A stretch of 64,000 nucleotides of DNA. Source: a bacterium (GTDB taxonomy: Bacteria; Bacteroidota; Ignavibacteria; Kapaibacteriales; UBA2268). Location of the stretch: positions 1 through 64,000 of the forward strand of contig JANJTB010000006.1 in NCBI GenBank assembly GCA_024711295.1, written 5' to 3'. Under the pieces are notes generated by a model that was given only the letters and a program-made list of their open reading frames with translations, made no database searches and had not been told where the DNA came from. Positions 1 to 64,000 of this stretch are shown here, in pieces; the first letter of the stretch is position 1, and the number at the start of each line of letters is the position of its first letter. A program made the translations under genes and the position numbers.

Positions 1-838
1 CCAACAGAATTAGTAGCATAAGCTCTTACATAATATGTTGTGTTAGCTGATAAGCCTGTCAAACTTGATGAATAAGTTCCAATACCTGAGCCATCAGTAG
101 TTTTACTATTTGCAATCGTAGGATTTTGTGAGGTTGACCAGCACACACCACGAACAGTAACATTTGCACCACCATCATTTGTAACATTACCACCTGATTG
201 CGCAGAATTGTAAGTGATGTTACTTATATTAGCTGTGCTTACACTAGGTAAAGTAGTGCCAGAAGTAAATGAAAGCTCATCTCCATAAGCAGTACCAACA
301 GAATTAGTAGCATAAGCTCTTACATAATATGTTGTGTTAGATTGTAATCCGGTAATGCTTGAGCTAAAGCTTCCAGTACCAGTGCCATTAGTAGTTTTAG
401 AGTCATTGATCGTAGGATTTTGTGATGTTGACCAACAAACACCTCTCGAAGTTACACTTGCTCCACCAGTGTTTGAAACAAAGCCCCCAGTTAATGCCGA
501 ATTAGAGGTTACACTTGAAATGTTGCTTGTAATAACAGTAGGAACTGTTGCTTCTGTAGTGAAAGAAATCTGCTCCCCATAAGCTGTACCAATTGAATTA
601 GTAGCATAAGCCCTTACATAATAAGTAGTACTTGGCAGCAATCCTGAAATATTTGAATTGTAACTGCCTAAACCTGTACCATTTGTGGTCTTGTTATTAG
701 AGGTTGTTGGGTTTTGTGTTGTAGCCCAACACACACCACGAGCAGTAACTTCTGCTCCACCATCGTCTGTTATATTACCACCTGACTGCGCAGAATTATG
801 TGTTATCGAGGTTATACTACTAGTGCTTAAAGTTGCCA
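1..838 (-). repeat. Tandem 294-bp (98-residue) in-frame repeats within the giant surface protein
   Basis: Three consecutive modules start at 1, 295 and 589 with an exact period of 294 bp. Each encodes a module containing 'ARGVCWSTSQNPT' or close variants and 'TTYYVRAYATNSVG'. The first 46 bases of the units at 1 and 295 are identical, including synonymous positions, while the remainder has diverged. The array continues beyond the window start, so its copy number is unknown. Confidence 0.9.
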
Positions 839-3800
839 GTTTTTGTATTATTTTAAAATTGTAAATTGCTGACCAATTAGTTGTATCAGCAAAGTCAGCA
901 GCTAAAACTCTCCAATAATAAATAGTATTGAAATTTAGTTGTGGTGTTGACGAACTAAGTTGATTTGATACCTGCCAATTGTCATAAATAACTGAATTAA
1001 AATTTGAAGTTGTAGATATCTGTATTCTGTAGTTACTTGCATAATTTACATTAACCCACTCAAAATTAAATGGAATTTCCGAAATTTCTGAACCGTTAGA
1101 TGGATTTGTCAAATTTGGGATAACAAGTGAGTCTTTAGTAGTGAAGTTATTCACAGATGACCAACTTGTAGTATCATTACCATATATTCCCCTGATTTTC
1201 CAAAAGTACTTTGTAGAATTGTAAATTGCAACATTATAAGTTGTATCTTGAGTAATTAAAGAAGCATAAAGACTACTAAAGTCAGAAATCTTTGAAACTT
1301 GAAGTTGATATTTATTTGCAGTAAAAAGTTTATTCCACAAAAATTTACTGCTTTTCTTCACATTGCTGGCATTATTTGCAGGTTCAATCAATACAATTGT
1401 TTGCTCAAGGGTTTTAAATCTAAATGTTGAGGACCAATTTGAGCTAGTATCAGAAGTATTTGCCTTTACTCTCCAATAGTAGTTCGTAAAATAATCAAGC
1501 CCTATAAGATTCAATGTATTTGAAACAGTTTCCTGATTCAAAACTACATTGCTGAAATCGTCTGTCTTTGATAGAACCACAGTATAGCTTGTAGCATTAT
1601 TTACAGTATTCCAGTTTAATGTTGTGTTAATCGAAACGTTATTTGTTTGGTTTGCCGGGCTGGTAAGAGTTGGAGTAGCCAAACTTATAGCATTTAAATA
1701 AACGGAATAATCTTCTACTTCGCCCCAAGCTGCTGTTTCACAAGGAGTAAGAGTTTCATTCCACAACAACCTTACTCTCATAATTGTAGAGCCTTTAGTC
1801 GCTGTTTGAGGAATTGGTACACTTGTACTAAAATTTACATAATTTGAAGTTGTCAATTGATAAAATTCACCTGCATCAGTGAAGTCCCCATCATGATTCC
1901 AATCGAACCAAACACCACATAAATCACCGGAGTAGGGCTGAGGATTAGTTACACTTATGTTGTATGAGCTTCCCTTGATCACTGTTGTAGATAAGTCAGT
2001 GTAGTCGCTATATGAATTACAAATAGAACTTTTATCCAAGGAGTTAAATACAACCCTTCCAATAAATTCATCACAATTTGTTGTTGTTGGAATGCAGTAT
2101 AAATGATTTGTACTTCTGGTAGTAAATTTATACATCTGAGACCATGGCCCTAAATTGCCCGAAATTAATCCAACTACACGCCAATAGTAAATAGTGCCAA
2201 GTTCAACAGGTTGTTTTGATATTAAGCTAAATGTTGTATTAACAGTGTCAGTATCAATAATATTTGAAAAACTTTCATTCTTAGAAATTTGTATAATATA
2301 TGAAGTAACACCATCAACCGATGACCATTTTAATGAATCAACAAGTTTAATATTAGTTGCATTATTTTGTGGCAATACCAAATCAGGTGCAGCTATGTCA
2401 AGTTGAATTTTAAAGTTCCATATAGGTGACCATGTACTTGTTTCGCTACCTTTTTTAGAATTTACTCTCCAGTAATATTGTGTATTATAATCAAACAATG
2501 AGTCGTGCATTACAAAAGTTGTATCACTAAGTTGATCACTATTGTATATTGGATTACTCATATTCGAATTTAAGGATACCTGAAGAGTATAAGCAGTTGC
2601 TCCCGGAGCTTTATTCCAAATAATTTTACTTCCTAAGGAAACTCCGGCAAAATTATTTCCGGGTATTAATTGCTGTGGTGTATAGACTTCATCAGACGGG
2701 TCAATTTCTGTATCCCAAAGTCCTCTACCGTATGTGGATGCTCTAAGTCTGCTGGTGTTATAATGAATTTCTAACTCTGTTATTGTCACATCAGGCAAAT
2801 AGCCGTTGAAATCTTGCCATGAGGTGGTATTATCATCTCTCCAGAAAACTCCAATGTCAGTTCCGACATATATCCTATTTTGTTTATTCCTTTGATAAAC
2901 AATTGTATTAACTGGTACATTGGGTAAAGATCCTGATAAATTTGTCCAACTACTTCCTGCATTAGTTGAATAAAATACTTTATTTCCGGATGAGTAACCC
3001 GAAAATGTAGCGTATATCTTAAGCGGATCATTTTCATCTATTGCCAGATAAGTGTTTGTTTGTGTTATAGGCAAAGTTATGTTGTTCCATGTTCCTCCTC
3101 CATCAGTAGTGTACTTAAGTGATCCACCAGTACCTGCATAAATATAATCTGGATTAGAGGGAGCAACATGCAGTACTGATAAATTAGTATTCCAACCACT
3201 AGATATGGCAGACCAACTACCTCCACCGTTTGTTGTTTTCCAAAGGTTTTTATAACCCATAAAAATAATATTTGAATTAGTTGGATGTATTACATAAGGT
3301 GTAACCCATCCACCTGTTTCACCTGCCGGAAGATTTATTGCCGAAAAGCTTGAACCACCGTTAGTTGATTTTCTGATAGCACCATAATATAGCGAACCAT
3401 ACATGATATCGGCATTAGTATGGTCAATCAGGCACTCCATACCATCTCCACCAATAGCATCACTCCAGGTTCCGCTTTTTAGTAACTTTGTTCCATTATC
3501 CTGTGACCCTGCAATAATTCTTGCAGAATTAGTTTTAGATGCTCCCAATCTGTAATATTGAGTTATATTGAGACCATTACCTAACCAAGACCAATTTGAA
3601 CCTTTGTTTGTTGATCTGTAAATTCCACCATCATTTCCGTTGTATAATCTATTTGTTGATTTTGCAAAGCCAAGATAATGATGGTCTGCATGAACAGCAG
3701 CCGCACCGGTACCTGTCCAATGTGCGACTATAGACCAAGAGCTGCCACCATTTGTTGACCTCCAAATATTAACACCACCTACATATATTTCATTGATGTC

Positions 3801-4991
3801 TGTTGGAGAGCAAGCCAACACAAGATCGTACCATGCCTGCCCGCCAGCATCACTTCCGTTTGAATTCCAACCAAGTAAATTCAGACCTCCACCATCATAA
3901 GTATAAATAGCAGTCCAATTATCACCTGCATTTGTAGTTTTGTAAACACCGTAAAAGCCATTGTTGTTGTTGCCACCTGAATACCCGTACAAAGCATAAA
4001 CAACATTAGTGTCTGCAGGAGAAACAGCTAATTCTGTTCTTCGAAGGTTTGTTGTAGGTAGCCCATTTGTGAGAGTAGTCCAGTTCGAACCATTATTAGT
4101 AGATCGAATGATTGTAGTTGCGCTTGATGCATACAAAGTTGTTGGATTCCCGGGTTTGAATTCAATATCATAATAAGTACCAGAATTTAATTGTGACCAG
4201 CTATTACCTGAATTGGTGGTCCTGAAAATTCCAATTGAAGTTGCAGCAAACAAAGTTTTGAAGTCAGTAGGACTCATTATTATTTTTCTAATAGTTCTGG
4301 TATTGCTGGTTGACCAATTCAGTCCGGTTGTATTCCATGTTTCTCCTCCATCGGTTGATTTGAGCACTCCAATGCTGTATGTATCACTAGCATCTCCGTC
4401 ACCAGTTGCAATATACATTATAGATGTGGTATCTGGCTGTATGGCAATAGATGAAACACCAAGACAGTTAAAATTATCGAATTTGGATGTCCAGGTCGAT
4501 CCGTCATCGGTTGATTTCCATAAACCACCACTTGGAGAACCTACCCATATTGTAGTATTCGTTGTTCCGTTATAATTTGGGTCTTCTTCAATCCAATTTA
4601 GTCTACCTAATCCTGCATAACCACCTGGAGATGTATAAGGACCAAGGCTTACCCATGAGTTGACTTCCTGTAATTTTTCTTTATTATCTTTTCTATTTTT
4701 CCATTTAGTTTTTTCATTAAAAATATGGGAAGAACTAGGAAAATTTCCATCTGGATAAACTCTTTGCTCCCATTGCCATTCCCACCTTTTAAATGCCTTC
4801 CAACCACCCATTTCATTCTTGGGTGTGCCGTGCCCAATATTTTTACCCTGCCAATAATCGTTGAAGCTCTTCTGTAAGTCATAAAAATTTATGTTGTCTT
4901 TACCAAATTTTTCACGCCAATCTTGTGAATAAGTAATTGAAGTTGATAAAATCAATGCTATTGACATAATTGTGTATAAATATTTGTTCAT
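1..4991 (-). CDS. Giant secreted surface protein: sortilin/BNR-type beta-propeller, FN3-like modules, GEVED domain and 98-residue tandem repeats (C-terminus outside window)
   Basis: This is an open frame of at least 1,663 codons that runs off the window. The ATG at 4989-4991 is followed by a signal peptide (MNKYLYTIMSIALILS...). Residues about 100-765 contain repeated 'GGLWKSTDDGSTW'-type blades with Asp-box-like motifs, typical of VPS10/sortilin or BNR propellers in Bacteroidota exoproteins. Residues about 770-955 and 1095-1385 are FN3/Ig-like modules with recurring 'YYWRV' strands. Residues about 960-1090 carry the GEVED signature (GEVEDY near residue 1088) and a 'WFDWNHDGDF' segment. From about residue 1385 on, 98-residue modules repeat. 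The domain set predicts a secreted or cell-surface protein, probably a T9SS client, but the sorting domain would lie outside the window. I read the frame in several separate segments and found no interruption. Substrate or ligand is unknown. Confidence 0.85.
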   Translation of the reverse strand, partial: MNKYLYTIMSIALILSTSITYSQDWREKFGKDNINFYDLQKSFNDYWQGKNIGHGTPKNEMGGWKAFKRWEWQWEQRVYPDGNFPSSSHIFNEKTKWKNRKDNKEKLQEVNSWVSLGPYTSPGGYAGLGRLNWIEEDPNYNGTTNTTIWVGSPSGGLWKSTDDGSTWTSKFDNFNCLGVSSIAIQPDTTSIMYIATGDGDASDTYSIGVLKSTDGGETWNTTGLNWSTSNTRTIRKIIMSPTDFKTLFAATSIGIFRTTNSGNSWSQLNSGTYYDIEFKPGNPTTLYASSATTIIRSTNNGSNWTTLTNGLPTTNLRRTELAVSPADTNVVYALYGYSGGNNNNGFYGVYKTTNAGDNWTAIYTYDGGGLNLLGWNSNGSDAGGQAWYDLVLACSPTDINEIYVGGVNIWRSTNGGSSWSIVAHWTGTGAAAVHADHHYLGFAKSTNRLYNGNDGGIYRSTNKGSNWSWLGNGLNITQYYRLGASKTNSARIIAGSQDNGTKLLKSGTWSDAIGGDGMECLIDHTNADIMYGSLYYGAIRKSTNGGSSFSAINLPAGETGGWVTPYVIHPTNSNIIFMGYKNLWKTTNGGGSWSAISSGWNTNLSVLHVAPSNPDYIYAGTGGSLKYTTDGGGTWNNITLPITQTNTYLAIDENDPLKIYATFSGYSSGNKVFYSTNAGSSWTNLSGSLPNVPVNTIVYQRNKQNRIYVGTDIGVFWRDDNTTSWQDFNGYLPDVTITELEIHYNTSRLRASTYGRGLWDTEIDPSDEVYTPQQLIPGNNFAGVSLGSKIIWNKAPGATAYTLQVSLNSNMSNPIYNSDQLSDTTFVMHDSLFDYNTQYYWRVNSKKGSETSTWSPIWNFKIQLDIAAPDLVLPQNNATNIKLVDSLKWSSVDGVTSYIIQISKNESFSNIIDTDTVNTTFSLISKQPVELGTIYYWRVVGLISGNLGPWSQMYKFTTRSTNHLYCIPTTTNCDEFIGRVVFNSLDKSSICNSYSDYTDLSTTVIKGSSYNISVTNPQPYSGDLCGVWFDWNHDGDFTDAGEFYQLTTSNYVNFSTSVPIPQTATKGSTIMRVRLLWNETLTPCETAAWGEVEDYSVYLNAISLATPTLTSPANQTNNVSINTTLNWNTVNNATSYTVVLSKTDDFSNVVLNQETVSNTLNLIGLDYFTNYYWRVKANTSDTSSNWSSTFRFKTLEQTIVLIEPANNASNVKKSSKFLWNKLFTANKYQLQVSKISDFSSLYASLITQDTTYNVAIYNSTKYFWKIRGIYGNDTTSWSSVNNFTTKDSLVIPNLTNPSNGSEISEIPFNFEWVNVNYASNYRIQISTTSNFNSVIYDNWQVSNQLSSSTPQLNFNTIYYWRVLAADFADTTNWSAIYNFKIIQKLATLSTSSITSITHNSAQSGGNITDDGGAEVTARGVCWATTQNPTTSNNKTTNGTGLGSYNSNISGLLPSTTYYVRAYATNSIGTAYGEQISFTTEATVPTVITSNISSVTSNSALTGGFVSNTGGASVTSRGVCWSTSQNPTINDSKTTNGTGTGSFSSSITGLQSNTTYYVRAYATNSVGTAYGDELSFTSGTTLPSVSTANISNITYNSAQSGGNVTNDGGANVTVRGVCWSTSQNPTIANSKTTDGSGIGTYSSSLTGLSANTTYYVRAYATNSV

Positions 4992-5189
4992 ATAAATACC
5001 TATCGATAATTTATGTTACTAGTATTATTTGTAACTACAAAATTAACATAAAAACATCAAAAAATTACCTTTTAAATTAAAAATAAACTAAAAATTCCAA
5101 TCATTTGTAGTCGAATTTGCTAATTCTCAAATATTAGAAAATCATTTACGTTACTATATAACTTAATATGCACTTAAACTATTCCACGT

Positions 5190-6488
5190 ATGAAATTCTT
5201 AATATTTGCATTTGTTTTAACTTTTAACACAATTGTTATTTTCTCTCAGAACATCAAAGGAGAAGCTGTAGAGAAATTCTATTTTGATGCTGTTGTGTTT
5301 GAAGGTGATACTGCAAATTCAGGTAGGCTTGACGTTTATGTGATGGTACCATACCAAACACTTAACTTCATTAAAAGTGCTAATGTTTTTGGATCTTCAT
5401 TTACTTTGGATATCAGTATAATTGATTCTTCAGGCAATACAGTTGAGTCAAGTAAATTTGAACGAACAATCAGAGAAAAGGAATATTTTGTTACCAAAGG
5501 TGGTACAGGACAATTTGATTACAGTCAATCAATTTTTTATCTGAAACCCGGTAAGTACAAAGTTGCAGTTAATATTTTGGATAAATTCAATAAGCAGGAA
5601 TATTCAAAGCAAAGAATTATTACGGTATTAAATTTTGATGAATATGATTTTTCTTTGAGTGGTATTTTGTTGTTGAGTTCGGTAGAGGAATCACAAGGTA
5701 AATTCAAAATTACTCCTCACATTTCGGATAATATCGGGAATTTAGGTTCAGGTTTCTTTATTTTTTATGAGTCTAACAATAAAAGATATCAATCAGATTC
5801 GGTAGATTATATTTGGGAAATATTTAATTCAAAGAATGAACTTATTGCATTTGGTAACAGAGTCAGAAAATACTGCGGACCTGCACGTAGTCAGCAGTTT
5901 ATAAAGATTCCAAAAGTTGATGAATTAGTTAGTGGAACTTATCTGCTGAAATTAACAGCTGTAATGCCTGATACAATTAAAGAAACAGCTAATTCGCGAA
6001 TACTTGCAATTACACAGAGAACCATCAATTATGCACGTACGTTTGGCGGTAACGTGCTAAATGACATTAATCTTGCTATCCGACAATTACGGTATGTAGC
6101 CTACCAGTCTGATATTGATTATATTAATGATGGTACCACCACTGGTGAAAAACAAAAAAGATTTGAAGCATTTTGGAAAAAGCTGGATCCATCTCCCGGT
6201 ACCGAGAGAAATGAATCGTTCGAAGAATATTACTCCAGAATAGAATATGCTAATTCTGCTTTTAAAAGTTACCAAGATGGGTGGATGACTGATAAAGGTA
6301 TGGTTTATATAATTTTTGGCCCTCCATATTCCAGTGAAAGGTCAAATAACTTTAATGATAATAGAATTTTTGAAAGATGGACATATCTAAATAATCGTGA
6401 ATTTATTTTTGCAGATAATTCAGGATTTGGTGATTTTAGGTTGATGAGGCCTATGTCAATTACCGAAAAGTATAGATATACTAGATAA
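5190..6488 (+). CDS. GWxTD domain-containing secreted protein
   Basis: A 432-residue protein with an N-terminal signal peptide (residues 1-19, cleavage probably near FSQ). The first 280 residues are beta-rich, and the C-terminal region has the GWxTD signature (GWMTD at 364-368, followed by GMVYIIFGPP). GWxTD domains are mainly found in the Bacteroidota/Ignavibacteria and Acidobacteria groups and have no established biochemical function. The ATG is preceded by about 200 bp shared with the divergent giant surface-protein gene. Only 17 bp separate the stop from der, so co-transcription is likely. The protein is probably periplasmic or surface exposed; its role is unknown. Confidence 0.85.
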   Translation: MKFLIFAFVLTFNTIVIFSQNIKGEAVEKFYFDAVVFEGDTANSGRLDVYVMVPYQTLNFIKSANVFGSSFTLDISIIDSSGNTVESSKFERTIREKEYFVTKGGTGQFDYSQSIFYLKPGKYKVAVNILDKFNKQEYSKQRIITVLNFDEYDFSLSGILLLSSVEESQGKFKITPHISDNIGNLGSGFFIFYESNNKRYQSDSVDYIWEIFNSKNELIAFGNRVRKYCGPARSQQFIKIPKVDELVSGTYLLKLTAVMPDTIKETANSRILAITQRTINYARTFGGNVLNDINLAIRQLRYVAYQSDIDYINDGTTTGEKQKRFEAFWKKLDPSPGTERNESFEEYYSRIEYANSAFKSYQDGWMTDKGMVYIIFGPPYSSERSNNFNDNRIFERWTYLNNREFIFADNSGFGDFRLMRPMSITEKYRYTR

Positions 6489-6505
6489 TAACAGGATTTA
6501 ATAAT

Positions 6506-7831
6506 ATGAATTTAGTCGCAATTGTAGGAAGACCTAACGTAGGCAAATCAACTCTTTTCAATAGATTAATCGGCCAACGCGAAGCCATTGTAGAGGATAC
6601 ACCGGGTGTAACCCGTGATAGAATTTATGGAGTCAGCGATTGGAACGGTATTAGATTCATGGTGGTTGACACAGGTGGATTTATCCCAGGGAGCGAAGAT
6701 GATATGGAAAGAGCCATACGTGAGCAGGCGATGATTGCAATAGATGAAGCTGACAGAATAATCTTTGTAACTGATGGTAGAGATGGTGTAACTCCATTTG
6801 ATGAGGATATTGCTAAAATTCTTCGTACTTCACAAAAGAAAGTTGCGCTTGTTGTAAATAAATGTGATAATACTACTCAGGATAACTATTCTTATGAGTT
6901 TCATAAATTGGGATTGGGAGAACCTTTTCCTGTTTCAGCTCTTAACGGACATAATACAGGTGATTTCTTAGATTTAGTAGTCGAGGGATTGCGGGATTTT
7001 GACCCTGATGAACAAGATGGAAGGCTCAAAATTGCAATTGTAGGAAGACCAAACGCAGGCAAGTCCAGCCTAACAAATGCTCTGACAGGAAAAGACAGGT
7101 CTATAGTTACAAATATACCTGGCACAACAAGAGATTCTGTGGATTCAGTTATTAAGTATTATGGTGAAGATATTGTTTTGATTGACACAGCCGGCTTGAG
7201 AAAACGCTCACAAGTGAAAGAAAACATTGAAATGTATTCAATGCTCAGAACATCTAGAGCTATTGAAAGATGCGATATAGCAGTGATAATGATTGACGCT
7301 GAACGTGGTATGGAAGACCAGGACAAAAAAATTATCAATCAAATTAATGATGCCCGAAAAGGAATCATTATTGCAGTTAATAAATGGGATTTGATTGAAA
7401 AAGAGACTAAAACTGCCGATGAATGGATGAAGAAAATCCGTGAAGATATGCGAACTTTTGAATATATACCTATTGTATTTATTTCTGCTGTAACAAAACA
7501 AAGAATAAGCAAAATTCTCGATGTTGCTAAAGAGATTAGGGATAGAAGATTGTTAAGGATAAAAACATCAGTTCTGAATGAAGTTATGTTGCAAATTCTT
7601 GATAAAACTCCACCTCCATCAGTCAGGGGTTACGATTTAAGAATAAATTATATTACTCAGGTTGGTACCGAGCCACCTGTATTTGCTTTTTTCTGTAATC
7701 ATCCTCAATTAATACCTGATTCTTACAAAAGATTTATAGAAAATACAATGAGGAAAAATTTCGACCTTGCAGGTACACCAATTTCATTTATTTTCAGAAG
7801 AAAAAATACCCCGTGGACTGAAAGAGAATAA
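6506..7831 (+). CDS. der: Ribosome-associated GTPase Der (EngA)
   Basis: A 441-residue double GTPase needed for 50S subunit assembly. The first G domain has G1 GRPNVGKS at 8-15, G3 DTGG at 55-58 and G4 NKCD at 118-121. The second G domain has G1 GRPNAGKS at 180-187, G3 DTAG and G4 NKWD. A KH-like C-terminal domain follows and includes the family-typical 'TPPPSVRGYDL' region. Length and domain order match canonical Der. It is the second gene after the GWxTD protein, and a strong hairpin terminator lies just downstream. Confidence 0.97.
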   Translation: MNLVAIVGRPNVGKSTLFNRLIGQREAIVEDTPGVTRDRIYGVSDWNGIRFMVVDTGGFIPGSEDDMERAIREQAMIAIDEADRIIFVTDGRDGVTPFDEDIAKILRTSQKKVALVVNKCDNTTQDNYSYEFHKLGLGEPFPVSALNGHNTGDFLDLVVEGLRDFDPDEQDGRLKIAIVGRPNAGKSSLTNALTGKDRSIVTNIPGTTRDSVDSVIKYYGEDIVLIDTAGLRKRSQVKENIEMYSMLRTSRAIERCDIAVIMIDAERGMEDQDKKIINQINDARKGIIIAVNKWDLIEKETKTADEWMKKIREDMRTFEYIPIVFISAVTKQRISKILDVAKEIRDRRLLRIKTSVLNEVMLQILDKTPPPSVRGYDLRINYITQVGTEPPVFAFFCNHPQLIPDSYKRFIENTMRKNFDLAGTPISFIFRRKNTPWTERE

Positions 7832-7854
7832 TGGTCATTTCAATAATAAAAAAA

Positions 7855-7893
7855 AATCTTTATCAGATATACTCCGATAAAGATTTTTTTTTT
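7855..7893. terminator. Bidirectional intrinsic terminator between der and the sigma-factor operon
   Basis: A 10-bp perfect inverted repeat (AATCTTTATC at 7855-7864, GATAAAGATT at 7876-7885) has an 11-base loop. It is flanked by an A-run on the left and a T-run on the right, so it can act on both strands. It lies between the converging stops of der (7831) and the Spy-like gene (7911). Confidence 0.85.
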
Positions 7894-7910
7894 AAATGAT
7901 TATAACAGAA

Positions 7911-8414
7911 TCAATCTCGGTTATTTTTTCTGAACTTTTTGAACTTTTTACTGTCAGGTGGAAATTCCTCACCGCCTCTTTCAAAAAGCATCTTTCGTAA
8001 ACGCTGATTAAACTGCATATCAAACACTAAGAATTTTGCAAAATTTTGTTCAGATAATATTGACTTCATCGAACTAATTTTGTTTTCAACAGCAGAATGC
8101 AATTCTTTCTGAGCATTTATTACTGCAGCAGATTTATCAGATAATTCTTTTGTACTAGCTTTTTCATCTAATAACTGCATTAGTTCTTGAGTATATTTGT
8201 GAAATAACTCGTTTTTCTCTTTTACTAACTTCTCAGCAGAATTGTACTTAACCAGGAATTTTTCGGACTCTGATTCATTTAAGTCTAAAATCTCTAATAG
8301 CTTTACTTTTTTGGCTGTTTCTATTCTTTCTCTTGATTTTGGATTATCCTGCGATACTAAATCAATGAAAGAAAATGCTAAAACCATCATCAACAAAAAA
8401 CTAAATCTCTGCAT
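7911..8414 (-). CDS. Spy/CpxP-like small periplasmic helical protein
   Basis: A 167-residue protein with a signal peptide (MQRFSFLLMMVLAFSFIDLVSQ). The rest is almost entirely charged helix, ending in a basic tail (KKFKKFRKNNRD). Composition, length and position third behind an ECF sigma and anti-sigma resemble LTXXQ/Spy/CpxP or RsxE-like envelope-stress proteins. No exact LTxxQ motif is visible; SILSEQNFAKFL is the closest. The gene overlaps the end of the anti-sigma gene by 14 bp, so it is probably translationally coupled. Family assignment is tentative. Confidence 0.6.
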   Translation of the reverse strand: MQRFSFLLMMVLAFSFIDLVSQDNPKSRERIETAKKVKLLEILDLNESESEKFLVKYNSAEKLVKEKNELFHKYTQELMQLLDEKASTKELSDKSAAVINAQKELHSAVENKISSMKSILSEQNFAKFLVFDMQFNQRLRKMLFERGGEEFPPDSKKFKKFRKNNRD

Positions 8415-9045
8415 TTTTTATTTCCTCCAGTAAAAATTGAAATTCTTCTTCATCAAGTTCTTGAATCTGTTCAAAAATAATATTTTCATTTGCAACATAA
8501 TTATAAGGTACTATCCTTAATACGGCTCGCTTACCAGCAGGATTAGAATCTTCAATTATCGAATTAATAACATCTACATTATCAACACCATTTCCCTGAT
8601 TAAAATCTATCGTATAAGAAGTTATGTAATCAGTTTCGTCAATTTCATAATTTCTTAAATCGTTAGTTTCGATTATTGTGTTTAATTTGTTGCTAAATTC
8701 TTTATTTGTATCAGTATTTTTTGTGCTATTAGTTATGAATATTAATACTGCTATAGATACTGCAACAGGAATAGCATACCTCAATAAAAGGCTCATTCCT
8801 GACTTTGAGGATTGATTTGATAGTCTTTTATTAACTTTGACAATTGTATTTCTGGTTTTATCATTGATTATTTTTTCAAAATCCATTTTATCAACCTGTG
8901 AAAATACTCTCCTAACTTCGTTTATTTCGTTAAGCAAGTCAGGGTGATTATTGATTTCAGATTCAAATACTGCTTTTTCAGTATCAGATAATCTATCAAA
9001 CACATAATCCGGCAGCTGTCCCTCTAATTGTTTTTTGCTTATCAT
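8401..9045 (-). CDS. Putative membrane-bound anti-sigma factor
   Basis: A 214-residue protein. An N-terminal cytoplasmic part (about 1-75) includes a segment resembling small anti-sigma domains ('LPDYVFDRLSDTEKAVFESE'). One transmembrane helix lies near residues 80-100 (LLLRYAIPVAVSIAVLIFI), followed by an acidic extracytoplasmic domain of about 110 residues. Its start overlaps the stop of the ECF sigma gene by 4 bp (ATGA), the usual sigma/anti-sigma arrangement. By analogy it would sequester the sigma factor until an envelope signal arrives. No zinc-binding HxxxCxxC motif is visible, so it is not a ZAS-type anti-sigma. Confidence 0.7.
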   Translation of the reverse strand: MISKKQLEGQLPDYVFDRLSDTEKAVFESEINNHPDLLNEINEVRRVFSQVDKMDFEKIINDKTRNTIVKVNKRLSNQSSKSGMSLLLRYAIPVAVSIAVLIFITNSTKNTDTNKEFSNKLNTIIETNDLRNYEIDETDYITSYTIDFNQGNGVDNVDVINSIIEDSNPAGKRAVLRIVPYNYVANENIIFEQIQELDEEEFQFLLEEIKNAEI

Positions 9046-9623
9046 TTTATAACCTCTGAGTTTGATTGATTTATATAAGAGGTGATTTTTTTAACCGCCT
9101 GGTGATAATTGGCTTTCAATCCACCAACGCTTGTTCCTATCATTTGTGAAATTTCTTCGTAAGTCAAGTCATCAAAATATCTAAGAGCAAATGTCTCTCT
9201 CTGCTTTTCGGGCAAACTTGCAATTGCCTTTCTAAATATACTGTCCAGTTCTTTTTTATCTAAACGTTCTTCTGGTGTTAGATCACTGCTGATGAAATCT
9301 TGCTCACTTACAGAATTATTAAGCGAAAAGAAGTTCCTAATTTTCTTTTTTCTCAAAAAATTTATTGAAATATTACTTGTAATTCTGTAAATCCATGTTT
9401 TAAAACTGCTTTTATTCTCAAATTTATGTAATGATGTCAAAACCTTAATGAATACTTCCTGAGTAATATCGTCAGCATCGTCATAATCATTTACAAACCT
9501 TAGTGCAGTAGCAAATACAAATTTTTTGTAAGTATTTACAATATCATTTGCTATTTTGTTGCTGTTGCTAGTTTTATAACTCTTGATTAAACTTAAATCT
9601 ATTTCCAAAACTGTTGCCGTCAC
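9042..9623 (-). CDS. ECF RNA polymerase sigma factor (RpoE-like)
   Basis: A sigma-70 family protein of about 193 residues. Region 2 contains 'DADDITQEVFIKVL' and 'FKTWIYRITSNISINFLRKK'. Region 4 contains 'LPEKQRETFALRYFDDLTYEEI' (in part) followed by a helix-turn-helix. Regions 1 and 3 are absent, as in ECF sigmas. The frame is open from a TTG at 9632, but a good promoter -7 box covers 9630-9637. The GTG at 9621-9623 or a later codon is therefore the more likely start. It heads the operon sigma, anti-sigma, Spy-like protein, a typical envelope-stress cassette. Autoregulation is plausible but not shown. Confidence 0.9.
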   Translation of the reverse strand: MTATVLEIDLSLIKSYKTSNSNKIANDIVNTYKKFVFATALRFVNDYDDADDITQEVFIKVLTSLHKFENKSSFKTWIYRITSNISINFLRKKKIRNFFSLNNSVSEQDFISSDLTPEERLDKKELDSIFRKAIASLPEKQRETFALRYFDDLTYEEISQMIGTSVGGLKANYHQAVKKITSYINQSNSEVIK

Positions 9624-9629
9624 GATAAT

Positions 9630-9658
9630 CAAAAATATTTATTAACAATCTTTATCAA
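9630..9658 (-). promoter_or_regulatory. Predicted Bacteroidota-type promoter of the ECF sigma operon
   Basis: On the minus strand, TTG at 9656-9658 is followed by an 18-bp spacer and TATTTTTG at 9630-9637, matching the TTTG/TAnnTTTG consensus. Transcription would begin around 9625, almost on top of the GTG at 9623. Confidence 0.5.
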
Positions 9659-9699
9659 TTAGACATATTGATTGAAAAAAGGTTTAATTATAGGAATAT

Positions 9700-10440
9700 T
9701 TATTTATACAAGTCAGACTTTAATAATCCAATAGTGTTTAGATAGTGCATTATTGAAACTTTCAAAACACCAAATCCATATTTAACACTCCTGGAGAAAT
9801 TAATTGAAGATGCTTCTTCAAAATACTTTGTTGGGCAGGTGATTTCTGCTATCTCAAAACCTTTGAAAAATATTTGGGATAGCATTTGATTATCAAAAAC
9901 AAAGTCATCAGAGTTATCATTATAATTTATGCTGCTTAATACTTTGCTTGAAAACGCTCTGTAACCAGTATGATATTCTGATAGTTTTTGACTCAGCATA
10001 ATATTTTGAAAAAGAGTAAGCATTCGGTTAGCAAAATATTTATACTTTGGCATTCCTCCTCTGAGGGCACCTTTGCCAAGAATTCTTGAACCTAACACTA
10101 CATGATAAACATCATTTGCTATCAAATAAGACATTGAATGAATTAGCTGTGGAGTATATTGATAATCAGGATGGAGCATAATTACAATATCTGCACCCAG
10201 CTCTAATGCTTTATTGTAGCAGGTTTTTTGATTTCCACCGTAACCTTTATTCTTTTCGTGCTTTATTGAGTGCTTGATTCCGAGCTCTTTAGCCAATTCA
10301 TAAGTGTTGTCTCGACTGTTATCATCAACTAATACCACTTCATCAACAATATCAAATGGTATTTCATTATATGTTTGCTTGAGTGTTTGGGCAGCATTGT
10401 AAGCGGGCAATACAATTACTATCTTTTTGTTGTTTATCAT
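9700..10440 (-). CDS. Family 2 glycosyltransferase (DPM1/dolichyl-phosphate mannose synthase-like)
   Basis: A 246-residue GT-A fold enzyme. It has the N-terminal 'IVLPAYNAAQTL' strand, 'VLVDDNSRDNT' for nucleotide-sugar binding, and 'MLHPDYQYTP' where the metal-binding acidic motif lies. 'GKGALRGGMPKYKYFANR' and 'EYHTGYRAFS' are typical of undecaprenyl- or dolichyl-phosphate sugar transferases. There is no C-terminal transmembrane extension. It probably transfers a sugar to a lipid carrier or a glycan; donor and acceptor are not predictable. It stands alone between the sigma-factor operon and the receiver/kinase gene. Confidence 0.85.
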   Translation of the reverse strand: MINNKKIVIVLPAYNAAQTLKQTYNEIPFDIVDEVVLVDDNSRDNTYELAKELGIKHSIKHEKNKGYGGNQKTCYNKALELGADIVIMLHPDYQYTPQLIHSMSYLIANDVYHVVLGSRILGKGALRGGMPKYKYFANRMLTLFQNIMLSQKLSEYHTGYRAFSSKVLSSINYNDNSDDFVFDNQMLSQIFFKGFEIAEITCPTKYFEEASSINFSRSVKYGFGVLKVSIMHYLNTIGLLKSDLYK

Positions 10441-10503
10441 AATATTATTAAATTCAAAAACAATAATTCAACAAATTACGAAACAAGTTTTTGTTTGTTT
10501 TAA

Positions 10504-11643
10504 TTATTTCTGTACTAATGGAAACCTAAAGATAAATTCAGCACCCTCGTTGTACTCACTTTTAAGTTCTATGTTACCACCAAGCAAATCGGTAAGTTTC
10601 TTTACAATTGATAATCCTAATCCTGTTGAAGGCTCATCAGCTGTGGGTCTTGCAGATAATTTAGAGAATTTTCCGAATAACTTTGATTTGTCATCAGCAG
10701 TAAATCCTGGACCCTGGTCTCTAATAACAACAACAGCACTTGAGTTATCTTTTTTGCATTCTATAAATATTTTCTTGCCTTTTTCCGAAAATTTGATTGA
10801 ATTGGATATTAAATTATCAAATATTCTTGCTAACTTAGATTTATCAGAATGAATAATCAGTTCTTCTTCAATTTCATTATAAATGATAATTTGTTTTTTT
10901 GATTCAGCTAAGTACAAATAGTCCTCAATAACTTTCATAACTATGTCTCTTAAATCAAAATTTAAGATACTCAAACTGAGTTTCCCTTCTTCGATGAGAT
11001 TAACTTCATTTAAGTCTTTGATAATGTTTACTGCTTTTTGTGCAGATGATTTAATTGAATGAACATAAGATAGCAAATTTTGCTCATCTTCAGGCAATTT
11101 TGAAATCAGGAGTTCAGAGAATCCTATAATTGATTGCAATGGATTTTTTAGATCGTGTGCAGTAAGTTCAATAATACTATTCTTTTCTTCATTGAGAGTA
11201 ATCAAATCCTGATTTTGCTTTTTTATGGTATTTGTTTGGTCAACAATTCGAAGATGATTCTTGACTCTTGAGAGAAGTTCATCTTTCGAAAAGGGTTTAG
11301 ATAAATAGTCAACAGCTCCGTGATTAAATGCTTTAACCAATTCTTCAGGTTGGTTCAGGGCTGTTATGAAAATTACAGGAATGTCAGAGGTCTGTTTATT
11401 ATCTTTGATGATTTTACATAATTCGAAACCATCAACCACTGGCATCATTGCATCTAAAAGTACTATGTTTGGCTTTGATTTATGTATAAGTTCTATCGCT
11501 GTTTTTGAGTTTAGTGTAGTCTCTACTCTAAAGCCATCATTCTGCAAATATGCAGAAAGTACATCAAGGTTAGCGGGGTTATCATCCACAACCAAAACTA
11601 GATAATCAGAACTAATATTCATATTTAAGTTTGAGTAACTCAT
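10504..11643 (-). CDS. Soluble hybrid signalling protein: N-terminal receiver domain plus histidine kinase
   Basis: A 379-residue protein with no membrane segment. Residues 14-130 form a CheY-like receiver: acidic pair D20/D21, phospho-acceptor D64 in VLLDAMMP, T94, and K117 in SKPF. A short coiled coil leads to a HisKA domain with H163 in TAHDLKNPLQ. The HATPase domain has an N-box (NLISNSIKFSEKG), DQGPGF and GLGLSI. The REC-HisKA order suggests a response-regulated kinase that receives phosphate from another kinase and passes it on. A TACTTTTG/TATTTTTG-type -7 box lies at 11648-11655, only 5 bases before the start codon, so the mRNA may be nearly leaderless. An internal ATG at residue 8 is an alternative start. 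Confidence 0.9.
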   Translation of the reverse strand: MSYSNLNMNISSDYLVLVVDDNPANLDVLSAYLQNDGFRVETTLNSKTAIELIHKSKPNIVLLDAMMPVVDGFELCKIIKDNKQTSDIPVIFITALNQPEELVKAFNHGAVDYLSKPFSKDELLSRVKNHLRIVDQTNTIKKQNQDLITLNEEKNSIIELTAHDLKNPLQSIIGFSELLISKLPEDEQNLLSYVHSIKSSAQKAVNIIKDLNEVNLIEEGKLSLSILNFDLRDIVMKVIEDYLYLAESKKQIIIYNEIEEELIIHSDKSKLARIFDNLISNSIKFSEKGKKIFIECKKDNSSAVVVIRDQGPGFTADDKSKLFGKFSKLSARPTADEPSTGLGLSIVKKLTDLLGGNIELKSEYNEGAEFIFRFPLVQK

Positions 11644-11750
11644 ATTACAAAAATAATGATTTTTTTGAATTATTACATTAAATTAATCATTTTTTTATTT
11701 AATGTTAAGGATTAATCTAATAATATGTTAATATTATAGTCTTATTCATA

Positions 11751-12200
11751 ATGATTTTAAGCGATAAATATAAGAAATTCAAAATTGTTTCAATTTTATC
11801 AATTCTAATGCTTCTTGGATGGTACGACTGTAATTATAATGGTATTGAATACCTTAAGTCGCAGCGGAAAAATAAAAGTTGGGATATAGCAGGTCTTTAT
11901 GTCAAGAATTTTGACAGCACTTATTTCTATGCTGAAAGTAATACTGATTCAATAATTGGTCTTAACTACTTAGATGATTTACCTGTTGGCGAAAGTCTGC
12001 GAAATGGTGATTTAATTCAAATTAAATCAATTCATCTGGGAGGCGATACTGTAGATGTTTATAAAATTTATATATCCCGAACCAGAAAGTATAAAATACT
12101 ATTGTCAATAATTCCTGTATTTATAATTTTTTACTTTTTTAATAAATATTTTAAATTCGAAATTGCAAAATTTATTTTTAAAAGAAGAAATAATGCCTGA
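11751..12200 (+). CDS. Hypothetical protein with two membrane segments flanking an extracytoplasmic domain
   Basis: I do not recognise this 149-residue protein. A hydrophobic helix lies near residues 11-28 and a second near 120-138 (ILLSIIPVFIIFYFF). Between them is a beta-rich region of about 90 residues with a 'GDLIQIKSIHLGGDTVDVYKIY' type segment (in part), followed by a basic C-terminal tail. Its stop overlaps the start of the next gene (ATG at 12193), so the two are probably translationally coupled. It may be a small accessory membrane protein of the neighbouring putative hydrolase. Confidence 0.55.
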   Translation: MILSDKYKKFKIVSILSILMLLGWYDCNYNGIEYLKSQRKNKSWDIAGLYVKNFDSTYFYAESNTDSIIGLNYLDDLPVGESLRNGDLIQIKSIHLGGDTVDVYKIYISRTRKYKILLSIIPVFIIFYFFNKYFKFEIAKFIFKRRNNA

Positions 12201-12648
12201 TTTGATTACTCACTCAGTGTTGGTTTACACTCTAAGAAACCGAAGTGTTAAGTCTGAAGAACTAGTTCTTTTGATAATCGGAGCAATTTTGCCCGATCTT
12301 GTTACCAGACCATTTATGATTATTTTCCCACCTGCGAAGTATTTTTTTCATGCATTCCATACACCTGTAGCATTGATTTTGATTATTCTATTAATATCAT
12401 ATTTGTTTGAAGAGTGTTACAGAGCAAAAGTAATGAAGCTGTTATCTTTGGGGGTAGCATCACATTTATTCCTTGATTTATTTCAATACTCTGTAGGAAG
12501 TAGGGGGTATAGCTGGTTTTTCCCATTTTCTTATTTTGATTTTAGAATCGGCTTATTTATGCCTGAAGACTCTCTTTATATATTACCGCTTTTAATGATT
12601 ATCCTTGGAATTGATTCTTATGTTTATCAAAATAAGAAAAAAAAATAA
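12193..12648 (+). CDS. Membrane-bound metal-dependent hydrolase-like protein (YdjM/LexA-binding family type)
   Basis: About 151 residues with four or five hydrophobic helices. The start MPDLITHSVLVY, the 'GAILPDLVTRP' motif, 'HAFHTP' and 'GVASHLFLDL' place His and Asp residues as in the YdjM-type inner-membrane putative metal-dependent hydrolases (DUF457-like). The frame is open from a TTG at 12163, but the ATG at 12193 begins the conserved 'DLITHS' block and overlaps the preceding stop, so it is the likely start. The substrate is unknown. Confidence 0.65.
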   Translation: MPDLITHSVLVYTLRNRSVKSEELVLLIIGAILPDLVTRPFMIIFPPAKYFFHAFHTPVALILIILLISYLFEECYRAKVMKLLSLGVASHLFLDLFQYSVGSRGYSWFFPFSYFDFRIGLFMPEDSLYILPLLMIILGIDSYVYQNKKKK

Positions 12649-12750
12649 CTTGAAATGATGGTTACAGAATTAATATTAATGTAAAAAAATAGACTAAACT
12701 AAATTATTAAACATCTATAATGAGATAATTTTAAAGAAAAGGAAAATATT

Positions 12751-13077
12751 ATGTCAGACAAAAACAAACCTGTCCAACAGCAATTGAATATTGAGCTCGG
12801 AGAAAAGGAAGCAGAAGGTATTTACTCAAATTTAGCAATAATCAGCCATTCACCAGCAGAATTTGTTGTTGACTTTACAAGAGTACTCCCCGGTGTTCCA
12901 AAAGCAAAAGTACATGCTCGTATAGTAATGACGCCACAACATGCAAAATTACTTTTAAGAGCGCTCGGTGACAACATTGCACGATTCGAGCATTCATTTG
13001 GTGAGATTAATGTTGATGGCAACCATAATCTTAATAATTTTCCCGGATTTCCACAAGGCAATCCAACCATTAACTAG
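12751..13077 (+). CDS. DUF3467 family protein
   Basis: A 108-residue soluble protein. The core 'GIYSNLAIISHSPAEFVVDF', 'VHARIVMTPQHAKLLLRAL' and 'DNIARFEHSFG' match the DUF3467 family, which has no known function but is widespread and highly conserved. An AAGGA Shine-Dalgarno-like stretch lies 8-12 bases before the ATG. The GH57 enzyme gene follows 27 bp downstream, so the two may be co-transcribed. Confidence 0.85.
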   Translation: MSDKNKPVQQQLNIELGEKEAEGIYSNLAIISHSPAEFVVDFTRVLPGVPKAKVHARIVMTPQHAKLLLRALGDNIARFEHSFGEINVDGNHNLNNFPGFPQGNPTIN

Positions 13078-13104
13078 TTTTTTTATTTATTAGGAAAAAA
13101 GTAA

Positions 13105-14832
13105 ATGCATACAGGCAATTATGTATTGATTTTGCATACACATCTGCCATGGGTATTACATCATGGTCAGGCTCCTCACGGAGTTGATTGGCTTAACGAA
13201 GCAGTTGCTGAGTGCTATATTCCGCTTCTTAATGTTTTTAATGATTTACTCAATAGTGGAATAAAACCAAACGTAACATTGGATATATCACCTGTTCTTT
13301 GCGAACAGCTCGAGCATCCTGACTTTAAGATTGAATTTGTTAGATATTGCGATAAAATGATTGCTGCTGCTCGCCAAGATAGAGTTGATTTTACCAATTG
13401 GGGATATGACCAACATCATATTTGGTTAACACAGTACTGGGAAGATTGGTTTAGCGGCAAAAAAGATGACTTTTTAAACAAATATAATTCTTCGGTAATT
13501 CAGGGATTAAGAGAACTTCAGGACAAGGATGCCATCGAGATAATGACCTGTGGAGCAACCCATGGATATCTGCCACTTTTGGGATTTGACAAAAGCGTAA
13601 ATTTGCAAATTAAAGCTGCTGTTGAGAATTACAAAAAACACTTTGGAAGAGAGCCTAAAGGATGTTGGTTACCTGAATGTGCTTACAGACCATCATACGA
13701 ATGGCATACATATATACCTGTAGAGCCTTTTCACTCAAAGAGATTAAGAACCGGTGTAGAACAAGCTCTAGCAAAACATGGTATTAAGTATTTTGTTACT
13801 GATGAAGATCTCATCAATAGAATTACACCGTTAGGTGTAAAAGATGAAAGTTCAGAAAATCAATTTATCAGTGTTAATTCAAAAGACTTTAACTACTCAA
13901 TGGGTAATTTCGACAAATCACCATTGAAAATTTATAATGTTAGTTCAAGTGAAAAGATTGAATATGGAACGGCAGCTGTATTTACAAGACATCATGACAT
14001 ATCCATGCAGGTATGGAGCGGGGAAGTAGGTTACCCCGGAGAGCCGGATTATCTAGACTTCCACAAAAAGCATGTTAATTCATGGCTAAGATATTGGCGA
14101 GTTACTGATAATAAAGCCGATATGATGTACAAAACCCTTTATCATCCCGATTGGACACGAGATAAAGTTGATAAGCAGTCAATGCATTTTATACATCATC
14201 TGGAGAACACAAGCAATTACAATAACAACCTTACTGGTAGATTTCAAACTTTATGTACTCCATTCGATACAGAATTATTTGGCCATTGGTGGTTCGAAGG
14301 TCCAGAGTTTATCAGACACTTATTAAATGGTCTTCACCATTCACCATATGTTAAAGCTGTGAAGGCAAGCGACCAGTTAAATCTTATAAATCCAAGTGAA
14401 GTTGTTCTTTTACCCGAAGGCTCATGGGGTGAAAATAATAATCATGATGTTTGGTCAAATGCTGATAATACATGGACTTGGGAGTCAATATACAATGATG
14501 AATTACGACTGAGTAAAATATTTGAGGAATTTCCAATTAATAAATTGACAAAAAACCAAAATAGAATTGCTTTACAGGCTTTACGTGAATTGATGTTACT
14601 TCACAGCTCTGACTGGCAATTCCTGATTTATACACAATCCGCAAAAGACTACGCAGAACAGAGGTTTTCTTACCACCACTCTGATTTTAATAAATTATGC
14701 GATTTATTGCCTAAATACAGCGGTAGGAAGAAATTGGAAGACACAGATTTGAAATTTCTTGAAGAAACAGAAAGAAGAAACTCAATCTTTTCTGAACTGC
14801 AACTTGAATGGTGGGACGAAATTTTTAAATAA
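13105..14832 (+). CDS. GH57 family 1,4-alpha-glucan branching enzyme (DUF1957-type)
   Basis: A 575-residue enzyme expected to introduce alpha-1,6 branches into glycogen-like glucan. The GH57 hallmarks are in order: 'HTHLPWV' at 11-17, 'WLPECAYRP' with the presumed nucleophile E191, and 'PFDTELFGHWWFEGP' with the presumed acid/base D388. A C-terminal helical domain follows. Length matches the branching-enzyme subgroup of GH57 better than the amylopullulanase subgroup. A glycogen synthase lies at 28087-29565, so both polymer-building activities are in the window. The flippase gene starts immediately after the stop codon. Confidence 0.9.
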   Translation: MHTGNYVLILHTHLPWVLHHGQAPHGVDWLNEAVAECYIPLLNVFNDLLNSGIKPNVTLDISPVLCEQLEHPDFKIEFVRYCDKMIAAARQDRVDFTNWGYDQHHIWLTQYWEDWFSGKKDDFLNKYNSSVIQGLRELQDKDAIEIMTCGATHGYLPLLGFDKSVNLQIKAAVENYKKHFGREPKGCWLPECAYRPSYEWHTYIPVEPFHSKRLRTGVEQALAKHGIKYFVTDEDLINRITPLGVKDESSENQFISVNSKDFNYSMGNFDKSPLKIYNVSSSEKIEYGTAAVFTRHHDISMQVWSGEVGYPGEPDYLDFHKKHVNSWLRYWRVTDNKADMMYKTLYHPDWTRDKVDKQSMHFIHHLENTSNYNNNLTGRFQTLCTPFDTELFGHWWFEGPEFIRHLLNGLHHSPYVKAVKASDQLNLINPSEVVLLPEGSWGENNNHDVWSNADNTWTWESIYNDELRLSKIFEEFPINKLTKNQNRIALQALRELMLLHSSDWQFLIYTQSAKDYAEQRFSYHHSDFNKLCDLLPKYSGRKKLEDTDLKFLEETERRNSIFSELQLEWWDEIFK

Positions 14833-16248
14833 ATGAATGTTGCCAAGCAGATTGTAAAAAATATGTTCTCCTTATCAGCTGCTGAATTCGCAGGTAAGGG
14901 ACTTGCGGTAATATTTACAATTTATTTGATAAAAACAATTGGTCCTGCAAATAACGGTATATTTACATCTGCAAAATCACTTGTTCAGGGATTTTTGATT
15001 ATAGTTTGGCTTGGATTTGACCAGGTTGGCATTCGTGAAGTAGCAAGAGATCGAACAAAACTTAACGATTACGTTGGAGCAATTCTATCAATCAGGTTAA
15101 TAATTGGTGTTCTTTCGTATGCTGCTCTTCTATTAATGATGGAGTTTTATCAAACAAGCAATTCTCCATCTTTACTCCATAAGTATGTAACTTATGTATA
15201 TGGTATTCTAATTTTAGGAAATGCTTTTCTTATTAATTGGGCTTATCAGGCAGTTGAGCGAATGCAAATAATTGCAATCAGAAGTTTGCTGGTTAACTCG
15301 TTAAATCTTATGGGATTGTTGGTTTTCGTAAATGATGAAAACGATTTATTGCTTGCAGTTTGGATAATAGTAATATCATTTCTAGTGAATTCAATTTGGA
15401 TGCTGGGTCATTTTTTCAAGAGTTATGGAATTCCAAGGATTAATTTCAATAAGTTGATTTGGAAAACAATCATCTGGCAATCAATCAAGGTTGGGTTGGT
15501 ATTTCTGATCGTTACATTTTACAGTATCATCGGTGTTCAGATGTTATCGCATTGGCGAGGAGATATCGAAACAGGAATTTACGGAGCTGCTTTCCAAATA
15601 ATGGTTTTCTTACTTATCCCAACAGGTATATTACAAGGAGCATTTTTCCCGCAAATTTCAAAATTAAATGAAATGGGTGAGAAACTGCAGATGATTTCTA
15701 AGTACTTGACTATAAATATTTTAGTTGGAATTTTCCTGTCTTTTTGTTTATACTTTTTCTCAGATTTTGTTGTTGATATTTTAGGGGATAAGTATCAAGG
15801 AACAAATGATGTTTTGAAAATTTTATCAGGAACATTGCTGATTCAATATCTTAGTACTAGTTATTTCAGTCCGTTAATTGCTTGGAAAAGAGAAAATACA
15901 GTAATTTTTGCTAACTTAGCAGGATTGTTGGCAAATGTACTTATGAACTTTCTGTTAATTCCTGAATATGGCTATATAGGTGCTGCTATTGCTACTATCT
16001 TTTGCGAAGGTGCTGTTCTAGTCGTATTGTGGATTATCTTTAACTATGAATTCAAGACAATTTTCCTACCTGATTTGTTAAAAATAATTACCTTCAGTAT
16101 CCCTGGTATTATTTTGTCATTTTACCTTGTTAGTATTGGGTTACACTTCTCATTCTCTTTTATTATTGGTTCTTTAATTATTATCTCATTTCAATTCTTT
16201 TTCAAAATCATAAAATTATCTGATGTTGCATTGATAACAAAAAAATAA
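14833..16248 (+). CDS. Polysaccharide flippase (MOP/Wzx-like oligosaccharide exporter)
   Basis: A 471-residue integral membrane protein with about 12-14 predicted helices. The N-terminus 'MFSLSAAEFAGKGLAVIFTI' and the central 'FFPQISKLNEMGEKL' are typical of the polysaccharide biosynthesis/MOP flippase family. It probably translocates lipid-linked oligosaccharide across the inner membrane. Its ATG follows the GH57 stop codon with no gap, so translational coupling is likely, although a functional link to glucan branching is not obvious. Confidence 0.88.
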   Translation: MNVAKQIVKNMFSLSAAEFAGKGLAVIFTIYLIKTIGPANNGIFTSAKSLVQGFLIIVWLGFDQVGIREVARDRTKLNDYVGAILSIRLIIGVLSYAALLLMMEFYQTSNSPSLLHKYVTYVYGILILGNAFLINWAYQAVERMQIIAIRSLLVNSLNLMGLLVFVNDENDLLLAVWIIVISFLVNSIWMLGHFFKSYGIPRINFNKLIWKTIIWQSIKVGLVFLIVTFYSIIGVQMLSHWRGDIETGIYGAAFQIMVFLLIPTGILQGAFFPQISKLNEMGEKLQMISKYLTINILVGIFLSFCLYFFSDFVVDILGDKYQGTNDVLKILSGTLLIQYLSTSYFSPLIAWKRENTVIFANLAGLLANVLMNFLLIPEYGYIGAAIATIFCEGAVLVVLWIIFNYEFKTIFLPDLLKIITFSIPGIILSFYLVSIGLHFSFSFIIGSLIIISFQFFFKIIKLSDVALITKK

Positions 16249-16327
16249 ATATTCTCTTCATCAAATACGGCATATAAATTGCTTATTGATAAGTCCAATA
16301 TGTTTACTATTTTGATAAGAATTTGAA

Positions 16328-16783
16328 ATGAAATTTAGATTTGAAAGACAACAATTAAACTACTTGATAATTGGATTTCTAACTTTGTTGGTAACAATAA
16401 TGGCAACATCATTTGTTCTGAGAGTTGCAGTTACACCACCAGTTTCAGCTAGTATCATTAATGATGTATCAAAAAGCACTGCTCAGGAAGTAATTCAGGT
16501 AAACATACTTAATGCTTGTGGAGCAAAAGGCTTAGCAACAAAAACCAAAGATTACTTGAGAGCAAGGGGCTTTGATGTTGTAGAAGTTGGAAACCATAAC
16601 GAAGTGTATTCAAAATCAATGATTATTGACCGACTCGGTGATTTAAATTCATCTAAGCAGGTTGCTTACGCTTTAGGTATTAAAGACTCATTAGTAAAAT
16701 CTGTGATTGATTCAAATATGTTCTTGAGAGCTACTGTGATAATCGGGAGTGACTATTCAGAATTGAATCCGTTCAATGAATAA
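16328..16783 (+). CDS. Membrane-anchored LytR C-terminal domain protein
   Basis: A 151-residue protein with one N-terminal membrane helix (about 12-31). A LytR_C domain (about 55-148) contains 'IQVNILNACGAKGLA', 'YLRARGFDVVEVGN' and 'SKSMIIDR', the fold that follows LCP domains in many LytR-CpsA-Psr proteins. Here it is a stand-alone gene, while an LCP protein lacking this domain lies at 34151-35473. It is probably extracytoplasmic and involved in wall- or glycan-ligation, but no direct function is established. A terminator follows. Confidence 0.8.
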   Translation: MKFRFERQQLNYLIIGFLTLLVTIMATSFVLRVAVTPPVSASIINDVSKSTAQEVIQVNILNACGAKGLATKTKDYLRARGFDVVEVGNHNEVYSKSMIIDRLGDLNSSKQVAYALGIKDSLVKSVIDSNMFLRATVIIGSDYSELNPFNE

Positions 16784-16813
16784 ATTTCCCTTGTAATGTT
16801 AATTGAAAAAAAT

Positions 16814-16851
16814 AAATGGCTGACAGTATTTCTACTTCAGCCATTTTTTTT
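16814..16851. terminator. Bidirectional intrinsic terminator
   Basis: A 10-bp perfect stem (AAATGGCTGA at 16814-16823, TCAGCCATTT at 16837-16846) has a 13-base loop and T-rich flanks on both strands. It sits between the converging LytR_C and TPR genes. Confidence 0.88.
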
Positions 16852-17557
16852 ATATAACAGTTTCACCAAAATCATCTAAATGAGCTAAACCATTTCTGGC
16901 TTTAATATCGTCCGGGTCTAATTCCAATGCTTTTTTATAAGCACTACGGGCATCAAATCGTTTGTTGAGGTTAAGATATGCATCGCCCAACAAAGCAAAA
17001 GCAGATGGACTTTCCGGATTGTTGTTAACAACATTCAGCAATGCTTCAGCTGCTTCTTCATACAATCCAAGACGCAGGCAAGACACACCCAAATGAAAAA
17101 ATGCAATAAGGAACTTAGGATTTGTTTTAGTTACATGTTTGAAGAATTTATAAGCATCATTGAGGTGGCCACAGTGATACGACAATATACCTGCCCAATA
17201 ATATGCCATCAGGAACTCAGGATCTAACTCAATCACTTTTGATAATGATTTAAGACCTTTCTTGATGCTGCCAATCCGGTAATAAGATAAACCTAACTCA
17301 TAATGAACAGTAGGGAAGTTTGGTAGTAAACTTGAGCCAATCTGTAAATGTTCGACAGCCTTGTCCATTATACCAAGTCTGTAATATGCATTGCCTAAGT
17401 GTTTGTGCACAATGCCTAACTCTGGATTTCGGGCCAATGCTTTATGATAATGTTCAATAGCTGCTTTATATTGCCCTTTTGTCTCGTGCTGGTAAGCTTC
17501 GAGAACATCAGGGTCATCTGAGTCATATTTAACATTTAAATCATGTTCGGTGAGCAT
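16850..17557 (-). CDS. Tetratricopeptide repeat protein
   Basis: A 235-residue soluble protein made of about six consecutive 34-residue TPR units starting near residue 18, with recurring 'A..Y..LG..Y' and 'A...L...A..LDP' patterns. There is no signal peptide or membrane segment, so it should be a cytoplasmic scaffold. It is transcribed from a well-matched promoter about 50 bases upstream. Binding partners are unknown. Confidence 0.88.
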   Translation of the reverse strand: MLTEHDLNVKYDSDDPDVLEAYQHETKGQYKAAIEHYHKALARNPELGIVHKHLGNAYYRLGIMDKAVEHLQIGSSLLPNFPTVHYELGLSYYRIGSIKKGLKSLSKVIELDPEFLMAYYWAGILSYHCGHLNDAYKFFKHVTKTNPKFLIAFFHLGVSCLRLGLYEEAAEALLNVVNNNPESPSAFALLGDAYLNLNKRFDARSAYKKALELDPDDIKARNGLAHLDDFGETVI

Positions 17558-17609
17558 AAATTCTCCACTTTCATAGTAACTTTATCAATTTTGATATTTG
17601 ACAAAAAAA

Positions 17610-17641
17610 CAAAAATATTTAATCAATTCGAATTAATCAAA
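17610..17641 (-). promoter_or_regulatory. Predicted Bacteroidota-type promoter of the TPR gene
   Basis: On the minus strand, TTTG (17638-17641) is followed by a 20-bp spacer and TATTTTTG (17610-17617). This is a full match to the TTTG/TAnnTTTG consensus. The leader to the ATG at 17557 would be about 47 bases. Confidence 0.65.
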
Positions 17642-17661
17642 TTAAATCTTAAAATCAGAAA

Positions 17662-19671
17662 TTATTTACCAACTATGAGAAATTCAACCCTACGGTTTTT
17701 TTGTCTGCCTTCATCTGTAGAATTATCAGCTACAGGCTTTTTGCGTCCAAATCCCTTACTACTTATTCTAGCTTCATCAATTCCTTGAGAAACTAAATAA
17801 TTATAAACAGACTTAGCTCTTTGGTTGGATAGGTTGTTATTAAAACGATCATTACCAATATTATCTGTATGACCATGTATTTCAATCTTTAAGAAAGGGT
17901 ATTCAATCAATAACTCAACCATTCTGTCTAATTCTGGTATTGACTCAGGCAACAAGTTATATTTTTTATACTCAAAAAATATATTATTTATCCTAACAAT
18001 CTGCCCCATTTCCATAGGTGCTAGGTATAAATCTCTTGTCAATTCAGAATAGCTATATTTACTTCTTAAATCAAGATTTTCATTTATAGAAATAAATCCG
18101 GGAGCGCTTGCAGCAAATCCATACAAATTACCAGCCGGCAGCAAAATACTGTATTCTCCAGTCAAAGGATTTGCTCTTGCAATTCCAATTTCCTTACCAT
18201 CAGGTAAAGTTTCATACTTAATAATAGCATCAACTGGTTGATTCTTATTTTGGTGTAAAACTCTACCTCTAACCAAAACAACAGCTTCAGGTCTTAGTTC
18301 ATCAGGCAATTCAATTCTGTAAATATCCTCTGCATTTTCTACTTTATCTGAAGATACGAAATAGGCATACTGTCCATCCGCAGTTATAGTATAATAAGCA
18401 TCCCAACCTTCAGAATTAATTTGACGCCCCAGATTTATTGGATGCGACCAGTTTTGCCATGTATCATCAAGACGTTTAGTCATATACATGTCGTTACTAC
18501 CGAATCCAGGAAACCCACCAGATGAAAAGTATAAAGTCTTGTTGTCGCCTGCTAAATAAGGTGATAGCTCTTCTTCAGCAGTATTGATTACCGGGCCAAG
18601 GTTTACAGGTTCTGACCATAAATCATTTCTATCTAAAAAAGAAACATACAAATCAGTTTTGCCATAGCTGTCTTCTCTTTTGATTGATGTAATTAGAAAC
18701 TTTCCGTTATTTGCAAGACATCCGCTTCCGGTAGGAAAAAAGCTATAAAAATTTTTAATTTTAAGGGAGTCAGGATAAGTCCATTCATGTCCGGTGAATC
18801 TTGATTTAGAGTAACCTACATTTGTTTTACCATTTGGTAGGTATATATTTCCAAGAACAATTTCATTTGCATCAGTAGATACTGAGATGGCAAAATTTGC
18901 ATTTTCATTGTTAATCGGACTTCCTAAATTAATTGCAGGCTGAAAAATCTTGAAAGAGTCAATTTTAGACATCCAAACATCTTGTTTTTTTGCCATACCT
19001 ACATTTTCCGGGTGCCCCTCACGAGTAAATACAAGTGTTTTACCATCCTGTGAAATAATAGGTGCTAATTCTCTATAGGGGCTGTTTACATTACTGCCTA
19101 AGTGGTCTCTAATATAAATTCTTTTATACTCTTTTGCGTTAACTTTGAGTTCAAAATCAGTGATGTGGTCTGCAATGCCTATTGCGTCAATCTGATAATA
19201 ATCTAAGTATTCAGATAAATTTACTTCAATTTTTAATTCACGACATTTAAAAGCTGTTTTTTCAATTGGAATTTTAAGCAATCTTCCGTTTGAAGCATTT
19301 CCACTGACAAGATTGTTGTTGTAAACCAGATAACCTTGATGAATAGAGTCATATAATACAACTTTTACAATTGCACCTGGATTAAGGTTTTCATTAATAA
19401 TTATTTCGTTTACATGAATCTTCTCTGGGAATCTTACTCTAATCCATTCAATTTTGTTTGTAGGGAATTTAGGCATCCACGAACAAGCTGATAAACCTTG
19501 GTAAGGCATAATGCTTGGTTCACCCAATGCTTGATTTGCGGAATATTCTTTATTACTTTGTTGGGATGAATAGCCTACTAACTCATTTGCCCAATATATA
19601 GACTGAGAGTAAGTATTTGCTGCTATCATTAGCAGTAGAGTTACAAAAACTATTATCCTTGTTAAAAGCAT
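17662..19671 (-). CDS. PD40 beta-propeller and OmpA-domain outer-membrane protein
   Basis: A 669-residue protein with a signal peptide (about 1-22). A beta-sandwich region (about 30-165) precedes a WD40-like/PD40 propeller (about 190-455) with blades such as 'LSPYLAGDNKTLYFSSGG'. A carboxypeptidase-regulatory-like domain (about 465-545) follows. The OmpA C-terminal domain (about 560-669) has 'IEIHGHTDNIGNDRFNNNLS', 'RAKSVYNYL' and 'GKKPVADNSTDEGRQKNRRV'-type residues that bind peptidoglycan. This architecture is common in Bacteroidota and is often linked to envelope tethering of T9SS or gliding proteins (PorE-like). A TATTTTTG box at 19693-19700 may start its transcription inside the end of the upstream region. 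Confidence 0.88.
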   Translation of the reverse strand: MLLTRIIVFVTLLLMIAANTYSQSIYWANELVGYSSQQSNKEYSANQALGEPSIMPYQGLSACSWMPKFPTNKIEWIRVRFPEKIHVNEIIINENLNPGAIVKVVLYDSIHQGYLVYNNNLVSGNASNGRLLKIPIEKTAFKCRELKIEVNLSEYLDYYQIDAIGIADHITDFELKVNAKEYKRIYIRDHLGSNVNSPYRELAPIISQDGKTLVFTREGHPENVGMAKKQDVWMSKIDSFKIFQPAINLGSPINNENANFAISVSTDANEIVLGNIYLPNGKTNVGYSKSRFTGHEWTYPDSLKIKNFYSFFPTGSGCLANNGKFLITSIKREDSYGKTDLYVSFLDRNDLWSEPVNLGPVINTAEEELSPYLAGDNKTLYFSSGGFPGFGSNDMYMTKRLDDTWQNWSHPINLGRQINSEGWDAYYTITADGQYAYFVSSDKVENAEDIYRIELPDELRPEAVVLVRGRVLHQNKNQPVDAIIKYETLPDGKEIGIARANPLTGEYSILLPAGNLYGFAASAPGFISINENLDLRSKYSYSELTRDLYLAPMEMGQIVRINNIFFEYKKYNLLPESIPELDRMVELLIEYPFLKIEIHGHTDNIGNDRFNNNLSNQRAKSVYNYLVSQGIDEARISSKGFGRKKPVADNSTDEGRQKNRRVEFLIVGK

Positions 19672-19713
19672 ATTTCCTTATCTTGAGATAATCAAAAATA
19701 TTTTTATTAGAAA

Positions 19714-20724
19714 TCACCACCACCACTCACGCTTTGATTGTCTGGTCATCAAATCTTTGATGGCTACTATTGGTTTAACATTATCAAAAAGAATGCCATA
19801 TACTTGTTCGGTAATAGGTATTTCAACATTATGCCTTTTGCCTAATTTTATTGCTGCTTTAGTTGTGTAAACACCCTCAGCAACCATCTTGGTTGTGCTG
19901 ATTATTTCTTCAAGGGACAAGCCTTTTCCAATAAGTTCACCAACTTTTCTGTTACGGCTATGCCGGCTGTTGCATGTTACAAATAAATCACCTAACCCTG
20001 ATAAACCTGAAAAAGTAAGCGGGTTAGCTCCCATAGCAACTCCAAGCCTTGATATTTCTGCCAGCCCTCTTGTAATTAATGCTGCTTTGGTATTGTCTCC
20101 AAAACCAAGTCCATCAATAATTCCTGAAGCAATTGCAATAACATTCTTTAGTGAACCTCCTAACTCGCAGCCAACAACGTCCTCTGAGGAATAAACCCTA
20201 AAATAGTCATTGCTAAATGCTAGTTGAATATCATGTGCAAATACCATATTGTCGGATGCTACAACTACTGTAGTAGGAATTTTTAGTGATACTTCTTCTG
20301 CATGACTGGGACCCGATAATACTGCAAAATCATCACTATCAATATTTCCGTTTTCCTGAAAAATTGTCGAAATTCTATTTAGAGTATTTATTTCTATTCC
20401 CTTTGATCCATTCACTACCTTTTTTCCTCTTAACGGAATATCATAGTTCTTCAATGTTTCGGAAATATATTGAGTAGGAATAGCATTAACAAACCAATCA
20501 CAAGACTCAAGTTCTTTAGTTGAGTTAGAAATGTTAATACTTTCGTCAATTTTAATACCTGGGAGAAAATCAACATTCTCTCTTTTTTCAGTGATTGAGG
20601 TTTTTAATGATTTATCGTGTGTCCATAAAGTAACATCATGACCATTGTTGTTTAACACTAACGAAAGTGATGTGCCCCATCCACCGGCACCAAGAACTCC
20701 AATTTTAAATTTATCCTTAATCAA
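19714..20724 (-). CDS. gpsA: NAD(P)+-dependent glycerol-3-phosphate dehydrogenase
   Basis: A 336-residue enzyme reducing dihydroxyacetone phosphate to sn-glycerol-3-phosphate. The Rossmann motif GAGGWGT begins at residue 12. 'GSKGIE', 'VLSGPSHAEE' and 'CNSRHSRNRKVGELIGKG' are family signatures. It lies 11 bp downstream of plsY, forming a phospholipid-precursor operon in which GpsA makes the substrate used by PlsY. Confidence 0.96.
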   Translation of the reverse strand: MIKDKFKIGVLGAGGWGTSLSLVLNNNGHDVTLWTHDKSLKTSITEKRENVDFLPGIKIDESINISNSTKELESCDWFVNAIPTQYISETLKNYDIPLRGKKVVNGSKGIEINTLNRISTIFQENGNIDSDDFAVLSGPSHAEEVSLKIPTTVVVASDNMVFAHDIQLAFSNDYFRVYSSEDVVGCELGGSLKNVIAIASGIIDGLGFGDNTKAALITRGLAEISRLGVAMGANPLTFSGLSGLGDLFVTCNSRHSRNRKVGELIGKGLSLEEIISTTKMVAEGVYTTKAAIKLGKRHNVEIPITEQVYGILFDNVKPIVAIKDLMTRQSKREWWW

Positions 20725-20735
20725 AACCTTATTCT

Positions 20736-21449
20736 TTATGATTGTTCAGAATTCTTTTTTTTCCATTTAATTAATTGCAATTTTGAAAACTTATTCTCTG
20801 ACCCGTCTAATAATCTTTTAATATTGGCCCTATGAGTATAAACAACCAATACCATTAATGCAAGTGCAAAATATATCAATACGCTGTATCCAGGGATGTC
20901 AGCACCAAAAATATTATATCTGACAATCATGGAAGAAGGAATAGAGAATGCAGCCATAATTGAACCTAGCGAAATATAACCGGAAAATATGACTGTTATA
21001 GCAAACAACGAAAATGCAATTAAAACATCGTAAGGAGCAAGACCAATCAGCATGCCTGCTGCTGTATTAACACCTTTACCACCTTTGAAACCTGCAAAAA
21101 CTGACCAAATATGACCGGATACTGCCGAGATACCTGCTAAAAGTTTAAGTAATGTGATGTGTTCGAACATTGTAGAATTTGGAAAAATCAACCCTTCACC
21201 TAAATATCCTGCAATAAGAACAACAGCCAGGTAACCTTTCAGAATATCAGCAATTTGTACAAACAAGCCCCATTTCCATCCTAAAATTCTAAAAGCATTA
21301 GTTGAACCCATATTCCCGCTACCCTTGGTGCGGATATCAAATCCAAAAAACTTTTTACTTACAATAATAGCAGTAGGGATACTGCCCAAAAGGTAACTAA
21401 GTAAGGCTATTAATCCTATTTTAAGAGCTACTTCCATATAATTCGACAA
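20736..21449 (-). CDS. plsY: Acyl-phosphate:glycerol-3-phosphate acyltransferase
   Basis: A 237-residue membrane enzyme that adds the first acyl chain to glycerol-3-phosphate. The PlsY motifs are present: 'GSIPTA', 'GSGNMGSTNAFR', 'GHIWSVFAGFKGGKGVNTAAG' (in part) and 'VVYTHRANIKRLLDG'. Five or more hydrophobic helices are predicted. The C-terminus is extended by about 25 basic residues. It is immediately upstream of gpsA. Confidence 0.95.
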   Translation of the reverse strand: MSNYMEVALKIGLIALLSYLLGSIPTAIIVSKKFFGFDIRTKGSGNMGSTNAFRILGWKWGLFVQIADILKGYLAVVLIAGYLGEGLIFPNSTMFEHITLLKLLAGISAVSGHIWSVFAGFKGGKGVNTAAGMLIGLAPYDVLIAFSLFAITVIFSGYISLGSIMAAFSIPSSMIVRYNIFGADIPGYSVLIYFALALMVLVVYTHRANIKRLLDGSENKFSKLQLIKWKKKNSEQS

Positions 21450-21501
21450 TATAAATTAAAAATCCAGTTAATTTTTTAATATAGAGTTAATAATTGGTAA
21501 A

Positions 21502-22275
21502 TTATTGCATTCCTCTACGAAAATGATGCATTGTGATACCGGCTGCAATTGCTACATTTAAAGATTCGGAACTACCATGGCCATCAATTTTAAAAGGATT
21601 AGTCACTATCTTATTTACATTCTCGGAAATACCTTTGCTCTCACTTCCAAAAATGATCCCAAATTTTGATTTTATCTTAATGCCTTCAATTGAATTGTCT
21701 GTATGCAGTGTTGCACCGTAAATTTTGAATGAGCTGTAATTGTCCTGTATGTATAAATCTAAATTTGGAGTCTGATGAATAGCAACATTGAAGATTGCTC
21801 CCATTGATGAACGAACGGTTTTTGGATTAAATGCATCTGCACAATCTCTTCCCAATATTACCTGGTCAAATCCAAACCATGAAGCTGTCCTCAATATAGT
21901 TCCGACATTTCCAGGATCTGACACACCATCAAGAGCTATAAATGGTTTTGAATAATCAGGTTCAACTGTTTGAATCCCGGCTATTGCTAATATACTTTGA
22001 GGTGTTTTGGTATCTGTCAACTGATCAAATAAGTGCTTTGGTGCAGTGTAAACAGGTATGCCGTTTTCGGAGTAAAATTCTGCAAGTTCAATTACTTCTG
22101 GTGATGGTGAGTCGCGGATAACTACTAAATCAGTCAAAAAATTGCTTTTAGATAGTTCTTGAACTAATTTTTCTCCTTCAACTACAAAAAATCCGTTTTG
22201 GTCTCTAAACTGTTTCTGATGTAAAGACCTGATGAGTTTCTTGAGTTTCTGAGTTACTTGCATCGTATATAGCAT
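21502..22275 (-). CDS. SpoU/TrmH-family RNA 2'-O-methyltransferase
   Basis: A 257-residue SPOUT methyltransferase. The N-terminal substrate-binding domain contains 'FFVVEGEKLVQEL'. The catalytic domain contains 'ALDGVSDPGNVGTILRTA', 'KTVRSSMGAIFNV', 'IIFGSESKGIS' and 'SLNVAIAAGI', the three knot-forming motifs. It probably methylates rRNA (RlmB/TsnR-like); the exact nucleotide cannot be predicted. An ATG at residue 5 is an alternative start. It is divergent from the phosphorylase gene at 22387. Confidence 0.92.
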   Translation of the reverse strand: MLYTMQVTQKLKKLIRSLHQKQFRDQNGFFVVEGEKLVQELSKSNFLTDLVVIRDSPSPEVIELAEFYSENGIPVYTAPKHLFDQLTDTKTPQSILAIAGIQTVEPDYSKPFIALDGVSDPGNVGTILRTASWFGFDQVILGRDCADAFNPKTVRSSMGAIFNVAIHQTPNLDLYIQDNYSSFKIYGATLHTDNSIEGIKIKSKFGIIFGSESKGISENVNKIVTNPFKIDGHGSSESLNVAIAAGITMHHFRRGMQ

Positions 22276-22386
22276 AACATTTTCTAAATTTATTTATAAA
22301 TGCACTTATCAAAATATAAAAATACTACATATATAATTTAAAATGTAATATTTTTACAAATTATTTTTTTACAATTCCAAAATGTT

Positions 22387-23685
22387 ATGTTAATTACAGA
22401 AATATTAAAGAAAAAAAGAGATGGATTTGAACTTAATAAAGATGAAATTTCATATTTTATCAAAGGTCTAAGCAATTTTAATGTTTCGGACATACAAGCA
22501 GCAGCATTTTTGATGGCGTGCTGTACTAAAGGTTTAAGCTCAAAAGAAACCACATATCTGACATATCAAATGAGAGACTCCGGTGAAAAGTTTAATTTTG
22601 CGAAAATTAACAAGCCAAAAGTTGATAAGCACTCAACTGGAGGTGTAGGAGATAAAATATCATTATTGATTACTCCGCTTTTAATGGCATTTGATATAGC
22701 AGTACCGATGATTTCTGGCAGAGGATTAGGTCATACAGGAGGAACAGTTGATAAGCTTGAGTCAATTAGCGGATTCAAAATTAGATTAGATTATGAAGAT
22801 TATTTTAATTTGCTAATACAGAATGGTGCCTTTATGGCTTGCCAAACAGATGACATAGCTCCGGCAGATAAGAAGTTGTATCATATCAGAGATGTAACAG
22901 GAACAGTTGAATCAATCGGTTTGATCACAGCTTCAATTTTAAGTAAAAAGCTTGTTGAGGATTTAGATGCTTTGGCTATGGATATTAAGGTTGGTAATGG
23001 AGCATTTATGCGTGATTTATCATCTGCTCATCAATTGGCAGAGTCGATGGCAGGTGTAGCTCGTGAATCCGGCTTAAAAATGAGAATTATTTTTTCATCT
23101 ATGGAACAACCATTAGGTTACAAAATTGGAAACTGGCTGGAAATTGAAGAGACTATGGAGTCTTTGAACGGGCAATACTCTGCTGATATAAGGGATTTGA
23201 CACTCAAGCTATGCAGCTCAATGTTGATTGCAGGTGGACTATTTGATAATGAGTTAGAATCTGGATTAGAGTTAAATAAAGTTTGGGATAGTGGTCTGGC
23301 AGCAAAAAATTTTGTAAAAATGATTGAAGCACAAGGGGGTAACTTAGAATTAAGTAAATCAAAATATGAAAATTATCCTGAGTACGAGATTGTAAGTGAC
23401 AAGAGAGGATTTATACAACAGATTGATACACTATATACCGGAATTGCAGGGATTATGTTAGGAGCAGGCAGAAAAGACATAAATGATAAAATTGATTATG
23501 GTGCCGGAATTATCCTGAATAAAAAAATTGGAGATACCGTAGAAATCGGTGAAACTTTAGCTGTACTAAAGTCAAAGGACAAATCTTTGTTTGACAGTCC
23601 GGCAGAGCTTCTTAAAAATTGTTTTATTATTTCTGATGATTATAAAAAAGCTCCAAAGCTAATACTTGATGAGTGGGTAATATGA
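22387..23685 (+). CDS. Pyrimidine-nucleoside (thymidine) phosphorylase
   Basis: A 432-residue enzyme that phosphorolyses thymidine, deoxyuridine or uridine to the base and sugar-1-phosphate. The family signature 'KHSTGGVGDKISL' and 'SGRGLGHTGGTVDKLES' is complete. 'TDDIAPADKKLYHIRDVTGT' and 'KVGNGAFM' also match. The C-terminal domain is present, so it belongs to the long PyNP/DeoA class. It shares an ATGA stop/start overlap with the symporter, which suggests uptake and cleavage of a nucleoside or use of a product. Confidence 0.95.
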   Translation: MLITEILKKKRDGFELNKDEISYFIKGLSNFNVSDIQAAAFLMACCTKGLSSKETTYLTYQMRDSGEKFNFAKINKPKVDKHSTGGVGDKISLLITPLLMAFDIAVPMISGRGLGHTGGTVDKLESISGFKIRLDYEDYFNLLIQNGAFMACQTDDIAPADKKLYHIRDVTGTVESIGLITASILSKKLVEDLDALAMDIKVGNGAFMRDLSSAHQLAESMAGVARESGLKMRIIFSSMEQPLGYKIGNWLEIEETMESLNGQYSADIRDLTLKLCSSMLIAGGLFDNELESGLELNKVWDSGLAAKNFVKMIEAQGGNLELSKSKYENYPEYEIVSDKRGFIQQIDTLYTGIAGIMLGAGRKDINDKIDYGAGIILNKKIGDTVEIGETLAVLKSKDKSLFDSPAELLKNCFIISDDYKKAPKLILDEWVI

Positions 23686-25064
23686 CATTATCTTCATTGG
23701 ATATAATTGTCATACTTGTTTATTTTGCTCTGGTATTATATATTGGATTCTTCATTGCAAAAAAGAAAGGTGAAAGTAATAATAGCAAGGAAGATTTTAT
23801 TCTTGCCGGTAGAAAGCTTACTTTACCTTTGTTTGTTGCAACTTTAGTAGCTACTTGGTATGGAAGTATTCTTGGAGTAGGTGAATTTGTCTATAAAAAT
23901 GGATTTGTAGCTTGGATTTGCTTTGGGTTTCCATATTATGTTGCGGCTGTAGTATTTTCATTGTTTGTGGCGGAAAAGATTAGAAAAGCAAATGTTGTAT
24001 CAATACCTGAGCAGATTAAATCAAAGTATGGTGCTAAAGCTGGTGTGGTTGCTTCTTTAATAGTTCTGATAATTACTGTACCGGCAGCTTATATTTTGAT
24101 GCTTGGAGTTGTTATTCAGTTGTTTTCCGGATTAAGCATTGAAGTGTCAATCATCATTGGTGCTGTTGTATCATTGATTTATCTTTTCAATGGTGGATTT
24201 AAAGCTGATGTTTATACTAATGTTGCACAATTCTTTCTAATGTATTTGGGTTTTTTTGTCCTTATTGTTTTTACTTTTATTGAATATGGCAGCTTTAACT
24301 CAATGTTTGCCCTACTTCCTGAGAATCATAGAACTATGGATGGTGGATTCACATGGCAAGTAATACTAACTTGGTTTATCATTGCATTTCAGACATTTGT
24401 TGATCCAAGCTTTCATCAAAGATGTTCTGCTGTTACCGAACCAAGAATAGCAAGGAATGGAATTTTGGTATCTGTAGTTTTGTGGGCAATTTTTGATTTT
24501 ATGACACTGACCGCCGGCTTGTATGCAAAAGCCTATTTAGATGTTGACAACCCATTAATGTCATTCCCAATTCTTGCAGAAAATGTTTTACCTGCTTTTT
24601 GGAAGGGAATATTTATTATATCTATTTTAGCTACTATTATGTCAACATTGGATAGCTACAGTTTTTTAAGTGCTGTAACAATAGGTAACGATATTTTAAG
24701 ACAATTGTCTGGGTTTAACAAGTTTACAGATAAGCAACTTATTAATTATGGGCTATTATGTACTGGTTTTTTGGGAATTATTATTGCTATACTTATTCCT
24801 TCAGCGGTTGAAATTATTTATAAATCTGCTTCAATAGCTGTACCGGGATTAATACTGCCGTTGTTAATCAGCATGAATAGAAAATTTGAACTCAGACCAA
24901 GACAATCATTAATCATTATGTTGTTTTCATCAGGGACCTCTTTGTTGTGGACAGTTTTACAATGGTTACAAATAAGTATTACAGATTCTATTGAACCTAT
25001 GATAGCAGGTATGTTTGTTTCCTTAATTATCACATTAATTTTTATAAAAAGGGTTAAATCGTAA
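23682..25064 (+). CDS. Sodium:solute symporter (SSS family)
   Basis: A 460-residue membrane protein with about 12-13 helices. 'AGRKLTLPLFVATLVATWYG' near the N-terminus and 'PSFHQRCSAV' are typical of the Na+/solute symporter family. The frame is open from a GTG at 23673, but the ATG at 23682 overlaps the phosphorylase stop as ATGA and precedes a normal SSS N-terminus. The substrate is unknown. Its position suggests a nucleoside or a related nutrient, by inference only. Confidence 0.88.
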   Translation: MTLSSLDIIVILVYFALVLYIGFFIAKKKGESNNSKEDFILAGRKLTLPLFVATLVATWYGSILGVGEFVYKNGFVAWICFGFPYYVAAVVFSLFVAEKIRKANVVSIPEQIKSKYGAKAGVVASLIVLIITVPAAYILMLGVVIQLFSGLSIEVSIIIGAVVSLIYLFNGGFKADVYTNVAQFFLMYLGFFVLIVFTFIEYGSFNSMFALLPENHRTMDGGFTWQVILTWFIIAFQTFVDPSFHQRCSAVTEPRIARNGILVSVVLWAIFDFMTLTAGLYAKAYLDVDNPLMSFPILAENVLPAFWKGIFIISILATIMSTLDSYSFLSAVTIGNDILRQLSGFNKFTDKQLINYGLLCTGFLGIIIAILIPSAVEIIYKSASIAVPGLILPLLISMNRKFELRPRQSLIIMLFSSGTSLLWTVLQWLQISITDSIEPMIAGMFVSLIITLIFIKRVKS

Positions 25065-25065
25065 C

Positions 25066-25590
25066 ATGAATATATCAAATTCGCTTAGTATTTTAAGAAT
25101 AATACTTAGCATCCCAATAGCATATTTAATCTTTAACCAGCAAATTGAATATGCTATATTTCTTGGAGTCATTGCAGGTCTTACAGACTTCTTGGATGGT
25201 TTTCTTGCAAGGAAACTTAATCAAATTACAGATTTGGGCAAAATACTCGATCCCATAGCCGATAAAATTTTGGTATCATTAGTTGTTATTACAATGTTAA
25301 TAAATGAAATGTTGCCATTATGGTTCTTTGTGGTTGTTATATTGAGAGATATAATGATTTTGATTGGTGGTCTATGGATAAAGAAAAAGTATGGAATAGT
25401 GCTTTCTTCAAATTTCGAAGGTAAAGCAACTTTTCTACTGATAATTCTTACAATTTTAGGTGTATTACTGGAAATCGAATACGCTACAAGATACGGTTAT
25501 TATTTGTGTATGGCGGCAATTGTTTATTCTTTTTCCCTTTATTTATTCAGGGGTATCAAAGTAATTCAAGAAAATGACAAAAAAAATTAG
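25066..25590 (+). CDS. pgsA: CDP-diacylglycerol-glycerol-3-phosphate 3-phosphatidyltransferase
   Basis: A 174-residue membrane enzyme that forms phosphatidylglycerol-phosphate. The CDP-alcohol phosphotransferase motif is exact: D44-G45-x2-A48-R49-x8-G58-x3-D62-x3-D66. Several hydrophobic helices follow. It starts 1 bp after the symporter stop. Its stop codon interlocks with that of the convergent barrel gene (sequence TTAG at 25587-25590). Confidence 0.93.
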   Translation: MNISNSLSILRIILSIPIAYLIFNQQIEYAIFLGVIAGLTDFLDGFLARKLNQITDLGKILDPIADKILVSLVVITMLINEMLPLWFFVVVILRDIMILIGGLWIKKKYGIVLSSNFEGKATFLLIILTILGVLLEIEYATRYGYYLCMAAIVYSFSLYLFRGIKVIQENDKKN

Positions 25591-26819
25591 TCAAACTCTC
25601 TCATGAAAGGTTTGAACCATGTTTCTCCAATTGAAATATCGAAACCAAACCTTCCAAAATACTCGTTGACTAATCTTGAGTCCCCTGAACTTCTATATCC
25701 AAGAATAAATGAAAAATCTACAACCATTGAACCGGCAAACGGAATCTGCATACCAACAGAACCGATATACTCCTGAATTTGATTGCCTAAGACTTTGTAA
25801 TATAAATGATTATAACCTGCTCCAAATTTATAGGATATTCTATCCGCAAGTGGAGCATTTACTGAAGGATTTCCTATTCTGTTCACACCAATGGAGGTGA
25901 TTATTGAATTTGTAAATTTAGTATTTGCACCCGGGTTATAATTGAAATTTGTAAAATCCTGCATCATCAAGTCAGCTCCAAAAATAAAATTTCCACTGGA
26001 GTATGATGCACCTAACCCAAACATTGATGGTACTGTTATCTCATTATCGACAGATATTGTAGTGTCGGTAATCGTTGGGCTTTTGTAGTTTGTTTCAGAA
26101 GTAATGCCAAAGTTTGGTGATAATTCGTATGAGACACCTATGATTAAGTCTTTGACAGGAGTAATGAATGCACCTATTTTGGAACCAAATCCACTTACAT
26201 AATCACTCTTGGTAGTTTGATATCTAAATGAATAAAAATCATTATTAAAGCTGGTTAGTCTATTTGCTTCAATTACACCAAAGGTTGTATTAATCATAGC
26301 TCCTATGCCAATATAATCTGTAATCTTTCCGGATAAACCAATATAAGCTTGAGAAAGCCCGCCTGTTCCCTGGTATTGAGTTTCACCATCCAGTTCTAAT
26401 CCGAAATCCGTGATTTTTGTTTTAGTTGCTGTTAGATAATTTACTGATGAATAAGGAACAATTCCAAAACTTGATGCGATGCTGTATGTAGAATCCATTG
26501 CAAAAATCCCTGAAAATCCAGAAATAGCTCCGTTGTTATGCCAAATGGTAGATTCATTTGTGGAAACGATGTTCTGATTAAATTTATAACCAGCCTGAAG
26601 TCTTGTGTTAGTAACAAAGCTCCACATTGCAGGGTTTCTCATGTTAATTGAATATTCAGCAGGGAAAGCCATCTGAGTACCTGCAAGTCCGGCATAAGCT
26701 GAATTTCCGAAGTAGTTTATATCTCCAATGCCTATTACAGAAAAATTCGAGCCACCCTGTGAATAAACAGCAAATGTAGATGTGATTAGAAATAAAAATA
26801 TCAGTTTGACGGTTTTCAT
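25587..26819 (-). CDS. Outer-membrane beta-barrel protein (FadL/PorV-like)
   Basis: A 410-residue protein with a signal peptide (about 1-20). An N-terminal 'GNSAYAGLAGTQMAFPAEYS' and 'NMRNPAMWSF' segment recalls PorV/FadL proteins ('MGG...NPA'). It continues as alternating beta strands to the C-terminal aromatic end. The start overlaps the lipoprotein stop by 4 bp, and with glgA upstream the three form one transcription unit. It may be a transporter or a secretion accessory; no precise function can be given. Confidence 0.75.
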   Translation of the reverse strand: MKTVKLIFLFLITSTFAVYSQGGSNFSVIGIGDINYFGNSAYAGLAGTQMAFPAEYSINMRNPAMWSFVTNTRLQAGYKFNQNIVSTNESTIWHNNGAISGFSGIFAMDSTYSIASSFGIVPYSSVNYLTATKTKITDFGLELDGETQYQGTGGLSQAYIGLSGKITDYIGIGAMINTTFGVIEANRLTSFNNDFYSFRYQTTKSDYVSGFGSKIGAFITPVKDLIIGVSYELSPNFGITSETNYKSPTITDTTISVDNEITVPSMFGLGASYSSGNFIFGADLMMQDFTNFNYNPGANTKFTNSIITSIGVNRIGNPSVNAPLADRISYKFGAGYNHLYYKVLGNQIQEYIGSVGMQIPFAGSMVVDFSFILGYRSSGDSRLVNEYFGRFGFDISIGETWFKPFMREFD

Positions 26820-28081
26820 TTTTGTGGCTCCAAATATGCAGGATTGAGAGAATAAATCACTTTTAATTGAGGCCTTTTTTCTACTTCTGTTGCATTTAAT
26901 CCATAAAAAGTTAATCGTTCTAGCTCTCTTGCCTGATTGAAAATTGAGTTTGGCATAAGTTCTAATGTGAAGGTCTTCCCGTATTTATTATGATATTGAA
27001 CAATTGAAGTAATGCTGGAAAAAATATACTTGTTTGAGCCTGATTCTCTGGCTCCGTAATATGTAAATCCGTTTACTCTTTGATTGTCAATAAAATACCC
27101 CATTTCCAAAACTGAATCTAATGGTACATTACCGTTTCTGGATTTTGAAGGGTCTAGAGTAAGCTCAAACTGAGCTTTATGTATGCCGGAAAACTTTGGT
27201 ATCATTGTAAGGTCAAAATCAATCTTAGTCCAATAATTTAATCCGTTCTGAACTACTATTGAATTTGTATCAACATTTGATGTCTTTAAGTAAGTAACAT
27301 CAACACCCGAAAGCAAGTTAAGATAGCTAACAGTATCTTGCCCTGTATTTTTGTAAGTTACAATAATTGAAGTAGAAATCATTTGATTGGGTGCAGAACC
27401 GATGAATCTATGAACTACATTGGAATTTTCCTTTGGAATAAAAGCTAAACCCCAGTTCGGAATTCTTTTAGGCTTCATTGTGTTGGTTGCTGAGTCAAGT
27501 TTCATTTCAGTTTTGAGCCATTCAATTATCAATTTTGCAGGTAGATTGATTTGAATTTTATCTATTGTGTCTTTTAATTCAATTTTTCCATCCCAAGAGG
27601 TGATTTTTTCACCAAAATAATTTGCAGGACTAACAAAAAGTGAATCGTAAGTAGTTGAGTCAGGTCTCCATGCTTTGGTTACCTGATAAATATCAAATCC
27701 GAACGAACCACCGATTGTGTCTCCATAAGCATATCTCTCGGGGAACATGTTCATAACTACAGATTCAATTTGGTCTTCTTTCAAATTTCCAAGAGTATCA
27801 GGAAGCCACGCAAAATTTAACAAAGTTGAAGCAATTAAGTCATCATGTCTGCCAATAAATACAGCTCCGGTATTAAATATAGGATACTTAGGCATATAAA
27901 CTTGCTTTCCTGTAATCAAAACTGTATCAAATGTACTGATAGTTTCAATTTTGACAGTGTCCGGAAGTAAATTAACAGCCAGATCACTGGGTTTGTCGTT
28001 ACATGAAATCAAGAGAAAAGCAGGAAAAAAAAGGATAATGTAGAAAAGTATTTTCTTTATTAAGGTTAATTTCATTTTCAT
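26816..28081 (-). CDS. Secreted lipoprotein of unknown function, possibly with a beta-jelly-roll (DNRLRE/DUF4270-like) fold
   Basis: A 421-residue lipoprotein with a type II signal peptide whose lipobox LLISC places the lipidated cysteine at residue 27. The rest is beta-rich with 'SFGFDIYQVTKAWRPDSTTY' and 'INLPAKLIIEWLK' segments. These resemble DNRLRE/DUF4270-type surface proteins, where beta-strand modules carry 'V...W.....T' patterns. It lies 5 bp downstream of glgA and overlaps the outer-membrane barrel gene by 4 bp. It is probably an outer-membrane lipoprotein partner of that barrel. Family assignment is tentative. Confidence 0.65.
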   Translation of the reverse strand: MKMKLTLIKKILFYIILFFPAFLLISCNDKPSDLAVNLLPDTVKIETISTFDTVLITGKQVYMPKYPIFNTGAVFIGRHDDLIASTLLNFAWLPDTLGNLKEDQIESVVMNMFPERYAYGDTIGGSFGFDIYQVTKAWRPDSTTYDSLFVSPANYFGEKITSWDGKIELKDTIDKIQINLPAKLIIEWLKTEMKLDSATNTMKPKRIPNWGLAFIPKENSNVVHRFIGSAPNQMISTSIIVTYKNTGQDTVSYLNLLSGVDVTYLKTSNVDTNSIVVQNGLNYWTKIDFDLTMIPKFSGIHKAQFELTLDPSKSRNGNVPLDSVLEMGYFIDNQRVNGFTYYGARESGSNKYIFSSITSIVQYHNKYGKTFTLELMPNSIFNQARELERLTFYGLNATEVEKRPQLKVIYSLNPAYLEPQK

Positions 28082-28086
28082 TTATT

Positions 28087-29565
28087 CTAGAGTTCTTTCA
28101 TAATATTTCGATAAATCTGATCGTATTGTTTTGTGCTTTCAGTCCATGTATAATCATGCTGCATACCTTTTTCAATTACATGTGTCATAAGTGACTTTTT
28201 TTTGAATAAATTAACAGCTCTGAAAATTGCATTTGTAAAATCTTCTACTGCATAATTTTCAAAGACGATTGAATTACCATTATCATTATCAGCATCAATA
28301 TCAATACCAGAATCTTTTAGCCCACCTGTAGCTCTGACAATAGGCACAGTAGCATATTTGAGGGAGTACATGAAATTTAGTCCGCATGGTTCGTACAAAG
28401 ATGGCATTAAAAAGAAATCACAACCTGCCTCAATTTGATGTGATAAATTGTCATCAAATGCGAAAATTACTTTCAACTTTTTAGGGTATTTACGTGCAAT
28501 TCTAAGAAGTGAATTCTTCAAGTCAGTATCACCTTGGCCAAGCAAGACCACTTGAATATCTTCTTTAAATATTTTATCAGCAGAATCAATAAACAGACCT
28601 GTTCCTTTTTGGTAACCGATTCTCGGTATCATCCCAAATAATGGAATCTCAGGCCTGATAGGTAGTCCTGAAATTTTCTGTAATTGCGTTTTGTTATTAT
28701 ACTTAAATTCTTCAACATCATCCATGAATCTGCTATGTATAAGCTTATCTCTCTTAGGATTCCAAGTATATGGCTCAATTCCGTTCATGATGCCGGTGAA
28801 ATTGTCCAATCTGGTTTTCAAATATTCATTTAATCCATTACTATAATGATAGTCGTCCAAAATTTCTTTTGCATATGTGGGGCTTACTGTGGTTATATAA
28901 TGAGCATAGCTGATACCACCTTTCATGAAATTAAATTTACTTCTATGTTCGAAATTATCCAAAAGTTCGTTTGGTAAACCTGTTTTCTTGAATTCGGATA
29001 AATCAAATGCTCCTTGTCTATAAAAATTATGAATTGTAAAAACCACTTTTGTTTTGTTGAATTTAGATGAATAACCATTTTTAATCAAAGCAGGAATTAG
29101 AGCGGATTGCCAATCGTTGCAGTGAATTATATCCGGTATCCATTTCAATCTTATACATGTTTCAAGGACTGCTTTACCAAAAAAAATAAAACGTTCAGCA
29201 TTGTCATGATACTCCTCCCAGGTAACTGGATCATGATAAATGCCAAGTCTTTCTTCGAAATAGTCATAGTTTGTAGTAAAGTAAACCTGTACTTTGTGAC
29301 GTGGACTGTATAGAGATGATGATTTTATATTTACTGGTGCTAAATTATCGCCAACATTCACGTGAACATCCCTTAGTCTGCTGATGTTGTGAATTTTGCT
29401 CTTTCTTTCAGAAATGGAGCCATATTTAGGGGATATAACTCTTACGTCATGACCAAAGTCTTTCAAAGATAAGGGAAATGAGTGTGATACATCTGCTATA
29501 CCACTTTCCTTCGCAAAAGGGTAAACTTCGCTGGATACAAAAAGTATTTTCAGACTTTTGGCCAT
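28087..29565 (-). CDS. glgA: Glycogen synthase (GT5, ADP-glucose or UDP-glucose type)
   Basis: A 492-residue GT-B glucosyltransferase. The N-terminal domain begins 'KILFVSSEVYPFAKESGIAD', where the usual KxGGL loop reads KESGI at 15-19. The C-terminal domain carries 'RIGYQKGTGLFIDS' and 'FLMPSLYEPCGLNFMYSLKY', the donor-binding motif, with 'ATGGLKDSG'. Length is normal for bacterial GlgA. It works with the GH57 branching enzyme at 13105-14832, which is not adjacent. It leads an operon with a lipoprotein and an outer-membrane barrel. Confidence 0.93.
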   Translation of the reverse strand: MAKSLKILFVSSEVYPFAKESGIADVSHSFPLSLKDFGHDVRVISPKYGSISERKSKIHNISRLRDVHVNVGDNLAPVNIKSSSLYSPRHKVQVYFTTNYDYFEERLGIYHDPVTWEEYHDNAERFIFFGKAVLETCIRLKWIPDIIHCNDWQSALIPALIKNGYSSKFNKTKVVFTIHNFYRQGAFDLSEFKKTGLPNELLDNFEHRSKFNFMKGGISYAHYITTVSPTYAKEILDDYHYSNGLNEYLKTRLDNFTGIMNGIEPYTWNPKRDKLIHSRFMDDVEEFKYNNKTQLQKISGLPIRPEIPLFGMIPRIGYQKGTGLFIDSADKIFKEDIQVVLLGQGDTDLKNSLLRIARKYPKKLKVIFAFDDNLSHQIEAGCDFFLMPSLYEPCGLNFMYSLKYATVPIVRATGGLKDSGIDIDADNDNGNSIVFENYAVEDFTNAIFRAVNLFKKKSLMTHVIEKGMQHDYTWTESTKQYDQIYRNIMKEL

Positions 29566-29661
29566 ATTAAGAAAATTATCCCGATACTTTTTTTAAATTT
29601 TCAAGAATTACAAAAATAACTAAAAAATTACTAATTGCTGATATTTATAATAAAATAATTG

Positions 29662-30414
29662 CTAATTAACATGAAAGAGAATGCTCATTTTTATGCTAAA
29701 AATACTCCAATCTTCATAGGCAGAAAAGTTATTTAAATTGTAGCCGATACCTAATCTGAATTGTAAATAATTATTAAAATCAGCATCCATTGGAAAATCT
29801 CTGTAAATAAATAAATCTGATGATATTGAAGTTGAATTGATTTGTGTATCGTTCAATGTTTGATTATTACGGATTCTGGTTCCAGTATCAGTAAAATATC
29901 CTCTGTCTTCAGGCTTAGTCATTTCCTGAAAGTACTGTCCATTGCTTGCAATAGGCATTTCCAATCCCATTGTTATACCAATGCCGGATGTACCCATTAA
30001 ATCATACTTATATTCAGCCAAAAAATTAATAGAAGATATACTTAAATTAAGATTGTGTTTAAATTCACCATCAATCGGTAAACTATCCAGATTAATCAGT
30101 ATGTATTCATAAGAACTTGCATTGATTTTTCTTAAATTATATCCTAAAGAAAGTGACACCTTGCCATATTCATATAAATCTTTGTTAATGCCAAATCTGA
30201 AAGTGTGATTTCCGGAAACTCCATCTAAATTATAATTAGTCAATTTTTGTAATTCTTTTATCGAATGAATGCTTAAGTCATTGAACTCGTACTTGAAATC
30301 ATAACCAAATAAAAGATGAATACTGCCTTTGGTCTCATTTGACAAGGCGGTATTAAATAAAAGGAAAAACAATAATATTTTTCCGACAATAAATATAAAA
30401 AATTTATTTTTCAA
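29662..30414 (-). CDS. Putative outer-membrane beta-barrel protein
   Basis: The frame is open from a TTG at 30438, but a promoter -7 box covers 30436-30443. The TTG at 30412-30414 gives a normal signal peptide (MKNKFFIFIVGKILLFFLLF...). The mature part of about 220 residues has alternating amphipathic strands ('FKYEFNDLS', 'VSLSLGYNL', 'LAEYKYDLMG', 'YLQFRLGIGYNL') and ends in a hydrophobic strand, as in small outer-membrane barrels. I do not recognise a specific family. Confidence 0.6.
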   Translation of the reverse strand: MKNKFFIFIVGKILLFFLLFNTALSNETKGSIHLLFGYDFKYEFNDLSIHSIKELQKLTNYNLDGVSGNHTFRFGINKDLYEYGKVSLSLGYNLRKINASSYEYILINLDSLPIDGEFKHNLNLSISSINFLAEYKYDLMGTSGIGITMGLEMPIASNGQYFQEMTKPEDRGYFTDTGTRIRNNQTLNDTQINSTSISSDLFIYRDFPMDADFNNYLQFRLGIGYNLNNFSAYEDWSIFSIKMSILFHVN

Positions 30415-30435
30415 ATTCTCAACAATTAATTTGCA

Positions 30436-30465
30436 CAAAAGTAATTAATATTTTTTTATCACAAA
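30436..30465 (-). promoter_or_regulatory. Predicted Bacteroidota-type promoter of the barrel gene
   Basis: On the minus strand, TTTG (30462-30465) is followed by an 18-bp spacer and TACTTTTG (30436-30443). This helps place the translation start at 30414 rather than 30438. Confidence 0.55.
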
Positions 30466-30605
30466 TTGACTATGTTGATTTATGAATTACATTTAATTTA
30501 GAAAAATAACTTATATTTGCATAAATAGATATTAACATAAATTCAAAAACTATTTTAATTTCGTTAGTTAATAAGAATTTTTATTTATAAATACCGGTAA
30601 TTGAT

Positions 30606-31493
30606 ATGAACAAAATCATCGAGGCAAGATTTATCGGTCCTGATGTAAAACTTTTCAGAATTGAGGCTCCTAAAATAGCCGAAAAAAGAAAAGCAGGCCA
30701 ATTTGTTATAATAAGAGTTAATGATACAGGCGAAAGACTACCTCTTACTATCGCTGATTCTGATACCTCTGCAGGAACTATTACAATAATTGTACAGGGA
30801 ATAGGAGCTTCAACAAAGATGCTCAACACCTTGAATGCTGGAGATTATATACATGATGTTGTCGGACCTCTTGGAAAAGCTTCTCATATTGAGAATTTTG
30901 GAACAGCTGTAAGTATTGGTGGAGGTGTAGGAACAGCAATTGCATTTCCTACTGCTAAAGCACTCAAAGAGGCAGGAAATCATGTAATTAGTATTATTGG
31001 CGGTAGGTCGAAAGAATTTGTTATCCTTGAAGAAGAGATGAAACAAGTAGCAGACGAAGTCTATCCGACTACTGATGATGGTTCTTATGGTTACCATGGT
31101 TTTGTAACTCAAAAGCTCGAAGAATTGCTGAAATCTGGAAGAAAAATTGACTTTGTTCTTGCAATTGGACCAATACCAATGATGGCTGCAGTTGCAAAAA
31201 CAACCCAACCTTATAATATTCAAACCGTTGTTAGTTTAAATCCTGTTATGGTTGATGGTACTGGAATGTGTGGTGGGTGCAGAGCATATGTAGACAACAA
31301 ACCGGTTTTTGTATGTGTTGACGGACCTGAATTTGATGCTCATAAAGTTGATTTTAAAATTTTGATGCAACGAAACAAAATGTATCTACCACAAGAAAAA
31401 GAATCAATCGAGCACTTTAACCACGTTTGTAATTATGACAAAATGTATGATGCTGAAGCAAAAAAGACTAATCACGAGGTGACTCATGGCTGA
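30606..31493 (+). CDS. nfnA: NfnA-type FAD/NAD-binding subunit (ferredoxin:NADP+ oxidoreductase / SudB-like)
   Basis: A 295-residue flavoprotein of the ferredoxin-NADP+ reductase fold. FAD binding is indicated by 'GERLPLTIADSD', and NAD binding by 'IGGGVGTAIAFPTAKAL' and 'AIGPIPMM'. C222, C225 and C237 in the C-terminal 'MCGGCRAYVDN...VFVCVDG' region, with Asp217 nearby, are placed like the [2Fe-2S] ligands of NfnA. It overlaps nfnB by 8 bp. The pair probably performs NADH-dependent reduced-ferredoxin:NADP+ oxidoreduction by electron bifurcation. A sulfide-dehydrogenase (SudAB) role is the main alternative. Confidence 0.9.
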   Translation: MNKIIEARFIGPDVKLFRIEAPKIAEKRKAGQFVIIRVNDTGERLPLTIADSDTSAGTITIIVQGIGASTKMLNTLNAGDYIHDVVGPLGKASHIENFGTAVSIGGGVGTAIAFPTAKALKEAGNHVISIIGGRSKEFVILEEEMKQVADEVYPTTDDGSYGYHGFVTQKLEELLKSGRKIDFVLAIGPIPMMAAVAKTTQPYNIQTVVSLNPVMVDGTGMCGGCRAYVDNKPVFVCVDGPEFDAHKVDFKILMQRNKMYLPQEKESIEHFNHVCNYDKMYDAEAKKTNHEVTHG

Positions 31494-32910
31494 TTTGACA
31501 ACCAAAGAAAGATATAAAATCGAAAGACATTCTATGCCTGAGCAAGACGCTCTTGCTAGAAGCAGAAATTTTGAAGAAGTTAACCTAGGCTATACTTTCG
31601 AAATAGCAATGGAAGAAGCTGAGAGATGTATTCGTTGTAAAAATCCTGTATGCGTTGCCGGTTGCCCTGTTGCTGTTAAAATTCCTGATTTTATTAAGAT
31701 GATAGCTGAAGGAAAATTCGAAGAAGCAGCCTCTATTCTTAAGGAAGATAACGCACTTCCTGCTGTTTGCGGTAGAGTATGCCCCCAGGAAGAACAGTGC
31801 GAAGCTGTCTGTGTGGTTGGTAAAAAGGGCAGACCTGTTGCTATTGGTTATTTAGAAAGATTTGCTGCTGATTGGGAAAGAAATAATGTTAAGATTATTG
31901 AACCAAAAATTCCTGCAAAGACAGGGAAAAAAGTTGCAGTAGTTGGTGGTGGTCCAGCAGGACTTAGCTGTGCAGGTGATTTAATTCAACTTGGACACGA
32001 AGTTACTGTATTCGAAGCCTTACATGAGATAGGGGGAGTTCTTATCTATGGAATACCCGAATTTAGACTGCCCAAGGAGATTGTGAAGGCAGAGGTTGAA
32101 TCTTTAAGTAAACTCGGTGTAAATTTTGTTACTAATTATGTTATTGGATTGACTGAAACAATTGAAGAGCTAAAAGCAAGATTTGATGCCATTTTCATTG
32201 GTGTGGGTGCAGGCTTGCCTTACTTCCTTAATATTCCGGGCGAACAGCTTAATGGGGTTTACTCTGCAAATGAATTTCTTACCAGAGTCAATCTGATGAA
32301 GGCATACGATTTTCCGAATAATCCTACACCTATGCTTGATGTAGTAGGAAAAACTGTTGCTGTATTTGGTGGGGGTAATACAGCCATGGACGCTGTAAGA
32401 ACTTCTCTTAGATTAGGAGCTGAAAGAGCTATTATTTGTTATCGTCGTACTGAGCAAGAAATGCCTGCAAGAGTTGAAGAAATTCATCATGCCAAAGAAG
32501 AAGGTGTAGAGTTTAAACTATTGGTAGCACCATTAGAATTTATCGGTGATGAAGATGGGTGGCTAAGAAAAGTCAAATTACAACAAATGGAATTAGGGGA
32601 GCCCGATAGTTCAGGCAGAAGACGCCCTGTACCTATTGATGGAGCAATTGAAACTATTGACATAACTGCTGCCATAATTGCAATCGGTAACGGTTCAAAT
32701 CCTATAATCAGCCAAACTACCCCTGAATTAATTGTAAATAAATGGGGTAATATTATTGTTAATGAAGGCAATATGAAAACTAACATGATGGGTGTATTTG
32801 CAGGTGGTGACATCGTCACAGGAGGTGCAACTGTTATCCTTGCAATGGGTGCCGGAAGGACTGCAGCAAAAGCAATTGATGATTTTCTAAAAAATCCGGA
32901 ATCTTGGTAA
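31486..32910 (+). CDS. nfnB: NfnB-type NADPH-binding flavoprotein with two N-terminal [4Fe-4S] clusters
   Basis: A 474-residue protein of the glutamate-synthase small-subunit/NfnB family. Cluster-binding cysteines are in 'CIRCKNPVCVAGCPVAVKIP' and 'CGRVCPQEEQCEAVCVVG'. FAD binding is shown by 'VAVVGGGPAGLSCAGDL', and NADPH binding by 'VAVFGGGNTAMDAVRTSLRL'. A GAGGTG ribosome-binding site lies 5 bases before the ATG, inside nfnA. No glutamate-synthase large subunit is adjacent, and the NfnA partner is present, so NfnAB (or SudAB) is preferred. Confidence 0.92.
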   Translation: MADLTTKERYKIERHSMPEQDALARSRNFEEVNLGYTFEIAMEEAERCIRCKNPVCVAGCPVAVKIPDFIKMIAEGKFEEAASILKEDNALPAVCGRVCPQEEQCEAVCVVGKKGRPVAIGYLERFAADWERNNVKIIEPKIPAKTGKKVAVVGGGPAGLSCAGDLIQLGHEVTVFEALHEIGGVLIYGIPEFRLPKEIVKAEVESLSKLGVNFVTNYVIGLTETIEELKARFDAIFIGVGAGLPYFLNIPGEQLNGVYSANEFLTRVNLMKAYDFPNNPTPMLDVVGKTVAVFGGGNTAMDAVRTSLRLGAERAIICYRRTEQEMPARVEEIHHAKEEGVEFKLLVAPLEFIGDEDGWLRKVKLQQMELGEPDSSGRRRPVPIDGAIETIDITAAIIAIGNGSNPIISQTTPELIVNKWGNIIVNEGNMKTNMMGVFAGGDIVTGGATVILAMGAGRTAAKAIDDFLKNPESW

Positions 32911-32911
32911 A

Positions 32912-34060
32912 TTGAATCCAATTCCTAAATCTAATCGCGAGGTCTATCTTGACCTCGCGAAATTTTTTGCAATGCTCATGATGGTTCTTGGGCATTCTTT
33001 TTTTGAGCTCGCAAATCCTTTATATTATAATTTAAATGAATTTCCATGGGACTGGTGGACTTTTGCGCGGGCAAAGACGGCACCAATGTTTTTATTCTTA
33101 TCAGGTACTGTGCACGTTTTTGCAAATTACAAAAATGAAATAGGTGCCATTGGAAACAAATTATTCCGTAAAAGGTTATTATTAGCTGTAATATTGTTGA
33201 TGGTTGGGTATTTACTAAATTCACCCATTAATACTTTTTCAGATATTTTTAACGTTAATGAATTCAGATTGTCAAAGTTTTATGAAGTCAACATTCTGCA
33301 CATTTTTGGGGTAGGATTATCGTTGTTGGCTTTATTATACAGACTTGGTAACATTGATTTTGTTTTCAAATCTTCATTATATTTAGGAATCTTTTCAGCT
33401 CTGATTTCTTTGTTAACGATAAATATAAGTTTTGGCCAAATTCCTGTATTCATGGCTAATTACTTAAATTATAAAAATGGTTCATTATTTGTTTTGTTTC
33501 CATTCATTTCTTACCTTTTTTGGGGTACATGTTTTGGTATTTTACTCAAGAAAGGAAGTCAACATAATGAAAATAGTAATAGAGAGTTAAATAAATTCCT
33601 CAATTCGCCAAAGAAGTTGCTTGCAGGAATAATTTTAATAATCCTTGGAGTAATTGTTATAAAAACAATCACTTTGGCTTCAGTAAACATTTCTCTTAGA
33701 TCAAATCCAGGGGTACTTATTAGGAACATTGGAATAATTATTACTTTGCTTTTTATATTTAAGCAAATTAAAGTTCGTTCTGCATTAATCAAAAAAATAA
33801 CTTTGATTTTATCTGCTAGAGCAATTTTCATTTACGTTATTCACTTATTTTTGATCTATGGAATTGGAAACTTCTATGGTCTTAAACACTATTTCGGAAA
33901 GAGTCTAACTTTGACAGATGCTTTTGTGATGTCTTTTGTGGTGATATTAATTACATTATCAACAACATTTATTGTTGATTACATCCTAAAAACTTCAAGG
34001 TTGAAGTTTTATCTTTTAATACCCTTAATTGTGTATTGGATTTACTTTTTTATAAATTGA
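32912..34060 (+). CDS. Membrane acyltransferase (acyltransferase 3 / DUF1624-like)
   Basis: A 382-residue protein with about 10 membrane helices. The N-terminal 'YLDLAKFFAMLMMVLGHSFF' is the hallmark of acyltransferase-3 and heparan-acetyltransferase-like proteins, with the conserved His in the first helix. No ATG precedes this block, so the TTG at 32912, one base after the nfnB stop, is taken as start. It probably O-acetylates a cell-surface glycan; the substrate is unknown. Confidence 0.8.
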   Translation: MNPIPKSNREVYLDLAKFFAMLMMVLGHSFFELANPLYYNLNEFPWDWWTFARAKTAPMFLFLSGTVHVFANYKNEIGAIGNKLFRKRLLLAVILLMVGYLLNSPINTFSDIFNVNEFRLSKFYEVNILHIFGVGLSLLALLYRLGNIDFVFKSSLYLGIFSALISLLTINISFGQIPVFMANYLNYKNGSLFVLFPFISYLFWGTCFGILLKKGSQHNENSNRELNKFLNSPKKLLAGIILIILGVIVIKTITLASVNISLRSNPGVLIRNIGIIITLLFIFKQIKVRSALIKKITLILSARAIFIYVIHLFLIYGIGNFYGLKHYFGKSLTLTDAFVMSFVVILITLSTTFIVDYILKTSRLKFYLLIPLIVYWIYFFIN

Positions 34061-34150
34061 AAAATAATTAAACCAATATTAATTTTATTTTCAAAAATTC
34101 ATTACTTTTGCTCTCTATTTTCAATACAATTATAAATTACATTTAAATAT

Positions 34151-35473
34151 ATGACCAAGAAAGTTCCAAAGAAAAAGAAAAGGAATTTTTTACCTTTGTT
34201 GTTGATATTACTGTTTTTGACAATATTATTTGTTTCGGTTGGTATTTACTTCAAGTCAGAATATAATGAAATCACTGAAATAAAAGACTCGATTAAGCTT
34301 AGCAGCAATATCAATCAGGCAGATGGACTTGATACAAACTTTTTGAAAGCTATAGTACCAAACTCTGATACTAATGAGAAAGTAATTGATGTGAGTAATA
34401 TAAACGATACAATTGCATATCATTTTGATACACAATCAGGTACCTATGTCCGTAAAGTATATAAGGGCAGGAGAATAAATATAGCACTTACCGGAGTTGA
34501 CTCAAGAATGGGAGACCGTTACAAACACGCAGACGCTAACCATGTTATTTCAGTTTTGCTTGATAGCGGAAAAATTGAGATTATTTCTATTCCCAGGGAT
34601 ACACCGGCAGATGCTGGCTATGATGATACTACAGGACAGAACAAGTTGACAATTGTAAGAGCTGCAAAAGGTCGAAAGGCATATTTTGAAGAACTTTGCA
34701 GAATAGGAAATTTAGACAAAATTCACTTTTTTGCTGAATTGGGTTTTTCGCAGGCGATGGGAATTATCGAGTTCCTTGGCTTCAGTAACCCACATGCCAC
34801 TTTACAGGTGTTAAGGTCGAGAACAGCTCTCGGTGGAGATGACTACCAAAGAGTGTATAATCAAGCACAATTTATCAGGCAAATGCTTTTTAGAAATTTT
34901 GAAAAGTTAAGTGGTCCTCTTAGCGATATAATGATTGGTGGTGGACTTCTTCTTGTAGAGAGCGACCTTACTGTCGGAAAAATTAAGGACATTATTTCAG
35001 AATTGAAGTCCAGGAACTTTTCCAATTCATTAGACAACATTTCTATCAAAATTAAACCATCATTCCCGGCTAAATTTAAAGTTTATGATTTCTCTGACAA
35101 AACAACTGTAGCATTACTTTCTGAAAAAGTCAAGCAACATTTCAAAAATCAAAACGATGATGAAGAAGTTGCTGTAAATTCAAATTTGGATATTTCAAAT
35201 AAAGTAAAAAACAGATTAAATAATGTTCTAAATCTGGCAATGGCAGATACAAGTAAAAGCCCCCAAAAAGCCATCAACAGATTGAATGTTTTGTTTGAGC
35301 AGAGAGCTTGGCTTCAGGTCGCTGACAAAGAAGAAAGAAAATTAATCAGAAACAGGTTTGTAGATATTATTAGTTATTCTTACGAAAAAAGAAAAGATAC
35401 CTTAAAAGCAAAGCAAATCAGAAACATTGCTGTTTCTGAAGATAATTTATTTAAATTAAATGCTGAAAATTAA
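34151..35473 (+). CDS. LytR-CpsA-Psr (LCP) family protein
   Basis: A 440-residue protein with a basic cytoplasmic tail and one membrane helix (about 14-33). An extracytoplasmic LCP domain (about 110-270) shows 'INIALTGVDSRMGDRYKHAD' and 'IISIPRDTPADAG', including the conserved Arg/Asp residues that bind the pyrophosphate lipid. LCP proteins ligate undecaprenyl-linked glycans to the wall or to other acceptors. The usual LytR_C domain is missing and instead occurs alone at 16328-16783. A TACTTTTG -7-like box lies at 34103-34110. The stop overlaps the next ATG (TAATG). Confidence 0.85.
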   Translation: MTKKVPKKKKRNFLPLLLILLFLTILFVSVGIYFKSEYNEITEIKDSIKLSSNINQADGLDTNFLKAIVPNSDTNEKVIDVSNINDTIAYHFDTQSGTYVRKVYKGRRINIALTGVDSRMGDRYKHADANHVISVLLDSGKIEIISIPRDTPADAGYDDTTGQNKLTIVRAAKGRKAYFEELCRIGNLDKIHFFAELGFSQAMGIIEFLGFSNPHATLQVLRSRTALGGDDYQRVYNQAQFIRQMLFRNFEKLSGPLSDIMIGGGLLLVESDLTVGKIKDIISELKSRNFSNSLDNISIKIKPSFPAKFKVYDFSDKTTVALLSEKVKQHFKNQNDDEEVAVNSNLDISNKVKNRLNNVLNLAMADTSKSPQKAINRLNVLFEQRAWLQVADKEERKLIRNRFVDIISYSYEKRKDTLKAKQIRNIAVSEDNLFKLNAEN

Positions 35474-35967
35474 TGAAAACACTTGTTTTTATAAGACACG
35501 CTAAGTCAAGTTGGGATAATCCAGATTTTTCTGATTTTGAACGTCCTTTGAATGAAAGAGGATTGCTTAATGCTCCATTTATGGCAGAGAAATTGACACA
35601 GCTAATTACCAGAGTTGACATGATAATTTCCAGTCCTGCTAAAAGAGCTATTACAACTGCAAAAATATTTGCTGATAAATTCAACATAAAACACGAGCAA
35701 ATTATTCAAGACAAAGGCATTTATGATAATGGATTCAAACATATAGTAAAAGTAATTGATAAGTTGAATAATAGTCTTGATTGTGTATTTATTGTTGGCC
35801 ATAATCCTGATATTTCTACTTTGGCAACCTATTTTTCCGGGGAATATATACAAAACATACCTACATGCGGAATTGTGTGTATAGATTTTAGAACTCATAA
35901 TTGGAATGAAGTTGCTTCTTCTTCAGGGAAGTTGAGATTTTATGATTATCCAAAAAATCATGTATGA
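35473..35967 (+). CDS. sixA: SixA-type histidine phosphatase
   Basis: A 164-residue member of the histidine phosphatase superfamily. The catalytic RHAKSSW motif starts at residue 8, with 'ERPLNERG' and the second catalytic His in 'VGHNPD'. SixA proteins dephosphorylate phosphohistidine, for example on histidine-containing phosphotransfer proteins. The gene is coupled at both ends: TAATG with the LCP gene and ATGA with hydF. The in vivo substrate is unknown. Confidence 0.88.
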   Translation: MKTLVFIRHAKSSWDNPDFSDFERPLNERGLLNAPFMAEKLTQLITRVDMIISSPAKRAITTAKIFADKFNIKHEQIIQDKGIYDNGFKHIVKVIDKLNNSLDCVFIVGHNPDISTLATYFSGEYIQNIPTCGIVCIDFRTHNWNEVASSSGKLRFYDYPKNHV

Positions 35968-37181
35968 TCAAATCTAAAGATAATAAACTGCATATAGGAA
36001 TTTTTGGAAGGACTAATACTGGCAAAAGTTCTCTAATAAATTCTCTTACCGGTCAAAATCACGCAATTGTAAGCGAAGTAGCCGGAACTACTACTGACCC
36101 AGTAAAAAAATCAATGGAGATACTTGGTTTTGGCAGTACTGTGATCATTGATACTGCCGGGATAGACGATAAAGGAACTCTTGGTGAGTTAAGAATATCA
36201 AAAACAATGCAACAACTGGATATCATAGATATAGCGATTATTCTGTTGTCAGAAAGTGTTTTTGGGGCTGAGGAGGTAGAATTAATCTCACAGCTTACCT
36301 TAAGACAAACTCCATATATTTTGGTACACAATAAATCTGATAAATACATAGTATCAAATGAATTAGTCCAACATATTGATAAAACTTTCGGGAAAAAAGT
36401 TATTTCAATCTCTGCTGCTGAATCAATAAATTTGAATGAGTTAATCAATGAACTGATCAGTGTCAAAAATAATTTTATTGAAAATAAGCCAACTCTTTTT
36501 GGTGGTTTAATTGACAAAGGTGACTATGTGTTGCTGGTAACTCCCATTGACAGTGAAGCTCCTGATGGAAGAATGATTTTACCTCAAGTAAATGCAATTC
36601 GTGATGTATTGGACCATAATGGTATAAACATTGTTTTGAGAGAATCCGAATTACAAAAATTTTTTTCTGACAATAAAATCAAACCCAAAATTGTGGTTAC
36701 AGATAGTCAGGCTTTTGAGTTCGTAAGCAGAATTGTTCCTGACGACATTTATCTTACAGGATTCAGTATTTTGTTGGCTAGACTAAAAGGTGATTTTGAA
36801 GAATATTTAAAAGGTACTCCTAAGATTTCCGAACTAAAATCAGGAGATAAGATCTTGCTTTTGGAATCATGTACCCACACAAGTTCTTGTGAAGATATTG
36901 GCAGATTTAAAATACCTAATTGGATGATGAAGTTTACAGGTAAAGAATTGTTTTTTGACATTGTTTCTGGTTTGGATAAAGTTCAAACTCCAATCGAAGA
37001 ATATGCACTAATCATTCAATGTGGAGCTTGCATGATAACAAGGAAACAAATTTTCAACAGATTAAGGCCTGCAAAAGATAACAATATACCTATAACTAAC
37101 TACGGTATGGCTATTGCATATATGAATGGTATTTTTGAAAGGGCTACTCTTCCATTTCAATCTAATATCAGTAAATTTTAA
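35964..37181 (+). CDS. hydF: [FeFe]-hydrogenase H-cluster maturation GTPase HydF
   Basis: A 405-residue scaffold protein that carries the diiron precursor and hands it to apo-hydrogenase. The GTPase domain has G1 GRTNTGKS at 15-22, DTAG at 63-66 and NKSD at 123-126. A dimerisation domain follows. The C-terminal cluster domain has C303-T-H305 and C353-G-A-C356. The usual HCxxC motif reads Q352-C353, so its His is replaced by Gln. HydE, HydG and the hydrogenase are not in the window. Its stop interlocks with that of mnmA (TTAA at 37178-37181). Confidence 0.93.
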   Translation: MIKSKDNKLHIGIFGRTNTGKSSLINSLTGQNHAIVSEVAGTTTDPVKKSMEILGFGSTVIIDTAGIDDKGTLGELRISKTMQQLDIIDIAIILLSESVFGAEEVELISQLTLRQTPYILVHNKSDKYIVSNELVQHIDKTFGKKVISISAAESINLNELINELISVKNNFIENKPTLFGGLIDKGDYVLLVTPIDSEAPDGRMILPQVNAIRDVLDHNGINIVLRESELQKFFSDNKIKPKIVVTDSQAFEFVSRIVPDDIYLTGFSILLARLKGDFEEYLKGTPKISELKSGDKILLLESCTHTSSCEDIGRFKIPNWMMKFTGKELFFDIVSGLDKVQTPIEEYALIIQCGACMITRKQIFNRLRPAKDNNIPITNYGMAIAYMNGIFERATLPFQSNISKF

Positions 37182-38233
37182 TATATTTGCTCGATTACAC
37201 CACCACCAAGGCAGTATCCATCTTTGTAGAATATAGAAAACTGACCGGTACTTATACCTTGGTCTTTTTCATTCAATATTACTTTGAGCTTATCACCTGA
37301 ATCATCAATCTCACAATGATATTTTTGTGCCCCATGTCTTAGTTTAACTTCAAAATTTGATATTTCAGGCTTTTGAGGAATCCAGTTAACGTTAGAAGCA
37401 AAAAATCTATCATGGGGTAAATGTTCAGTTTGATTGTTGTGTGATATGTAAATGATATTGTTATCAATATCTTTTTTTACTACATACCATGGACCTCCGC
37501 TTAGACCTAATCCTGTTCTTTGGCCAATTGTATGAAACCAATAACCCTTGTGTGAACCAACTATTATATTGGTTTCCAGTTCAATTATTTCACCTCTAAC
37601 TTCGCCAAGATGAAACTTAATAAAATCATTGTATTTGATTTTTCCCAGGAAACAAATTCCTTGTGAATCTTTACGGTTTTGAGTAGGAAGTTTGTATTTG
37701 TGAGCTAACTCTCTTACTTCATGTTTATTGAGATGTCCTATTGGAAATAATATTCTTGATAATTGATCCTGCTTGAGATAGGTCAAAAAGTAAGTTTGGT
37801 CTTTAACTTTGTCAGGTGATTCTTTAAGATAAAATAATCCATGTCTTTCCTCTATCTGTGCATAATGCCCTGATGCAACTTTATCAAAAGTATTATCAAT
37901 CTTATTAAAGAATTCGCCAAATTTAATAAATCTGTTACACATTATATCAGGACTTGGAGTTCTTCCCGCTTTTAATTCTGTAATGGTATATTCAACAACA
38001 GTATTCAAATATTCCTGCTGCATGTTAATAATTTCTAAAGGTACATTTTGTGAATTACAAACTCCTCTGGCATATTCGAGGTCTTCTTCCCAAGGGCATT
38101 CACCTAAAAAAGCCAATTCATCTTCGAGCCAAATCTTAAGGTAATAAGCTGTAATATCAAATCCTTGTTCTTTAAGCATACAAAGAGCTACTGAGCTGTC
38201 AACACCACCTGATAATAATACAGCAACTTTCAT
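37178..38233 (-). CDS. mnmA: tRNA-specific 2-thiouridylase MnmA
   Basis: A 351-residue enzyme that thiolates U34 of tRNA Lys, Glu and Gln. The PP-loop 'LLSGGVDSSVALCM' is at residues 6-19. The two catalytic cysteines are in 'SPDIMCNRFIKF' and 'DSQGICFLGKIKY'. The central 'GLGLSGGPWYVV' and C-terminal domain are normal. It overlaps the start of the upstream membrane-protein gene by 4 bp at its own start codon. Confidence 0.95.
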   Translation of the reverse strand: MKVAVLLSGGVDSSVALCMLKEQGFDITAYYLKIWLEDELAFLGECPWEEDLEYARGVCNSQNVPLEIINMQQEYLNTVVEYTITELKAGRTPSPDIMCNRFIKFGEFFNKIDNTFDKVASGHYAQIEERHGLFYLKESPDKVKDQTYFLTYLKQDQLSRILFPIGHLNKHEVRELAHKYKLPTQNRKDSQGICFLGKIKYNDFIKFHLGEVRGEIIELETNIIVGSHKGYWFHTIGQRTGLGLSGGPWYVVKKDIDNNIIYISHNNQTEHLPHDRFFASNVNWIPQKPEISNFEVKLRHGAQKYHCEIDDSGDKLKVILNEKDQGISTGQFSIFYKDGYCLGGGVIEQIY

Positions 38234-38991
38234 ACAGTAGTTTCATTAAAATTTAAATAAAATACAATAAATACTATGACGAAGTAAGTCGTAATCACGT
38301 TGATTAGAGTAGTATAAATTGCTCTCATAATCAAAGTATCCTGCAAAAATGAGTAGGGTAAACCCAATGTTAATGAAGTCATGTACGATAGAAAAATCAA
38401 AGATAAAATACGGTAAAAGACTTTACCCCATCTCTTATTGACAACATTGTAACTTTTCTTCATAGAGATATACAAATTTGAGTCTTCGAAAGAAAAAACA
38501 TATATAGAAAATGACCAGTTTACAAGATAATATACTATTGGAATCAGTAGTAAAACAAAAATTGTTGGTGTTATTATGGAAAAATACATCCATAAATTGA
38601 AGCAGATAAAAATTGTTCCAAGCATCAAACTATTGATTTTTATGTTTGAAAATAACTTTTTCAAAGATTCAATCAAAACAGATTTGATTGCATATTTGTC
38701 ACCGAATAAAATGTGCTTTAGCAAAATAGCAAGCGAGATATTACCAAAAAAACTTAAATAGATAGCAAAATTCATTGAAGAAAATTTGGTGAACCATCCA
38801 ATAGCGTCTGAAGAATCGAAATGAAGTAAGTTACCAATTGGATAAAAAGTCAAAAAAATACTTAACGGGAAGTATACAATTACCGATAATTTAAAAATAT
38901 CTTTGTAGTTGGAAATATATATATCCCATGAAATATATAACATATCTTTAAGAGAAAATTCATTGTTATATTTTTCAGCTACTTGACTCAT
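38230..38991 (-). CDS. Hypothetical multi-helix membrane protein
   Basis: A 253-residue protein with about six hydrophobic helices. A short soluble N-terminus contains 'FSLKDMLYISWDIYISNYKD', recalling the start of glycerophosphoryl-diester-phosphodiesterase membrane-domain or DUF975-like proteins. I do not assign a function. It overlaps mnmA by 4 bp and lies 5 bp after the MlaF-like gene, so the unit appears to be rnr, ATPase, membrane protein, mnmA. It is not a recognisable MlaE permease. Confidence 0.6.
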   Translation of the reverse strand: MSQVAEKYNNEFSLKDMLYISWDIYISNYKDIFKLSVIVYFPLSIFLTFYPIGNLLHFDSSDAIGWFTKFSSMNFAIYLSFFGNISLAILLKHILFGDKYAIKSVLIESLKKLFSNIKINSLMLGTIFICFNLWMYFSIITPTIFVLLLIPIVYYLVNWSFSIYVFSFEDSNLYISMKKSYNVVNKRWGKVFYRILSLIFLSYMTSLTLGLPYSFLQDTLIMRAIYTTLINVITTYFVIVFIVFYLNFNETTV

Positions 38992-38996
38992 TGTGA

Positions 38997-39776
38997 TTAT
39001 TTAAGAATGAACCTGTCAATAAATTCTTGAACGATATCATCTTTTGACTGTTTAAGTCCTTCGACATCTCCGAAATATCTTAACTTACCCTCGTGCAACA
39101 TAGCTACAGTATGAGCAATTCTAAAAACTGAAAACATATCATGGGTAATTACAACAGAAGTTACATTAAGTTTGTGTGTTAGTTCTGCAATTAATATATC
39201 AATTTGTTCTGAAGTTACCGGGTCTAAACCGGTTGTAGGTTCGTCATAAAAAATATATTTAGGATTGCCGACCAAAGCTCTTGCAACTCCAACTCTTTTT
39301 CGCATACCTCCTGATAAATCTGATGGCTTTTTATTTCTTAATATATTCCATTCTTTTTGAAATTCAGCTTCAGAGACTTCATTTACTTCGGGCAATAATC
39401 TTACAGCAGATAATACTCTGATAGCTTCACGCTCCAATTCCTGAATATTTCTGTTACCATATTCGTACATACTTAGTATTGTATTTTCGAATACCGTCAT
39501 TGAATCGAACAAAGCAGCCCCTTGAAAGACAAATCCCATCTTTCTTCTCAGAGAAAATATCTCATTTTTGCTAGTTTTATCGATTCTCATTCCTTCGACA
39601 TTTACATACCCTTCATCCGGTTGTAATAATCCTACTATATGCTTAAGCATTACACTTTTGCCTGAGCCGGACTTGCCAATAATACAAATTGTATCACCAT
39701 CCGGAATTTTAAATGTTACTCCGTCTAATACGACTTTTTGTCCAAATCTTTTATGTAAATTATTTATTTCAATCAT
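38997..39776 (-). CDS. MlaF-like ABC transporter ATP-binding protein
   Basis: A 259-residue nucleotide-binding subunit. Walker A GKSGSGKS is near 33-40. The signature is 'LSGGMRKRVGVARAL', Walker B 'YIFYDEPTTGLDP', and the H-loop 'VVITHDM'. The sequence resembles MlaF/Mkl ATPases of phospholipid or sterol transporters at the outer membrane. The expected partner genes mlaE and mlaD are not next to it; a different membrane protein is downstream. Confidence 0.88.
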   Translation of the reverse strand: MIEINNLHKRFGQKVVLDGVTFKIPDGDTICIIGKSGSGKSVMLKHIVGLLQPDEGYVNVEGMRIDKTSKNEIFSLRRKMGFVFQGAALFDSMTVFENTILSMYEYGNRNIQELEREAIRVLSAVRLLPEVNEVSEAEFQKEWNILRNKKPSDLSGGMRKRVGVARALVGNPKYIFYDEPTTGLDPVTSEQIDILIAELTHKLNVTSVVITHDMFSVFRIAHTVAMLHEGKLRYFGDVEGLKQSKDDIVQEFIDRFILK

Positions 39777-39790
39777 TATTTTTTAGAAAA

Positions 39791-41917
39791 TCATTTAACA
39801 AATGCAAGGTCAATAGTCCTTTTATCTATATTAACCTTGATAATTCTAACTTTTATTCTGGAACCAAATCCATAAATTTTCTTCGTTCTTCTACCAACGA
39901 GCCGATAGTTTGTTTCATCGAATATATAATAATCATCTTTTAGATCACGGATATGCAACAAGCCTTCAGCATATATGTTGTCTAACAAAACGAAAAGACC
40001 AAATCCGGTAACTCCGCTGATTGTTCCTTCAAACTCATCTCCAATTAGTCTGGATGTCATAACAGTATGTGTCAGCTTGATTGATGCCCTCTCAGCTTCC
40101 ATTGCAACTCTTTCTGTGTCGCTGCAATGCTTTCCTGAATCTCTTGTCATTATTCTCAGAAAATTTATCCTGGAATTATCAGGATTTGTTGTTGTAAATT
40201 CATGTAATAACCTATGAATTATCAAATCAGGATACCTGCGGATCGGTGAAGTAAAATGTACATATTCTTTGAATCCTAATCCATAATGACCAATATTTGA
40301 ATGAGAATATACTGCTTTTGACATAGCCCTTATCAAAACCTGATTGACAATTGGTTTTTCTACTGAATCATGAAACTTCGCAATTATTTTGTTTATGTCT
40401 TTGGAGGTAGGTGCTTTTTTTAGGCTGATTGAACCTAAAGTTTTGATAAATTCTATTACTTCAAGTATTTTTTTGGGGTCAGGTGATTCGTGAACTCTAT
40501 ATAAGCATGGCAAATTACCGGTTCTAAGCAACTTTGTGCTCATCACCGTGAAATGAGATGCTACAGTTTTATTGGCAATTAGCATACATTCTTCAACCAA
40601 TGACGTTGATTTTGTGGTTTCCCGAACTTTAACATCTATGGGATATTTGTTTTCGTCAAGAACAAATTTATACTCCCGAGTCTCAAAGTTTATACCTCCC
40701 TCTTTAAATCTTCTCTCTCTAAGAATAGCACTTACTTTATAAAGTTCCAATATCAAATCTGAAAAGTCACCTTCTCCTGTTTCAATAATCTGAAGAACTT
40801 CATCATAATTGAATCTTCTTTTACTTTTTATCAAAGATTTTTTGATGTCATAATTTAGCACATAACCTGTAACATCTATCTCCATAAAACATGAAAATGT
40901 AAATCTTGGTTCATCAGGTTTTAGTGAACAAATTTCGTTTGATAATTCTTCAGGTAGCATCGGTATTACTCTGTCAACAAGATAAATGCTATTGCCCCGG
41001 TTTCGGGCTTCGATATCTAATGCTGAACCTTCTGCTACGTAATGACTGACATCCGCAATATGTACACCTAAATAATAATTCCCATTTTCTAGAATTTTCA
41101 ACGACAAAGCATCATCAAAATCTTTAGCATCATAAGGGTCTATGGTAATTACAATTTCATTCCGCAAATCTAATCTATCTTTAACTTTTCGGTTAGAAGG
41201 TGCTTTGAATTGCTTTGCTTCAACAATTACCTCATCTTCAAAACCTTGAGGTAAATCAAATTCTTTGATAATAGAGTCATATTCGACTACAGGAACGCCG
41301 GCTTTGCCAAGATTTTCTACTACCTCTGCTGTAGGATTATGCTGTTGGTCTTCCCATTGTATTAGTCTGGCTTTAACCTTATCTCCCGGTTTTGCGCCTT
41401 TCAGCTTTGCTTCAGGTATCAAAAAGTCAACATAATAAGATAAATCATCTGGTACCAAAAAATGGAAATAGCCGTTAAACTCAATTGTTCCAACAATAAT
41501 AGTACGTTTTCTGCTTACTATTTCTGTAATTTCTCCCTTTGGTTTTTTACCTTTCTTTTCAGCATGTAATTGCACTAATACTGTGTCACCGTCTAGTGCT
41601 GTGTTGTAATATCTTTCTTTGATTGAGATTTTTGGAATTTTGGGATTCTCAGTCTCTACGAAACCTTTACTATGATAAATTCTAAAAATGCCCTTAAACG
41701 AGGAAAAATCATTACTGGGTTTAATCCTATATTTTCTCCTTGGAAGTCTTTCAATAATTTGCTTCTCTGTAAGATCAGTCAAAATGTCTTTAAGAAGCTC
41801 ATAATCAGGTGAATCTGATTTAATCTTTAATGCTTTAGAAATTTCATTGAGATTAAGTGGTTTGTCCGATGATTTTAGTATTTCGGAAACTTTTATAAAA
41901 TATTTTTCTCTAGTCAT
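39791..41917 (-). CDS. rnr: Ribonuclease R (RNase II family 3'-5' exoribonuclease)
   Basis: A 708-residue protein. A winged-helix-like N-terminus and cold-shock domains precede the RNB catalytic domain, which carries 'TIDPYDAKDFDDALSL' with the metal-binding Asp cluster, and 'YAHFTSPIRRYPDLIIHR'-type residues (here 'VHFTSPIRRYPDLIIHRL'). A C-terminal S1 domain contains 'FEGTISGVTGFGLFVLL'. It degrades structured RNA. A normal-length family member, it is the first gene of its transcription unit. Confidence 0.95.
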   Translation of the reverse strand: MTREKYFIKVSEILKSSDKPLNLNEISKALKIKSDSPDYELLKDILTDLTEKQIIERLPRRKYRIKPSNDFSSFKGIFRIYHSKGFVETENPKIPKISIKERYYNTALDGDTVLVQLHAEKKGKKPKGEITEIVSRKRTIIVGTIEFNGYFHFLVPDDLSYYVDFLIPEAKLKGAKPGDKVKARLIQWEDQQHNPTAEVVENLGKAGVPVVEYDSIIKEFDLPQGFEDEVIVEAKQFKAPSNRKVKDRLDLRNEIVITIDPYDAKDFDDALSLKILENGNYYLGVHIADVSHYVAEGSALDIEARNRGNSIYLVDRVIPMLPEELSNEICSLKPDEPRFTFSCFMEIDVTGYVLNYDIKKSLIKSKRRFNYDEVLQIIETGEGDFSDLILELYKVSAILRERRFKEGGINFETREYKFVLDENKYPIDVKVRETTKSTSLVEECMLIANKTVASHFTVMSTKLLRTGNLPCLYRVHESPDPKKILEVIEFIKTLGSISLKKAPTSKDINKIIAKFHDSVEKPIVNQVLIRAMSKAVYSHSNIGHYGLGFKEYVHFTSPIRRYPDLIIHRLLHEFTTTNPDNSRINFLRIMTRDSGKHCSDTERVAMEAERASIKLTHTVMTSRLIGDEFEGTISGVTGFGLFVLLDNIYAEGLLHIRDLKDDYYIFDETNYRLVGRRTKKIYGFGSRIKVRIIKVNIDKRTIDLAFVK

Positions 41918-42121
41918 AGATTGGTTTTTTGTACTTTTTAAGTAAATGTTAAATATTTAAGACTATTAAACTTGATGATAATTGTAATTTTTGTGTTTAT
42001 CCGATATTTATAATGTCGAACAAAAAAATATTTTTTTATACAAGAAATACTTTTAGAAAATAATATAATACAATCAACGTTAATAGTATTACTTTTAATA
42101 TTGTTTGTTATTTGATATGTA

Positions 42122-42808
42122 ATGATAGAATTACTTAGTCATATAAATATTCGTGTTAATCAGAAGGTATTTCTGAAAGATCCATCGAGCACCGAGCTTG
42201 GCAAAAGCATCATTATCGAAAGCATTAAGCTTATTGAAGAATGTGGATTTGAAGAATTTACTTTTAAAAAACTAGCAACAAAAATTAATACTACGGAAAG
42301 TTCTGTTTACAGGTATTTTGCGAATAAGCACAGATTATTAATTTATTTGCTTTCTTGGTATTGGTCATGGCTTGAGTATAAGTTAGTATTTAATACAGCA
42401 AATGTAAGTGATGCATCTTTAAAGCTGAAAATTGCCATTGAATCTTTAATTGATGAAGATGAGAATTTTATGATTAATGGATATATTTGTTTAAATTCAC
42501 TACTTAAAATTGCAATATCTGAATCTGTTAAGTCGTTCTTAACACGTGAAATTGATAATCAGAATGAAGAAGGTTTTTTTTCATCTTACATTAACTTATG
42601 TGCAAGACTAAGTAAAATAATAAATGAAGTTAATCCTGATTACAGTTACTCGAATTCTTTAGTAGCAGTGATTTTTGAAGGTATTCATCAGCAGAAGTTC
42701 TTTTCTTTGCATATAAAATCTCATTCAGACTTTGAGGTTTGGGAAAAAAATAAAATGAAAGATTTTTTTATAAATTTAGCAATTAAAACAATCAAATCAA
42801 ATGGCTGA
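42122..42808 (+). CDS. TetR-family transcriptional regulator
   Basis: A 228-residue protein. The N-terminal helix-turn-helix is in 'FTFKKLATKINTTESSVYRY' and the following 'FANKHRLL', as in TetR regulators. The C-terminal ligand-binding domain is not recognisable. The stop overlaps the ABC exporter start by 8 bp, so it probably controls its own exporter operon (TetR, ABC, HlyD, TolC) in response to a ligand. Confidence 0.85.
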   Translation: MIELLSHINIRVNQKVFLKDPSSTELGKSIIIESIKLIEECGFEEFTFKKLATKINTTESSVYRYFANKHRLLIYLLSWYWSWLEYKLVFNTANVSDASLKLKIAIESLIDEDENFMINGYICLNSLLKIAISESVKSFLTREIDNQNEEGFFSSYINLCARLSKIINEVNPDYSYSNSLVAVIFEGIHQQKFFSLHIKSHSDFEVWEKNKMKDFFINLAIKTIKSNG

Positions 42809-44537
42809 AACTTATAATATTACTAAACCTGTTTCAAGATTTTTAAGCCTACTCAAAACAGATAAGCAAGATGTTATAAATATATATATCTATGCTGTTT
42901 TTAACGGTTTGGTAAATTTATCACTGCCGTTAGGTATTCAAGCAATAATTAATCTGATTACAGGTGGACAAATCTCAACATCATGGATTATGCTGATACT
43001 TTTTGTGTTATCAGGTGTATTGTTTTCGGGTGTTTTACAATTATTGCAACTATACACAACAGAAAATCTACAACAGAAACTTTTTACTAGGAACGCTTTT
43101 GATTTTACTTACAGAATCCCAAGAATAAAACTTGATAATGTTGATCAGCTTTATATACCTGAGATAGTAAACAGGTTTTTTGATATCACCGCAGTTCAAA
43201 AAGGCTTGTCAAAAATCTTAATTGATTTTTCTTCTGCATCTTTACAGGCTTTCTTTGGATTGATTTTATTATCATTATATCATCCATTTTTTATAATTTA
43301 TAGTCTGCTATTGATAATTTTAGTTATCCTGATAATAAGATTTACTGGTGCAAAAGGCTTGTTAACAAGTCTTAAAGAATCAACATATAAATATCAAGTC
43401 GTGCATTGGCTGGAAGAGCTTGCACGAACTTTGGATACATTTAAGCTTGCAGGCAAAACTGATCTCCCTTACCACAAAACAGATGAAGCTGTAACCGGTT
43501 ACTTAAAAAATCGAAAAGAGCATTTTAAGGTTTTGGTTGTTCAATCATCCGTATTGATTTTGTTTAAATTGTTCATAACTGCAGGTTTGCTGGTTCTTGG
43601 GGGTTTGCTGGTGATTGACCAAGAAATGAATTTGGGGCAGTTTGTTGCTGCAGAGATCATTATTTTGTTGGTTATTACATCGGTGGAGAAAATTATTCTT
43701 AGCATGGAGACAATCTATGATGTTCTTACATCAACTGAAAAAGTTGGAATGATATCTGACCTTGAACTTGAGAATATGAGTGGGAAAAATGACAAAATCC
43801 AAGATATGAATGAAGGTGTTGGAATCACGCTGAGAGACGTCAGTTATAAATTTAATGAATCAAAATTTTATGCAGTAAAAAATGTTAATTTGGATATACA
43901 GCCAAACGAATTCGTATGTATCTGGGGCTTTGAAGGGTCTGGAAAGTCAATGCTTCTGAAAATAATAAGCGGAATATATGAAAATTATGAAGGAGTGTTG
44001 TTGTTTAACGGAATCCCGGCAAATAATTATCATAAGGATAGCCTTAGGTCAATTGTAAGTCATGGACTAACTAAAGAAGACACAATTTTCCATGGTACCT
44101 TGCTCGAGAATATCTCCTTAGGTAGAGCATCAGTATCTTTTGGGGATGTAAAGAAAATTGCAGATGTGTTCGGATTAATTGATTATTATGAAGTATTTCC
44201 AAAAGGGTACGACACAATATTATATCCCGAAGGAAAACAAATACCCAAGGGAATAATAATGAAAATTCTACTGGCACGTACCTTGGTGACTAAACCGAAA
44301 TTATTGATTATCGAAGATGCAATATCAAGGATTAATAAACAGGACCAGGAAGCATTTTTGAATTATGTAATGGATAAAAATCATGGAAGCACGGTGATTG
44401 TTGTCTCAAATGATAAGAATATTGCACAAAGATGCGATAAAATTGTGATTATGGAAAATGGTGAAATATCGCATATTGCACCATTCTCAGAAATAATTCA
44501 GGATGAAAGGTTTAAATATTTATTTATTAAAGGTTGA
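42801..44537 (+). CDS. ABC exporter of type I secretion type with a degenerate nucleotide-binding domain
   Basis: A 578-residue half-transporter. Its membrane domain spans residues about 25-320 with 5-6 helices and has no N-terminal C39 peptidase domain. The ATPase domain is at about 340-578. Walker A GFEGSGKS (376-383) is intact, but other motifs deviate. The Q-loop position has H421. The LSGGQ signature is replaced by IPKGI (481-485). Walker B reads LLIIED (501-506) instead of LLILDE. The H-loop has N537 instead of His. It forms an operon with an HlyD-type adaptor and a TolC-type channel. ATP hydrolysis may be weak or regulated. Confidence 0.88.
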   Translation: MAETYNITKPVSRFLSLLKTDKQDVINIYIYAVFNGLVNLSLPLGIQAIINLITGGQISTSWIMLILFVLSGVLFSGVLQLLQLYTTENLQQKLFTRNAFDFTYRIPRIKLDNVDQLYIPEIVNRFFDITAVQKGLSKILIDFSSASLQAFFGLILLSLYHPFFIIYSLLLIILVILIIRFTGAKGLLTSLKESTYKYQVVHWLEELARTLDTFKLAGKTDLPYHKTDEAVTGYLKNRKEHFKVLVVQSSVLILFKLFITAGLLVLGGLLVIDQEMNLGQFVAAEIIILLVITSVEKIILSMETIYDVLTSTEKVGMISDLELENMSGKNDKIQDMNEGVGITLRDVSYKFNESKFYAVKNVNLDIQPNEFVCIWGFEGSGKSMLLKIISGIYENYEGVLLFNGIPANNYHKDSLRSIVSHGLTKEDTIFHGTLLENISLGRASVSFGDVKKIADVFGLIDYYEVFPKGYDTILYPEGKQIPKGIIMKILLARTLVTKPKLLIIEDAISRINKQDQEAFLNYVMDKNHGSTVIVVSNDKNIAQRCDKIVIMENGEISHIAPFSEIIQDERFKYLFIKG

Positions 44538-44544
44538 GGTTAGA

Positions 44545-45933
44545 ATGGCTATACATTGCGGAGACCTTCACGAAAAGATAGAAATAAATAAATATAAATC
44601 ATTTTCTATGCTTAAAAGCCATGCAATTTCAAAAGTTGTGAGCAGACTATTTCTGTTTGTTTTCATTGTATTTGTTGTCATTTTGTTTTTACCATGGACA
44701 CAGAACTTAAGAGTAAACGGATATATGACGACATTATATCCTGAGCAAAAACCTCAAACAATTAATACAATAATTGGGGGAAAAATTGCTAAATGGTACG
44801 TCCGTGAAGGGCAATTAGTTCGAAAGGGTGACACTATTGTTCAAATTACAGAAGTAAAGGATGAATATTTTGATCCAAATTTACTAAGTAGGGTTAAAGA
44901 GCAAATAGATGCTAAAAACCAATCAATAACATCTTATAGAGAAAAGGCTGATGCTCTAGAAAAACAAATTGAAGCATTAAGAAATACAAGAGACTTAAAA
45001 TTATCGCAGACAAAAAATTACTATCAGCAATCAATCCTTAAAGTACAATCGGATAGCATTGATTTTGTTGCTGCTGATATTAATTTTAAAATATCTAAAG
45101 AGCAATTACTTAGGTTTGAAGATCTTTATAAACAAGGACTTAAATCACTTACAGAGCTTGAACAAAGAAAACTTCGGTTTCAAGATGCCAACGCAAAATT
45201 TATCTCTGCTGAGAATAAGTTTCGAAATTCAAAAAACGATATGGCAAATGCAAACATGGAGATTAATTCTCAACTTAATCAATACAATGAAAAGCTAGCT
45301 AAAGCTGAATCGGACAAGTGGGAAGCACTTTCAAATCTATATACTGCCGAAGCAGAATTATCAAAGTTAAGGATTATGTTTCAGAATTACGAAACCAGAA
45401 GTGGTCTATATTTTATAACGGCTCCTCAGGATGGTTATATTACAAAGTCAATCAAAACCGGTATAGGAGAAATAGTAAAAGAGGGTGAGGAAATAGTAAC
45501 CATTGCACCATACGACTATCAGGCAGCTGTTGAAATGTACATTAATCCTATGGATATACCATTAATTAAAAGTGGACAGAATGTTAGAATTGTTTTTGAT
45601 GGTTGGCCCTCTATCATTTTTTCCGGATGGCCTCAATTGTCAATTGGGACATTTGCCGGTAAGGTAATCTCATTAGATTATTATATTAGCGAAAATGGCA
45701 AATATAGAGCATTAATTGGTCCTGACCCAAACGCTGAGCCATGGCCTGATGTCCTGAGAGTTGGTTCGGGAGCTATCGGTATGATTTTACTGAATGATGT
45801 TCCAATATGGTACGAAACATGGCGTCAGCTCAATGGTTTTCCACCCGATTATTATTCAAAAGAAGAAGAGAAGATGGAAAAAGTAAAAAAAGAAGCTAAT
45901 GGTGATAAGAATTATTTAAAGTCATTAAAATAA
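44545..45933 (+). CDS. HlyD-family membrane fusion protein
   Basis: A periplasmic adaptor of about 462 residues. It has one N-terminal membrane helix ('FLFVFIVFVVILFLPWT'), a lipoyl/barrel-sandwich half motif ('IGGKIAKWYVREGQLVRKGD' region), a long coiled-coil hairpin (about residues 130-280) and the second lipoyl half near 'ITAPQDGYITKSI'. The frame is open from 44503, inside the ABC gene, but the ATG at 44545 has a GAGG box 7 bases upstream and starts just after the ABC stop. It bridges the ABC exporter and the TolC-like channel. Confidence 0.88.
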   Translation: MAIHCGDLHEKIEINKYKSFSMLKSHAISKVVSRLFLFVFIVFVVILFLPWTQNLRVNGYMTTLYPEQKPQTINTIIGGKIAKWYVREGQLVRKGDTIVQITEVKDEYFDPNLLSRVKEQIDAKNQSITSYREKADALEKQIEALRNTRDLKLSQTKNYYQQSILKVQSDSIDFVAADINFKISKEQLLRFEDLYKQGLKSLTELEQRKLRFQDANAKFISAENKFRNSKNDMANANMEINSQLNQYNEKLAKAESDKWEALSNLYTAEAELSKLRIMFQNYETRSGLYFITAPQDGYITKSIKTGIGEIVKEGEEIVTIAPYDYQAAVEMYINPMDIPLIKSGQNVRIVFDGWPSIIFSGWPQLSIGTFAGKVISLDYYISENGKYRALIGPDPNAEPWPDVLRVGSGAIGMILLNDVPIWYETWRQLNGFPPDYYSKEEEKMEKVKKEANGDKNYLKSLK

Positions 45934-45950
45934 AAAAATATTAGAATATA

Positions 45951-47369
45951 TTGAAATTAAGAATCAAAATATTATTTTTATTGTTGCTGTATATTTCATG
46001 TAATTCTCGGTTAATATCAGAGGAAACAGTACTAACTGAATCAGATTTTCTAAAGTTAATTGCAAACAATCATCCTGTTGCAAAAATGGCTCAAATTGCT
46101 GTTAAGAAAGGAAATCAAGAAGTCAGAAGGGCTGCCGGTATGTTCGACCCTGAATTATCTGCTCAATATTCAACTAAAAATTATGATAACAAGTCATATT
46201 ATGATAAATTATTGGGTGGTTTGACTATTCCATCATGGTATGGACCAGACTTTATTCTGTCTTATGAATCTGCTGCCGGAAATTATATTAATCCTGAAAA
46301 TAATTTACCTAATAATGGATTAGTGTCGGCCGGAATCAATCTTCCATTAGGGCAGGGTTTGTTTATTGATAAAAGGAGAGCTGCATACAAACAGTCCGAA
46401 ATATTCGAAAAGATAAGTGAAGTTGAGCAAATCAGGATTTTATCAGATTTATACCTGGAAGCAACGAATCAATACTGGGAATGGGCTGCAAGTTATAACA
46501 AGGTTAAAATAACAGAAACAGCCCTCAATGTCACTAAAAATAGATTTTCTGCAATCAAACAGGCATTTATTCAGGGCGATATAGCTGCAATAGATACGCT
46601 TGAAGCTTATTTACAGTTGCTTAATTTGGAAATAAATTATCAAAGTGCAAAAAATGACTATTTTAACCAGTCAATGATGCTGTCAACATTCCTGTGGAAT
46701 GAAAATCAAATGCCCTTGGAGCTTTCTTCAACCACTATTCCGCAAATAAGCTCAATCTTTGAAACACCTGATTTTGGAATTTTTGAGAACTATAAAAAAG
46801 ATATTGATTCATTGGTATCTGTGCATCCTGAAGTTACTGTTTATGATTTAAAAATTGAACAACTGGATGTTGAGAGGGATCTAAAACTTGATTTACTTAA
46901 ACCAAAGCTAAATTTAAAATACAATTTTTTAAATCAAGCACTTAATCCTCTAAATTCTTCATTTGAACTCAATACAAACAACAACTTCAAGTTTGGAATT
47001 GATTTCAATATGCCTTTATTTTTAAGGACTGAAAGAAGTGAGCTTGAGTTAGCAAATTTAAAGCTTCTTGAAACTGAATTAGAGCGAAAAAATAAAACCC
47101 TCCAACTTAAATACAAAGCTATTACCTCACTAAATGAGCTCGAAATTTTAATTAACCAATACAAATTCTTCTTTGATGCTGTTAACAGCTACCAAATATT
47201 ATTCGAAACTGAGAAGATTAAATTTGATATTGGCGAAAGTTCTCAATTCTTGATAATTTCTCGCGAAAATTCCCTACTCAATGCAAAAATAAAGCAAATT
47301 GAACTATATAGTAAAATATTGTCTAAGTTTGCTTCAGTAAAATGGAGTCTTGGTATAATAGCTAAATAA
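45951..47369 (+). CDS. TolC-family outer-membrane efflux protein
   Basis: A 472-residue protein with a signal peptide after a TTG start at 45951 (MKLRIKILFLLLLYISC...). Two internally similar helical repeats with 'NLEINYQSAKNDYFNQ' and 'RSELELANLKLLETELE' type coiled segments and 'GINLPLGQGLF' strands are typical of TolC/OEP proteins. It completes the tripartite exporter. The Cys near the signal peptide end could be lipidated, but no strict lipobox is visible. Confidence 0.85.
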   Translation: MKLRIKILFLLLLYISCNSRLISEETVLTESDFLKLIANNHPVAKMAQIAVKKGNQEVRRAAGMFDPELSAQYSTKNYDNKSYYDKLLGGLTIPSWYGPDFILSYESAAGNYINPENNLPNNGLVSAGINLPLGQGLFIDKRRAAYKQSEIFEKISEVEQIRILSDLYLEATNQYWEWAASYNKVKITETALNVTKNRFSAIKQAFIQGDIAAIDTLEAYLQLLNLEINYQSAKNDYFNQSMMLSTFLWNENQMPLELSSTTIPQISSIFETPDFGIFENYKKDIDSLVSVHPEVTVYDLKIEQLDVERDLKLDLLKPKLNLKYNFLNQALNPLNSSFELNTNNNFKFGIDFNMPLFLRTERSELELANLKLLETELERKNKTLQLKYKAITSLNELEILINQYKFFFDAVNSYQILFETEKIKFDIGESSQFLIISRENSLLNAKIKQIELYSKILSKFASVKWSLGIIAK

Positions 47370-47493
47370 TTGAAATATTTAGCTACTAAATGGCAATTTC
47401 GATACTATTTGTTATTTGATTTTTATATGTTTCATGTGTATTTTGGCATAGTTTTTTCTAACAATATTAAGTTAATTATATTTGAAGTAAACT

Positions 47494-48603
47494 ATGAAGA
47501 TCAAAAAAATAATTGCGAAAGATATAAAAGAAGGAAAAAGAAGAGTTTTAGAAGAGCTTGGCGAGGATGCTGTAATACTCTCAAATAGAGCTGTTAAGGA
47601 TGCTGACGGTTCGGATGCTGTAGAAATAGTTGCTGCTTTAGACGAAAATTCCAACAAACTCAAAACAGCAATGATCAAAGAGATAACGGACAACACTACT
47701 CAAAATATATCTAAAACGAATAAGATAAATATACCTCACAACAACGAAATTTTACTTCAGGAAATTGACAATCTAAAACTTATGCTTCTCGAAATAAATG
47801 AAAGTATTAAGTATCGGAACACATCATCAATGTCGCCAGTATATGCAAAACTGTATAAAAAAATGCGAACACTTGATATTAATGATGATATTGCCTTGAA
47901 AGTTATTAACAGAATATCAGGATTGGGAAATTTGAAAGATTATGATGAAGTACTTTTCGAAGCTAGGAAAATACTTTTAGAAAATATTGAAATTGACAAA
48001 ACAATACAGAAAGGGACAAAAACAAAAATTATTCTGTTTACCGGTACCACCGGTAGTGGCAAGACGGCCTCTTTAGTTAAATTAGCAATTATCAGCAAGA
48101 TTGTACAAAATGCAAATTCTCTAATTATATCTGCTGATACTTACAAAGTTGGAGCCGCTGAACAATTAGAAACCTATGCTTCTATAGCGTCAATTCAATT
48201 CAAAGCAGCATATACTAACGAAGATTTAGCAAATATTATTCAAGAGAATTTGACAAAAGATTTTATATTTATTGATACAACAGGATTCTCTCAAAAAGAT
48301 ACTGAACAACTAAATCAGTTAAATGAGATAATTAAACTGGCTAAACCAGATTATATTTATCTAACCATACCTGCTACAATTTCTGAATTACACGCAAATT
48401 CAATTTTCATGGCATTGAGAAATATGACTATTGATAGTGTTATAATAACAAAAACTGATGAGTCTGAGTCAATTGGAAGTCTGATTAATATCATTAGAAA
48501 TTACAAACTTCCGATTTCTTATATTACAAATGGAATTAAGATTCCTGAAGATATTCTTCCTGCTGACAGAGTAATATTAGGTAAGTTGTGTTTGAATAAT
48601 TGA
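47494..48603 (+). CDS. flhF: Flagellar biosynthesis GTPase FlhF (SRP-type)
   Basis: A 369-residue SIMIBI GTPase. The G domain shows P-loop GTTGSGKTASLVKLA, 'SADTYKVGAAEQLETYA', 'FIDTTGFSQKD' and 'ITKTDES', all diagnostic for FlhF. 'PISYITNGIKIPEDI' is near the C-terminus. FlhF sets the location and number of polar flagella and pairs with FlhG. A TATATTTG box at 47477-47484 lies 10 bases before the ATG, without a clear -33 element. It heads a nine-gene operon. No flagellar structural gene is in the window. Confidence 0.92.
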   Translation: MKIKKIIAKDIKEGKRRVLEELGEDAVILSNRAVKDADGSDAVEIVAALDENSNKLKTAMIKEITDNTTQNISKTNKINIPHNNEILLQEIDNLKLMLLEINESIKYRNTSSMSPVYAKLYKKMRTLDINDDIALKVINRISGLGNLKDYDEVLFEARKILLENIEIDKTIQKGTKTKIILFTGTTGSGKTASLVKLAIISKIVQNANSLIISADTYKVGAAEQLETYASIASIQFKAAYTNEDLANIIQENLTKDFIFIDTTGFSQKDTEQLNQLNEIIKLAKPDYIYLTIPATISELHANSIFMALRNMTIDSVIITKTDESESIGSLINIIRNYKLPISYITNGIKIPEDILPADRVILGKLCLNN

Positions 48604-49412
48604 TGGACAAATTTTCTCAAAATAATGATAAAAAAAATCCATTTACTATTACATTATGTAGTGGTAAAGGAGGAGTAGGTACTAGTTTCTTAACGGCAAA
48701 TCTTGCTTCAGCTGTTTCGAAACTTGGTAATAAGGTATTAATACTTGATTCCGTTCTTGACTTACCTAATCAACATATTTTATTTGGTGTCGAGCCACCG
48801 GTGAGACTGAGTTCAGTACTTTCCGGAAAAGTAAATGTTGATTCAGCTTTGTACAAAATAGATTACAATATTTCGTTATTAGTTGACTCACCAATAGAGA
48901 TTGATGATGATAATGACCATATACTGTCATTAAAAGAGGTTGTTAATCAACTCAAATCAGAATGTGAAAAAGAGTTTTTATTTATTGATGTACAATCTGG
49001 TATATCAGAAGAATTGATAGCGCTTTCGAAATTATCCGATTTAGTATTGATAGTCATTACTGACGAACCTACGTCATTAATTGATGCTTATGGCTTACTT
49101 AAAATCCTTAGAAATTATGTTGATATCAGTAAAATTGCATTAATCGTAAACAATGTAATAGATGATGAGGACGCAGGTGAACTATCTCATAAATTTAACT
49201 TGGCATCAACCCAGTTCTTAGGATTAAAAATTGATGTTTTAGGTTTTGTACCTTATAGTCGGAATGTTAGATATTCCATTCAAAGACAAGAAATATTGGT
49301 AAATAATTTTGAAGATGATGAGGCTTCGTCAGCCATTTTGAATATATCAAAAAAAATTCATTCAAAATATTTTGTTTCGTCGTATAATACTAAAATGATT
49401 GAAGTTTTATAA
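48603..49412 (+). CDS. flhG: FlhG/MinD-like ATPase with a modified P-loop
   Basis: A 269-residue ParA/MinD family protein; the start ATG overlaps the flhF stop (TGATG). The deviant Walker A reads SGKGGVGTS. The signature Lys is present, but the P-loop Lys that normally precedes Thr/Ser is Thr (residue 27). Switch-like 'FIDVQSGISEELIALSKLSD' and the FlhG-typical 'TDEPTSLIDAYGLLKIL' are kept. A basic, amphipathic C-terminus that could bind membrane is present. It normally limits flagellar number with FlhF. Confidence 0.88.
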   Translation: MDKFSQNNDKKNPFTITLCSGKGGVGTSFLTANLASAVSKLGNKVLILDSVLDLPNQHILFGVEPPVRLSSVLSGKVNVDSALYKIDYNISLLVDSPIEIDDDNDHILSLKEVVNQLKSECEKEFLFIDVQSGISEELIALSKLSDLVLIVITDEPTSLIDAYGLLKILRNYVDISKIALIVNNVIDDEDAGELSHKFNLASTQFLGLKIDVLGFVPYSRNVRYSIQRQEILVNNFEDDEASSAILNISKKIHSKYFVSSYNTKMIEVL

Positions 49413-49427
49413 AAGAGAGTTTTTATT

Positions 49428-49952
49428 ATGGCAAAGAAAAGTAATGAAAAACCCACAGATAACGAAAAGAAGTATCAAAAGAAAGTTGCTCAGGAAAAGA
49501 AGAAGCTTGAAAGAATAATTAGTACTCCACCTAAAGCTGTTCTAATGTTATCTTTGATTGTAGGTTTACTGACTTTTACTTTCACCTTTTTCGGAAATCT
49601 AAAAGATCCAATATCTGCCATATTACAATCTTTTATAGCTTTTTCTATTGCATTTATTGGTATTGGATTTAGTGTTTCGCTTTATTTTTATTATAAAAGT
49701 GAAGCTTTAAAAAAAGAATATCATCAAATGGTATTGAATGAAAAACAAGATAGGGAGCAGGCTGAGCAACAGAGAATAAGAAATGAAATAAGTGAGCTTG
49801 AAGCAATTGAGCGTGAACTCGCTGATAAAAGGAGTAAGTCATCTGTAAATCGATCAGGTAATGATGAGCAGGCTCCAAGATATTCAAGAAATACTTTATC
49901 TGATGAAGAAGCATACTTGGATGAAGTATTGAACAGCAACTTTACACCTTAA
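49428..49952 (+). CDS. Hypothetical two-helix membrane protein between flhG and fliA
   Basis: A 174-residue protein with a highly charged N-terminus. Two membrane helices lie at about 36-56 and 68-90. A Glu/Lys/Gln-rich coiled coil covers about 95-135, followed by a polar tail. I do not recognise the family. The layout (both ends cytoplasmic, a coiled coil after the hairpin) suits a membrane scaffold. Tight spacing (15 bp on each side) places it in the FlhF/FlhG/FliA unit. Confidence 0.6.
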   Translation: MAKKSNEKPTDNEKKYQKKVAQEKKKLERIISTPPKAVLMLSLIVGLLTFTFTFFGNLKDPISAILQSFIAFSIAFIGIGFSVSLYFYYKSEALKKEYHQMVLNEKQDREQAEQQRIRNEISELEAIERELADKRSKSSVNRSGNDEQAPRYSRNTLSDEEAYLDEVLNSNFTP

Positions 49953-49967
49953 TAAACTCAGGAATTG

Positions 49968-50750
49968 ATGCAAACAAAAAATGCTGATATTGAAAGTGTT
50001 TGGAAATTATTTAAAGCAAATGCAACTGTGATTAATAAACAGTTGCTTGTTGTTCATTATATTAATTTAGTAAAGTACACAATCAGCAAAATGGCATTGC
50101 CAATAAACACAATTCTCGAAGAAGACGATTTTATAAATTTCGGGGTTATTGGTCTCAGCGAAGCAATTGACAGGTTCGAACCTGAAAGAGGTTTTAAATT
50201 CGAGTCTTATGCAATCAAGAGGATTCGTGGAAAAATTCAGGATGAAATGAGAAAATTAGACTGGATGTCACGAACAGCCCGCAAAAGAGCTAATGAATTT
50301 AAATCAATTTCAGATAGTTTAGAACTAAAAAGGGATTCCGGTGCCAGCGAAAGCGAAGTGCTCAAAGAGCTAAATATTAGTCCTGAGCAGTATAGAAATT
50401 ATTTGCTAGCTGCATCAGATGCCAAATCTTCTATACCAATAACAGACAGTTCTCTAAAGAGCATAAACGATGATGATGAAGAGGTTAATTTTGTTGAAGA
50501 GATTCCTGATGATGTTCCTGATTTCTTAACTGACATTATCGAAGATGAAAAGCAGAAGTTACTCATAAGATTGGTAAGCAATCTGAAAGAAAATAAAAAG
50601 TTAGTACTTACACTTTATTATTTTGAAAACCTGAATTTCAAGCAAATAGGTCAAGTGCTTGGTGTATCTGAAGGAAGAATTTCACAAATTCATTCTGAAA
50701 CTATCAAGGATTTGAAACATCAGTTGGGCAGGTACGATTATGCTTACTAA
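49968..50750 (+). CDS. fliA: Sigma-28 family RNA polymerase sigma factor FliA (WhiG-like)
   Basis: A 260-residue sigma factor. Region 2 'EEDDFINFGVIGLSEAIDRF' with 'GFKFESYAIKRIRGKIQDEM' is typical of FliA/WhiG, and region 3 includes 'DWMSRTARKRANEF'. Region 4 ends with 'YFENLNFKQIGQVLGVSEGR'. The frame includes an upstream TTG at 49965, but the ATG at 49968 is the better start, preceded by AGGA. It would direct late flagellar or motility genes. The last 11 bp overlap the HDOD gene. Confidence 0.93.
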   Translation: MQTKNADIESVWKLFKANATVINKQLLVVHYINLVKYTISKMALPINTILEEDDFINFGVIGLSEAIDRFEPERGFKFESYAIKRIRGKIQDEMRKLDWMSRTARKRANEFKSISDSLELKRDSGASESEVLKELNISPEQYRNYLLAASDAKSSIPITDSSLKSINDDDEEVNFVEEIPDDVPDFLTDIIEDEKQKLLIRLVSNLKENKKLVLTLYYFENLNFKQIGQVLGVSEGRISQIHSETIKDLKHQLGRYDYAY

Positions 50751-51681
50751 CAGGGTTAAAACAAAACTTGAATCTATTAGAGATTTACCCACAATACCGA
50801 TTGTAATTTCAGAAGTATTGGCAGCTATAGATAATCCAAAGTCAAGTGCTGCAAGCCTAGCGAAGATAATCGAAAAGGACCAGGCTCTCACCGCAAGAGT
50901 GCTTAGAATTGCCAATTCACCATTTTATGGTTATACACGCCAAATATCAACAATTGATTTGGCTATCGTAATTATGGGATTTAATACACTGAAGGAAATT
51001 GTTCTTAGTATTGTAATTCAAAGATTTTTCTCGAAAGTAAATACAAAACTCTTTAATATCAGAGATTTTTGGCAATATGGTTTGTTCTGTGGGTCAACTG
51101 CCAGATTGTTATCACGCAAATTAGGCTACAAAATTGCCGGTGAAGCCTTTGTGGCAGGTCTGATGCATGATATCGGAATAATTATTATTGCTGAGTATTT
51201 TACACCGAAGTTTAAAGAAATCATAAAATTTGCTAATGAAAACAATGTTTCATTAATTGATGCTGAACAAGCAATAATGGAATGTACTCATGCTGAAATC
51301 GGAGCTTGGATAGCAGATAAATGGAATTTGCCTGATAAAATGGTAACAGCAATCAGAAATCATCATATTAATTACGCTTTTTTTGCCAAAAACAATGATT
51401 TTGATGCTTACTCAGAATCAGATACATTAATTAGAGATATTGATCAACCTTTGACAGCAATAGTTTCATTAGCTGAATGGTTTGCTGATTTGTTGGGTTT
51501 GTCGAAATGGATGGGTAGTCTTATCAAGCCGGACTATTATCTTTCTACTGAAGTTTTTGGAGAATTAAATAGTGAAGATATTCTTGACCCTGAAAGTTCC
51601 TTATTTGCACTTAAAGCAGAATTAATGGAAGAGTTTGAAAAAGCGAATATATTCATTGAGTTACAGGTGAGTCATGCTTGA
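50740..51681 (+). CDS. HDOD domain signalling protein
   Basis: A 313-residue protein. The HDOD core (about 15-215) contains 'LPTIPIVISEVLAAIDNPKS', 'IEKDQALTARVLRIANSPFY' and 'GLMHDIGI'. HDOD proteins act in chemotaxis, motility and signalling without a proven catalytic activity. The gene overlaps fliA by 11 bp and the pseudokinase gene by 8 bp, so the three are probably co-translated and may act in one pathway. Confidence 0.88.
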   Translation: MLTNRVKTKLESIRDLPTIPIVISEVLAAIDNPKSSAASLAKIIEKDQALTARVLRIANSPFYGYTRQISTIDLAIVIMGFNTLKEIVLSIVIQRFFSKVNTKLFNIRDFWQYGLFCGSTARLLSRKLGYKIAGEAFVAGLMHDIGIIIIAEYFTPKFKEIIKFANENNVSLIDAEQAIMECTHAEIGAWIADKWNLPDKMVTAIRNHHINYAFFAKNNDFDAYSESDTLIRDIDQPLTAIVSLAEWFADLLGLSKWMGSLIKPDYYLSTEVFGELNSEDILDPESSLFALKAELMEEFEKANIFIELQVSHA

Positions 51682-52885
51682 AAACCAAAATAATCCATCA
51701 AATGACATTTTTGATCAGTTAGGTGGTTTTTTTATTAAAATCATTGCTGCGAGAAGTAATGAAGATATTAATGAGTTATTAACTCTTTTCATTTCAAAAA
51801 AAGTTAAAATTCTGGAATCTGTTATTTTGAACACGGAATCAGTAGCTTCAGGCTTTCTGGTTGATATAAGTAATAATAAAGATTCTGAACTTAATAAAAG
51901 ATTGACTTACCTGTTGGAAGAAGGAATTATTGATTGGGCTTTAAAAAGTAAAGAACCTCAGATGATAATGGATTTGCAATCTCAATTAAGTGGAAATTTA
52001 TTCAACATTCTTTTGATTCCCTTGGTTTATGACAATAATTCAATTGGTATTTACATTGCATTGACAGATTCTGCAAAGGAGAATGTTGACTCACCTTTGC
52101 TTAATGATATCAGAAATTTCTCATTCTTATCAGCGCTAGTATTGAGTAATATTGCCTTACGTAATTCTCTGATTACTTTAGAAAACAAACATCTTGAATT
52201 AAATGAGAGATTTATTAATATTCTGCCTCTTACATCAATAGGTGAAATATCACTTACGGTACTCAAAGAAGTGTCATTGCCTTTGCAAATAATTGACTCT
52301 AACATTGACTTAATCGAAAATGGGGTGGGCAACCTTAGTAGAAGATTAGAAATTATTAAACAACAGATAAAATCTATAACAGAAATAATAAATTTACTTG
52401 ATGAAATATCTGCAGAAGCAAAGAAATCTGCACCTGAAGAAATTGATATTGGCAGTATGCTTGCAGAAACATTAAGTATTTTGAGCTCTCAGCTTAAAAG
52501 TGCAGGAACAAAAGTCTATCTCGACAGTTCTGTTGAAAAGCCGATTACTAAGGGAATCAAAACCCAACTGGAATTTATAATGATTCAAATTATCAATTTT
52601 CTGATTACAAATTCCAATGATACTGATAGCATATACATCAATATCAGCTCTCCTAATCAAAGAATTGTTGTTATTACTATCCGGGAAGAAACAAAGGGCA
52701 TAGAATTTGATAACTATGAATCATTATTAGAGTTCATCAAAGGAAGCTCCGTTTTGAAAGATATGTACCAAAACTTTCTTTCATTCAGACATATACTCAA
52801 GTTGCATAAAGGAAAGCTTGAGTGTTCAGCAGTTAGTGATGACGGCACTGTTTTCAGAATTTATTTACCCAAGCTGAGTGAATAA
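51674..52885 (+). CDS. GAF-like/histidine pseudokinase protein
   Basis: A 403-residue soluble protein. Residues about 15-165 resemble a GAF domain. A helical dimerisation segment 'TSIGEISLTVLKEVSLPLQI' (187-206) aligns with the histidine-kinase H-box, but the phospho-acceptor position is K198. A HATPase-like domain follows (about 255-400), with 'FIMIQIINFLITNSND' as N-box and 'DDGTVFRIYLPK' at the end. The DxGxG loop is absent ('TIREETKGIEFD'). It therefore looks like a pseudokinase or sensor scaffold that cannot autophosphorylate in the usual way. It is coupled to the HDOD gene. Confidence 0.75.
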   Translation: MLENQNNPSNDIFDQLGGFFIKIIAARSNEDINELLTLFISKKVKILESVILNTESVASGFLVDISNNKDSELNKRLTYLLEEGIIDWALKSKEPQMIMDLQSQLSGNLFNILLIPLVYDNNSIGIYIALTDSAKENVDSPLLNDIRNFSFLSALVLSNIALRNSLITLENKHLELNERFINILPLTSIGEISLTVLKEVSLPLQIIDSNIDLIENGVGNLSRRLEIIKQQIKSITEIINLLDEISAEAKKSAPEEIDIGSMLAETLSILSSQLKSAGTKVYLDSSVEKPITKGIKTQLEFIMIQIINFLITNSNDTDSIYINISSPNQRIVVITIREETKGIEFDNYESLLEFIKGSSVLKDMYQNFLSFRHILKLHKGKLECSAVSDDGTVFRIYLPKLSE

Positions 52886-54356
52886 AAAATTGAATAGAAC
52901 ATTAAAGCACATATTGTATGTTTTCATGATTTTTTGCATAGTTCCAGACTCAATTAATGCAAAAGATATTTTTTCTATTGATATCAATCCCTTGAATCGA
53001 GCAATAATTCACTTTGACACAATTCCCTTAAAGTATAGTTCAAATTTGTCTGATGACAAGAAAAGAATTTACATAAATGTCGGTAACTATACTTTCAAAG
53101 ACAACATAAAGCAGAAATCAGGACTTGGAATAATTAATGATATTTATTTGACGAAATCTGATTCAGGAACTGTTGTCAACATCAGAACAAAAGAAAAACG
53201 TGGATATACAATCGTCAATTATCCTTTTAGTTCAAGGTTGGCTGTTGAGGTATTCTCCTGGGAAAATTTAACCAAAGAAGAGGAAGCATACAGAACTGCC
53301 TTGTTAGCATTCGAAGATGGTATATATACTGAAGCATTAAGAGAATTTTATTTCTTAAGTAAGAAAAATTATATTCCCTCAGTATATTTTTTGGGTATGA
53401 TATACCTTAAAAGCAAGAATTTTTCACAGGCAGCTACCGCTTTTAGATTTGTAATACAAAATGATTCCAACAACATTGATGCACTAGCTGGGTATTCAGT
53501 TGCTGCAATGAATTTGGGCGAGAATAATTACCAGCAATACCTCAACTCATTTTTTGCAAAGTGTAATTGTAATAATTATATTAACTCCGAGATAATTGAC
53601 TTTGTTCCGGATTCTACATTTATGGATGTTAGCCATTTAGTTTTGAATATTGCTGATACTAGTAAAGTTCAAAATGATTCTACTTCTTTAGCAAATTCTG
53701 AATTAAAAATTCACACAACAAAGATATCAAAAAATCAAAAAAATACGATAAATGTGCTCGGGGAGTTATACACTTATTTATTTTACATCTTAGGTGCAAT
53801 TGGTATCTTGATACTCTATTTGTACCTAAAATGGAGAAACCAAAAATCAATAAAATTGAAAAGTAAAATTAAAAATGAATTTACCAGTGAGTTAAAAACT
53901 GCTCAGTCAGGTATAAACTCCGCTCAAATAATTAATGCCTATAAAAAGCAAGAATATATCAAAACAGATAATGATAGCATGAAAACTGTTGATGAAGGTT
54001 CATCAAATGAAAAATCCAGCAATATAGTAAGTGATGAAAAAATAATTAAACTCGAAAGTATTATTGAAAATATCACTGGGAAACCGGTTTCGGTTATTAA
54101 AAACCAGGCTACCATACCCGGAGTTAATGCTAAATTGGAGCTTGCAATGCATCTGGCTGATGAGCAAAGAAAAATTAAAGCTCAGAATATTGACGCATTG
54201 AAAACCTCCTTAATTCCGAATGACAAAAAGAAATTAGCTGAAGTATCAAAGAAGTTAGGAATCGAAAAAGGTGGGCTTGAAACAAAAGCTGCTTTGGAGA
54301 AAATTCTTAAAGATAAGGACAAGCTAAAGAAATTAAACGATAAATTCGGTATATAA
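52878..54356 (+). CDS. AMIN-like/TPR periplasmic protein with one membrane helix and cytoplasmic tail
   Basis: A 492-residue protein. It has a signal peptide (about 8-28), a beta-rich AMIN-like domain (30-127), two or more TPR units (about 130-225), a polar linker, one membrane helix (297-318) and a charged cytoplasmic tail of about 170 residues (319-492). This layout, a periplasmic module, a single helix and a cytoplasmic tail, parallels FimV/HubP polar landmark proteins that work with FlhF and FlhG, but no LysM or FimV domain is visible. The start is a GTG at 52878, with a TTG at 52890 as an alternative. Confidence 0.65.
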   Translation: MNKKLNRTLKHILYVFMIFCIVPDSINAKDIFSIDINPLNRAIIHFDTIPLKYSSNLSDDKKRIYINVGNYTFKDNIKQKSGLGIINDIYLTKSDSGTVVNIRTKEKRGYTIVNYPFSSRLAVEVFSWENLTKEEEAYRTALLAFEDGIYTEALREFYFLSKKNYIPSVYFLGMIYLKSKNFSQAATAFRFVIQNDSNNIDALAGYSVAAMNLGENNYQQYLNSFFAKCNCNNYINSEIIDFVPDSTFMDVSHLVLNIADTSKVQNDSTSLANSELKIHTTKISKNQKNTINVLGELYTYLFYILGAIGILILYLYLKWRNQKSIKLKSKIKNEFTSELKTAQSGINSAQIINAYKKQEYIKTDNDSMKTVDEGSSNEKSSNIVSDEKIIKLESIIENITGKPVSVIKNQATIPGVNAKLELAMHLADEQRKIKAQNIDALKTSLIPNDKKKLAEVSKKLGIEKGGLETKAALEKILKDKDKLKKLNDKFGI

Positions 54357-54368
54357 TCTTTATAGTGC

Positions 54369-54399
54369 TTGTAAACAGCGAAATAATTTATTATTTTTG
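54369..54399 (+). promoter_or_regulatory. Predicted Bacteroidota-type promoter of the CTD miniprotein/PorV-like pair
   Basis: TTG (54369-54371) is followed by a 20-bp spacer and TATTTTTG (54392-54399). The ATG at 54405 is only 5 bases after the -7 box, so the transcript would be leaderless or nearly so. Confidence 0.6.
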
Positions 54400-54404
54400 T
54401 TGTT

Positions 54405-54839
54405 ATGGAACTTAAGATAATCAAAAACATATTAATTCTTATCGCTACTTTAGTTTTTTTGACTACGCCATCATTATTATTTTCAATAGAAAATTCCAAT
54501 ACTCAACATAACAAACTACTTGGCACAGAAATTGTAAATTATCAGAAGAGTCTGTTTGTAGTTAATGCCGATACAGTAACAAATAACAAAATCACTTCTG
54601 TGTGGTACACTACAACAGAGCTCAATGTTAAGATAATTCAGGTTCTTAAACAGCAGGAGATTACAATTACAGTGTATAATATGCTTGGAAAAGAGATTTT
54701 AGAGGTATTCAAAGGTACTACCGGTAACAATGCTGAGGAGACTTACTCTAAATCTTCAAATCTTCCGAATGGAATATACATTTGTGTAATGCAAGGCAAG
54801 AGCTTCAGAAGTTCCGAAAAGTTTATTATTTCGAGGTAG
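54405..54839 (+). CDS. Small secreted protein consisting mainly of a T9SS type A-like C-terminal sorting domain
   Basis: A 144-residue protein. A signal peptide (about 8-27) is followed by a linker of about 35 residues. The final 80 residues match the Por-secretion C-terminal domain pattern: 'ITVYNMLGKEILEVFKG', 'LPNGIYICVMQGK' and 'SSEKFIISR' at the very end. Normally this domain follows a large passenger; here there is essentially none. The PorV-like gene starts 2 bp after its stop. It may be a T9SS client fragment, a CTD-only regulator, or a decaying gene. Confidence 0.75.
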   Translation: MELKIIKNILILIATLVFLTTPSLLFSIENSNTQHNKLLGTEIVNYQKSLFVVNADTVTNNKITSVWYTTTELNVKIIQVLKQQEITITVYNMLGKEILEVFKGTTGNNAEETYSKSSNLPNGIYICVMQGKSFRSSEKFIISR

Positions 54840-54841
54840 CA

Positions 54842-55891
54842 TTGAAAAAAGAAATACTAATTTATTCGAAGTGTTTAATAATGATTGCACTATTGGCTAT
54901 TATTGGACACACTGATTTAAATTCTCAAAACTATTATGGTGGTTACTCTGAATCCTGGCTATCAAGAAATATAGGTGCTCGTCCATTGGCAATGGGTGGA
55001 GTCTACAGCGCTATAGTCAACGAACCAAACGGAATATTTTATAATCCTGCCGGAAGCAGTTTTATGTCGGATGTACCATCGTTTGCAACTTCAGTAAGCT
55101 CTATGGGATTAAACAGAACTTTTGCTTCATTGGCTTGGGCTCAGGAAATAATTCCTCAATTTGGATTAGGGTTTGGTATCAATAATCTCAATTCCGGAAG
55201 TTTCTTAAGCAGAAGTATTAATGGTGCACCTGTTCGTGACGTAAATAATAATCAAATATCAGCACTTCTGGCAGCTTCATATAGACTTGAATTTATAAGT
55301 ATGGGAGCATCTGTAAAATACCTTAACAACAGTTTAAGCGGAGCAAATATTTCTTCTACCGGAATAGCATTTGACTTAGGTGTAAAAATGAATGTAGCTG
55401 ACTTATTCAGCTTTGGCGTTGCTATGAATAATATTGGTGGCAGTATGAAATGGAATACATCATCACAAATATCCGAAAATATTCCATATACACTCAGAAC
55501 CGGTGTTGCTGTAGAGTTTGGACTAAATGAAGAAACAAAAGTAGCTCGTACAACAATTACTGGTGAAGAACAAACAGTTGTTATTCCTCCTACTCAGTAT
55601 ATTTTGTTGGGAATGGATGCTGTAATGAACCAGTTTGACAAAACACCTTCCTGGATAGTCGGAACGGAGGTAGTTTTTCATGAATTTTTTGCTTTAAGAG
55701 GCGGTCTCTCAATATATGGTGATAATGAAGGTAAACCTGAATTTTTACCAATGAATAATTGGGGAGCAGGTATAAGTTTAAGGCCCCAACTTGATATGGA
55801 TTTTTTGATGCAAATTGATTATTCTGTATCCAAAGAGTTTATTACAACAGATAGAATTGCCCATCATCTAACACTAATAATTGAACTCTAA
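54842..55891 (+). CDS. PorV/PorQ-family outer-membrane protein (UPF0164-like)
   Basis: A protein of about 349 residues. The frame is open from 54782, but the TTG at 54842 has a GAGG box and follows the preceding stop directly. The signal peptide ends near 'DLNSQ'. The barrel begins with 'WLSRNIGARPLAMGGVYSAI' and 'NPAGSSFM', the diagnostic PorV/PorQ N-terminal pattern, and continues as beta strands to the C-terminus. PorV shuttles T9SS cargo from the translocon to the PorU attachment complex. Whether this is PorV itself or a paralogue is uncertain. Its stop interlocks with the convergent channel gene (CTAA at 55888-55891). Confidence 0.82.
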   Translation: MKKEILIYSKCLIMIALLAIIGHTDLNSQNYYGGYSESWLSRNIGARPLAMGGVYSAIVNEPNGIFYNPAGSSFMSDVPSFATSVSSMGLNRTFASLAWAQEIIPQFGLGFGINNLNSGSFLSRSINGAPVRDVNNNQISALLAASYRLEFISMGASVKYLNNSLSGANISSTGIAFDLGVKMNVADLFSFGVAMNNIGGSMKWNTSSQISENIPYTLRTGVAVEFGLNEETKVARTTITGEEQTVVIPPTQYILLGMDAVMNQFDKTPSWIVGTEVVFHEFFALRGGLSIYGDNEGKPEFLPMNNWGAGISLRPQLDMDFLMQIDYSVSKEFITTDRIAHHLTLIIEL

Positions 55892-58182
55892 TTCTTGTAA
55901 TCAGTATTTATGGCAACAACATAAACTTTCATACCATCTTCAACTGTAAAAACATCAGATTTTTGAGGATTTACCACCGCTTTCCCTGCGCTTGTCAGGT
56001 AGCCCAAAGCTATTTCATTTCTACGCGAGCAAGCTTCAGTAACTGCATAAAAATCTATCTTTGAATTAATTTCAAAATATTTATTCAATTCCCGTACATA
56101 TATTTCGCTTCCATAATTGGAAAAAAGCTCGTTATATACTTCAAATAATCGCTTATCTTCTGAAATTTGCGCTATGTAAGCACTAACAATATCAGGACCT
56201 ACAATGAAATCTCCCGCCATTTGGGCAGAAACCAGCTTTTCGTTTTCTCTTATCAATAATTCTGCGGCTAAATTAAAATTGCATTGCAACTCTTTTTGTA
56301 TTAATCTCAAATTGATTATTTTTAATATTGTGCTTGAGTCACAATCATTAAAATTTGATATTTCATTATAATTGCTTAATACAATAATGTGCTGATATTT
56401 CGAAATGTTGTATTTGATTAAATCTTTTCTTAAGCTTGTCTTACCAGTCTGATAGCTAATATTGCTGAAATTGTTTTCGGATACTATTTCGCTAATTGCA
56501 TCAAAAAAATCTTGTGAATCAGTAATAATATGAATATTGAGCTTAGAAAGCCCTGATGAAACTAATTCATTTAATATAAGTTCACCCTTATGATTCCAAC
56601 CTATGATTAAAAGATTATTCTCATTAGATTCTGAATTATCTTTTAATGCAATCTTATTAAAGTAGTTATCAATTTTATCTTTTTTTCTTTTTATTTTGAT
56701 AGTTGAATCATCTTCGCTTAATATAATAACCTGATCATCTTTTTCAAAAATTGTATTGTAATCAGGATTAATTTTTATACTTCCATCTTTTGTCCAGATG
56801 CCAATTGGCACACATGAATCATAAATAAATAATGATTCGTAGAAGGATTTACCAATTAACTTTGGTTCGTCAGCTATATAAATTTCACTTCCATCAAATC
56901 CAATTATCTGCTCGTAAATTTTGGATAAACCACTATTTATAGCTGCCTGAGATATTATTTTAGCAACCATTTCCTCGGTAGATATTATTATTCCATTATT
57001 GCCGATAAGCTCTTTAGCCATTTTAGCATTCTCGTTATCATCCAGATCTGCAATTACATTAAAATGTTCATCTGAATTGTGCTTACTTTCGTTCCAGGCA
57101 TGATTAAGCGCAAGTATTTGCTTTATAGTATTCACATCATCGTGTTTCCCCTGCTCATCCTGGGATAAAATAATTACTGATTTTGCAAACTCAGGCCTCA
57201 CAACTTTTAAGTAATCTAAATTTGTTGGTATGCCTTCTCTTATGGAAAGCTTAACATGTTTAAAATCGGGTATATGAAAACTAATTTCGTCATTCATTTC
57301 TTGTTTGCTCTTATTGGCAAGAATAACTATTGAAGCCCTTGACTCACTTTGATTAGCTATCAAAAGGTTATCTAAAATCGCAAAAATCTGTTGTGACCAA
57401 CCCAAAATTAATGTATGACCGGATTTATATACAGTTTGGAATGACTTGTTTTCTTCTAGCTTAGATTCACCAATTTCTGAAGTTAGGATGCCAATAAACA
57501 AGTTTAGGAAAATCATCGCTGCCAACAAAACAAAACTAATAAAATAGGTAACAACAACAGCATCGCTCATACCTTCATCAAGTGCTTTTTTGATTCCGCT
57601 GCCTTCATCATATACCCAAGACCACCCTTCGAATGATACAAAGAAAAGTGTTTTCATTGAACTAAGTATCGAACCAAATGAATCAGGTTCGTACTTGCCA
57701 AATAAGTCAGTACCTATTACTGCAAATATATAAAACTGCATTAACAGTAAGATAATAACATAAGACATCGAAGGGATAGACCTCAATAGAGATTGTATTA
57801 TTATCTTGAGATTGTGTACTCTCTCGAAAAGTTTCAACATTCGTAGTACACGGGCAAGCCTTAGAATTACAAAAAAATTGGTATGAAATTCAGGAACAAA
57901 GTACGGTATAAAACAAACTGCTACTATTATGAAATCAAATATAAACCAACCATCTGTTAATAACCTAAGTGGTTTGTTATAATCAGCTATAATTCTGACG
58001 ACCAATTCGAATACAAAAATCCACAATACTAAATTGTCGAGCAATTTCAACAAGCTGTTGTGCTTCGATACTATTTCGGGATAAGTTTCTAACCCTACTA
58101 AAATTCCGGCAAATATTATTACGCCAAAAATTATATTCTCAAACCACCTTGAATCTCGAATGGTTATTATCTTATCAATCAA
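55888..58182 (-). CDS. Voltage-gated cation channel fused to CASTOR/POLLUX-type double RCK domains
   Basis: A 764-residue protein. Residues 15-235 form a six-helix channel. The S4 helix carries R108, R111, R114, K117 and R121. The pore region has T178-L-F-F-V-S-F-E185-G-W187, resembling NaChBac/NaV filters (TLESW type) rather than the K+ filter TVGYG. S6 is near 215-234. The cytoplasmic half has two Rossmann-like modules starting 'HTLILGWSQQIFAIL' (256) and 'NLLIIGWNHKGE' (523). Segments such as 'GFDGSEIYI', 'DIVSAYIAQISEDKRLFEVY' and 'ELFSNYGSEIYVRE' resemble plant CASTOR/POLLUX/DMI1 channels. It probably conducts Na+ or Ca2+ and is gated by voltage plus a cytoplasmic ligand, by inference. 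Confidence 0.9.
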   Translation of the reverse strand: MIDKIITIRDSRWFENIIFGVIIFAGILVGLETYPEIVSKHNSLLKLLDNLVLWIFVFELVVRIIADYNKPLRLLTDGWFIFDFIIVAVCFIPYFVPEFHTNFFVILRLARVLRMLKLFERVHNLKIIIQSLLRSIPSMSYVIILLLMQFYIFAVIGTDLFGKYEPDSFGSILSSMKTLFFVSFEGWSWVYDEGSGIKKALDEGMSDAVVVTYFISFVLLAAMIFLNLFIGILTSEIGESKLEENKSFQTVYKSGHTLILGWSQQIFAILDNLLIANQSESRASIVILANKSKQEMNDEISFHIPDFKHVKLSIREGIPTNLDYLKVVRPEFAKSVIILSQDEQGKHDDVNTIKQILALNHAWNESKHNSDEHFNVIADLDDNENAKMAKELIGNNGIIISTEEMVAKIISQAAINSGLSKIYEQIIGFDGSEIYIADEPKLIGKSFYESLFIYDSCVPIGIWTKDGSIKINPDYNTIFEKDDQVIILSEDDSTIKIKRKKDKIDNYFNKIALKDNSESNENNLLIIGWNHKGELILNELVSSGLSKLNIHIITDSQDFFDAISEIVSENNFSNISYQTGKTSLRKDLIKYNISKYQHIIVLSNYNEISNFNDCDSSTILKIINLRLIQKELQCNFNLAAELLIRENEKLVSAQMAGDFIVGPDIVSAYIAQISEDKRLFEVYNELFSNYGSEIYVRELNKYFEINSKIDFYAVTEACSRRNEIALGYLTSAGKAVVNPQKSDVFTVEDGMKVYVVAINTDYKN

Positions 58183-58200
58183 TTTGCAACCTTGAGAAAA

Positions 58201-58896
58201 TTATATTTTTGTAATTTCTAAATATATTGAGCCCAGATACCTTTTACCTTTAGCTTGTTTTTTTGCTGGTGGAGGATTATCAGGGTCAGTGGTCGGATTA
58301 CTTTGAACAGTAATTCTTGTTTCTTCTATTCCATTTTGGATAAAATACTTCTTAAGTGCTTCACATCTTTCGGTGGTAATTTGCTGATTAAATTGTCTGT
58401 CACCATCGTTATCAGGGAAAGCAGCAATCTTAAAATCAACTCTTCTGTTCAACTTCATTGAATTCAACAAATCTTTTAGGAAAATATCTGCTCCGGGTCT
58501 GAGTTTTGACTTTCCTAAATCAAAAGGAATAACTCTCAAAGGGAATTTGAGTCCGATTTGTTTTGGTTTAACAACAAAGTCTTTTGAATATTCAGCGTAC
58601 TTCTTGGTATTCGGTACCTGAAATTCATGAGAATCAGAGAAATAACTGAAATCCATAAATTTTAAATAATACACTGAATCAGGTTTTAGACCTGTAATAA
58701 AGTAATAACCATCTTTTGAATTTGATCTAGATATACCTATCTGCTTACCTTCTGTATTGAATAACCTGATGTCTATACCGATTGGTTCTTTCGTAAGCTC
58801 ATTTTTTATACTACCTGTTATAGACACAATTGTACTTTGTGCAAATAACATTCCTGATGCCAACAAAATTGTTAAAGTTGAATATACGAATTTCAT
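58201..58896 (-). CDS. Small OmpA-like periplasmic or outer-membrane protein
   Basis: About 231 residues. The frame is open from a GTG at 58905, but the ATG at 58896 has an AAGGTG box at good spacing and gives a clean signal peptide (MKFVYSTLTILLASGMLFAQ). A carboxypeptidase-regulatory-like beta domain (about 25-110) precedes a degenerate OmpA C-terminal domain (about 120-225). The latter contains 'VDFKIAAFPDNDGDRQFNQQ' and 'RCEALKKYFIQNGIEETRI', but the usual HTD is FPDND. Peptidoglycan binding may be weak. Confidence 0.8.
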   Translation of the reverse strand: MKFVYSTLTILLASGMLFAQSTIVSITGSIKNELTKEPIGIDIRLFNTEGKQIGISRSNSKDGYYFITGLKPDSVYYLKFMDFSYFSDSHEFQVPNTKKYAEYSKDFVVKPKQIGLKFPLRVIPFDLGKSKLRPGADIFLKDLLNSMKLNRRVDFKIAAFPDNDGDRQFNQQITTERCEALKKYFIQNGIEETRITVQSNPTTDPDNPPPAKKQAKGKRYLGSIYLEITKI

Positions 58897-58924
58897 AACC
58901 ATCACCTTAATGCTTTTAAAAATA

Positions 58925-58955
58925 CAAAAATATCATATTCGCTTTCATTTAACAA
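58925..58955 (-). promoter_or_regulatory. Predicted Bacteroidota-type promoter of the OmpA-like gene
   Basis: On the minus strand, TTG (58953-58955) is followed by a 20-bp spacer and TATTTTTG (58925-58932). The -7 box is 28 bases before the ATG at 58896. Confidence 0.6.
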
Positions 58956-59047
58956 GTAAAATTTTCCTTTTTATTAGATTTTATGTTATTCGAAAGGAAA
59001 AATATACTAAATTTGTAAAATTATTTTTTGAAAAAAATATTGTTGTT

Positions 59048-60181
59048 ATGAAAATAAACGTTCATAAGTTTGGTGGAGCAGTATTACTCGAAGCAAATTC
59101 TATTCGCAGAATGTGTGAATTTGCCAAAAATGATAATTCAAAAAAAGTAATTATTGTCTCTGCTATCGGTAAAACAAGTTCAAATCTCAAAAAGTCACTT
59201 CTTTTAGCTGAATCAGGCTCATTGAATAAAGCGATTGATGTTATCAACTCCATTTTTGATTTGCATATTCATATCGCTGATGATTTGTTGAACGAACATC
59301 AATTGAACTGCTTTATGAAATTAAAAGAGCAGTTATTTAGTGAATGTTTAAAAATTGTTCACAGCGTTTCGATCACTCAAGAACTTAGCACCAGAGTATC
59401 AGATAAATTTATTGCCAAAGGTGAAGATTTAATTCTTACTTTAATAAAATGTTATTTTGGATCTGAAAAAAAAAGGGTAGAAGTCTTCGACTCAAGGCAA
59501 GTTATCCGTACAAACTCTGATTATGGTAGTGCAAAGCCGGATTATTCTGCAACAGAATTACTGATTGGAAACTGTCTTGTACCATTATTTGCTCTGTATG
59601 ATACAATTTTCTTACAGGGTTTTGTTGCTTCAGATGCAAATGAGAATACAACTACAATGGGGTTCGAAAGTTCAAACCTTACTGCATCAATAATTGCTAA
59701 ATATTTGAATACCAACGAAATAACAATCTGGACAGATGTTGATGGTATTTTTGATTGTGACCCAAAAAACTTCCAAAATGCTGCTTTAATTCATGACTTA
59801 TCTTACCATACTTCTTACATTTCTGCTAAAGCTGGGCTTAAGTTATTATATCCCGAAATGATTGAAATCGCAAATGAAAGAAATATTAAAATTATCTATA
59901 GGAATGGTAACAACCTAACCGATAAATTTACTGTAATCAAAAAAGAATCACAAAGTAAATCTACCCTTTTTGTAGTAATTAATAACAAGACGGCGACATT
60001 AATTAAAATCATCAATCCTAATAAACCGAAAATTATAAAATTTTTGATAGAAAATTATGCATCTCAAATTCAAAAGTCTAGTTTGATAATTGATTCGGGT
60101 GATAATGAAGAAATAATGGTAATAAATATTAAAGCAGAAGCCGATATTCTAACAAACAAACTTATAGCCGGTATTAGATAG
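59048..60181 (+). CDS. Divergent aspartokinase-family protein
   Basis: A 377-residue amino-acid kinase fold protein. The ATG at 59048 starts just before the family motif 'HKFGGAVLLEANSI'. The longer frame from 58757 overlaps the divergent gene and is not used. 'KVIIVSAIGKTSSNL', 'SDYGSAKPDYSATELL' and 'ITIWTDVDGIFDCDPKNF' match aspartokinases. Two motifs deviate: KFGGTS is KFGGAV, and GRGGSD is GFESSN. Only one incomplete ACT-like region (about 300-377) follows. It could be a reduced lysine/threonine-pathway enzyme or a relative with a changed substrate. A TAAATTTG box lies at 59008-59015. Confidence 0.75.
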   Translation: MKINVHKFGGAVLLEANSIRRMCEFAKNDNSKKVIIVSAIGKTSSNLKKSLLLAESGSLNKAIDVINSIFDLHIHIADDLLNEHQLNCFMKLKEQLFSECLKIVHSVSITQELSTRVSDKFIAKGEDLILTLIKCYFGSEKKRVEVFDSRQVIRTNSDYGSAKPDYSATELLIGNCLVPLFALYDTIFLQGFVASDANENTTTMGFESSNLTASIIAKYLNTNEITIWTDVDGIFDCDPKNFQNAALIHDLSYHTSYISAKAGLKLLYPEMIEIANERNIKIIYRNGNNLTDKFTVIKKESQSKSTLFVVINNKTATLIKIINPNKPKIIKFLIENYASQIQKSSLIIDSGDNEEIMVINIKAEADILTNKLIAGIR

Positions 60182-60381
60182 ATTTAGATAGCAATTTAAA
60201 AAAAAATAGTAATTAGTTCACGATTTGTATATCTTTTAAAATCAATAATTTAATTTTAAAAAAAAATATATTGAATATCAAAAAAATAGTTTGATTTTAT
60301 TGAAAAAATATTATTTTAATGAATTGATATTTATCAAAAATTAATTATTAACTTTTTTTAAATTTTGAATCGACTTTTGTT

Positions 60382-63300
60382 CTGAATAAAATTGATAGAG
60401 GCAAAAGATTAATTCTTAAAGAAATTAAAAATCGTATTAGTTTCAAATTTTACACCCTTACTATTTCATTGATAGGTATTTTATTAATGGTAAGTGGGCA
60501 CTTTTACTATAATTACGAAAAAGAAATAACAATCAATGAATGCTATTACGAGTTAGAACAGTTGTCAAAGACAAAAATTAACCTTTTAGACAATTGGATA
60601 AAAGAGCGGCATGCAGATGCTATGTTTTTGAATTCAAATAAATTTATGCAAGAGGAGGTAATTGCATTCTTGCATGATAACGAAAACTTGTCAATCAAAA
60701 AGGATTTAAAAAGCGATTTTAGTAATTTCGTTAAACTATATAATTATAAAAATTTATACCTACTGGATAAAAATGGAAATATTCTGTTGACCGTTAACGA
60801 TAATGACCTGATAATTAACCCTTCAACAAAGCATTATCTTACTTCAACTGACAGTATAAGATTTCTTGAATTTTATGTAGTCAAAGATACCGTTGCCTAT
60901 TTTGATATTTTATTACCTGTTAAAAATCAAAACGATGTTGTTGGATTTATAGTTATAAAAATCGACCCTTATGACTTCATCTTTCCTACTATAAATATGT
61001 GGCCAAGGAAGTCAAATACAGCTCAGACAATTTTATACAAAAGAAACTTAGATACTGTGTATTCAGTAAATCCATTTAAAAGTATAGCTCATAAGCCCCT
61101 GAATAATGTTTATACAATGGCTGATACTAACGTGCCTATCATAAAGGTAATTAATGGAGAAAAAGGTCAATACTACGGACCTGATTATAAAGGTGATATT
61201 GTATATGCTTTTGTGACTGATTTTCAACCTTATGATTGGTATTTGGTTGTCAAAATTAACGAGTCTGAAGTTTTGGAGTCCTTCTACGACCATGTCTTGA
61301 TGGTTTTGGCAAGTGGTTTTGTCATACTTATTCTTTTAATTATTACACTTTTTTTACGATATAGAAGCCATCAAAAAGATATTTATAAAGAGCTTTATGA
61401 TAAAGAATATAACCTTCGCCTTAACAACGAAAAATTTAAGACAACACTTTACAGTATCGGAGATGGAGTAATTTCGACCGACGATAAGGGTATTGTTACT
61501 CAAATGAATTTTGCAGCCGAACAGCTTACTGGTTGGAGTGAGCAGGAAGCTGCAGGTAAAAGAATTGAAGAAGTGTTTAATCTTATTAACGGAGAAAATA
61601 ATCAAGTTGTTCCTAATCCTGTGTCAAATGTAATTAAAACAGGGAATGTTTCAGCTCTGACTAATCACACTTTACTGCTTGATAAAAAGCTTAAGTCTGT
61701 ACATATAGCACATAATGCTTCTCCTATAAAGGATAATAACGGCAATTTGATTGGTGTCATTTTAGTGATTAGAGACCAAACTAATGAATATCAAAAAATG
61801 CAAATTTTAGAAGAAAGTGAAAAGAAAACAAAAAACCTTCTAGAAAAATTGAATTCTACCCAGAGAATTTCTAAGTCGGGTAGTTGGGAAGTAAATATTA
61901 CGAACAACCAAGTATGGTGGTCGGAAGAGATGTTCAACATTTTTGAAGAAGATGATTTAACATTCCAACCTGATAGAGATGTAATACTAAGATATTTGTC
62001 GCAGGAAGAGAGAGATAAATATGCAAAAATAGCTACTGAATCAATTCAATCAAAAAAAGAATTTGATATCGAGTTATGCATTACCACAAAAAAGGGCAAT
62101 AAAAAGTTTGTCCAGATTATTGGTGTTCCTGAATATACTGATGGAATTATTGAAAGAGTAATATTAAGTGTTATAGACATTTCTGATTTAAGAAAAGTTC
62201 AGCTTGAACTTGAAAATAATCTTACTAATTATCAGAATCTCATCAAAGTATCACCTGATGCAATTTTAGTGCATCGGGACAACAAAATAATGCTCGTAAA
62301 TAATGCACTCTGCAAACTTATTGGAGTTAATTCCGAAGATGAATTGATTGGAAAAAGTCCATTAGATATTACACATTCAGACTGCCACGAAGTGATAAAT
62401 GAGAGAATTTCACAGTTGAAAGAGAATATCATTCCACCATTGGTTCAAATTAAGCTGCTAAAATCAAATGGTGAGACTACGATGGTTGAATCTTCAACAA
62501 GCAGATTTAATACTAGTGATGGTATTGCTTATCAGGTAATTATGCGCGACATATCTGAAAGATTGTTTTTTATTGAGAAACTTCGCAAAAATGAAGAAAG
62601 ACTTAATCTTGCAATAAACTCTTCCAAAACAGGGGTTTGGGAATGGGATTTACCTACTGGTTACTTCTTCTGGTCTGATGAGTGCTATCATATACTCGGT
62701 ATTGATGACGCCATAGATTTGTCCTACGAGCTTTTTGAGGGTTTGATTCATCCAGAAGATGCCAATTTTTATAAAGAACAAATAAAGGATATTTTATCTA
62801 ATTCACTTAAAAATTTTAATTTCAAGTTTAGACTAGTAAAGCCGGATAATAAGGTTATATGGTTACAAAATCAGGGAATAGTAAGCTATAACAATGGTAA
62901 TCCAGTCAAAATTATTGGTACTTTAAATGATATTACACTTAAAGAAAATACAGAGAGAGAAAACCAACTCTCTATTGCAGTACTGAGCACTTTAAATCAC
63001 AAACTAGAATTGAAAGATTTAATTAAAAATTTGACTTTAATAATCAAAGATTGGGTTGCTTGTGATGCTGTTGGTGTCAGATTGCAATTAGGAGGGGATT
63101 ATCCATATTTTGAAACAACAGGTTTCACCTCTGATTTTGTAGAGAAAGAGAGAAATTTGTGTACTAAAAACAGCTTAGGTCATTTGGTTCTCAACAACAA
63201 TAACGAACCAATCCTGGATTGTATGTGCGGATATGTTCTCAAAGGCGATATTGATGAGACATCCAGGTATTTTACTGCGAGTAAGAGCTTTTGGACTAAC

Positions 63301-64000
63301 AATTTGGAAGAGTTAATAAATTACGAACCAAGTGAGTTTACACAAATATTTACACGAGGCCATTGTAACAAAGAGGGTTATAAGTCCTTAGCATTAATAC
63401 CTGTAAAATCAGAAAATATTGTGCATGGACTAATACAGCTAAACCATTTCAATCCCAACAAATTTACTTATGATTTAATTAAATTCATGGAAAGAATTGC
63501 AAATCTTATTGCCAGTACATTGGCATACAGAAAAGTTGAATCTGAGTTAGTAGAAAGCGAAAAGAAATACAGAACCTTATTCGAGAATATGCCTGAAGCG
63601 ATATTATTATGCGAATTAGTTCAAAAACCAGGCAAAGATAATGACTTCTTAGTTCTGTCTTCAAATAATAAACTCGAAGAATTTATTGGTGTCAACTCAT
63701 TTTCTGGCAAAAAAATGTCTGGTTTGATGCCATGGTTTAACAGAGATAATTACGGTGATGTATTAAGTACTTTTGATGATATTGCCGGTAACGGCGGTTT
63801 TACAAAACTTGAAAAATACTTTGCAGAATTGGATACATGGCTTTCTTTATCTGTTTATTCTCCAAAAGAAAATCAATTTGTTGTATTGATGGAAAACATA
63901 ACAGACCGAAAGAAAAAAGAATCAGAAATACGTAAATTATCCAGAGCAGTTGACCAAAGCCCTGTTACAATTGTAATCACTGATACTGATGGTAATATTG
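60382..64000 (+). CDS. Multi-PAS/GAF membrane sensor histidine kinase (C-terminus outside window)
   Basis: An open frame of about 1,206 codons to the window end. A membrane helix near residues 34-52 and a second near 303-326 enclose an extracytoplasmic sensor of about 250 residues. PAS domains follow: near 352 ('YSIGDGVISTDDKGIVTQMN'), 490, 620 and 750. A GAF domain lies at about 870-1050 and two more PAS units lie after 1055. No kinase core is reached. No ATG, GTG or TTG exists between the upstream stop (about 60351) and a TTG at 60469, which lies inside the first helix. A CTG at 60382 or an ATT at 60391 is a possible start, so the N-terminus is uncertain. Confidence 0.85.
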   Translation, partial: MNKIDRGKRLILKEIKNRISFKFYTLTISLIGILLMVSGHFYYNYEKEITINECYYELEQLSKTKINLLDNWIKERHADAMFLNSNKFMQEEVIAFLHDNENLSIKKDLKSDFSNFVKLYNYKNLYLLDKNGNILLTVNDNDLIINPSTKHYLTSTDSIRFLEFYVVKDTVAYFDILLPVKNQNDVVGFIVIKIDPYDFIFPTINMWPRKSNTAQTILYKRNLDTVYSVNPFKSIAHKPLNNVYTMADTNVPIIKVINGEKGQYYGPDYKGDIVYAFVTDFQPYDWYLVVKINESEVLESFYDHVLMVLASGFVILILLIITLFLRYRSHQKDIYKELYDKEYNLRLNNEKFKTTLYSIGDGVISTDDKGIVTQMNFAAEQLTGWSEQEAAGKRIEEVFNLINGENNQVVPNPVSNVIKTGNVSALTNHTLLLDKKLKSVHIAHNASPIKDNNGNLIGVILVIRDQTNEYQKMQILEESEKKTKNLLEKLNSTQRISKSGSWEVNITNNQVWWSEEMFNIFEEDDLTFQPDRDVILRYLSQEERDKYAKIATESIQSKKEFDIELCITTKKGNKKFVQIIGVPEYTDGIIERVILSVIDISDLRKVQLELENNLTNYQNLIKVSPDAILVHRDNKIMLVNNALCKLIGVNSEDELIGKSPLDITHSDCHEVINERISQLKENIIPPLVQIKLLKSNGETTMVESSTSRFNTSDGIAYQVIMRDISERLFFIEKLRKNEERLNLAINSSKTGVWEWDLPTGYFFWSDECYHILGIDDAIDLSYELFEGLIHPEDANFYKEQIKDILSNSLKNFNFKFRLVKPDNKVIWLQNQGIVSYNNGNPVKIIGTLNDITLKENTERENQLSIAVLSTLNHKLELKDLIKNLTLIIKDWVACDAVGVRLQLGGDYPYFETTGFTSDFVEKERNLCTKNSLGHLVLNNNNEPILDCMCGYVLKGDIDETSRYFTASKSFWTNNLEELINYEPSEFTQIFTRGHCNKEGYKSLALIPVKSENIVHGLIQLNHFNPNKFTYDLIKFMERIANLIASTLAYRKVESELVESEKKYRTLFENMPEAILLCELVQKPGKDNDFLVLSSNNKLEEFIGVNSFSGKKMSGLMPWFNRDNYGDVLSTFDDIAGNGGFTKLEKYFAELDTWLSLSVYSPKENQFVVLMENITDRKKKESEIRKLSRAVDQSPVTIVITDTDGNI

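Follow-up and report, generated by a model that had tools for sequence, protein, structure and literature searches.

The window, that is, the whole 64,000-nt stretch of DNA analysed, carries nine open reading frames on the same (+) strand, all confirmed, which run from flhF to a PorV-like gene. The genes, together with one promoter match, are as follows.

47494 to 48603, + strand: flhF, SRP-type GTPase, N-terminal B/FliG-binding region included (TIGR03499, order-wide alignment)
48600 to 49412, + strand: flhG, MinD-type ATPase (ParA/MinD models, position after flhF in relatives)
49428 to 49952, + strand: small membrane protein, two TM helices plus a charged tail, encoded where Campylobacterota have FlgV (37-member alignment, hydropathy)
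49965 to 50750, + strand: fliA, sigma-28 (TIGR02479 above cut-off)
50740 to 51681, + strand: HDOD-domain protein (PF08668, E=7.6e-62)
51674 to 52885, + strand: kinase-like protein, a degenerate histidine kinase with the phospho-acceptor His changed to Lys and the N-box lost (alignment, motif table)
52878 to 54356, + strand: single-pass TPR protein (alignment, fragment model, hydropathy)
54369 to 54399, + strand: match to the Bacteroidota-type promoter TTG-N20-TATTTTTG inside the operon (pattern match)
54405 to 54839, + strand: secreted CTD protein of 144 aa (TIGR04183, 35.3 bits)
54842 to 55891, + strand: PorV/PorQ-family outer-membrane barrel with a TTG start at 54842 (NF033709, 105.6 bits)

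The nine-gene operon

The successive spacings are -4, 15, 12, -11, -8, -8, 48 and 2 nt when the PorV-like gene is taken to start at TTG 54842. The open reading frame list starts the gene at 54782, which extends it too far in the 5´ direction, into the CTD gene; the signal peptide begins at 54842. These recomputed spacings agree with the original prediction of nine tightly packed or overlapping genes with no gap above 48 bp. The internal promoter predicted in that gap corresponds to a full match to TTG-N20-TATTTTTG, which we take to be the Bacteroidota-type promoter consensus, with the TTG at 54369 and the second element at 54392-54399. Nine such matches lie on the + strand of the window. Of 31 loci examined in relatives, only that of one congener (L036) also has the full match. 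No terminator-like site was found on the + strand in 47200-56200.

The gene order of the operon is found again in several families of the order. We read it as a flagellar-positioning operon that is conserved in a single, mostly uncultured order of Bacteroidota and extends the usual flhF-flhG-fliA set by three genes for the cell envelope, two of which belong to the type IX secretion (T9SS) kind. FlhF scores 165.8 bits over positions 1-286 of TIGR03499, below the cut-off of 174.15, and has the full B-N-G architecture; only 24 of the 123 genomes of the order have an FlhF above this cut-off. FliA exceeds its cut-off (TIGR02479, FliA/WhiG; 196.4 bits vs 189.6). The assignment of FlhG is based on its position after flhF and on ParA/MinD models, none of them specific to FlhG.

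The helical hairpin of the small membrane protein is conserved across the 37 aligned members. It resembles FlgV of Campylobacterota, for which the excerpted text of PMC10655999 gives a small size, two TM helices and a gene position between flhG and fliA, but the GFFxG motif was found in TM1 of none of the 37 members, and the likeness is one of position and topology, with homology not shown. In the kinase-like protein, the phospho-acceptor His of HisKA is kept in 0 of 19 members in family f1, the family of the window, which has Lys, and in all 10 members outside it; 5 of the 34 rows were dropped from this count as kinases encoded outside the operon. Ordinary two-component signalling through this degenerate kinase is therefore unlikely.

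The original prediction also held that flagellar structural genes are absent. This is correct for the window and incorrect for the genome, which encodes FlhA (contig C25), FlgH (C26) and flagellin-type proteins (two genes on C32, one each on C9 and C26). Sigma-28 promoters were not found within 400 bp upstream of the flagellin genes; the pattern used is the proteobacterial one, so this null result says little.

The three envelope proteins

The TPR protein has a signal peptide, a periplasmic β domain, a TPR region, a TM helix (at approximately residues 29-126, 133-230 and 297-315, respectively) and a cytoplasmic tail, in which the alignment reveals a conserved C-terminal helical motif. The model of the whole protein was not used (pLDDT 44). 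A fragment model is better defined (pLDDT 85, pTM 0.74), and its TPR part was matched in the PDB. The Pfam AMIN domain matches the periplasmic β domain in 1 of 13 members (E=0.0055); no AMIN-domain entry is among the PDB matches listed for the fragment model, lists that are filled by the TPR part. Two candidate features were dropped: an HTH-like tail, for which weak Sigma70_r4/HTH matches occur in 1 of 10 members, and a kinase-TPR fusion in genome G024, in which the joined reading frame crosses an N-filled assembly gap.

The CTD protein comprises a signal peptide, approximately 45 residues and a type A T9SS C-terminal domain. Its TIGR04183 score lies above the cut-off of 23, and Por_Secre_tail is present in 12 of 12 members. 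From this sorting domain, the protein is a predicted type A T9SS cargo, and the translocon protein SprA is encoded in the genome. The only PDB match of the CTD profile is a weak one to the T9SS cargo tail in 8glk (E=0.023), an entry that is also listed for the PorV chain. Two relatives (L066 and L071) carry approximately 350 extra residues ahead of the CTD. A PorZ-like propeller in this extension, by comparison with PorZ-PorQ, was dropped, because Pfam matched only one of these proteins, and then only to Sortilin (E=0.25).

The barrel scores above the cut-off of 90 for the PorV/PorQ family (NF033709), which 12 of 12 aligned members match at E<=0.001, and its profile matches the PorV structure 6h3i_F (E=1.1e-8). 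It falls below the cut-offs of both equivalog models, PorV (NF033710, 43.7 vs 250 bits) and PorQ (NF033711, 56.5 vs 220 bits). The earlier designation as a PorV shuttle is therefore too precise, and the protein is described here as a family member only.

The trio is kept and lost with flagella, not with T9SS

The last three genes of the operon, encoding the TPR, CTD and PorV-like proteins, are referred to as the trio. The TPR or the PorV-like gene is present in 74 of 79 flagellated genomes of the order vs 0 of 44 flagella-less ones (Fisher p 4e-28, uncorrected for phylogeny), and the T9SS translocon gene SprA is found in 122 of the 123. On an SprA tree of 80 genomes, flagella changed seven times independently, which gives seven independent pairs. 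The trio went in the same direction as flagella in approximately 6.7 of these pairs on average and never in the opposite direction (median sign p 0.016).

Neither trio marker is present in five of the flagellated genomes (G033, G060, G061, G093 and G113). G060 and G061 both encode FlhF, and in both the sequence breaks off within the operon, ahead of the TPR gene; their lack of the trio was accordingly dropped as a sign of independence from FlhF. FlhF is also absent from G033 and G093, and completeness is 78% for G093 and 82% for G113.

The original prediction tied FlhF positioning to surface proteins, a link to be given up if the two halves of the operon did not co-occur in relatives. Gene-order comparison shows that they do, so the link between positioning and T9SS-like proteins survives this test. 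The prediction is supported in part: the organism does have flagella, and a coupling to adhesion or export is conjectural.

The TPR gene lies within 9 kb of flhF in only 27 of 71 genomes, contig ends explaining some of the misses, and the PorV-like gene lies within 12 kb after flhF in 24 of the 70 genomes that have both. TPR, (CTD) and PorV-like genes adjoin in 54 of 71 genomes. In five genomes (G001, G040, G043, G051 and G058), the CTD and PorV-like genes adjoin even when split from the TPR gene, so that no physical link between the pair and the TPR protein is implied there. Passive loss of the trio along with neighbouring flagellar genes is conceivable, since in several families it sits inside the flhF operon and one deletion would remove everything. 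However, the trio stays with flagella at 40 kb (G094), 66 kb (G020) and more than 260 kb (G037 and G084) from flhF on the same contig, and for the losses in family f9 genus g51 and in g3 (G028), the closest relatives have the trio unlinked from flhF. Such hitch-hiking is disfavoured as very improbable.

The GTPase and TPR genes also occur together outside the order. In five genomes that lack FlhA and belong to another order (family f13), an FlhF-like GTPase gene overlaps a TPR gene. This GTPase groups with FlhF against FtsY/Ffh in a tree (support 100/100). All five proteins start at model positions 78-86, so that the first 77-85 are missing and the N-terminal FliG-binding/B region is absent; the four that were scanned match TIGR03499 from position 111-116 onward. 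The similarity of the cytoplasmic tails between f13 and this order is below significance (E=0.49). The presence of the TPR gene without FlhA indicates that it is not strictly flagellar.

These data bear on two other accounts of the trio. It might be a T9SS-using surface or adhesion unit, physically independent of FlhF, that is only co-expressed with motility: the CTD and PorV-like proteins are standard T9SS-type parts, the internal promoter match permits separate expression in this genus, and many genomes carry the trio away from flhF. Such a unit should sometimes outlast flagella, yet it did so in none of the 44 flagella-less genomes of the order, and the overlap of the TPR gene with an FlhF-derived GTPase gene in f13 also argues against it. 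We regard this account as rather doubtful. The trio might instead be a structural accessory of the motor at the periplasm and outer membrane, in the manner of the PflA/PflB disks of Campylobacterota, and not a positioning factor. The periplasmic β domain and TPR, the outer-membrane barrel, the co-loss with flagella and the presence of FlgH, and hence of a normal L-ring to decorate, are consistent with this, and PflB is among the weak TPR matches (9leq_B, E=0.025), but generic TPR proteins score far higher, and FlhF and TPR stay paired in the f13 genomes, which lack FlhA. A motor accessory is thus unlikely.

A candidate envelope partner of FlhF and its relation to known systems

Together, the evidence points to the trio as an unrecognised envelope partner of FlhF. 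The best reading, to which we assign a probability of roughly 0.5, is a flagellar-positioning operon in which FlhF has the TPR protein as its membrane partner, joined to a dedicated CTD-barrel pair at the surface. From the observed association of the trio with flagella, we infer the following mechanism. The TPR protein would play a role like that of HubP or FipA with no shared domain, its cytoplasmic tail holding the GTPase (NG) domain of FlhF and its periplasmic β and TPR part reaching the wall or outer membrane. Once exported by the T9SS, the small CTD protein would be held on the cell surface by the PorV/PorQ-type barrel. Together, the trio would label or stabilise the place of flagellum assembly by FlhF, probably the pole. 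A regulatory role in the cytoplasm is proposed for the kinase-like and HDOD proteins, and in f1 the kinase-like protein would by now serve as a pseudokinase scaffold.

Among the papers searched, one unrelated paper mentions both FlhF and "type IX secretion", and none combines Bacteroidota, T9SS and "polar flagell". To our knowledge, no link between flagellar positioning and T9SS has been known; if correct, this would be the first. How FlhF finds its site without known landmarks is described as open in the excerpted part of a recent review (PMC12826062), and the operon supplies a concrete candidate receptor.

The closest parallel is the FlhF-HubP/FimV-FipA system of gammaproteobacteria, in which, according to excerpts of PMC11236974 and PMC11620751, FlhF/FlhG work with a membrane partner, HubP has a periplasmic domain, one TM helix and a cytoplasmic tail, as the TPR protein does, and the FipA gene lies near flhFG. 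The LysM and FimV C-terminal domains of HubP/FimV gave no match in Pfam/NCBIfam scans to E=0.1, nor did DUF2802 of FipA in the nine proteins (Pfam). Unlike in that system, the TPR is periplasmic here, and a T9SS CTD-barrel pair goes with the candidate partner. In the same source (PMC11236974, in part), FlhF is described as binding HubP through its NG domain and FliG through its N-terminus, and the f13 GTPase, which stands beside a TPR protein and lacks the N-terminus, fits this division. Family f13 is in effect a natural experiment: its FlhF has shed the part that binds the flagellum, while the candidate receptor has been kept. A tentative extension is that FlhF belongs to a trans-envelope, T9SS-using positioning system of cytoplasmic GTPase, single-pass TPR receptor, outer-membrane barrel and surface CTD protein, separable from the flagellum, and that the FlhF of f13 may place some other machine.

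On the secretion side, the adjoining CTD and PorV/PorQ-family barrel genes resemble the T9SS shuttle and anchor pairs (PorV, PorP/SprF and PorQ-PorZ) as far as excerpts describe them. The small CTD protein, if it does more than serve as cargo, also recalls PorA of Porphyromonas gingivalis, a surface signal relay; PorA differs in having a FimH-like domain and signalling to PorXY-SigP (PMC7712824, in part), whereas almost nothing precedes the CTD here. PorV serves type A CTDs and PorP/SprF type B CTDs, and all type A CTDs share one PorV, in the excerpted text of PMC12618676. In contrast, the type A CTD protein of this operon has its own adjoining PorV/PorQ-family gene, tied to flagella, and would, if the reading is correct, also form a dedicated type A CTD-barrel pair.

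Layout of the operon and flagellar genes of the genome

The operon lies on contig C38 (290 kb) of a genome of 3.45 Mb in 40 contigs. As in the original prediction, nine tightly spaced genes on one strand lead from flhF to a PorV-like gene, with spacings of -11 to 48 nt; the last three genes are referred to here as the trio.

Genes of the operon and its flanks
47494-55891, + strand: flhF, flhG, two-helix membrane protein, fliA, HDOD, kinase-like, TPR, T9SS CTD and PorV/PorQ-family genes, in this order (ORFs and family matches)
42801-47369, + strand: export set of three genes (ABC transporter, HlyD-like, TolC-like) immediately upstream, 124 nt away from flhF (names from sequence reading)
55888-58182, - strand: gene that converges on the operon, the two stops overlapping; its product is ion-channel-like and has a large nucleotide-binding region at the C-terminus (from sequence reading)

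A 124-nt gap after the TolC-like gene precedes the operon, the converging gene overlaps its stop, and no terminator-like sites were found on its + strand. The 48-nt gap is the sole larger one and contains the predicted internal promoter as a Bacteroidota-type match; among 31 loci examined, the full match is present besides the window only in the congener locus L036. For the PorV-like gene, the correct start is TTG 54842 rather than 54782. The window genome is flagellated, with matches to FlhA (875 bits) and FlgH (146 bits) and four Flagellin_N matches above the cut-off. The earlier remark that flagellar structural genes are missing thus holds for the window and fails for the genome.

The run flhF-flhG-membrane-fliA-(HDOD)-(HK)-TPR-CTD-PorV recurs around flhF in relatives (for example at L036, L040, L053, L054, L057, L066, L071, L137, L138 and L144). 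Across the whole order, the PorV-like gene follows the TPR gene within 4 kb on the same strand in 54 of the 71 genomes having both. The TPR gene lies within 9 kb after flhF in 27/71 genomes, and the gene-order comparison that had been called for found the flhF half together with the PorV half, within 12 kb, in 24/70; part of the misses in these counts are contig ends and others are real moves, with flhF and the trio far apart on one contig (G094, G020, G037 and G084).

Association of the trio with flagella across the order

Profile searches of 123 genomes of the order detected FlhA in 78, FlgH in 73, the PorV-like protein in 72 (E<=1e-25) and the T9SS translocon marker SprA in 122. Some TPR match at E<=0.001 was present in 90 genomes, of which 73 were counted at >=60 bits and 17 were left out (best match 26 bits or less). 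When flagellated genomes are defined by FlhA or FlgH (79 yes, 44 no), the TPR or PorV-like protein is found in 74 of the 79 flagellated genomes and in none of the 44 flagella-less genomes. Five flagellated genomes carry no trio marker: the contigs of G060 and G061 stop inside the operon before the TPR gene, G033 and G093 likewise have no FlhF match, and completeness is 78% for G093 and 82% for G113.

On a FastTree phylogeny of SprA, used as a proxy for the species tree (80 of the 123 genomes, hand-picked to span all families), flagella require 7 changes and the trio 9. In 7 independent pairs the trio differs in the same direction as flagella in 6.7 (mean) and in the opposite direction in none (median two-sided p 0.0156). 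The losses in genus g51 of family f9 and in G028 (genus g3) are not accounted for by a single deletion, since the trio of their closest relatives is unlinked from flhF. The association is strong, and neither linkage alone nor T9SS alone accounts for it; the trio is very probably tied functionally to flagella in this order. Separately, G100 has two FlhF genes above the cut-off (C51:1093-1887 and C33:230639-231457), one adjoining an FlhA fragment, which may reflect contamination.

The TPR protein as a candidate FlhF receptor

According to a 13-member alignment, the TPR protein begins with a hydrophobic segment, which is followed by a beta-rich domain and the TPR; after a single TM and a run of basic residues, its cytoplasmic tail has a conserved terminus of the A-K-K-L-G-I-E-x-G type. 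The structure model of residues 29-240 (pLDDT 85, pTM 0.74) has nine strands followed by six helices that match TPR domains; the beta domain is AMIN-like by eye, but an AMIN match was obtained for only 1/13 members (E=0.0055). Pfam and NCBIfam scans gave no LysM, FimV or DUF2802 match, which places the protein outside the known FlhF membrane partners HubP/FimV and FipA, whose domains these are.

In a sample of 341 genomes from the class, 144 have FlhA, 95 of them in other orders (split counted by hand from the list), and a TPR search at E<=1e-10 found nothing in these 95. PorV-like scores peak at 129.6 bits outside the order; within it, the top match in every PorV-bearing genome reaches at least 186 bits. 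The module is thus characteristic of this order; the one exception is family f13 of another order, in which five genomes (G125, G135, G144, G153 and G162; 95-100% complete) carry a TPR gene scoring 76-86 bits; FlhA, the flagellar gene searched there, was not found. Each of the five has an SRP-type GTPase gene directly before the TPR gene, and the two genes overlap. These GTPases score 91-96 bits for FlhF versus 65-74 bits for FtsY (four scanned), all five group with FlhF in an IQ-TREE phylogeny of NG domains (split from FtsY and Ffh, 100/100), and the N-terminal 77-85 positions of the FlhF profile have no counterpart in them.

FlhF-derived GTPase genes without the N-terminal region, adjoining the TPR gene, in genomes without FlhA
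L169, 6129-7076
L171, 1-1026
L173, 4765-5730
L174, 6690-7655
L176, 5969-6934

A published study assigns HubP binding to the GTPase domain of FlhF and FliG binding to its N-terminal domain (PMC11236974). If the TPR protein were a HubP-like partner of FlhF, a family without FlhA would be expected to drop the FliG-binding part and keep GTPase and TPR, and the f13 pattern fits such a role. This FlhF-receptor mechanism is proposed as the best-supported reading; together with the trio-flagella association it is given a probability of about 0.5. Elsewhere in three of the five f13 genomes, a small CTD protein adjoins a PorV-family gene (L170, L172 and L175); in a fourth (L177) the PorV-family gene was seen and no CTD gene was called. 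Immediately upstream of the L170 pair, 1862-4708 encodes a protein of 949 aa that has a FlgD_ig-like domain at its C-terminus and weak FG-GAP-like matches.

The remaining operon proteins and known systems

The kinase-like gene (51674-52885 in the window) was aligned from 34 ORFs, of which 29 were kept and 5 outside the operon context were left out (L048, L150, L042, L142 and L064). In 19/19 kinases of f1, the family of the window genome, another residue (K, S, Q, N, R, W, D or E) stands in place of the phospho-acceptor His, whereas the His is retained in 10/10 from other families, and GAF, HisKA and HATPase all exceed the cut-off in the relative L067. Judged from these residues and domains, a GAF-type kinase was converted to a predicted pseudokinase at the base of f1, and the gene was nonetheless retained in the operon.

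The gene at 49428-49952, which separates flhG from fliA, encodes a membrane protein with a two-helix hairpin in the 37 aligned members. In Campylobacterota, flgV occupies the same position (PMC10655999). Position and topology agree with FlgV, whereas the GFFxG motif is present in 0/37 members; the protein is possibly a FlgV counterpart outside Campylobacterota.

The sorting domain was found in 12/12 aligned CTD proteins, most of which in f1 contain little else after the signal peptide. PorV/PorQ-family matches were obtained for 12/12 barrel members, the barrel profile matches PorV 6h3i_F in the PDB (E=1.1e-8), and the window barrel reaches the cut-off of neither the PorV nor the PorQ equivalog model. 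In G001, G040, G043, G051 and G058 the two genes lie away from the TPR gene yet still adjacent to each other. CTD and barrel may work as a dedicated pair. In Flavobacterium, a published study (PMC12618676) reports one PorV common to type A CTDs, and PorP/SprF shuttles of their own for type B CTDs. In contrast, the type A CTD of the window stands beside its own PorV/PorQ-family gene; a dedicated type A CTD-barrel pair, if true, would be new.

Follow-up and report, generated by a model that had tools for sequence, protein, structure and literature searches.

A NaV/CaV-type voltage-gated domain joined to a CASTOR/POLLUX-type double RCK module in one bacterial polypeptide

The fusion gene and its surroundings

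The window analysed here is the whole 64,000-nucleotide stretch at positions 1–64,000 of contig JANJTB010000006.1 (assembly GCA_024711295.1), from a bacterium of the lineage Bacteroidota; Ignavibacteria; Kapaibacteriales; UBA2268. On its minus strand, 55888..58182 holds an uninterrupted gene of 764 codons that starts with TTG. The encoded protein is a fusion of a NaV/CaV-type voltage-gated domain and a CASTOR/POLLUX-type double RCK module in a single polypeptide. Pfam searches placed Ion_trans at residues 11–242 (E 8.1e-40), Castor_Poll_mid at residues 403–503 (56674..56976, minus strand; E 4.9e-27, 94 bits against a cut-off of 26.7) and Slo-like_RCK at residues 538–632 (E 6e-11). The Pfam text on Castor_Poll_mid ("part of voltage-gated ion channel") was given no weight as evidence, and an NCBIfam search of the protein gave no meaningful match. 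When the protein was compared with PDB chains using phmmer, CaV, NaV and NaChBac chains matched residues 8–246, and the best matches of the double RCK module were LjCASTOR (residues 250–629 and 638–741, E 2e-47) and MtDMI1 (E 4.5e-46). RCK1 occupies about residues 254–497 (56692..57423, minus strand), as delimited by PDB matches, model, alignment and fold match, and RCK2 about residues 520–760 (55903..56625, minus strand), as delimited by Pfam, PDB matches, model and fold match.

An AlphaFold model of the whole protein was built from 81 sequences, all drawn from the window and the retrieved loci, and reached a mean pLDDT of 91.5 and a pTM of 0.81. The order of elements in the model is S1–S4, the S4–S5 linker, S5, the pore helix and a long S6 that runs directly into two RCK domains. 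Foldseek comparison of this model gave the gating rings of MtDMI1 (7vm8) and LjCASTOR (6o7c) as best matches, over the C-terminal half and with a TM score of 0.88 of target, and whole-length matches to Slo1/BK ranked next. The membrane half, modelled separately (pLDDT 90.9), matched NavAb, CavAb, NaChBac and NavMs, with TM scores of 0.7–0.8 for NavAb, CavAb and NaChBac. A preliminary description of this locus had proposed that the two modules are joined in one polypeptide, and had expected the Ion_trans and Castor_Poll_mid profiles to match and structure prediction to return a voltage-sensor/pore fold. Both profiles match, the fold was obtained, and the domain, PDB and fold evidence agree on the joining.

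An OmpA-family gene (58201..58905, minus strand; ORF list and neighbourhood comparison) lies 18 bp upstream of the fusion gene on the same strand. It is conserved in the congener that also carries a fusion (56% identity) and is a possible operon partner. Genes for an FlhF-like GTPase, an FlhG/MinD-like ATPase, a flagellar-type sigma-70 factor and an HDOD protein are found about 4–8 kb from the fusion gene (window 47494–51681), and the cluster lies at a similar distance of about 4–8 kb from the congener's fusion (L061). The window shares no neighbours other than the OmpA-like gene and the flagellar cluster, and shares them with the congener alone; unrelated genes surround the fusions of the remaining genomes. 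The authors who described CavMr have suggested a tie to Ca2+- or voltage-dependent swimming, and a similar link is possible for the fusion channel, though not supported by these data. Flagellin was considered as a functional partner and set aside, as all 13 genomes examined carry it whether or not they have the fusion, so that it does not discriminate.

Voltage sensor, selectivity filter and gating ring

The voltage-sensor domain S1–S4 spans residues 12–121 (57820..58149, minus strand), as placed by Ion_trans, the model helices and alignment. Phe and Glu in S2 together with Asp in S3 make up the charge-transfer centre of NaV channels. F56, E59, D83, R108 and R114 are invariant across the 53 related channels aligned. 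The five S4 charges read in the preliminary description (R108, R111, R114, K117 and R121) are all present in S4, ILRLARVLRMLKLFER. The filter stretch TLFFVSFEGW (residues 178–187) and the RCK motifs HTLILGWS, GFDGSEIYI, SEDKRLFEVYNELF and GSEIYVRE likewise stand as it had listed them.

The pore domain (S5, pore helix and S6; Pfam, models and fold match) covers residues 136–247 (57442..57777, minus strand) and contains the selectivity filter SFEGWSW at residues 183–189 (57616..57636, minus strand; alignment). The filter fits the TxExW type, with Glu at position 3 and Trp at position 5, Ser replacing Thr at position 1, and the K+ filter TVGYG is absent from the protein. Position 4 is Gly, as in the CavMr filter TLEGWVD, where this residue sets Ca2+ selectivity, and animal CaV channels likewise keep a Gly at position 4 in their domains I and III (PMC7041947). 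The filter thus points to Ca2+ permeability, short of proof, and the balance tilts slightly towards Ca2+ as a main permeant ion. Full CavMr-like selectivity should not be assumed, since position 7 is Trp in the fusion protein and Asp in CavMr. The other full-length fusions have the filters AFEGWSW (G349), SFEGWSG (G346), MFDTWAE (G356) and TFDDWSE (G276).

The ion ligands reported for plant CASTOR (PMC6697748) were transferred to the fusion protein by alignment. CASTOR has been described as a Ca2+-activated Ca2+ channel, with an activating role proposed for the cluster II side-chain ligands S345, E493, D553 and D554, and an inhibitory role for the Ca2+/Mg2+ cluster I (D442, D444, H463, R589 and R590) (PMC6697748). 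Four of the four cluster II side-chain ligands are kept in the window's protein: S279 (57346..57348), equivalent to S345, a Ca(III) ligand; E433 (56884..56886), equivalent to E493, a Ca(II) ligand; and the pair D491–D492 (56707..56712), equivalent to D553–D554, Ca(III) ligands (all minus strand). E433 is invariant in 5/5 fusions and the D491/D492 pair is retained in 3/5; the proteins of the window, of G349 and of G276 retain the ligand residues. Cluster I is mostly lost, as D442 alone is kept (D382) and the other positions are E384, E403, N530 and H531. Ca2+ is predicted from these residues to activate the fusion channel without the strong inhibition at high Ca2+ seen in CASTOR; taken alone, the proposal that Ca2+ is the activating ligand has about an even chance.

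A different reading of the same residues is a voltage-gated channel that is mainly Na+-selective or non-selective, with an RCK ring that senses Na+/K+, a nucleotide or a metabolite and not Ca2+. Extra acidic residues need not cost BacNav relatives their Na+ selectivity, as NavPp shows with the filter TLEDWTD (PMC7041947), CASTOR itself is also modulated by Na+/K+, its recordings hint at further ligands or factors (PMC6697748), and two of the fusions combine different filters with a weakened cluster II. The window's own protein, however, has both the position-4 Gly and all four cluster II side-chain ligands, which leaves this reading rather improbable. As for nucleotide sensing, the HTLILGWS turn lacks GxGxxG, the motif typical of nucleotide-binding RCK domains.

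Comparison with characterized channels shows that the fusion is neither a standard BacNav, as the tail is replaced, nor a CASTOR, as the membrane part is replaced. The double RCK module has its best sequence and fold match in plant CASTOR/POLLUX/DMI1 (6o6j, 6o7c, 7vm8; PMC6697748), with which the fusion shares the cluster II ligands and the absence of TVGYG, but ring identity is only 25% and cluster I is largely lost. CASTOR resides in the nuclear envelope and has four predicted TM segments and the filter AD-S(A)-GNHA without a NaV-type voltage sensor, whereas the fusion is bacterial and has a six-TM NaV/CaV-type domain with SFEGWSW. CavMr and NavPp (ancestor-like BacNavs), NavAb and NaChBac share with it the six-TM sensor and pore, the S4 charges, the charge-transfer residues and the acidic filter ring, and CavMr also the filter Gly. 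BacNavs end in a short tail after S6, whereas S6 of the fusion enters about 510 residues of RCK ring. In overall plan, with a voltage sensor, a pore and a double RCK ring, the fusion resembles Slo1/BK and other RCK-gated K+ channels (Slo2.2, GsuK and MthK). Unlike Slo1/BK, it lacks TVGYG, its pore and sensor come from the NaV/CaV family, and its ring is of the CASTOR type, with Ca2+ sites that are not those of BK (PMC6697748). Within the same bacterial order, two-TM CASTOR-like channels (L005 and L079 among them) also carry a Castor_Poll_mid RCK, which for most order-mates has 29–34% identity to the window's ring, but they have a two-TM pore and neither an Ion_trans match nor a voltage sensor.

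Distribution and origin of the fusion

Full-length fusions were found in five genomes: the window's, the congener (G349), G346, G356 and G276. They span four genera and two families of one Kapabacteria/Ignavibacteria order, and their independent occurrence in four other genomes shows that the window's fusion is no assembly chimera. Identity to the window's protein ranges from 31 to 51% (51% for the congener, about 35% for G276, which belongs to another family), with gating charges and filter acid retained. In the order, 55 of 123 genomes carry a match, most matches being two-TM CASTOR-like proteins (about 620–690 residues) or stand-alone BacNav-like channels (about 300–350 residues). Among 396 genomes sampled from the phylum, the fusion was present in G000 and G276 only. 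A motif scan of 84,980 species, based on the junction alignment with just two degenerate motifs and with 80 of 151 relatives retained, found fusions nowhere outside these same order-mates; divergent fusions elsewhere may escape such motifs, as the G356 filter MFDTWAE matches neither of them. A single-sequence scan of GTDB genomes found nothing. The window's own genome has no second match at E 1e-15, and so seemingly has no close two-TM CASTOR-like protein or stand-alone channel; G356 holds both a fusion and a two-TM CASTOR-like protein.

The distribution is patchy even inside genera, with the fusion absent from G348, G345 and G284. In G347, a close copy of the G346 fusion on a short contig (L065:1-4299) has a frameshift near S6, for which sequencing error and real decay are indistinguishable. 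Further cases are possible in G350 and G385, where fragments of the channel sit at contig ends. Patchiness and the frameshifted copy are what a functionless fusion, accidental or in decay, could leave behind. Against this stand the five intact full-length copies, diverged yet with their gating charges and filter acid in place, and the G346/G347 pair, in which the channel half has a dN of 0.027 and a dS of 0.32, so that a dN/dS of about 0.08 indicates purifying selection. A fusion of that kind is very improbable; the fusion is real, conserved and rare.

In phylogenetic trees, the RCK modules of the four fusions from the window's family formed one clade (support 98/94, and 99/99 in a second tree), as did the channel halves of the same four fusions with two truncated copies (100/99). 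The G276 fusion was placed apart from them in both the RCK and the channel-half trees, which suggests that fusions may have arisen twice; a single origin was not rejected (p-AU 0.10 for the RCK part, 0.31 for the channel half). On the simplest reading, an ancestor-like BacNav was joined to a CASTOR ring of the two-TM type inside this order, once or twice. The trees also show that the RCK part of the fusions evolves fast. Such fast evolution, and the short C-terminal tail that stand-alone relatives carry at the same place, would suit an RCK module that serves mainly as a scaffold for assembly or stability, in place of the BacNav coiled-coil tail and without ligand gating. The retained ligand residues in three of the proteins (window, G349 and G276) and the complete double RCK fold, intact in the model, speak against this explanation, which we regard as unlikely.

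The preliminary description had offered two alternatives for the fusion, a form close to ancestral or a separate, poorly described bacterial family. The first is unsupported, because the fusions evolve fast, occur in a single order within the genomes searched and perhaps had two origins. Identity to plant CASTOR is 25% for the window's RCK module and 31.5% for that of the G276 fusion, against 28–34% for most two-TM CASTOR-like proteins from this order and phylum. The window's fusion was accordingly dropped as an ancestor of plant CASTOR, the two-TM bacterial proteins being closer in identity. In the literature searched, no description was found of this fusion or of any NaV/CaV-type channel with an RCK ring (preprints and most subscription papers lay outside its scope). 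Both modules are already known; their combination is undescribed in that literature. To our knowledge, RCK rings are otherwise a feature of K+ channels, K+ transporters and the CASTOR group. Two-TM CASTOR-like channels are common in this order and class (L002–L019 and L035–L060). They resemble plant CASTOR more closely than the fusion does and may be the better starting point for tracing the plant protein's origin.

Proposed working of the channel

The computations establish which domains are present, how they fold, which residues form the filter and the binding sites, and that the protein is conserved and under purifying selection; tetrameric assembly, voltage gating, Ca2+ permeation and Ca2+ activation we infer. 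The protein is probably a tetrameric voltage-gated Ca2+-permeable channel with a Ca2+-sensing gating ring, that is, a BK-like design with a CaV-type pore. This explanation is preferred because of the domains, folds, sensor residues, position-4 Gly and cluster II ligands, the Ca2+ activation of CASTOR and the five conserved fusions. The filters (MFDTW and TFDDW) and cluster II ligands that differ among fusions, the Trp at filter position 7 and the CASTOR recordings that hint at further ligands count against it. That the protein is a voltage-gated Na/Ca-type channel regulated by its own RCK ring is quite likely.

In the proposed working, four copies of the gene product would form a cation channel in the inner membrane; the protein would have originated when an ancestor-like BacNav took the place of the usual two-TM pore on a bacterial CASTOR-type ring. 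The NaV/CaV-type voltage sensor would open the pore, and the SFEGWSW filter would let Ca2+ through, possibly also Na+. The S6 helices would lead straight into eight RCK domains arranged as a CASTOR/DMI1-type ring. Cytosolic Ca2+ bound there at cluster II (S279, E433, D491 and D492) would promote opening by pulling on the S6 gate. Depolarisation and Ca2+ would thus be read jointly, as in BK, but with a Ca2+-type pore. More tentatively, and with the odds against it, voltage and cytosolic Ca2+ might jointly open Ca2+ entry in a self-reinforcing way, the activating and not the inhibitory CASTOR site being kept, which could support all-or-none Ca2+ signals in bacteria.

If functional, the fusion would be an example of a NaV/CaV pore under the control of a gating ring, and it would offer a single-gene system for studying the coupling of voltage and cytosolic Ca2+ in a Ca2+-permeable channel. 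The fusions also tie the CASTOR ring, for which the matched solved structures are of the ring alone, to a structurally well-understood membrane domain.

Among the stand-alone relatives, two distinct voltage-gated channels, both with the filter TGDGW, are encoded head to tail in G391 (L068:3433-5365) and G388 (L069:4317-6318), and G216 (L074) has just one of the two. The pair possibly forms a heteromeric channel.
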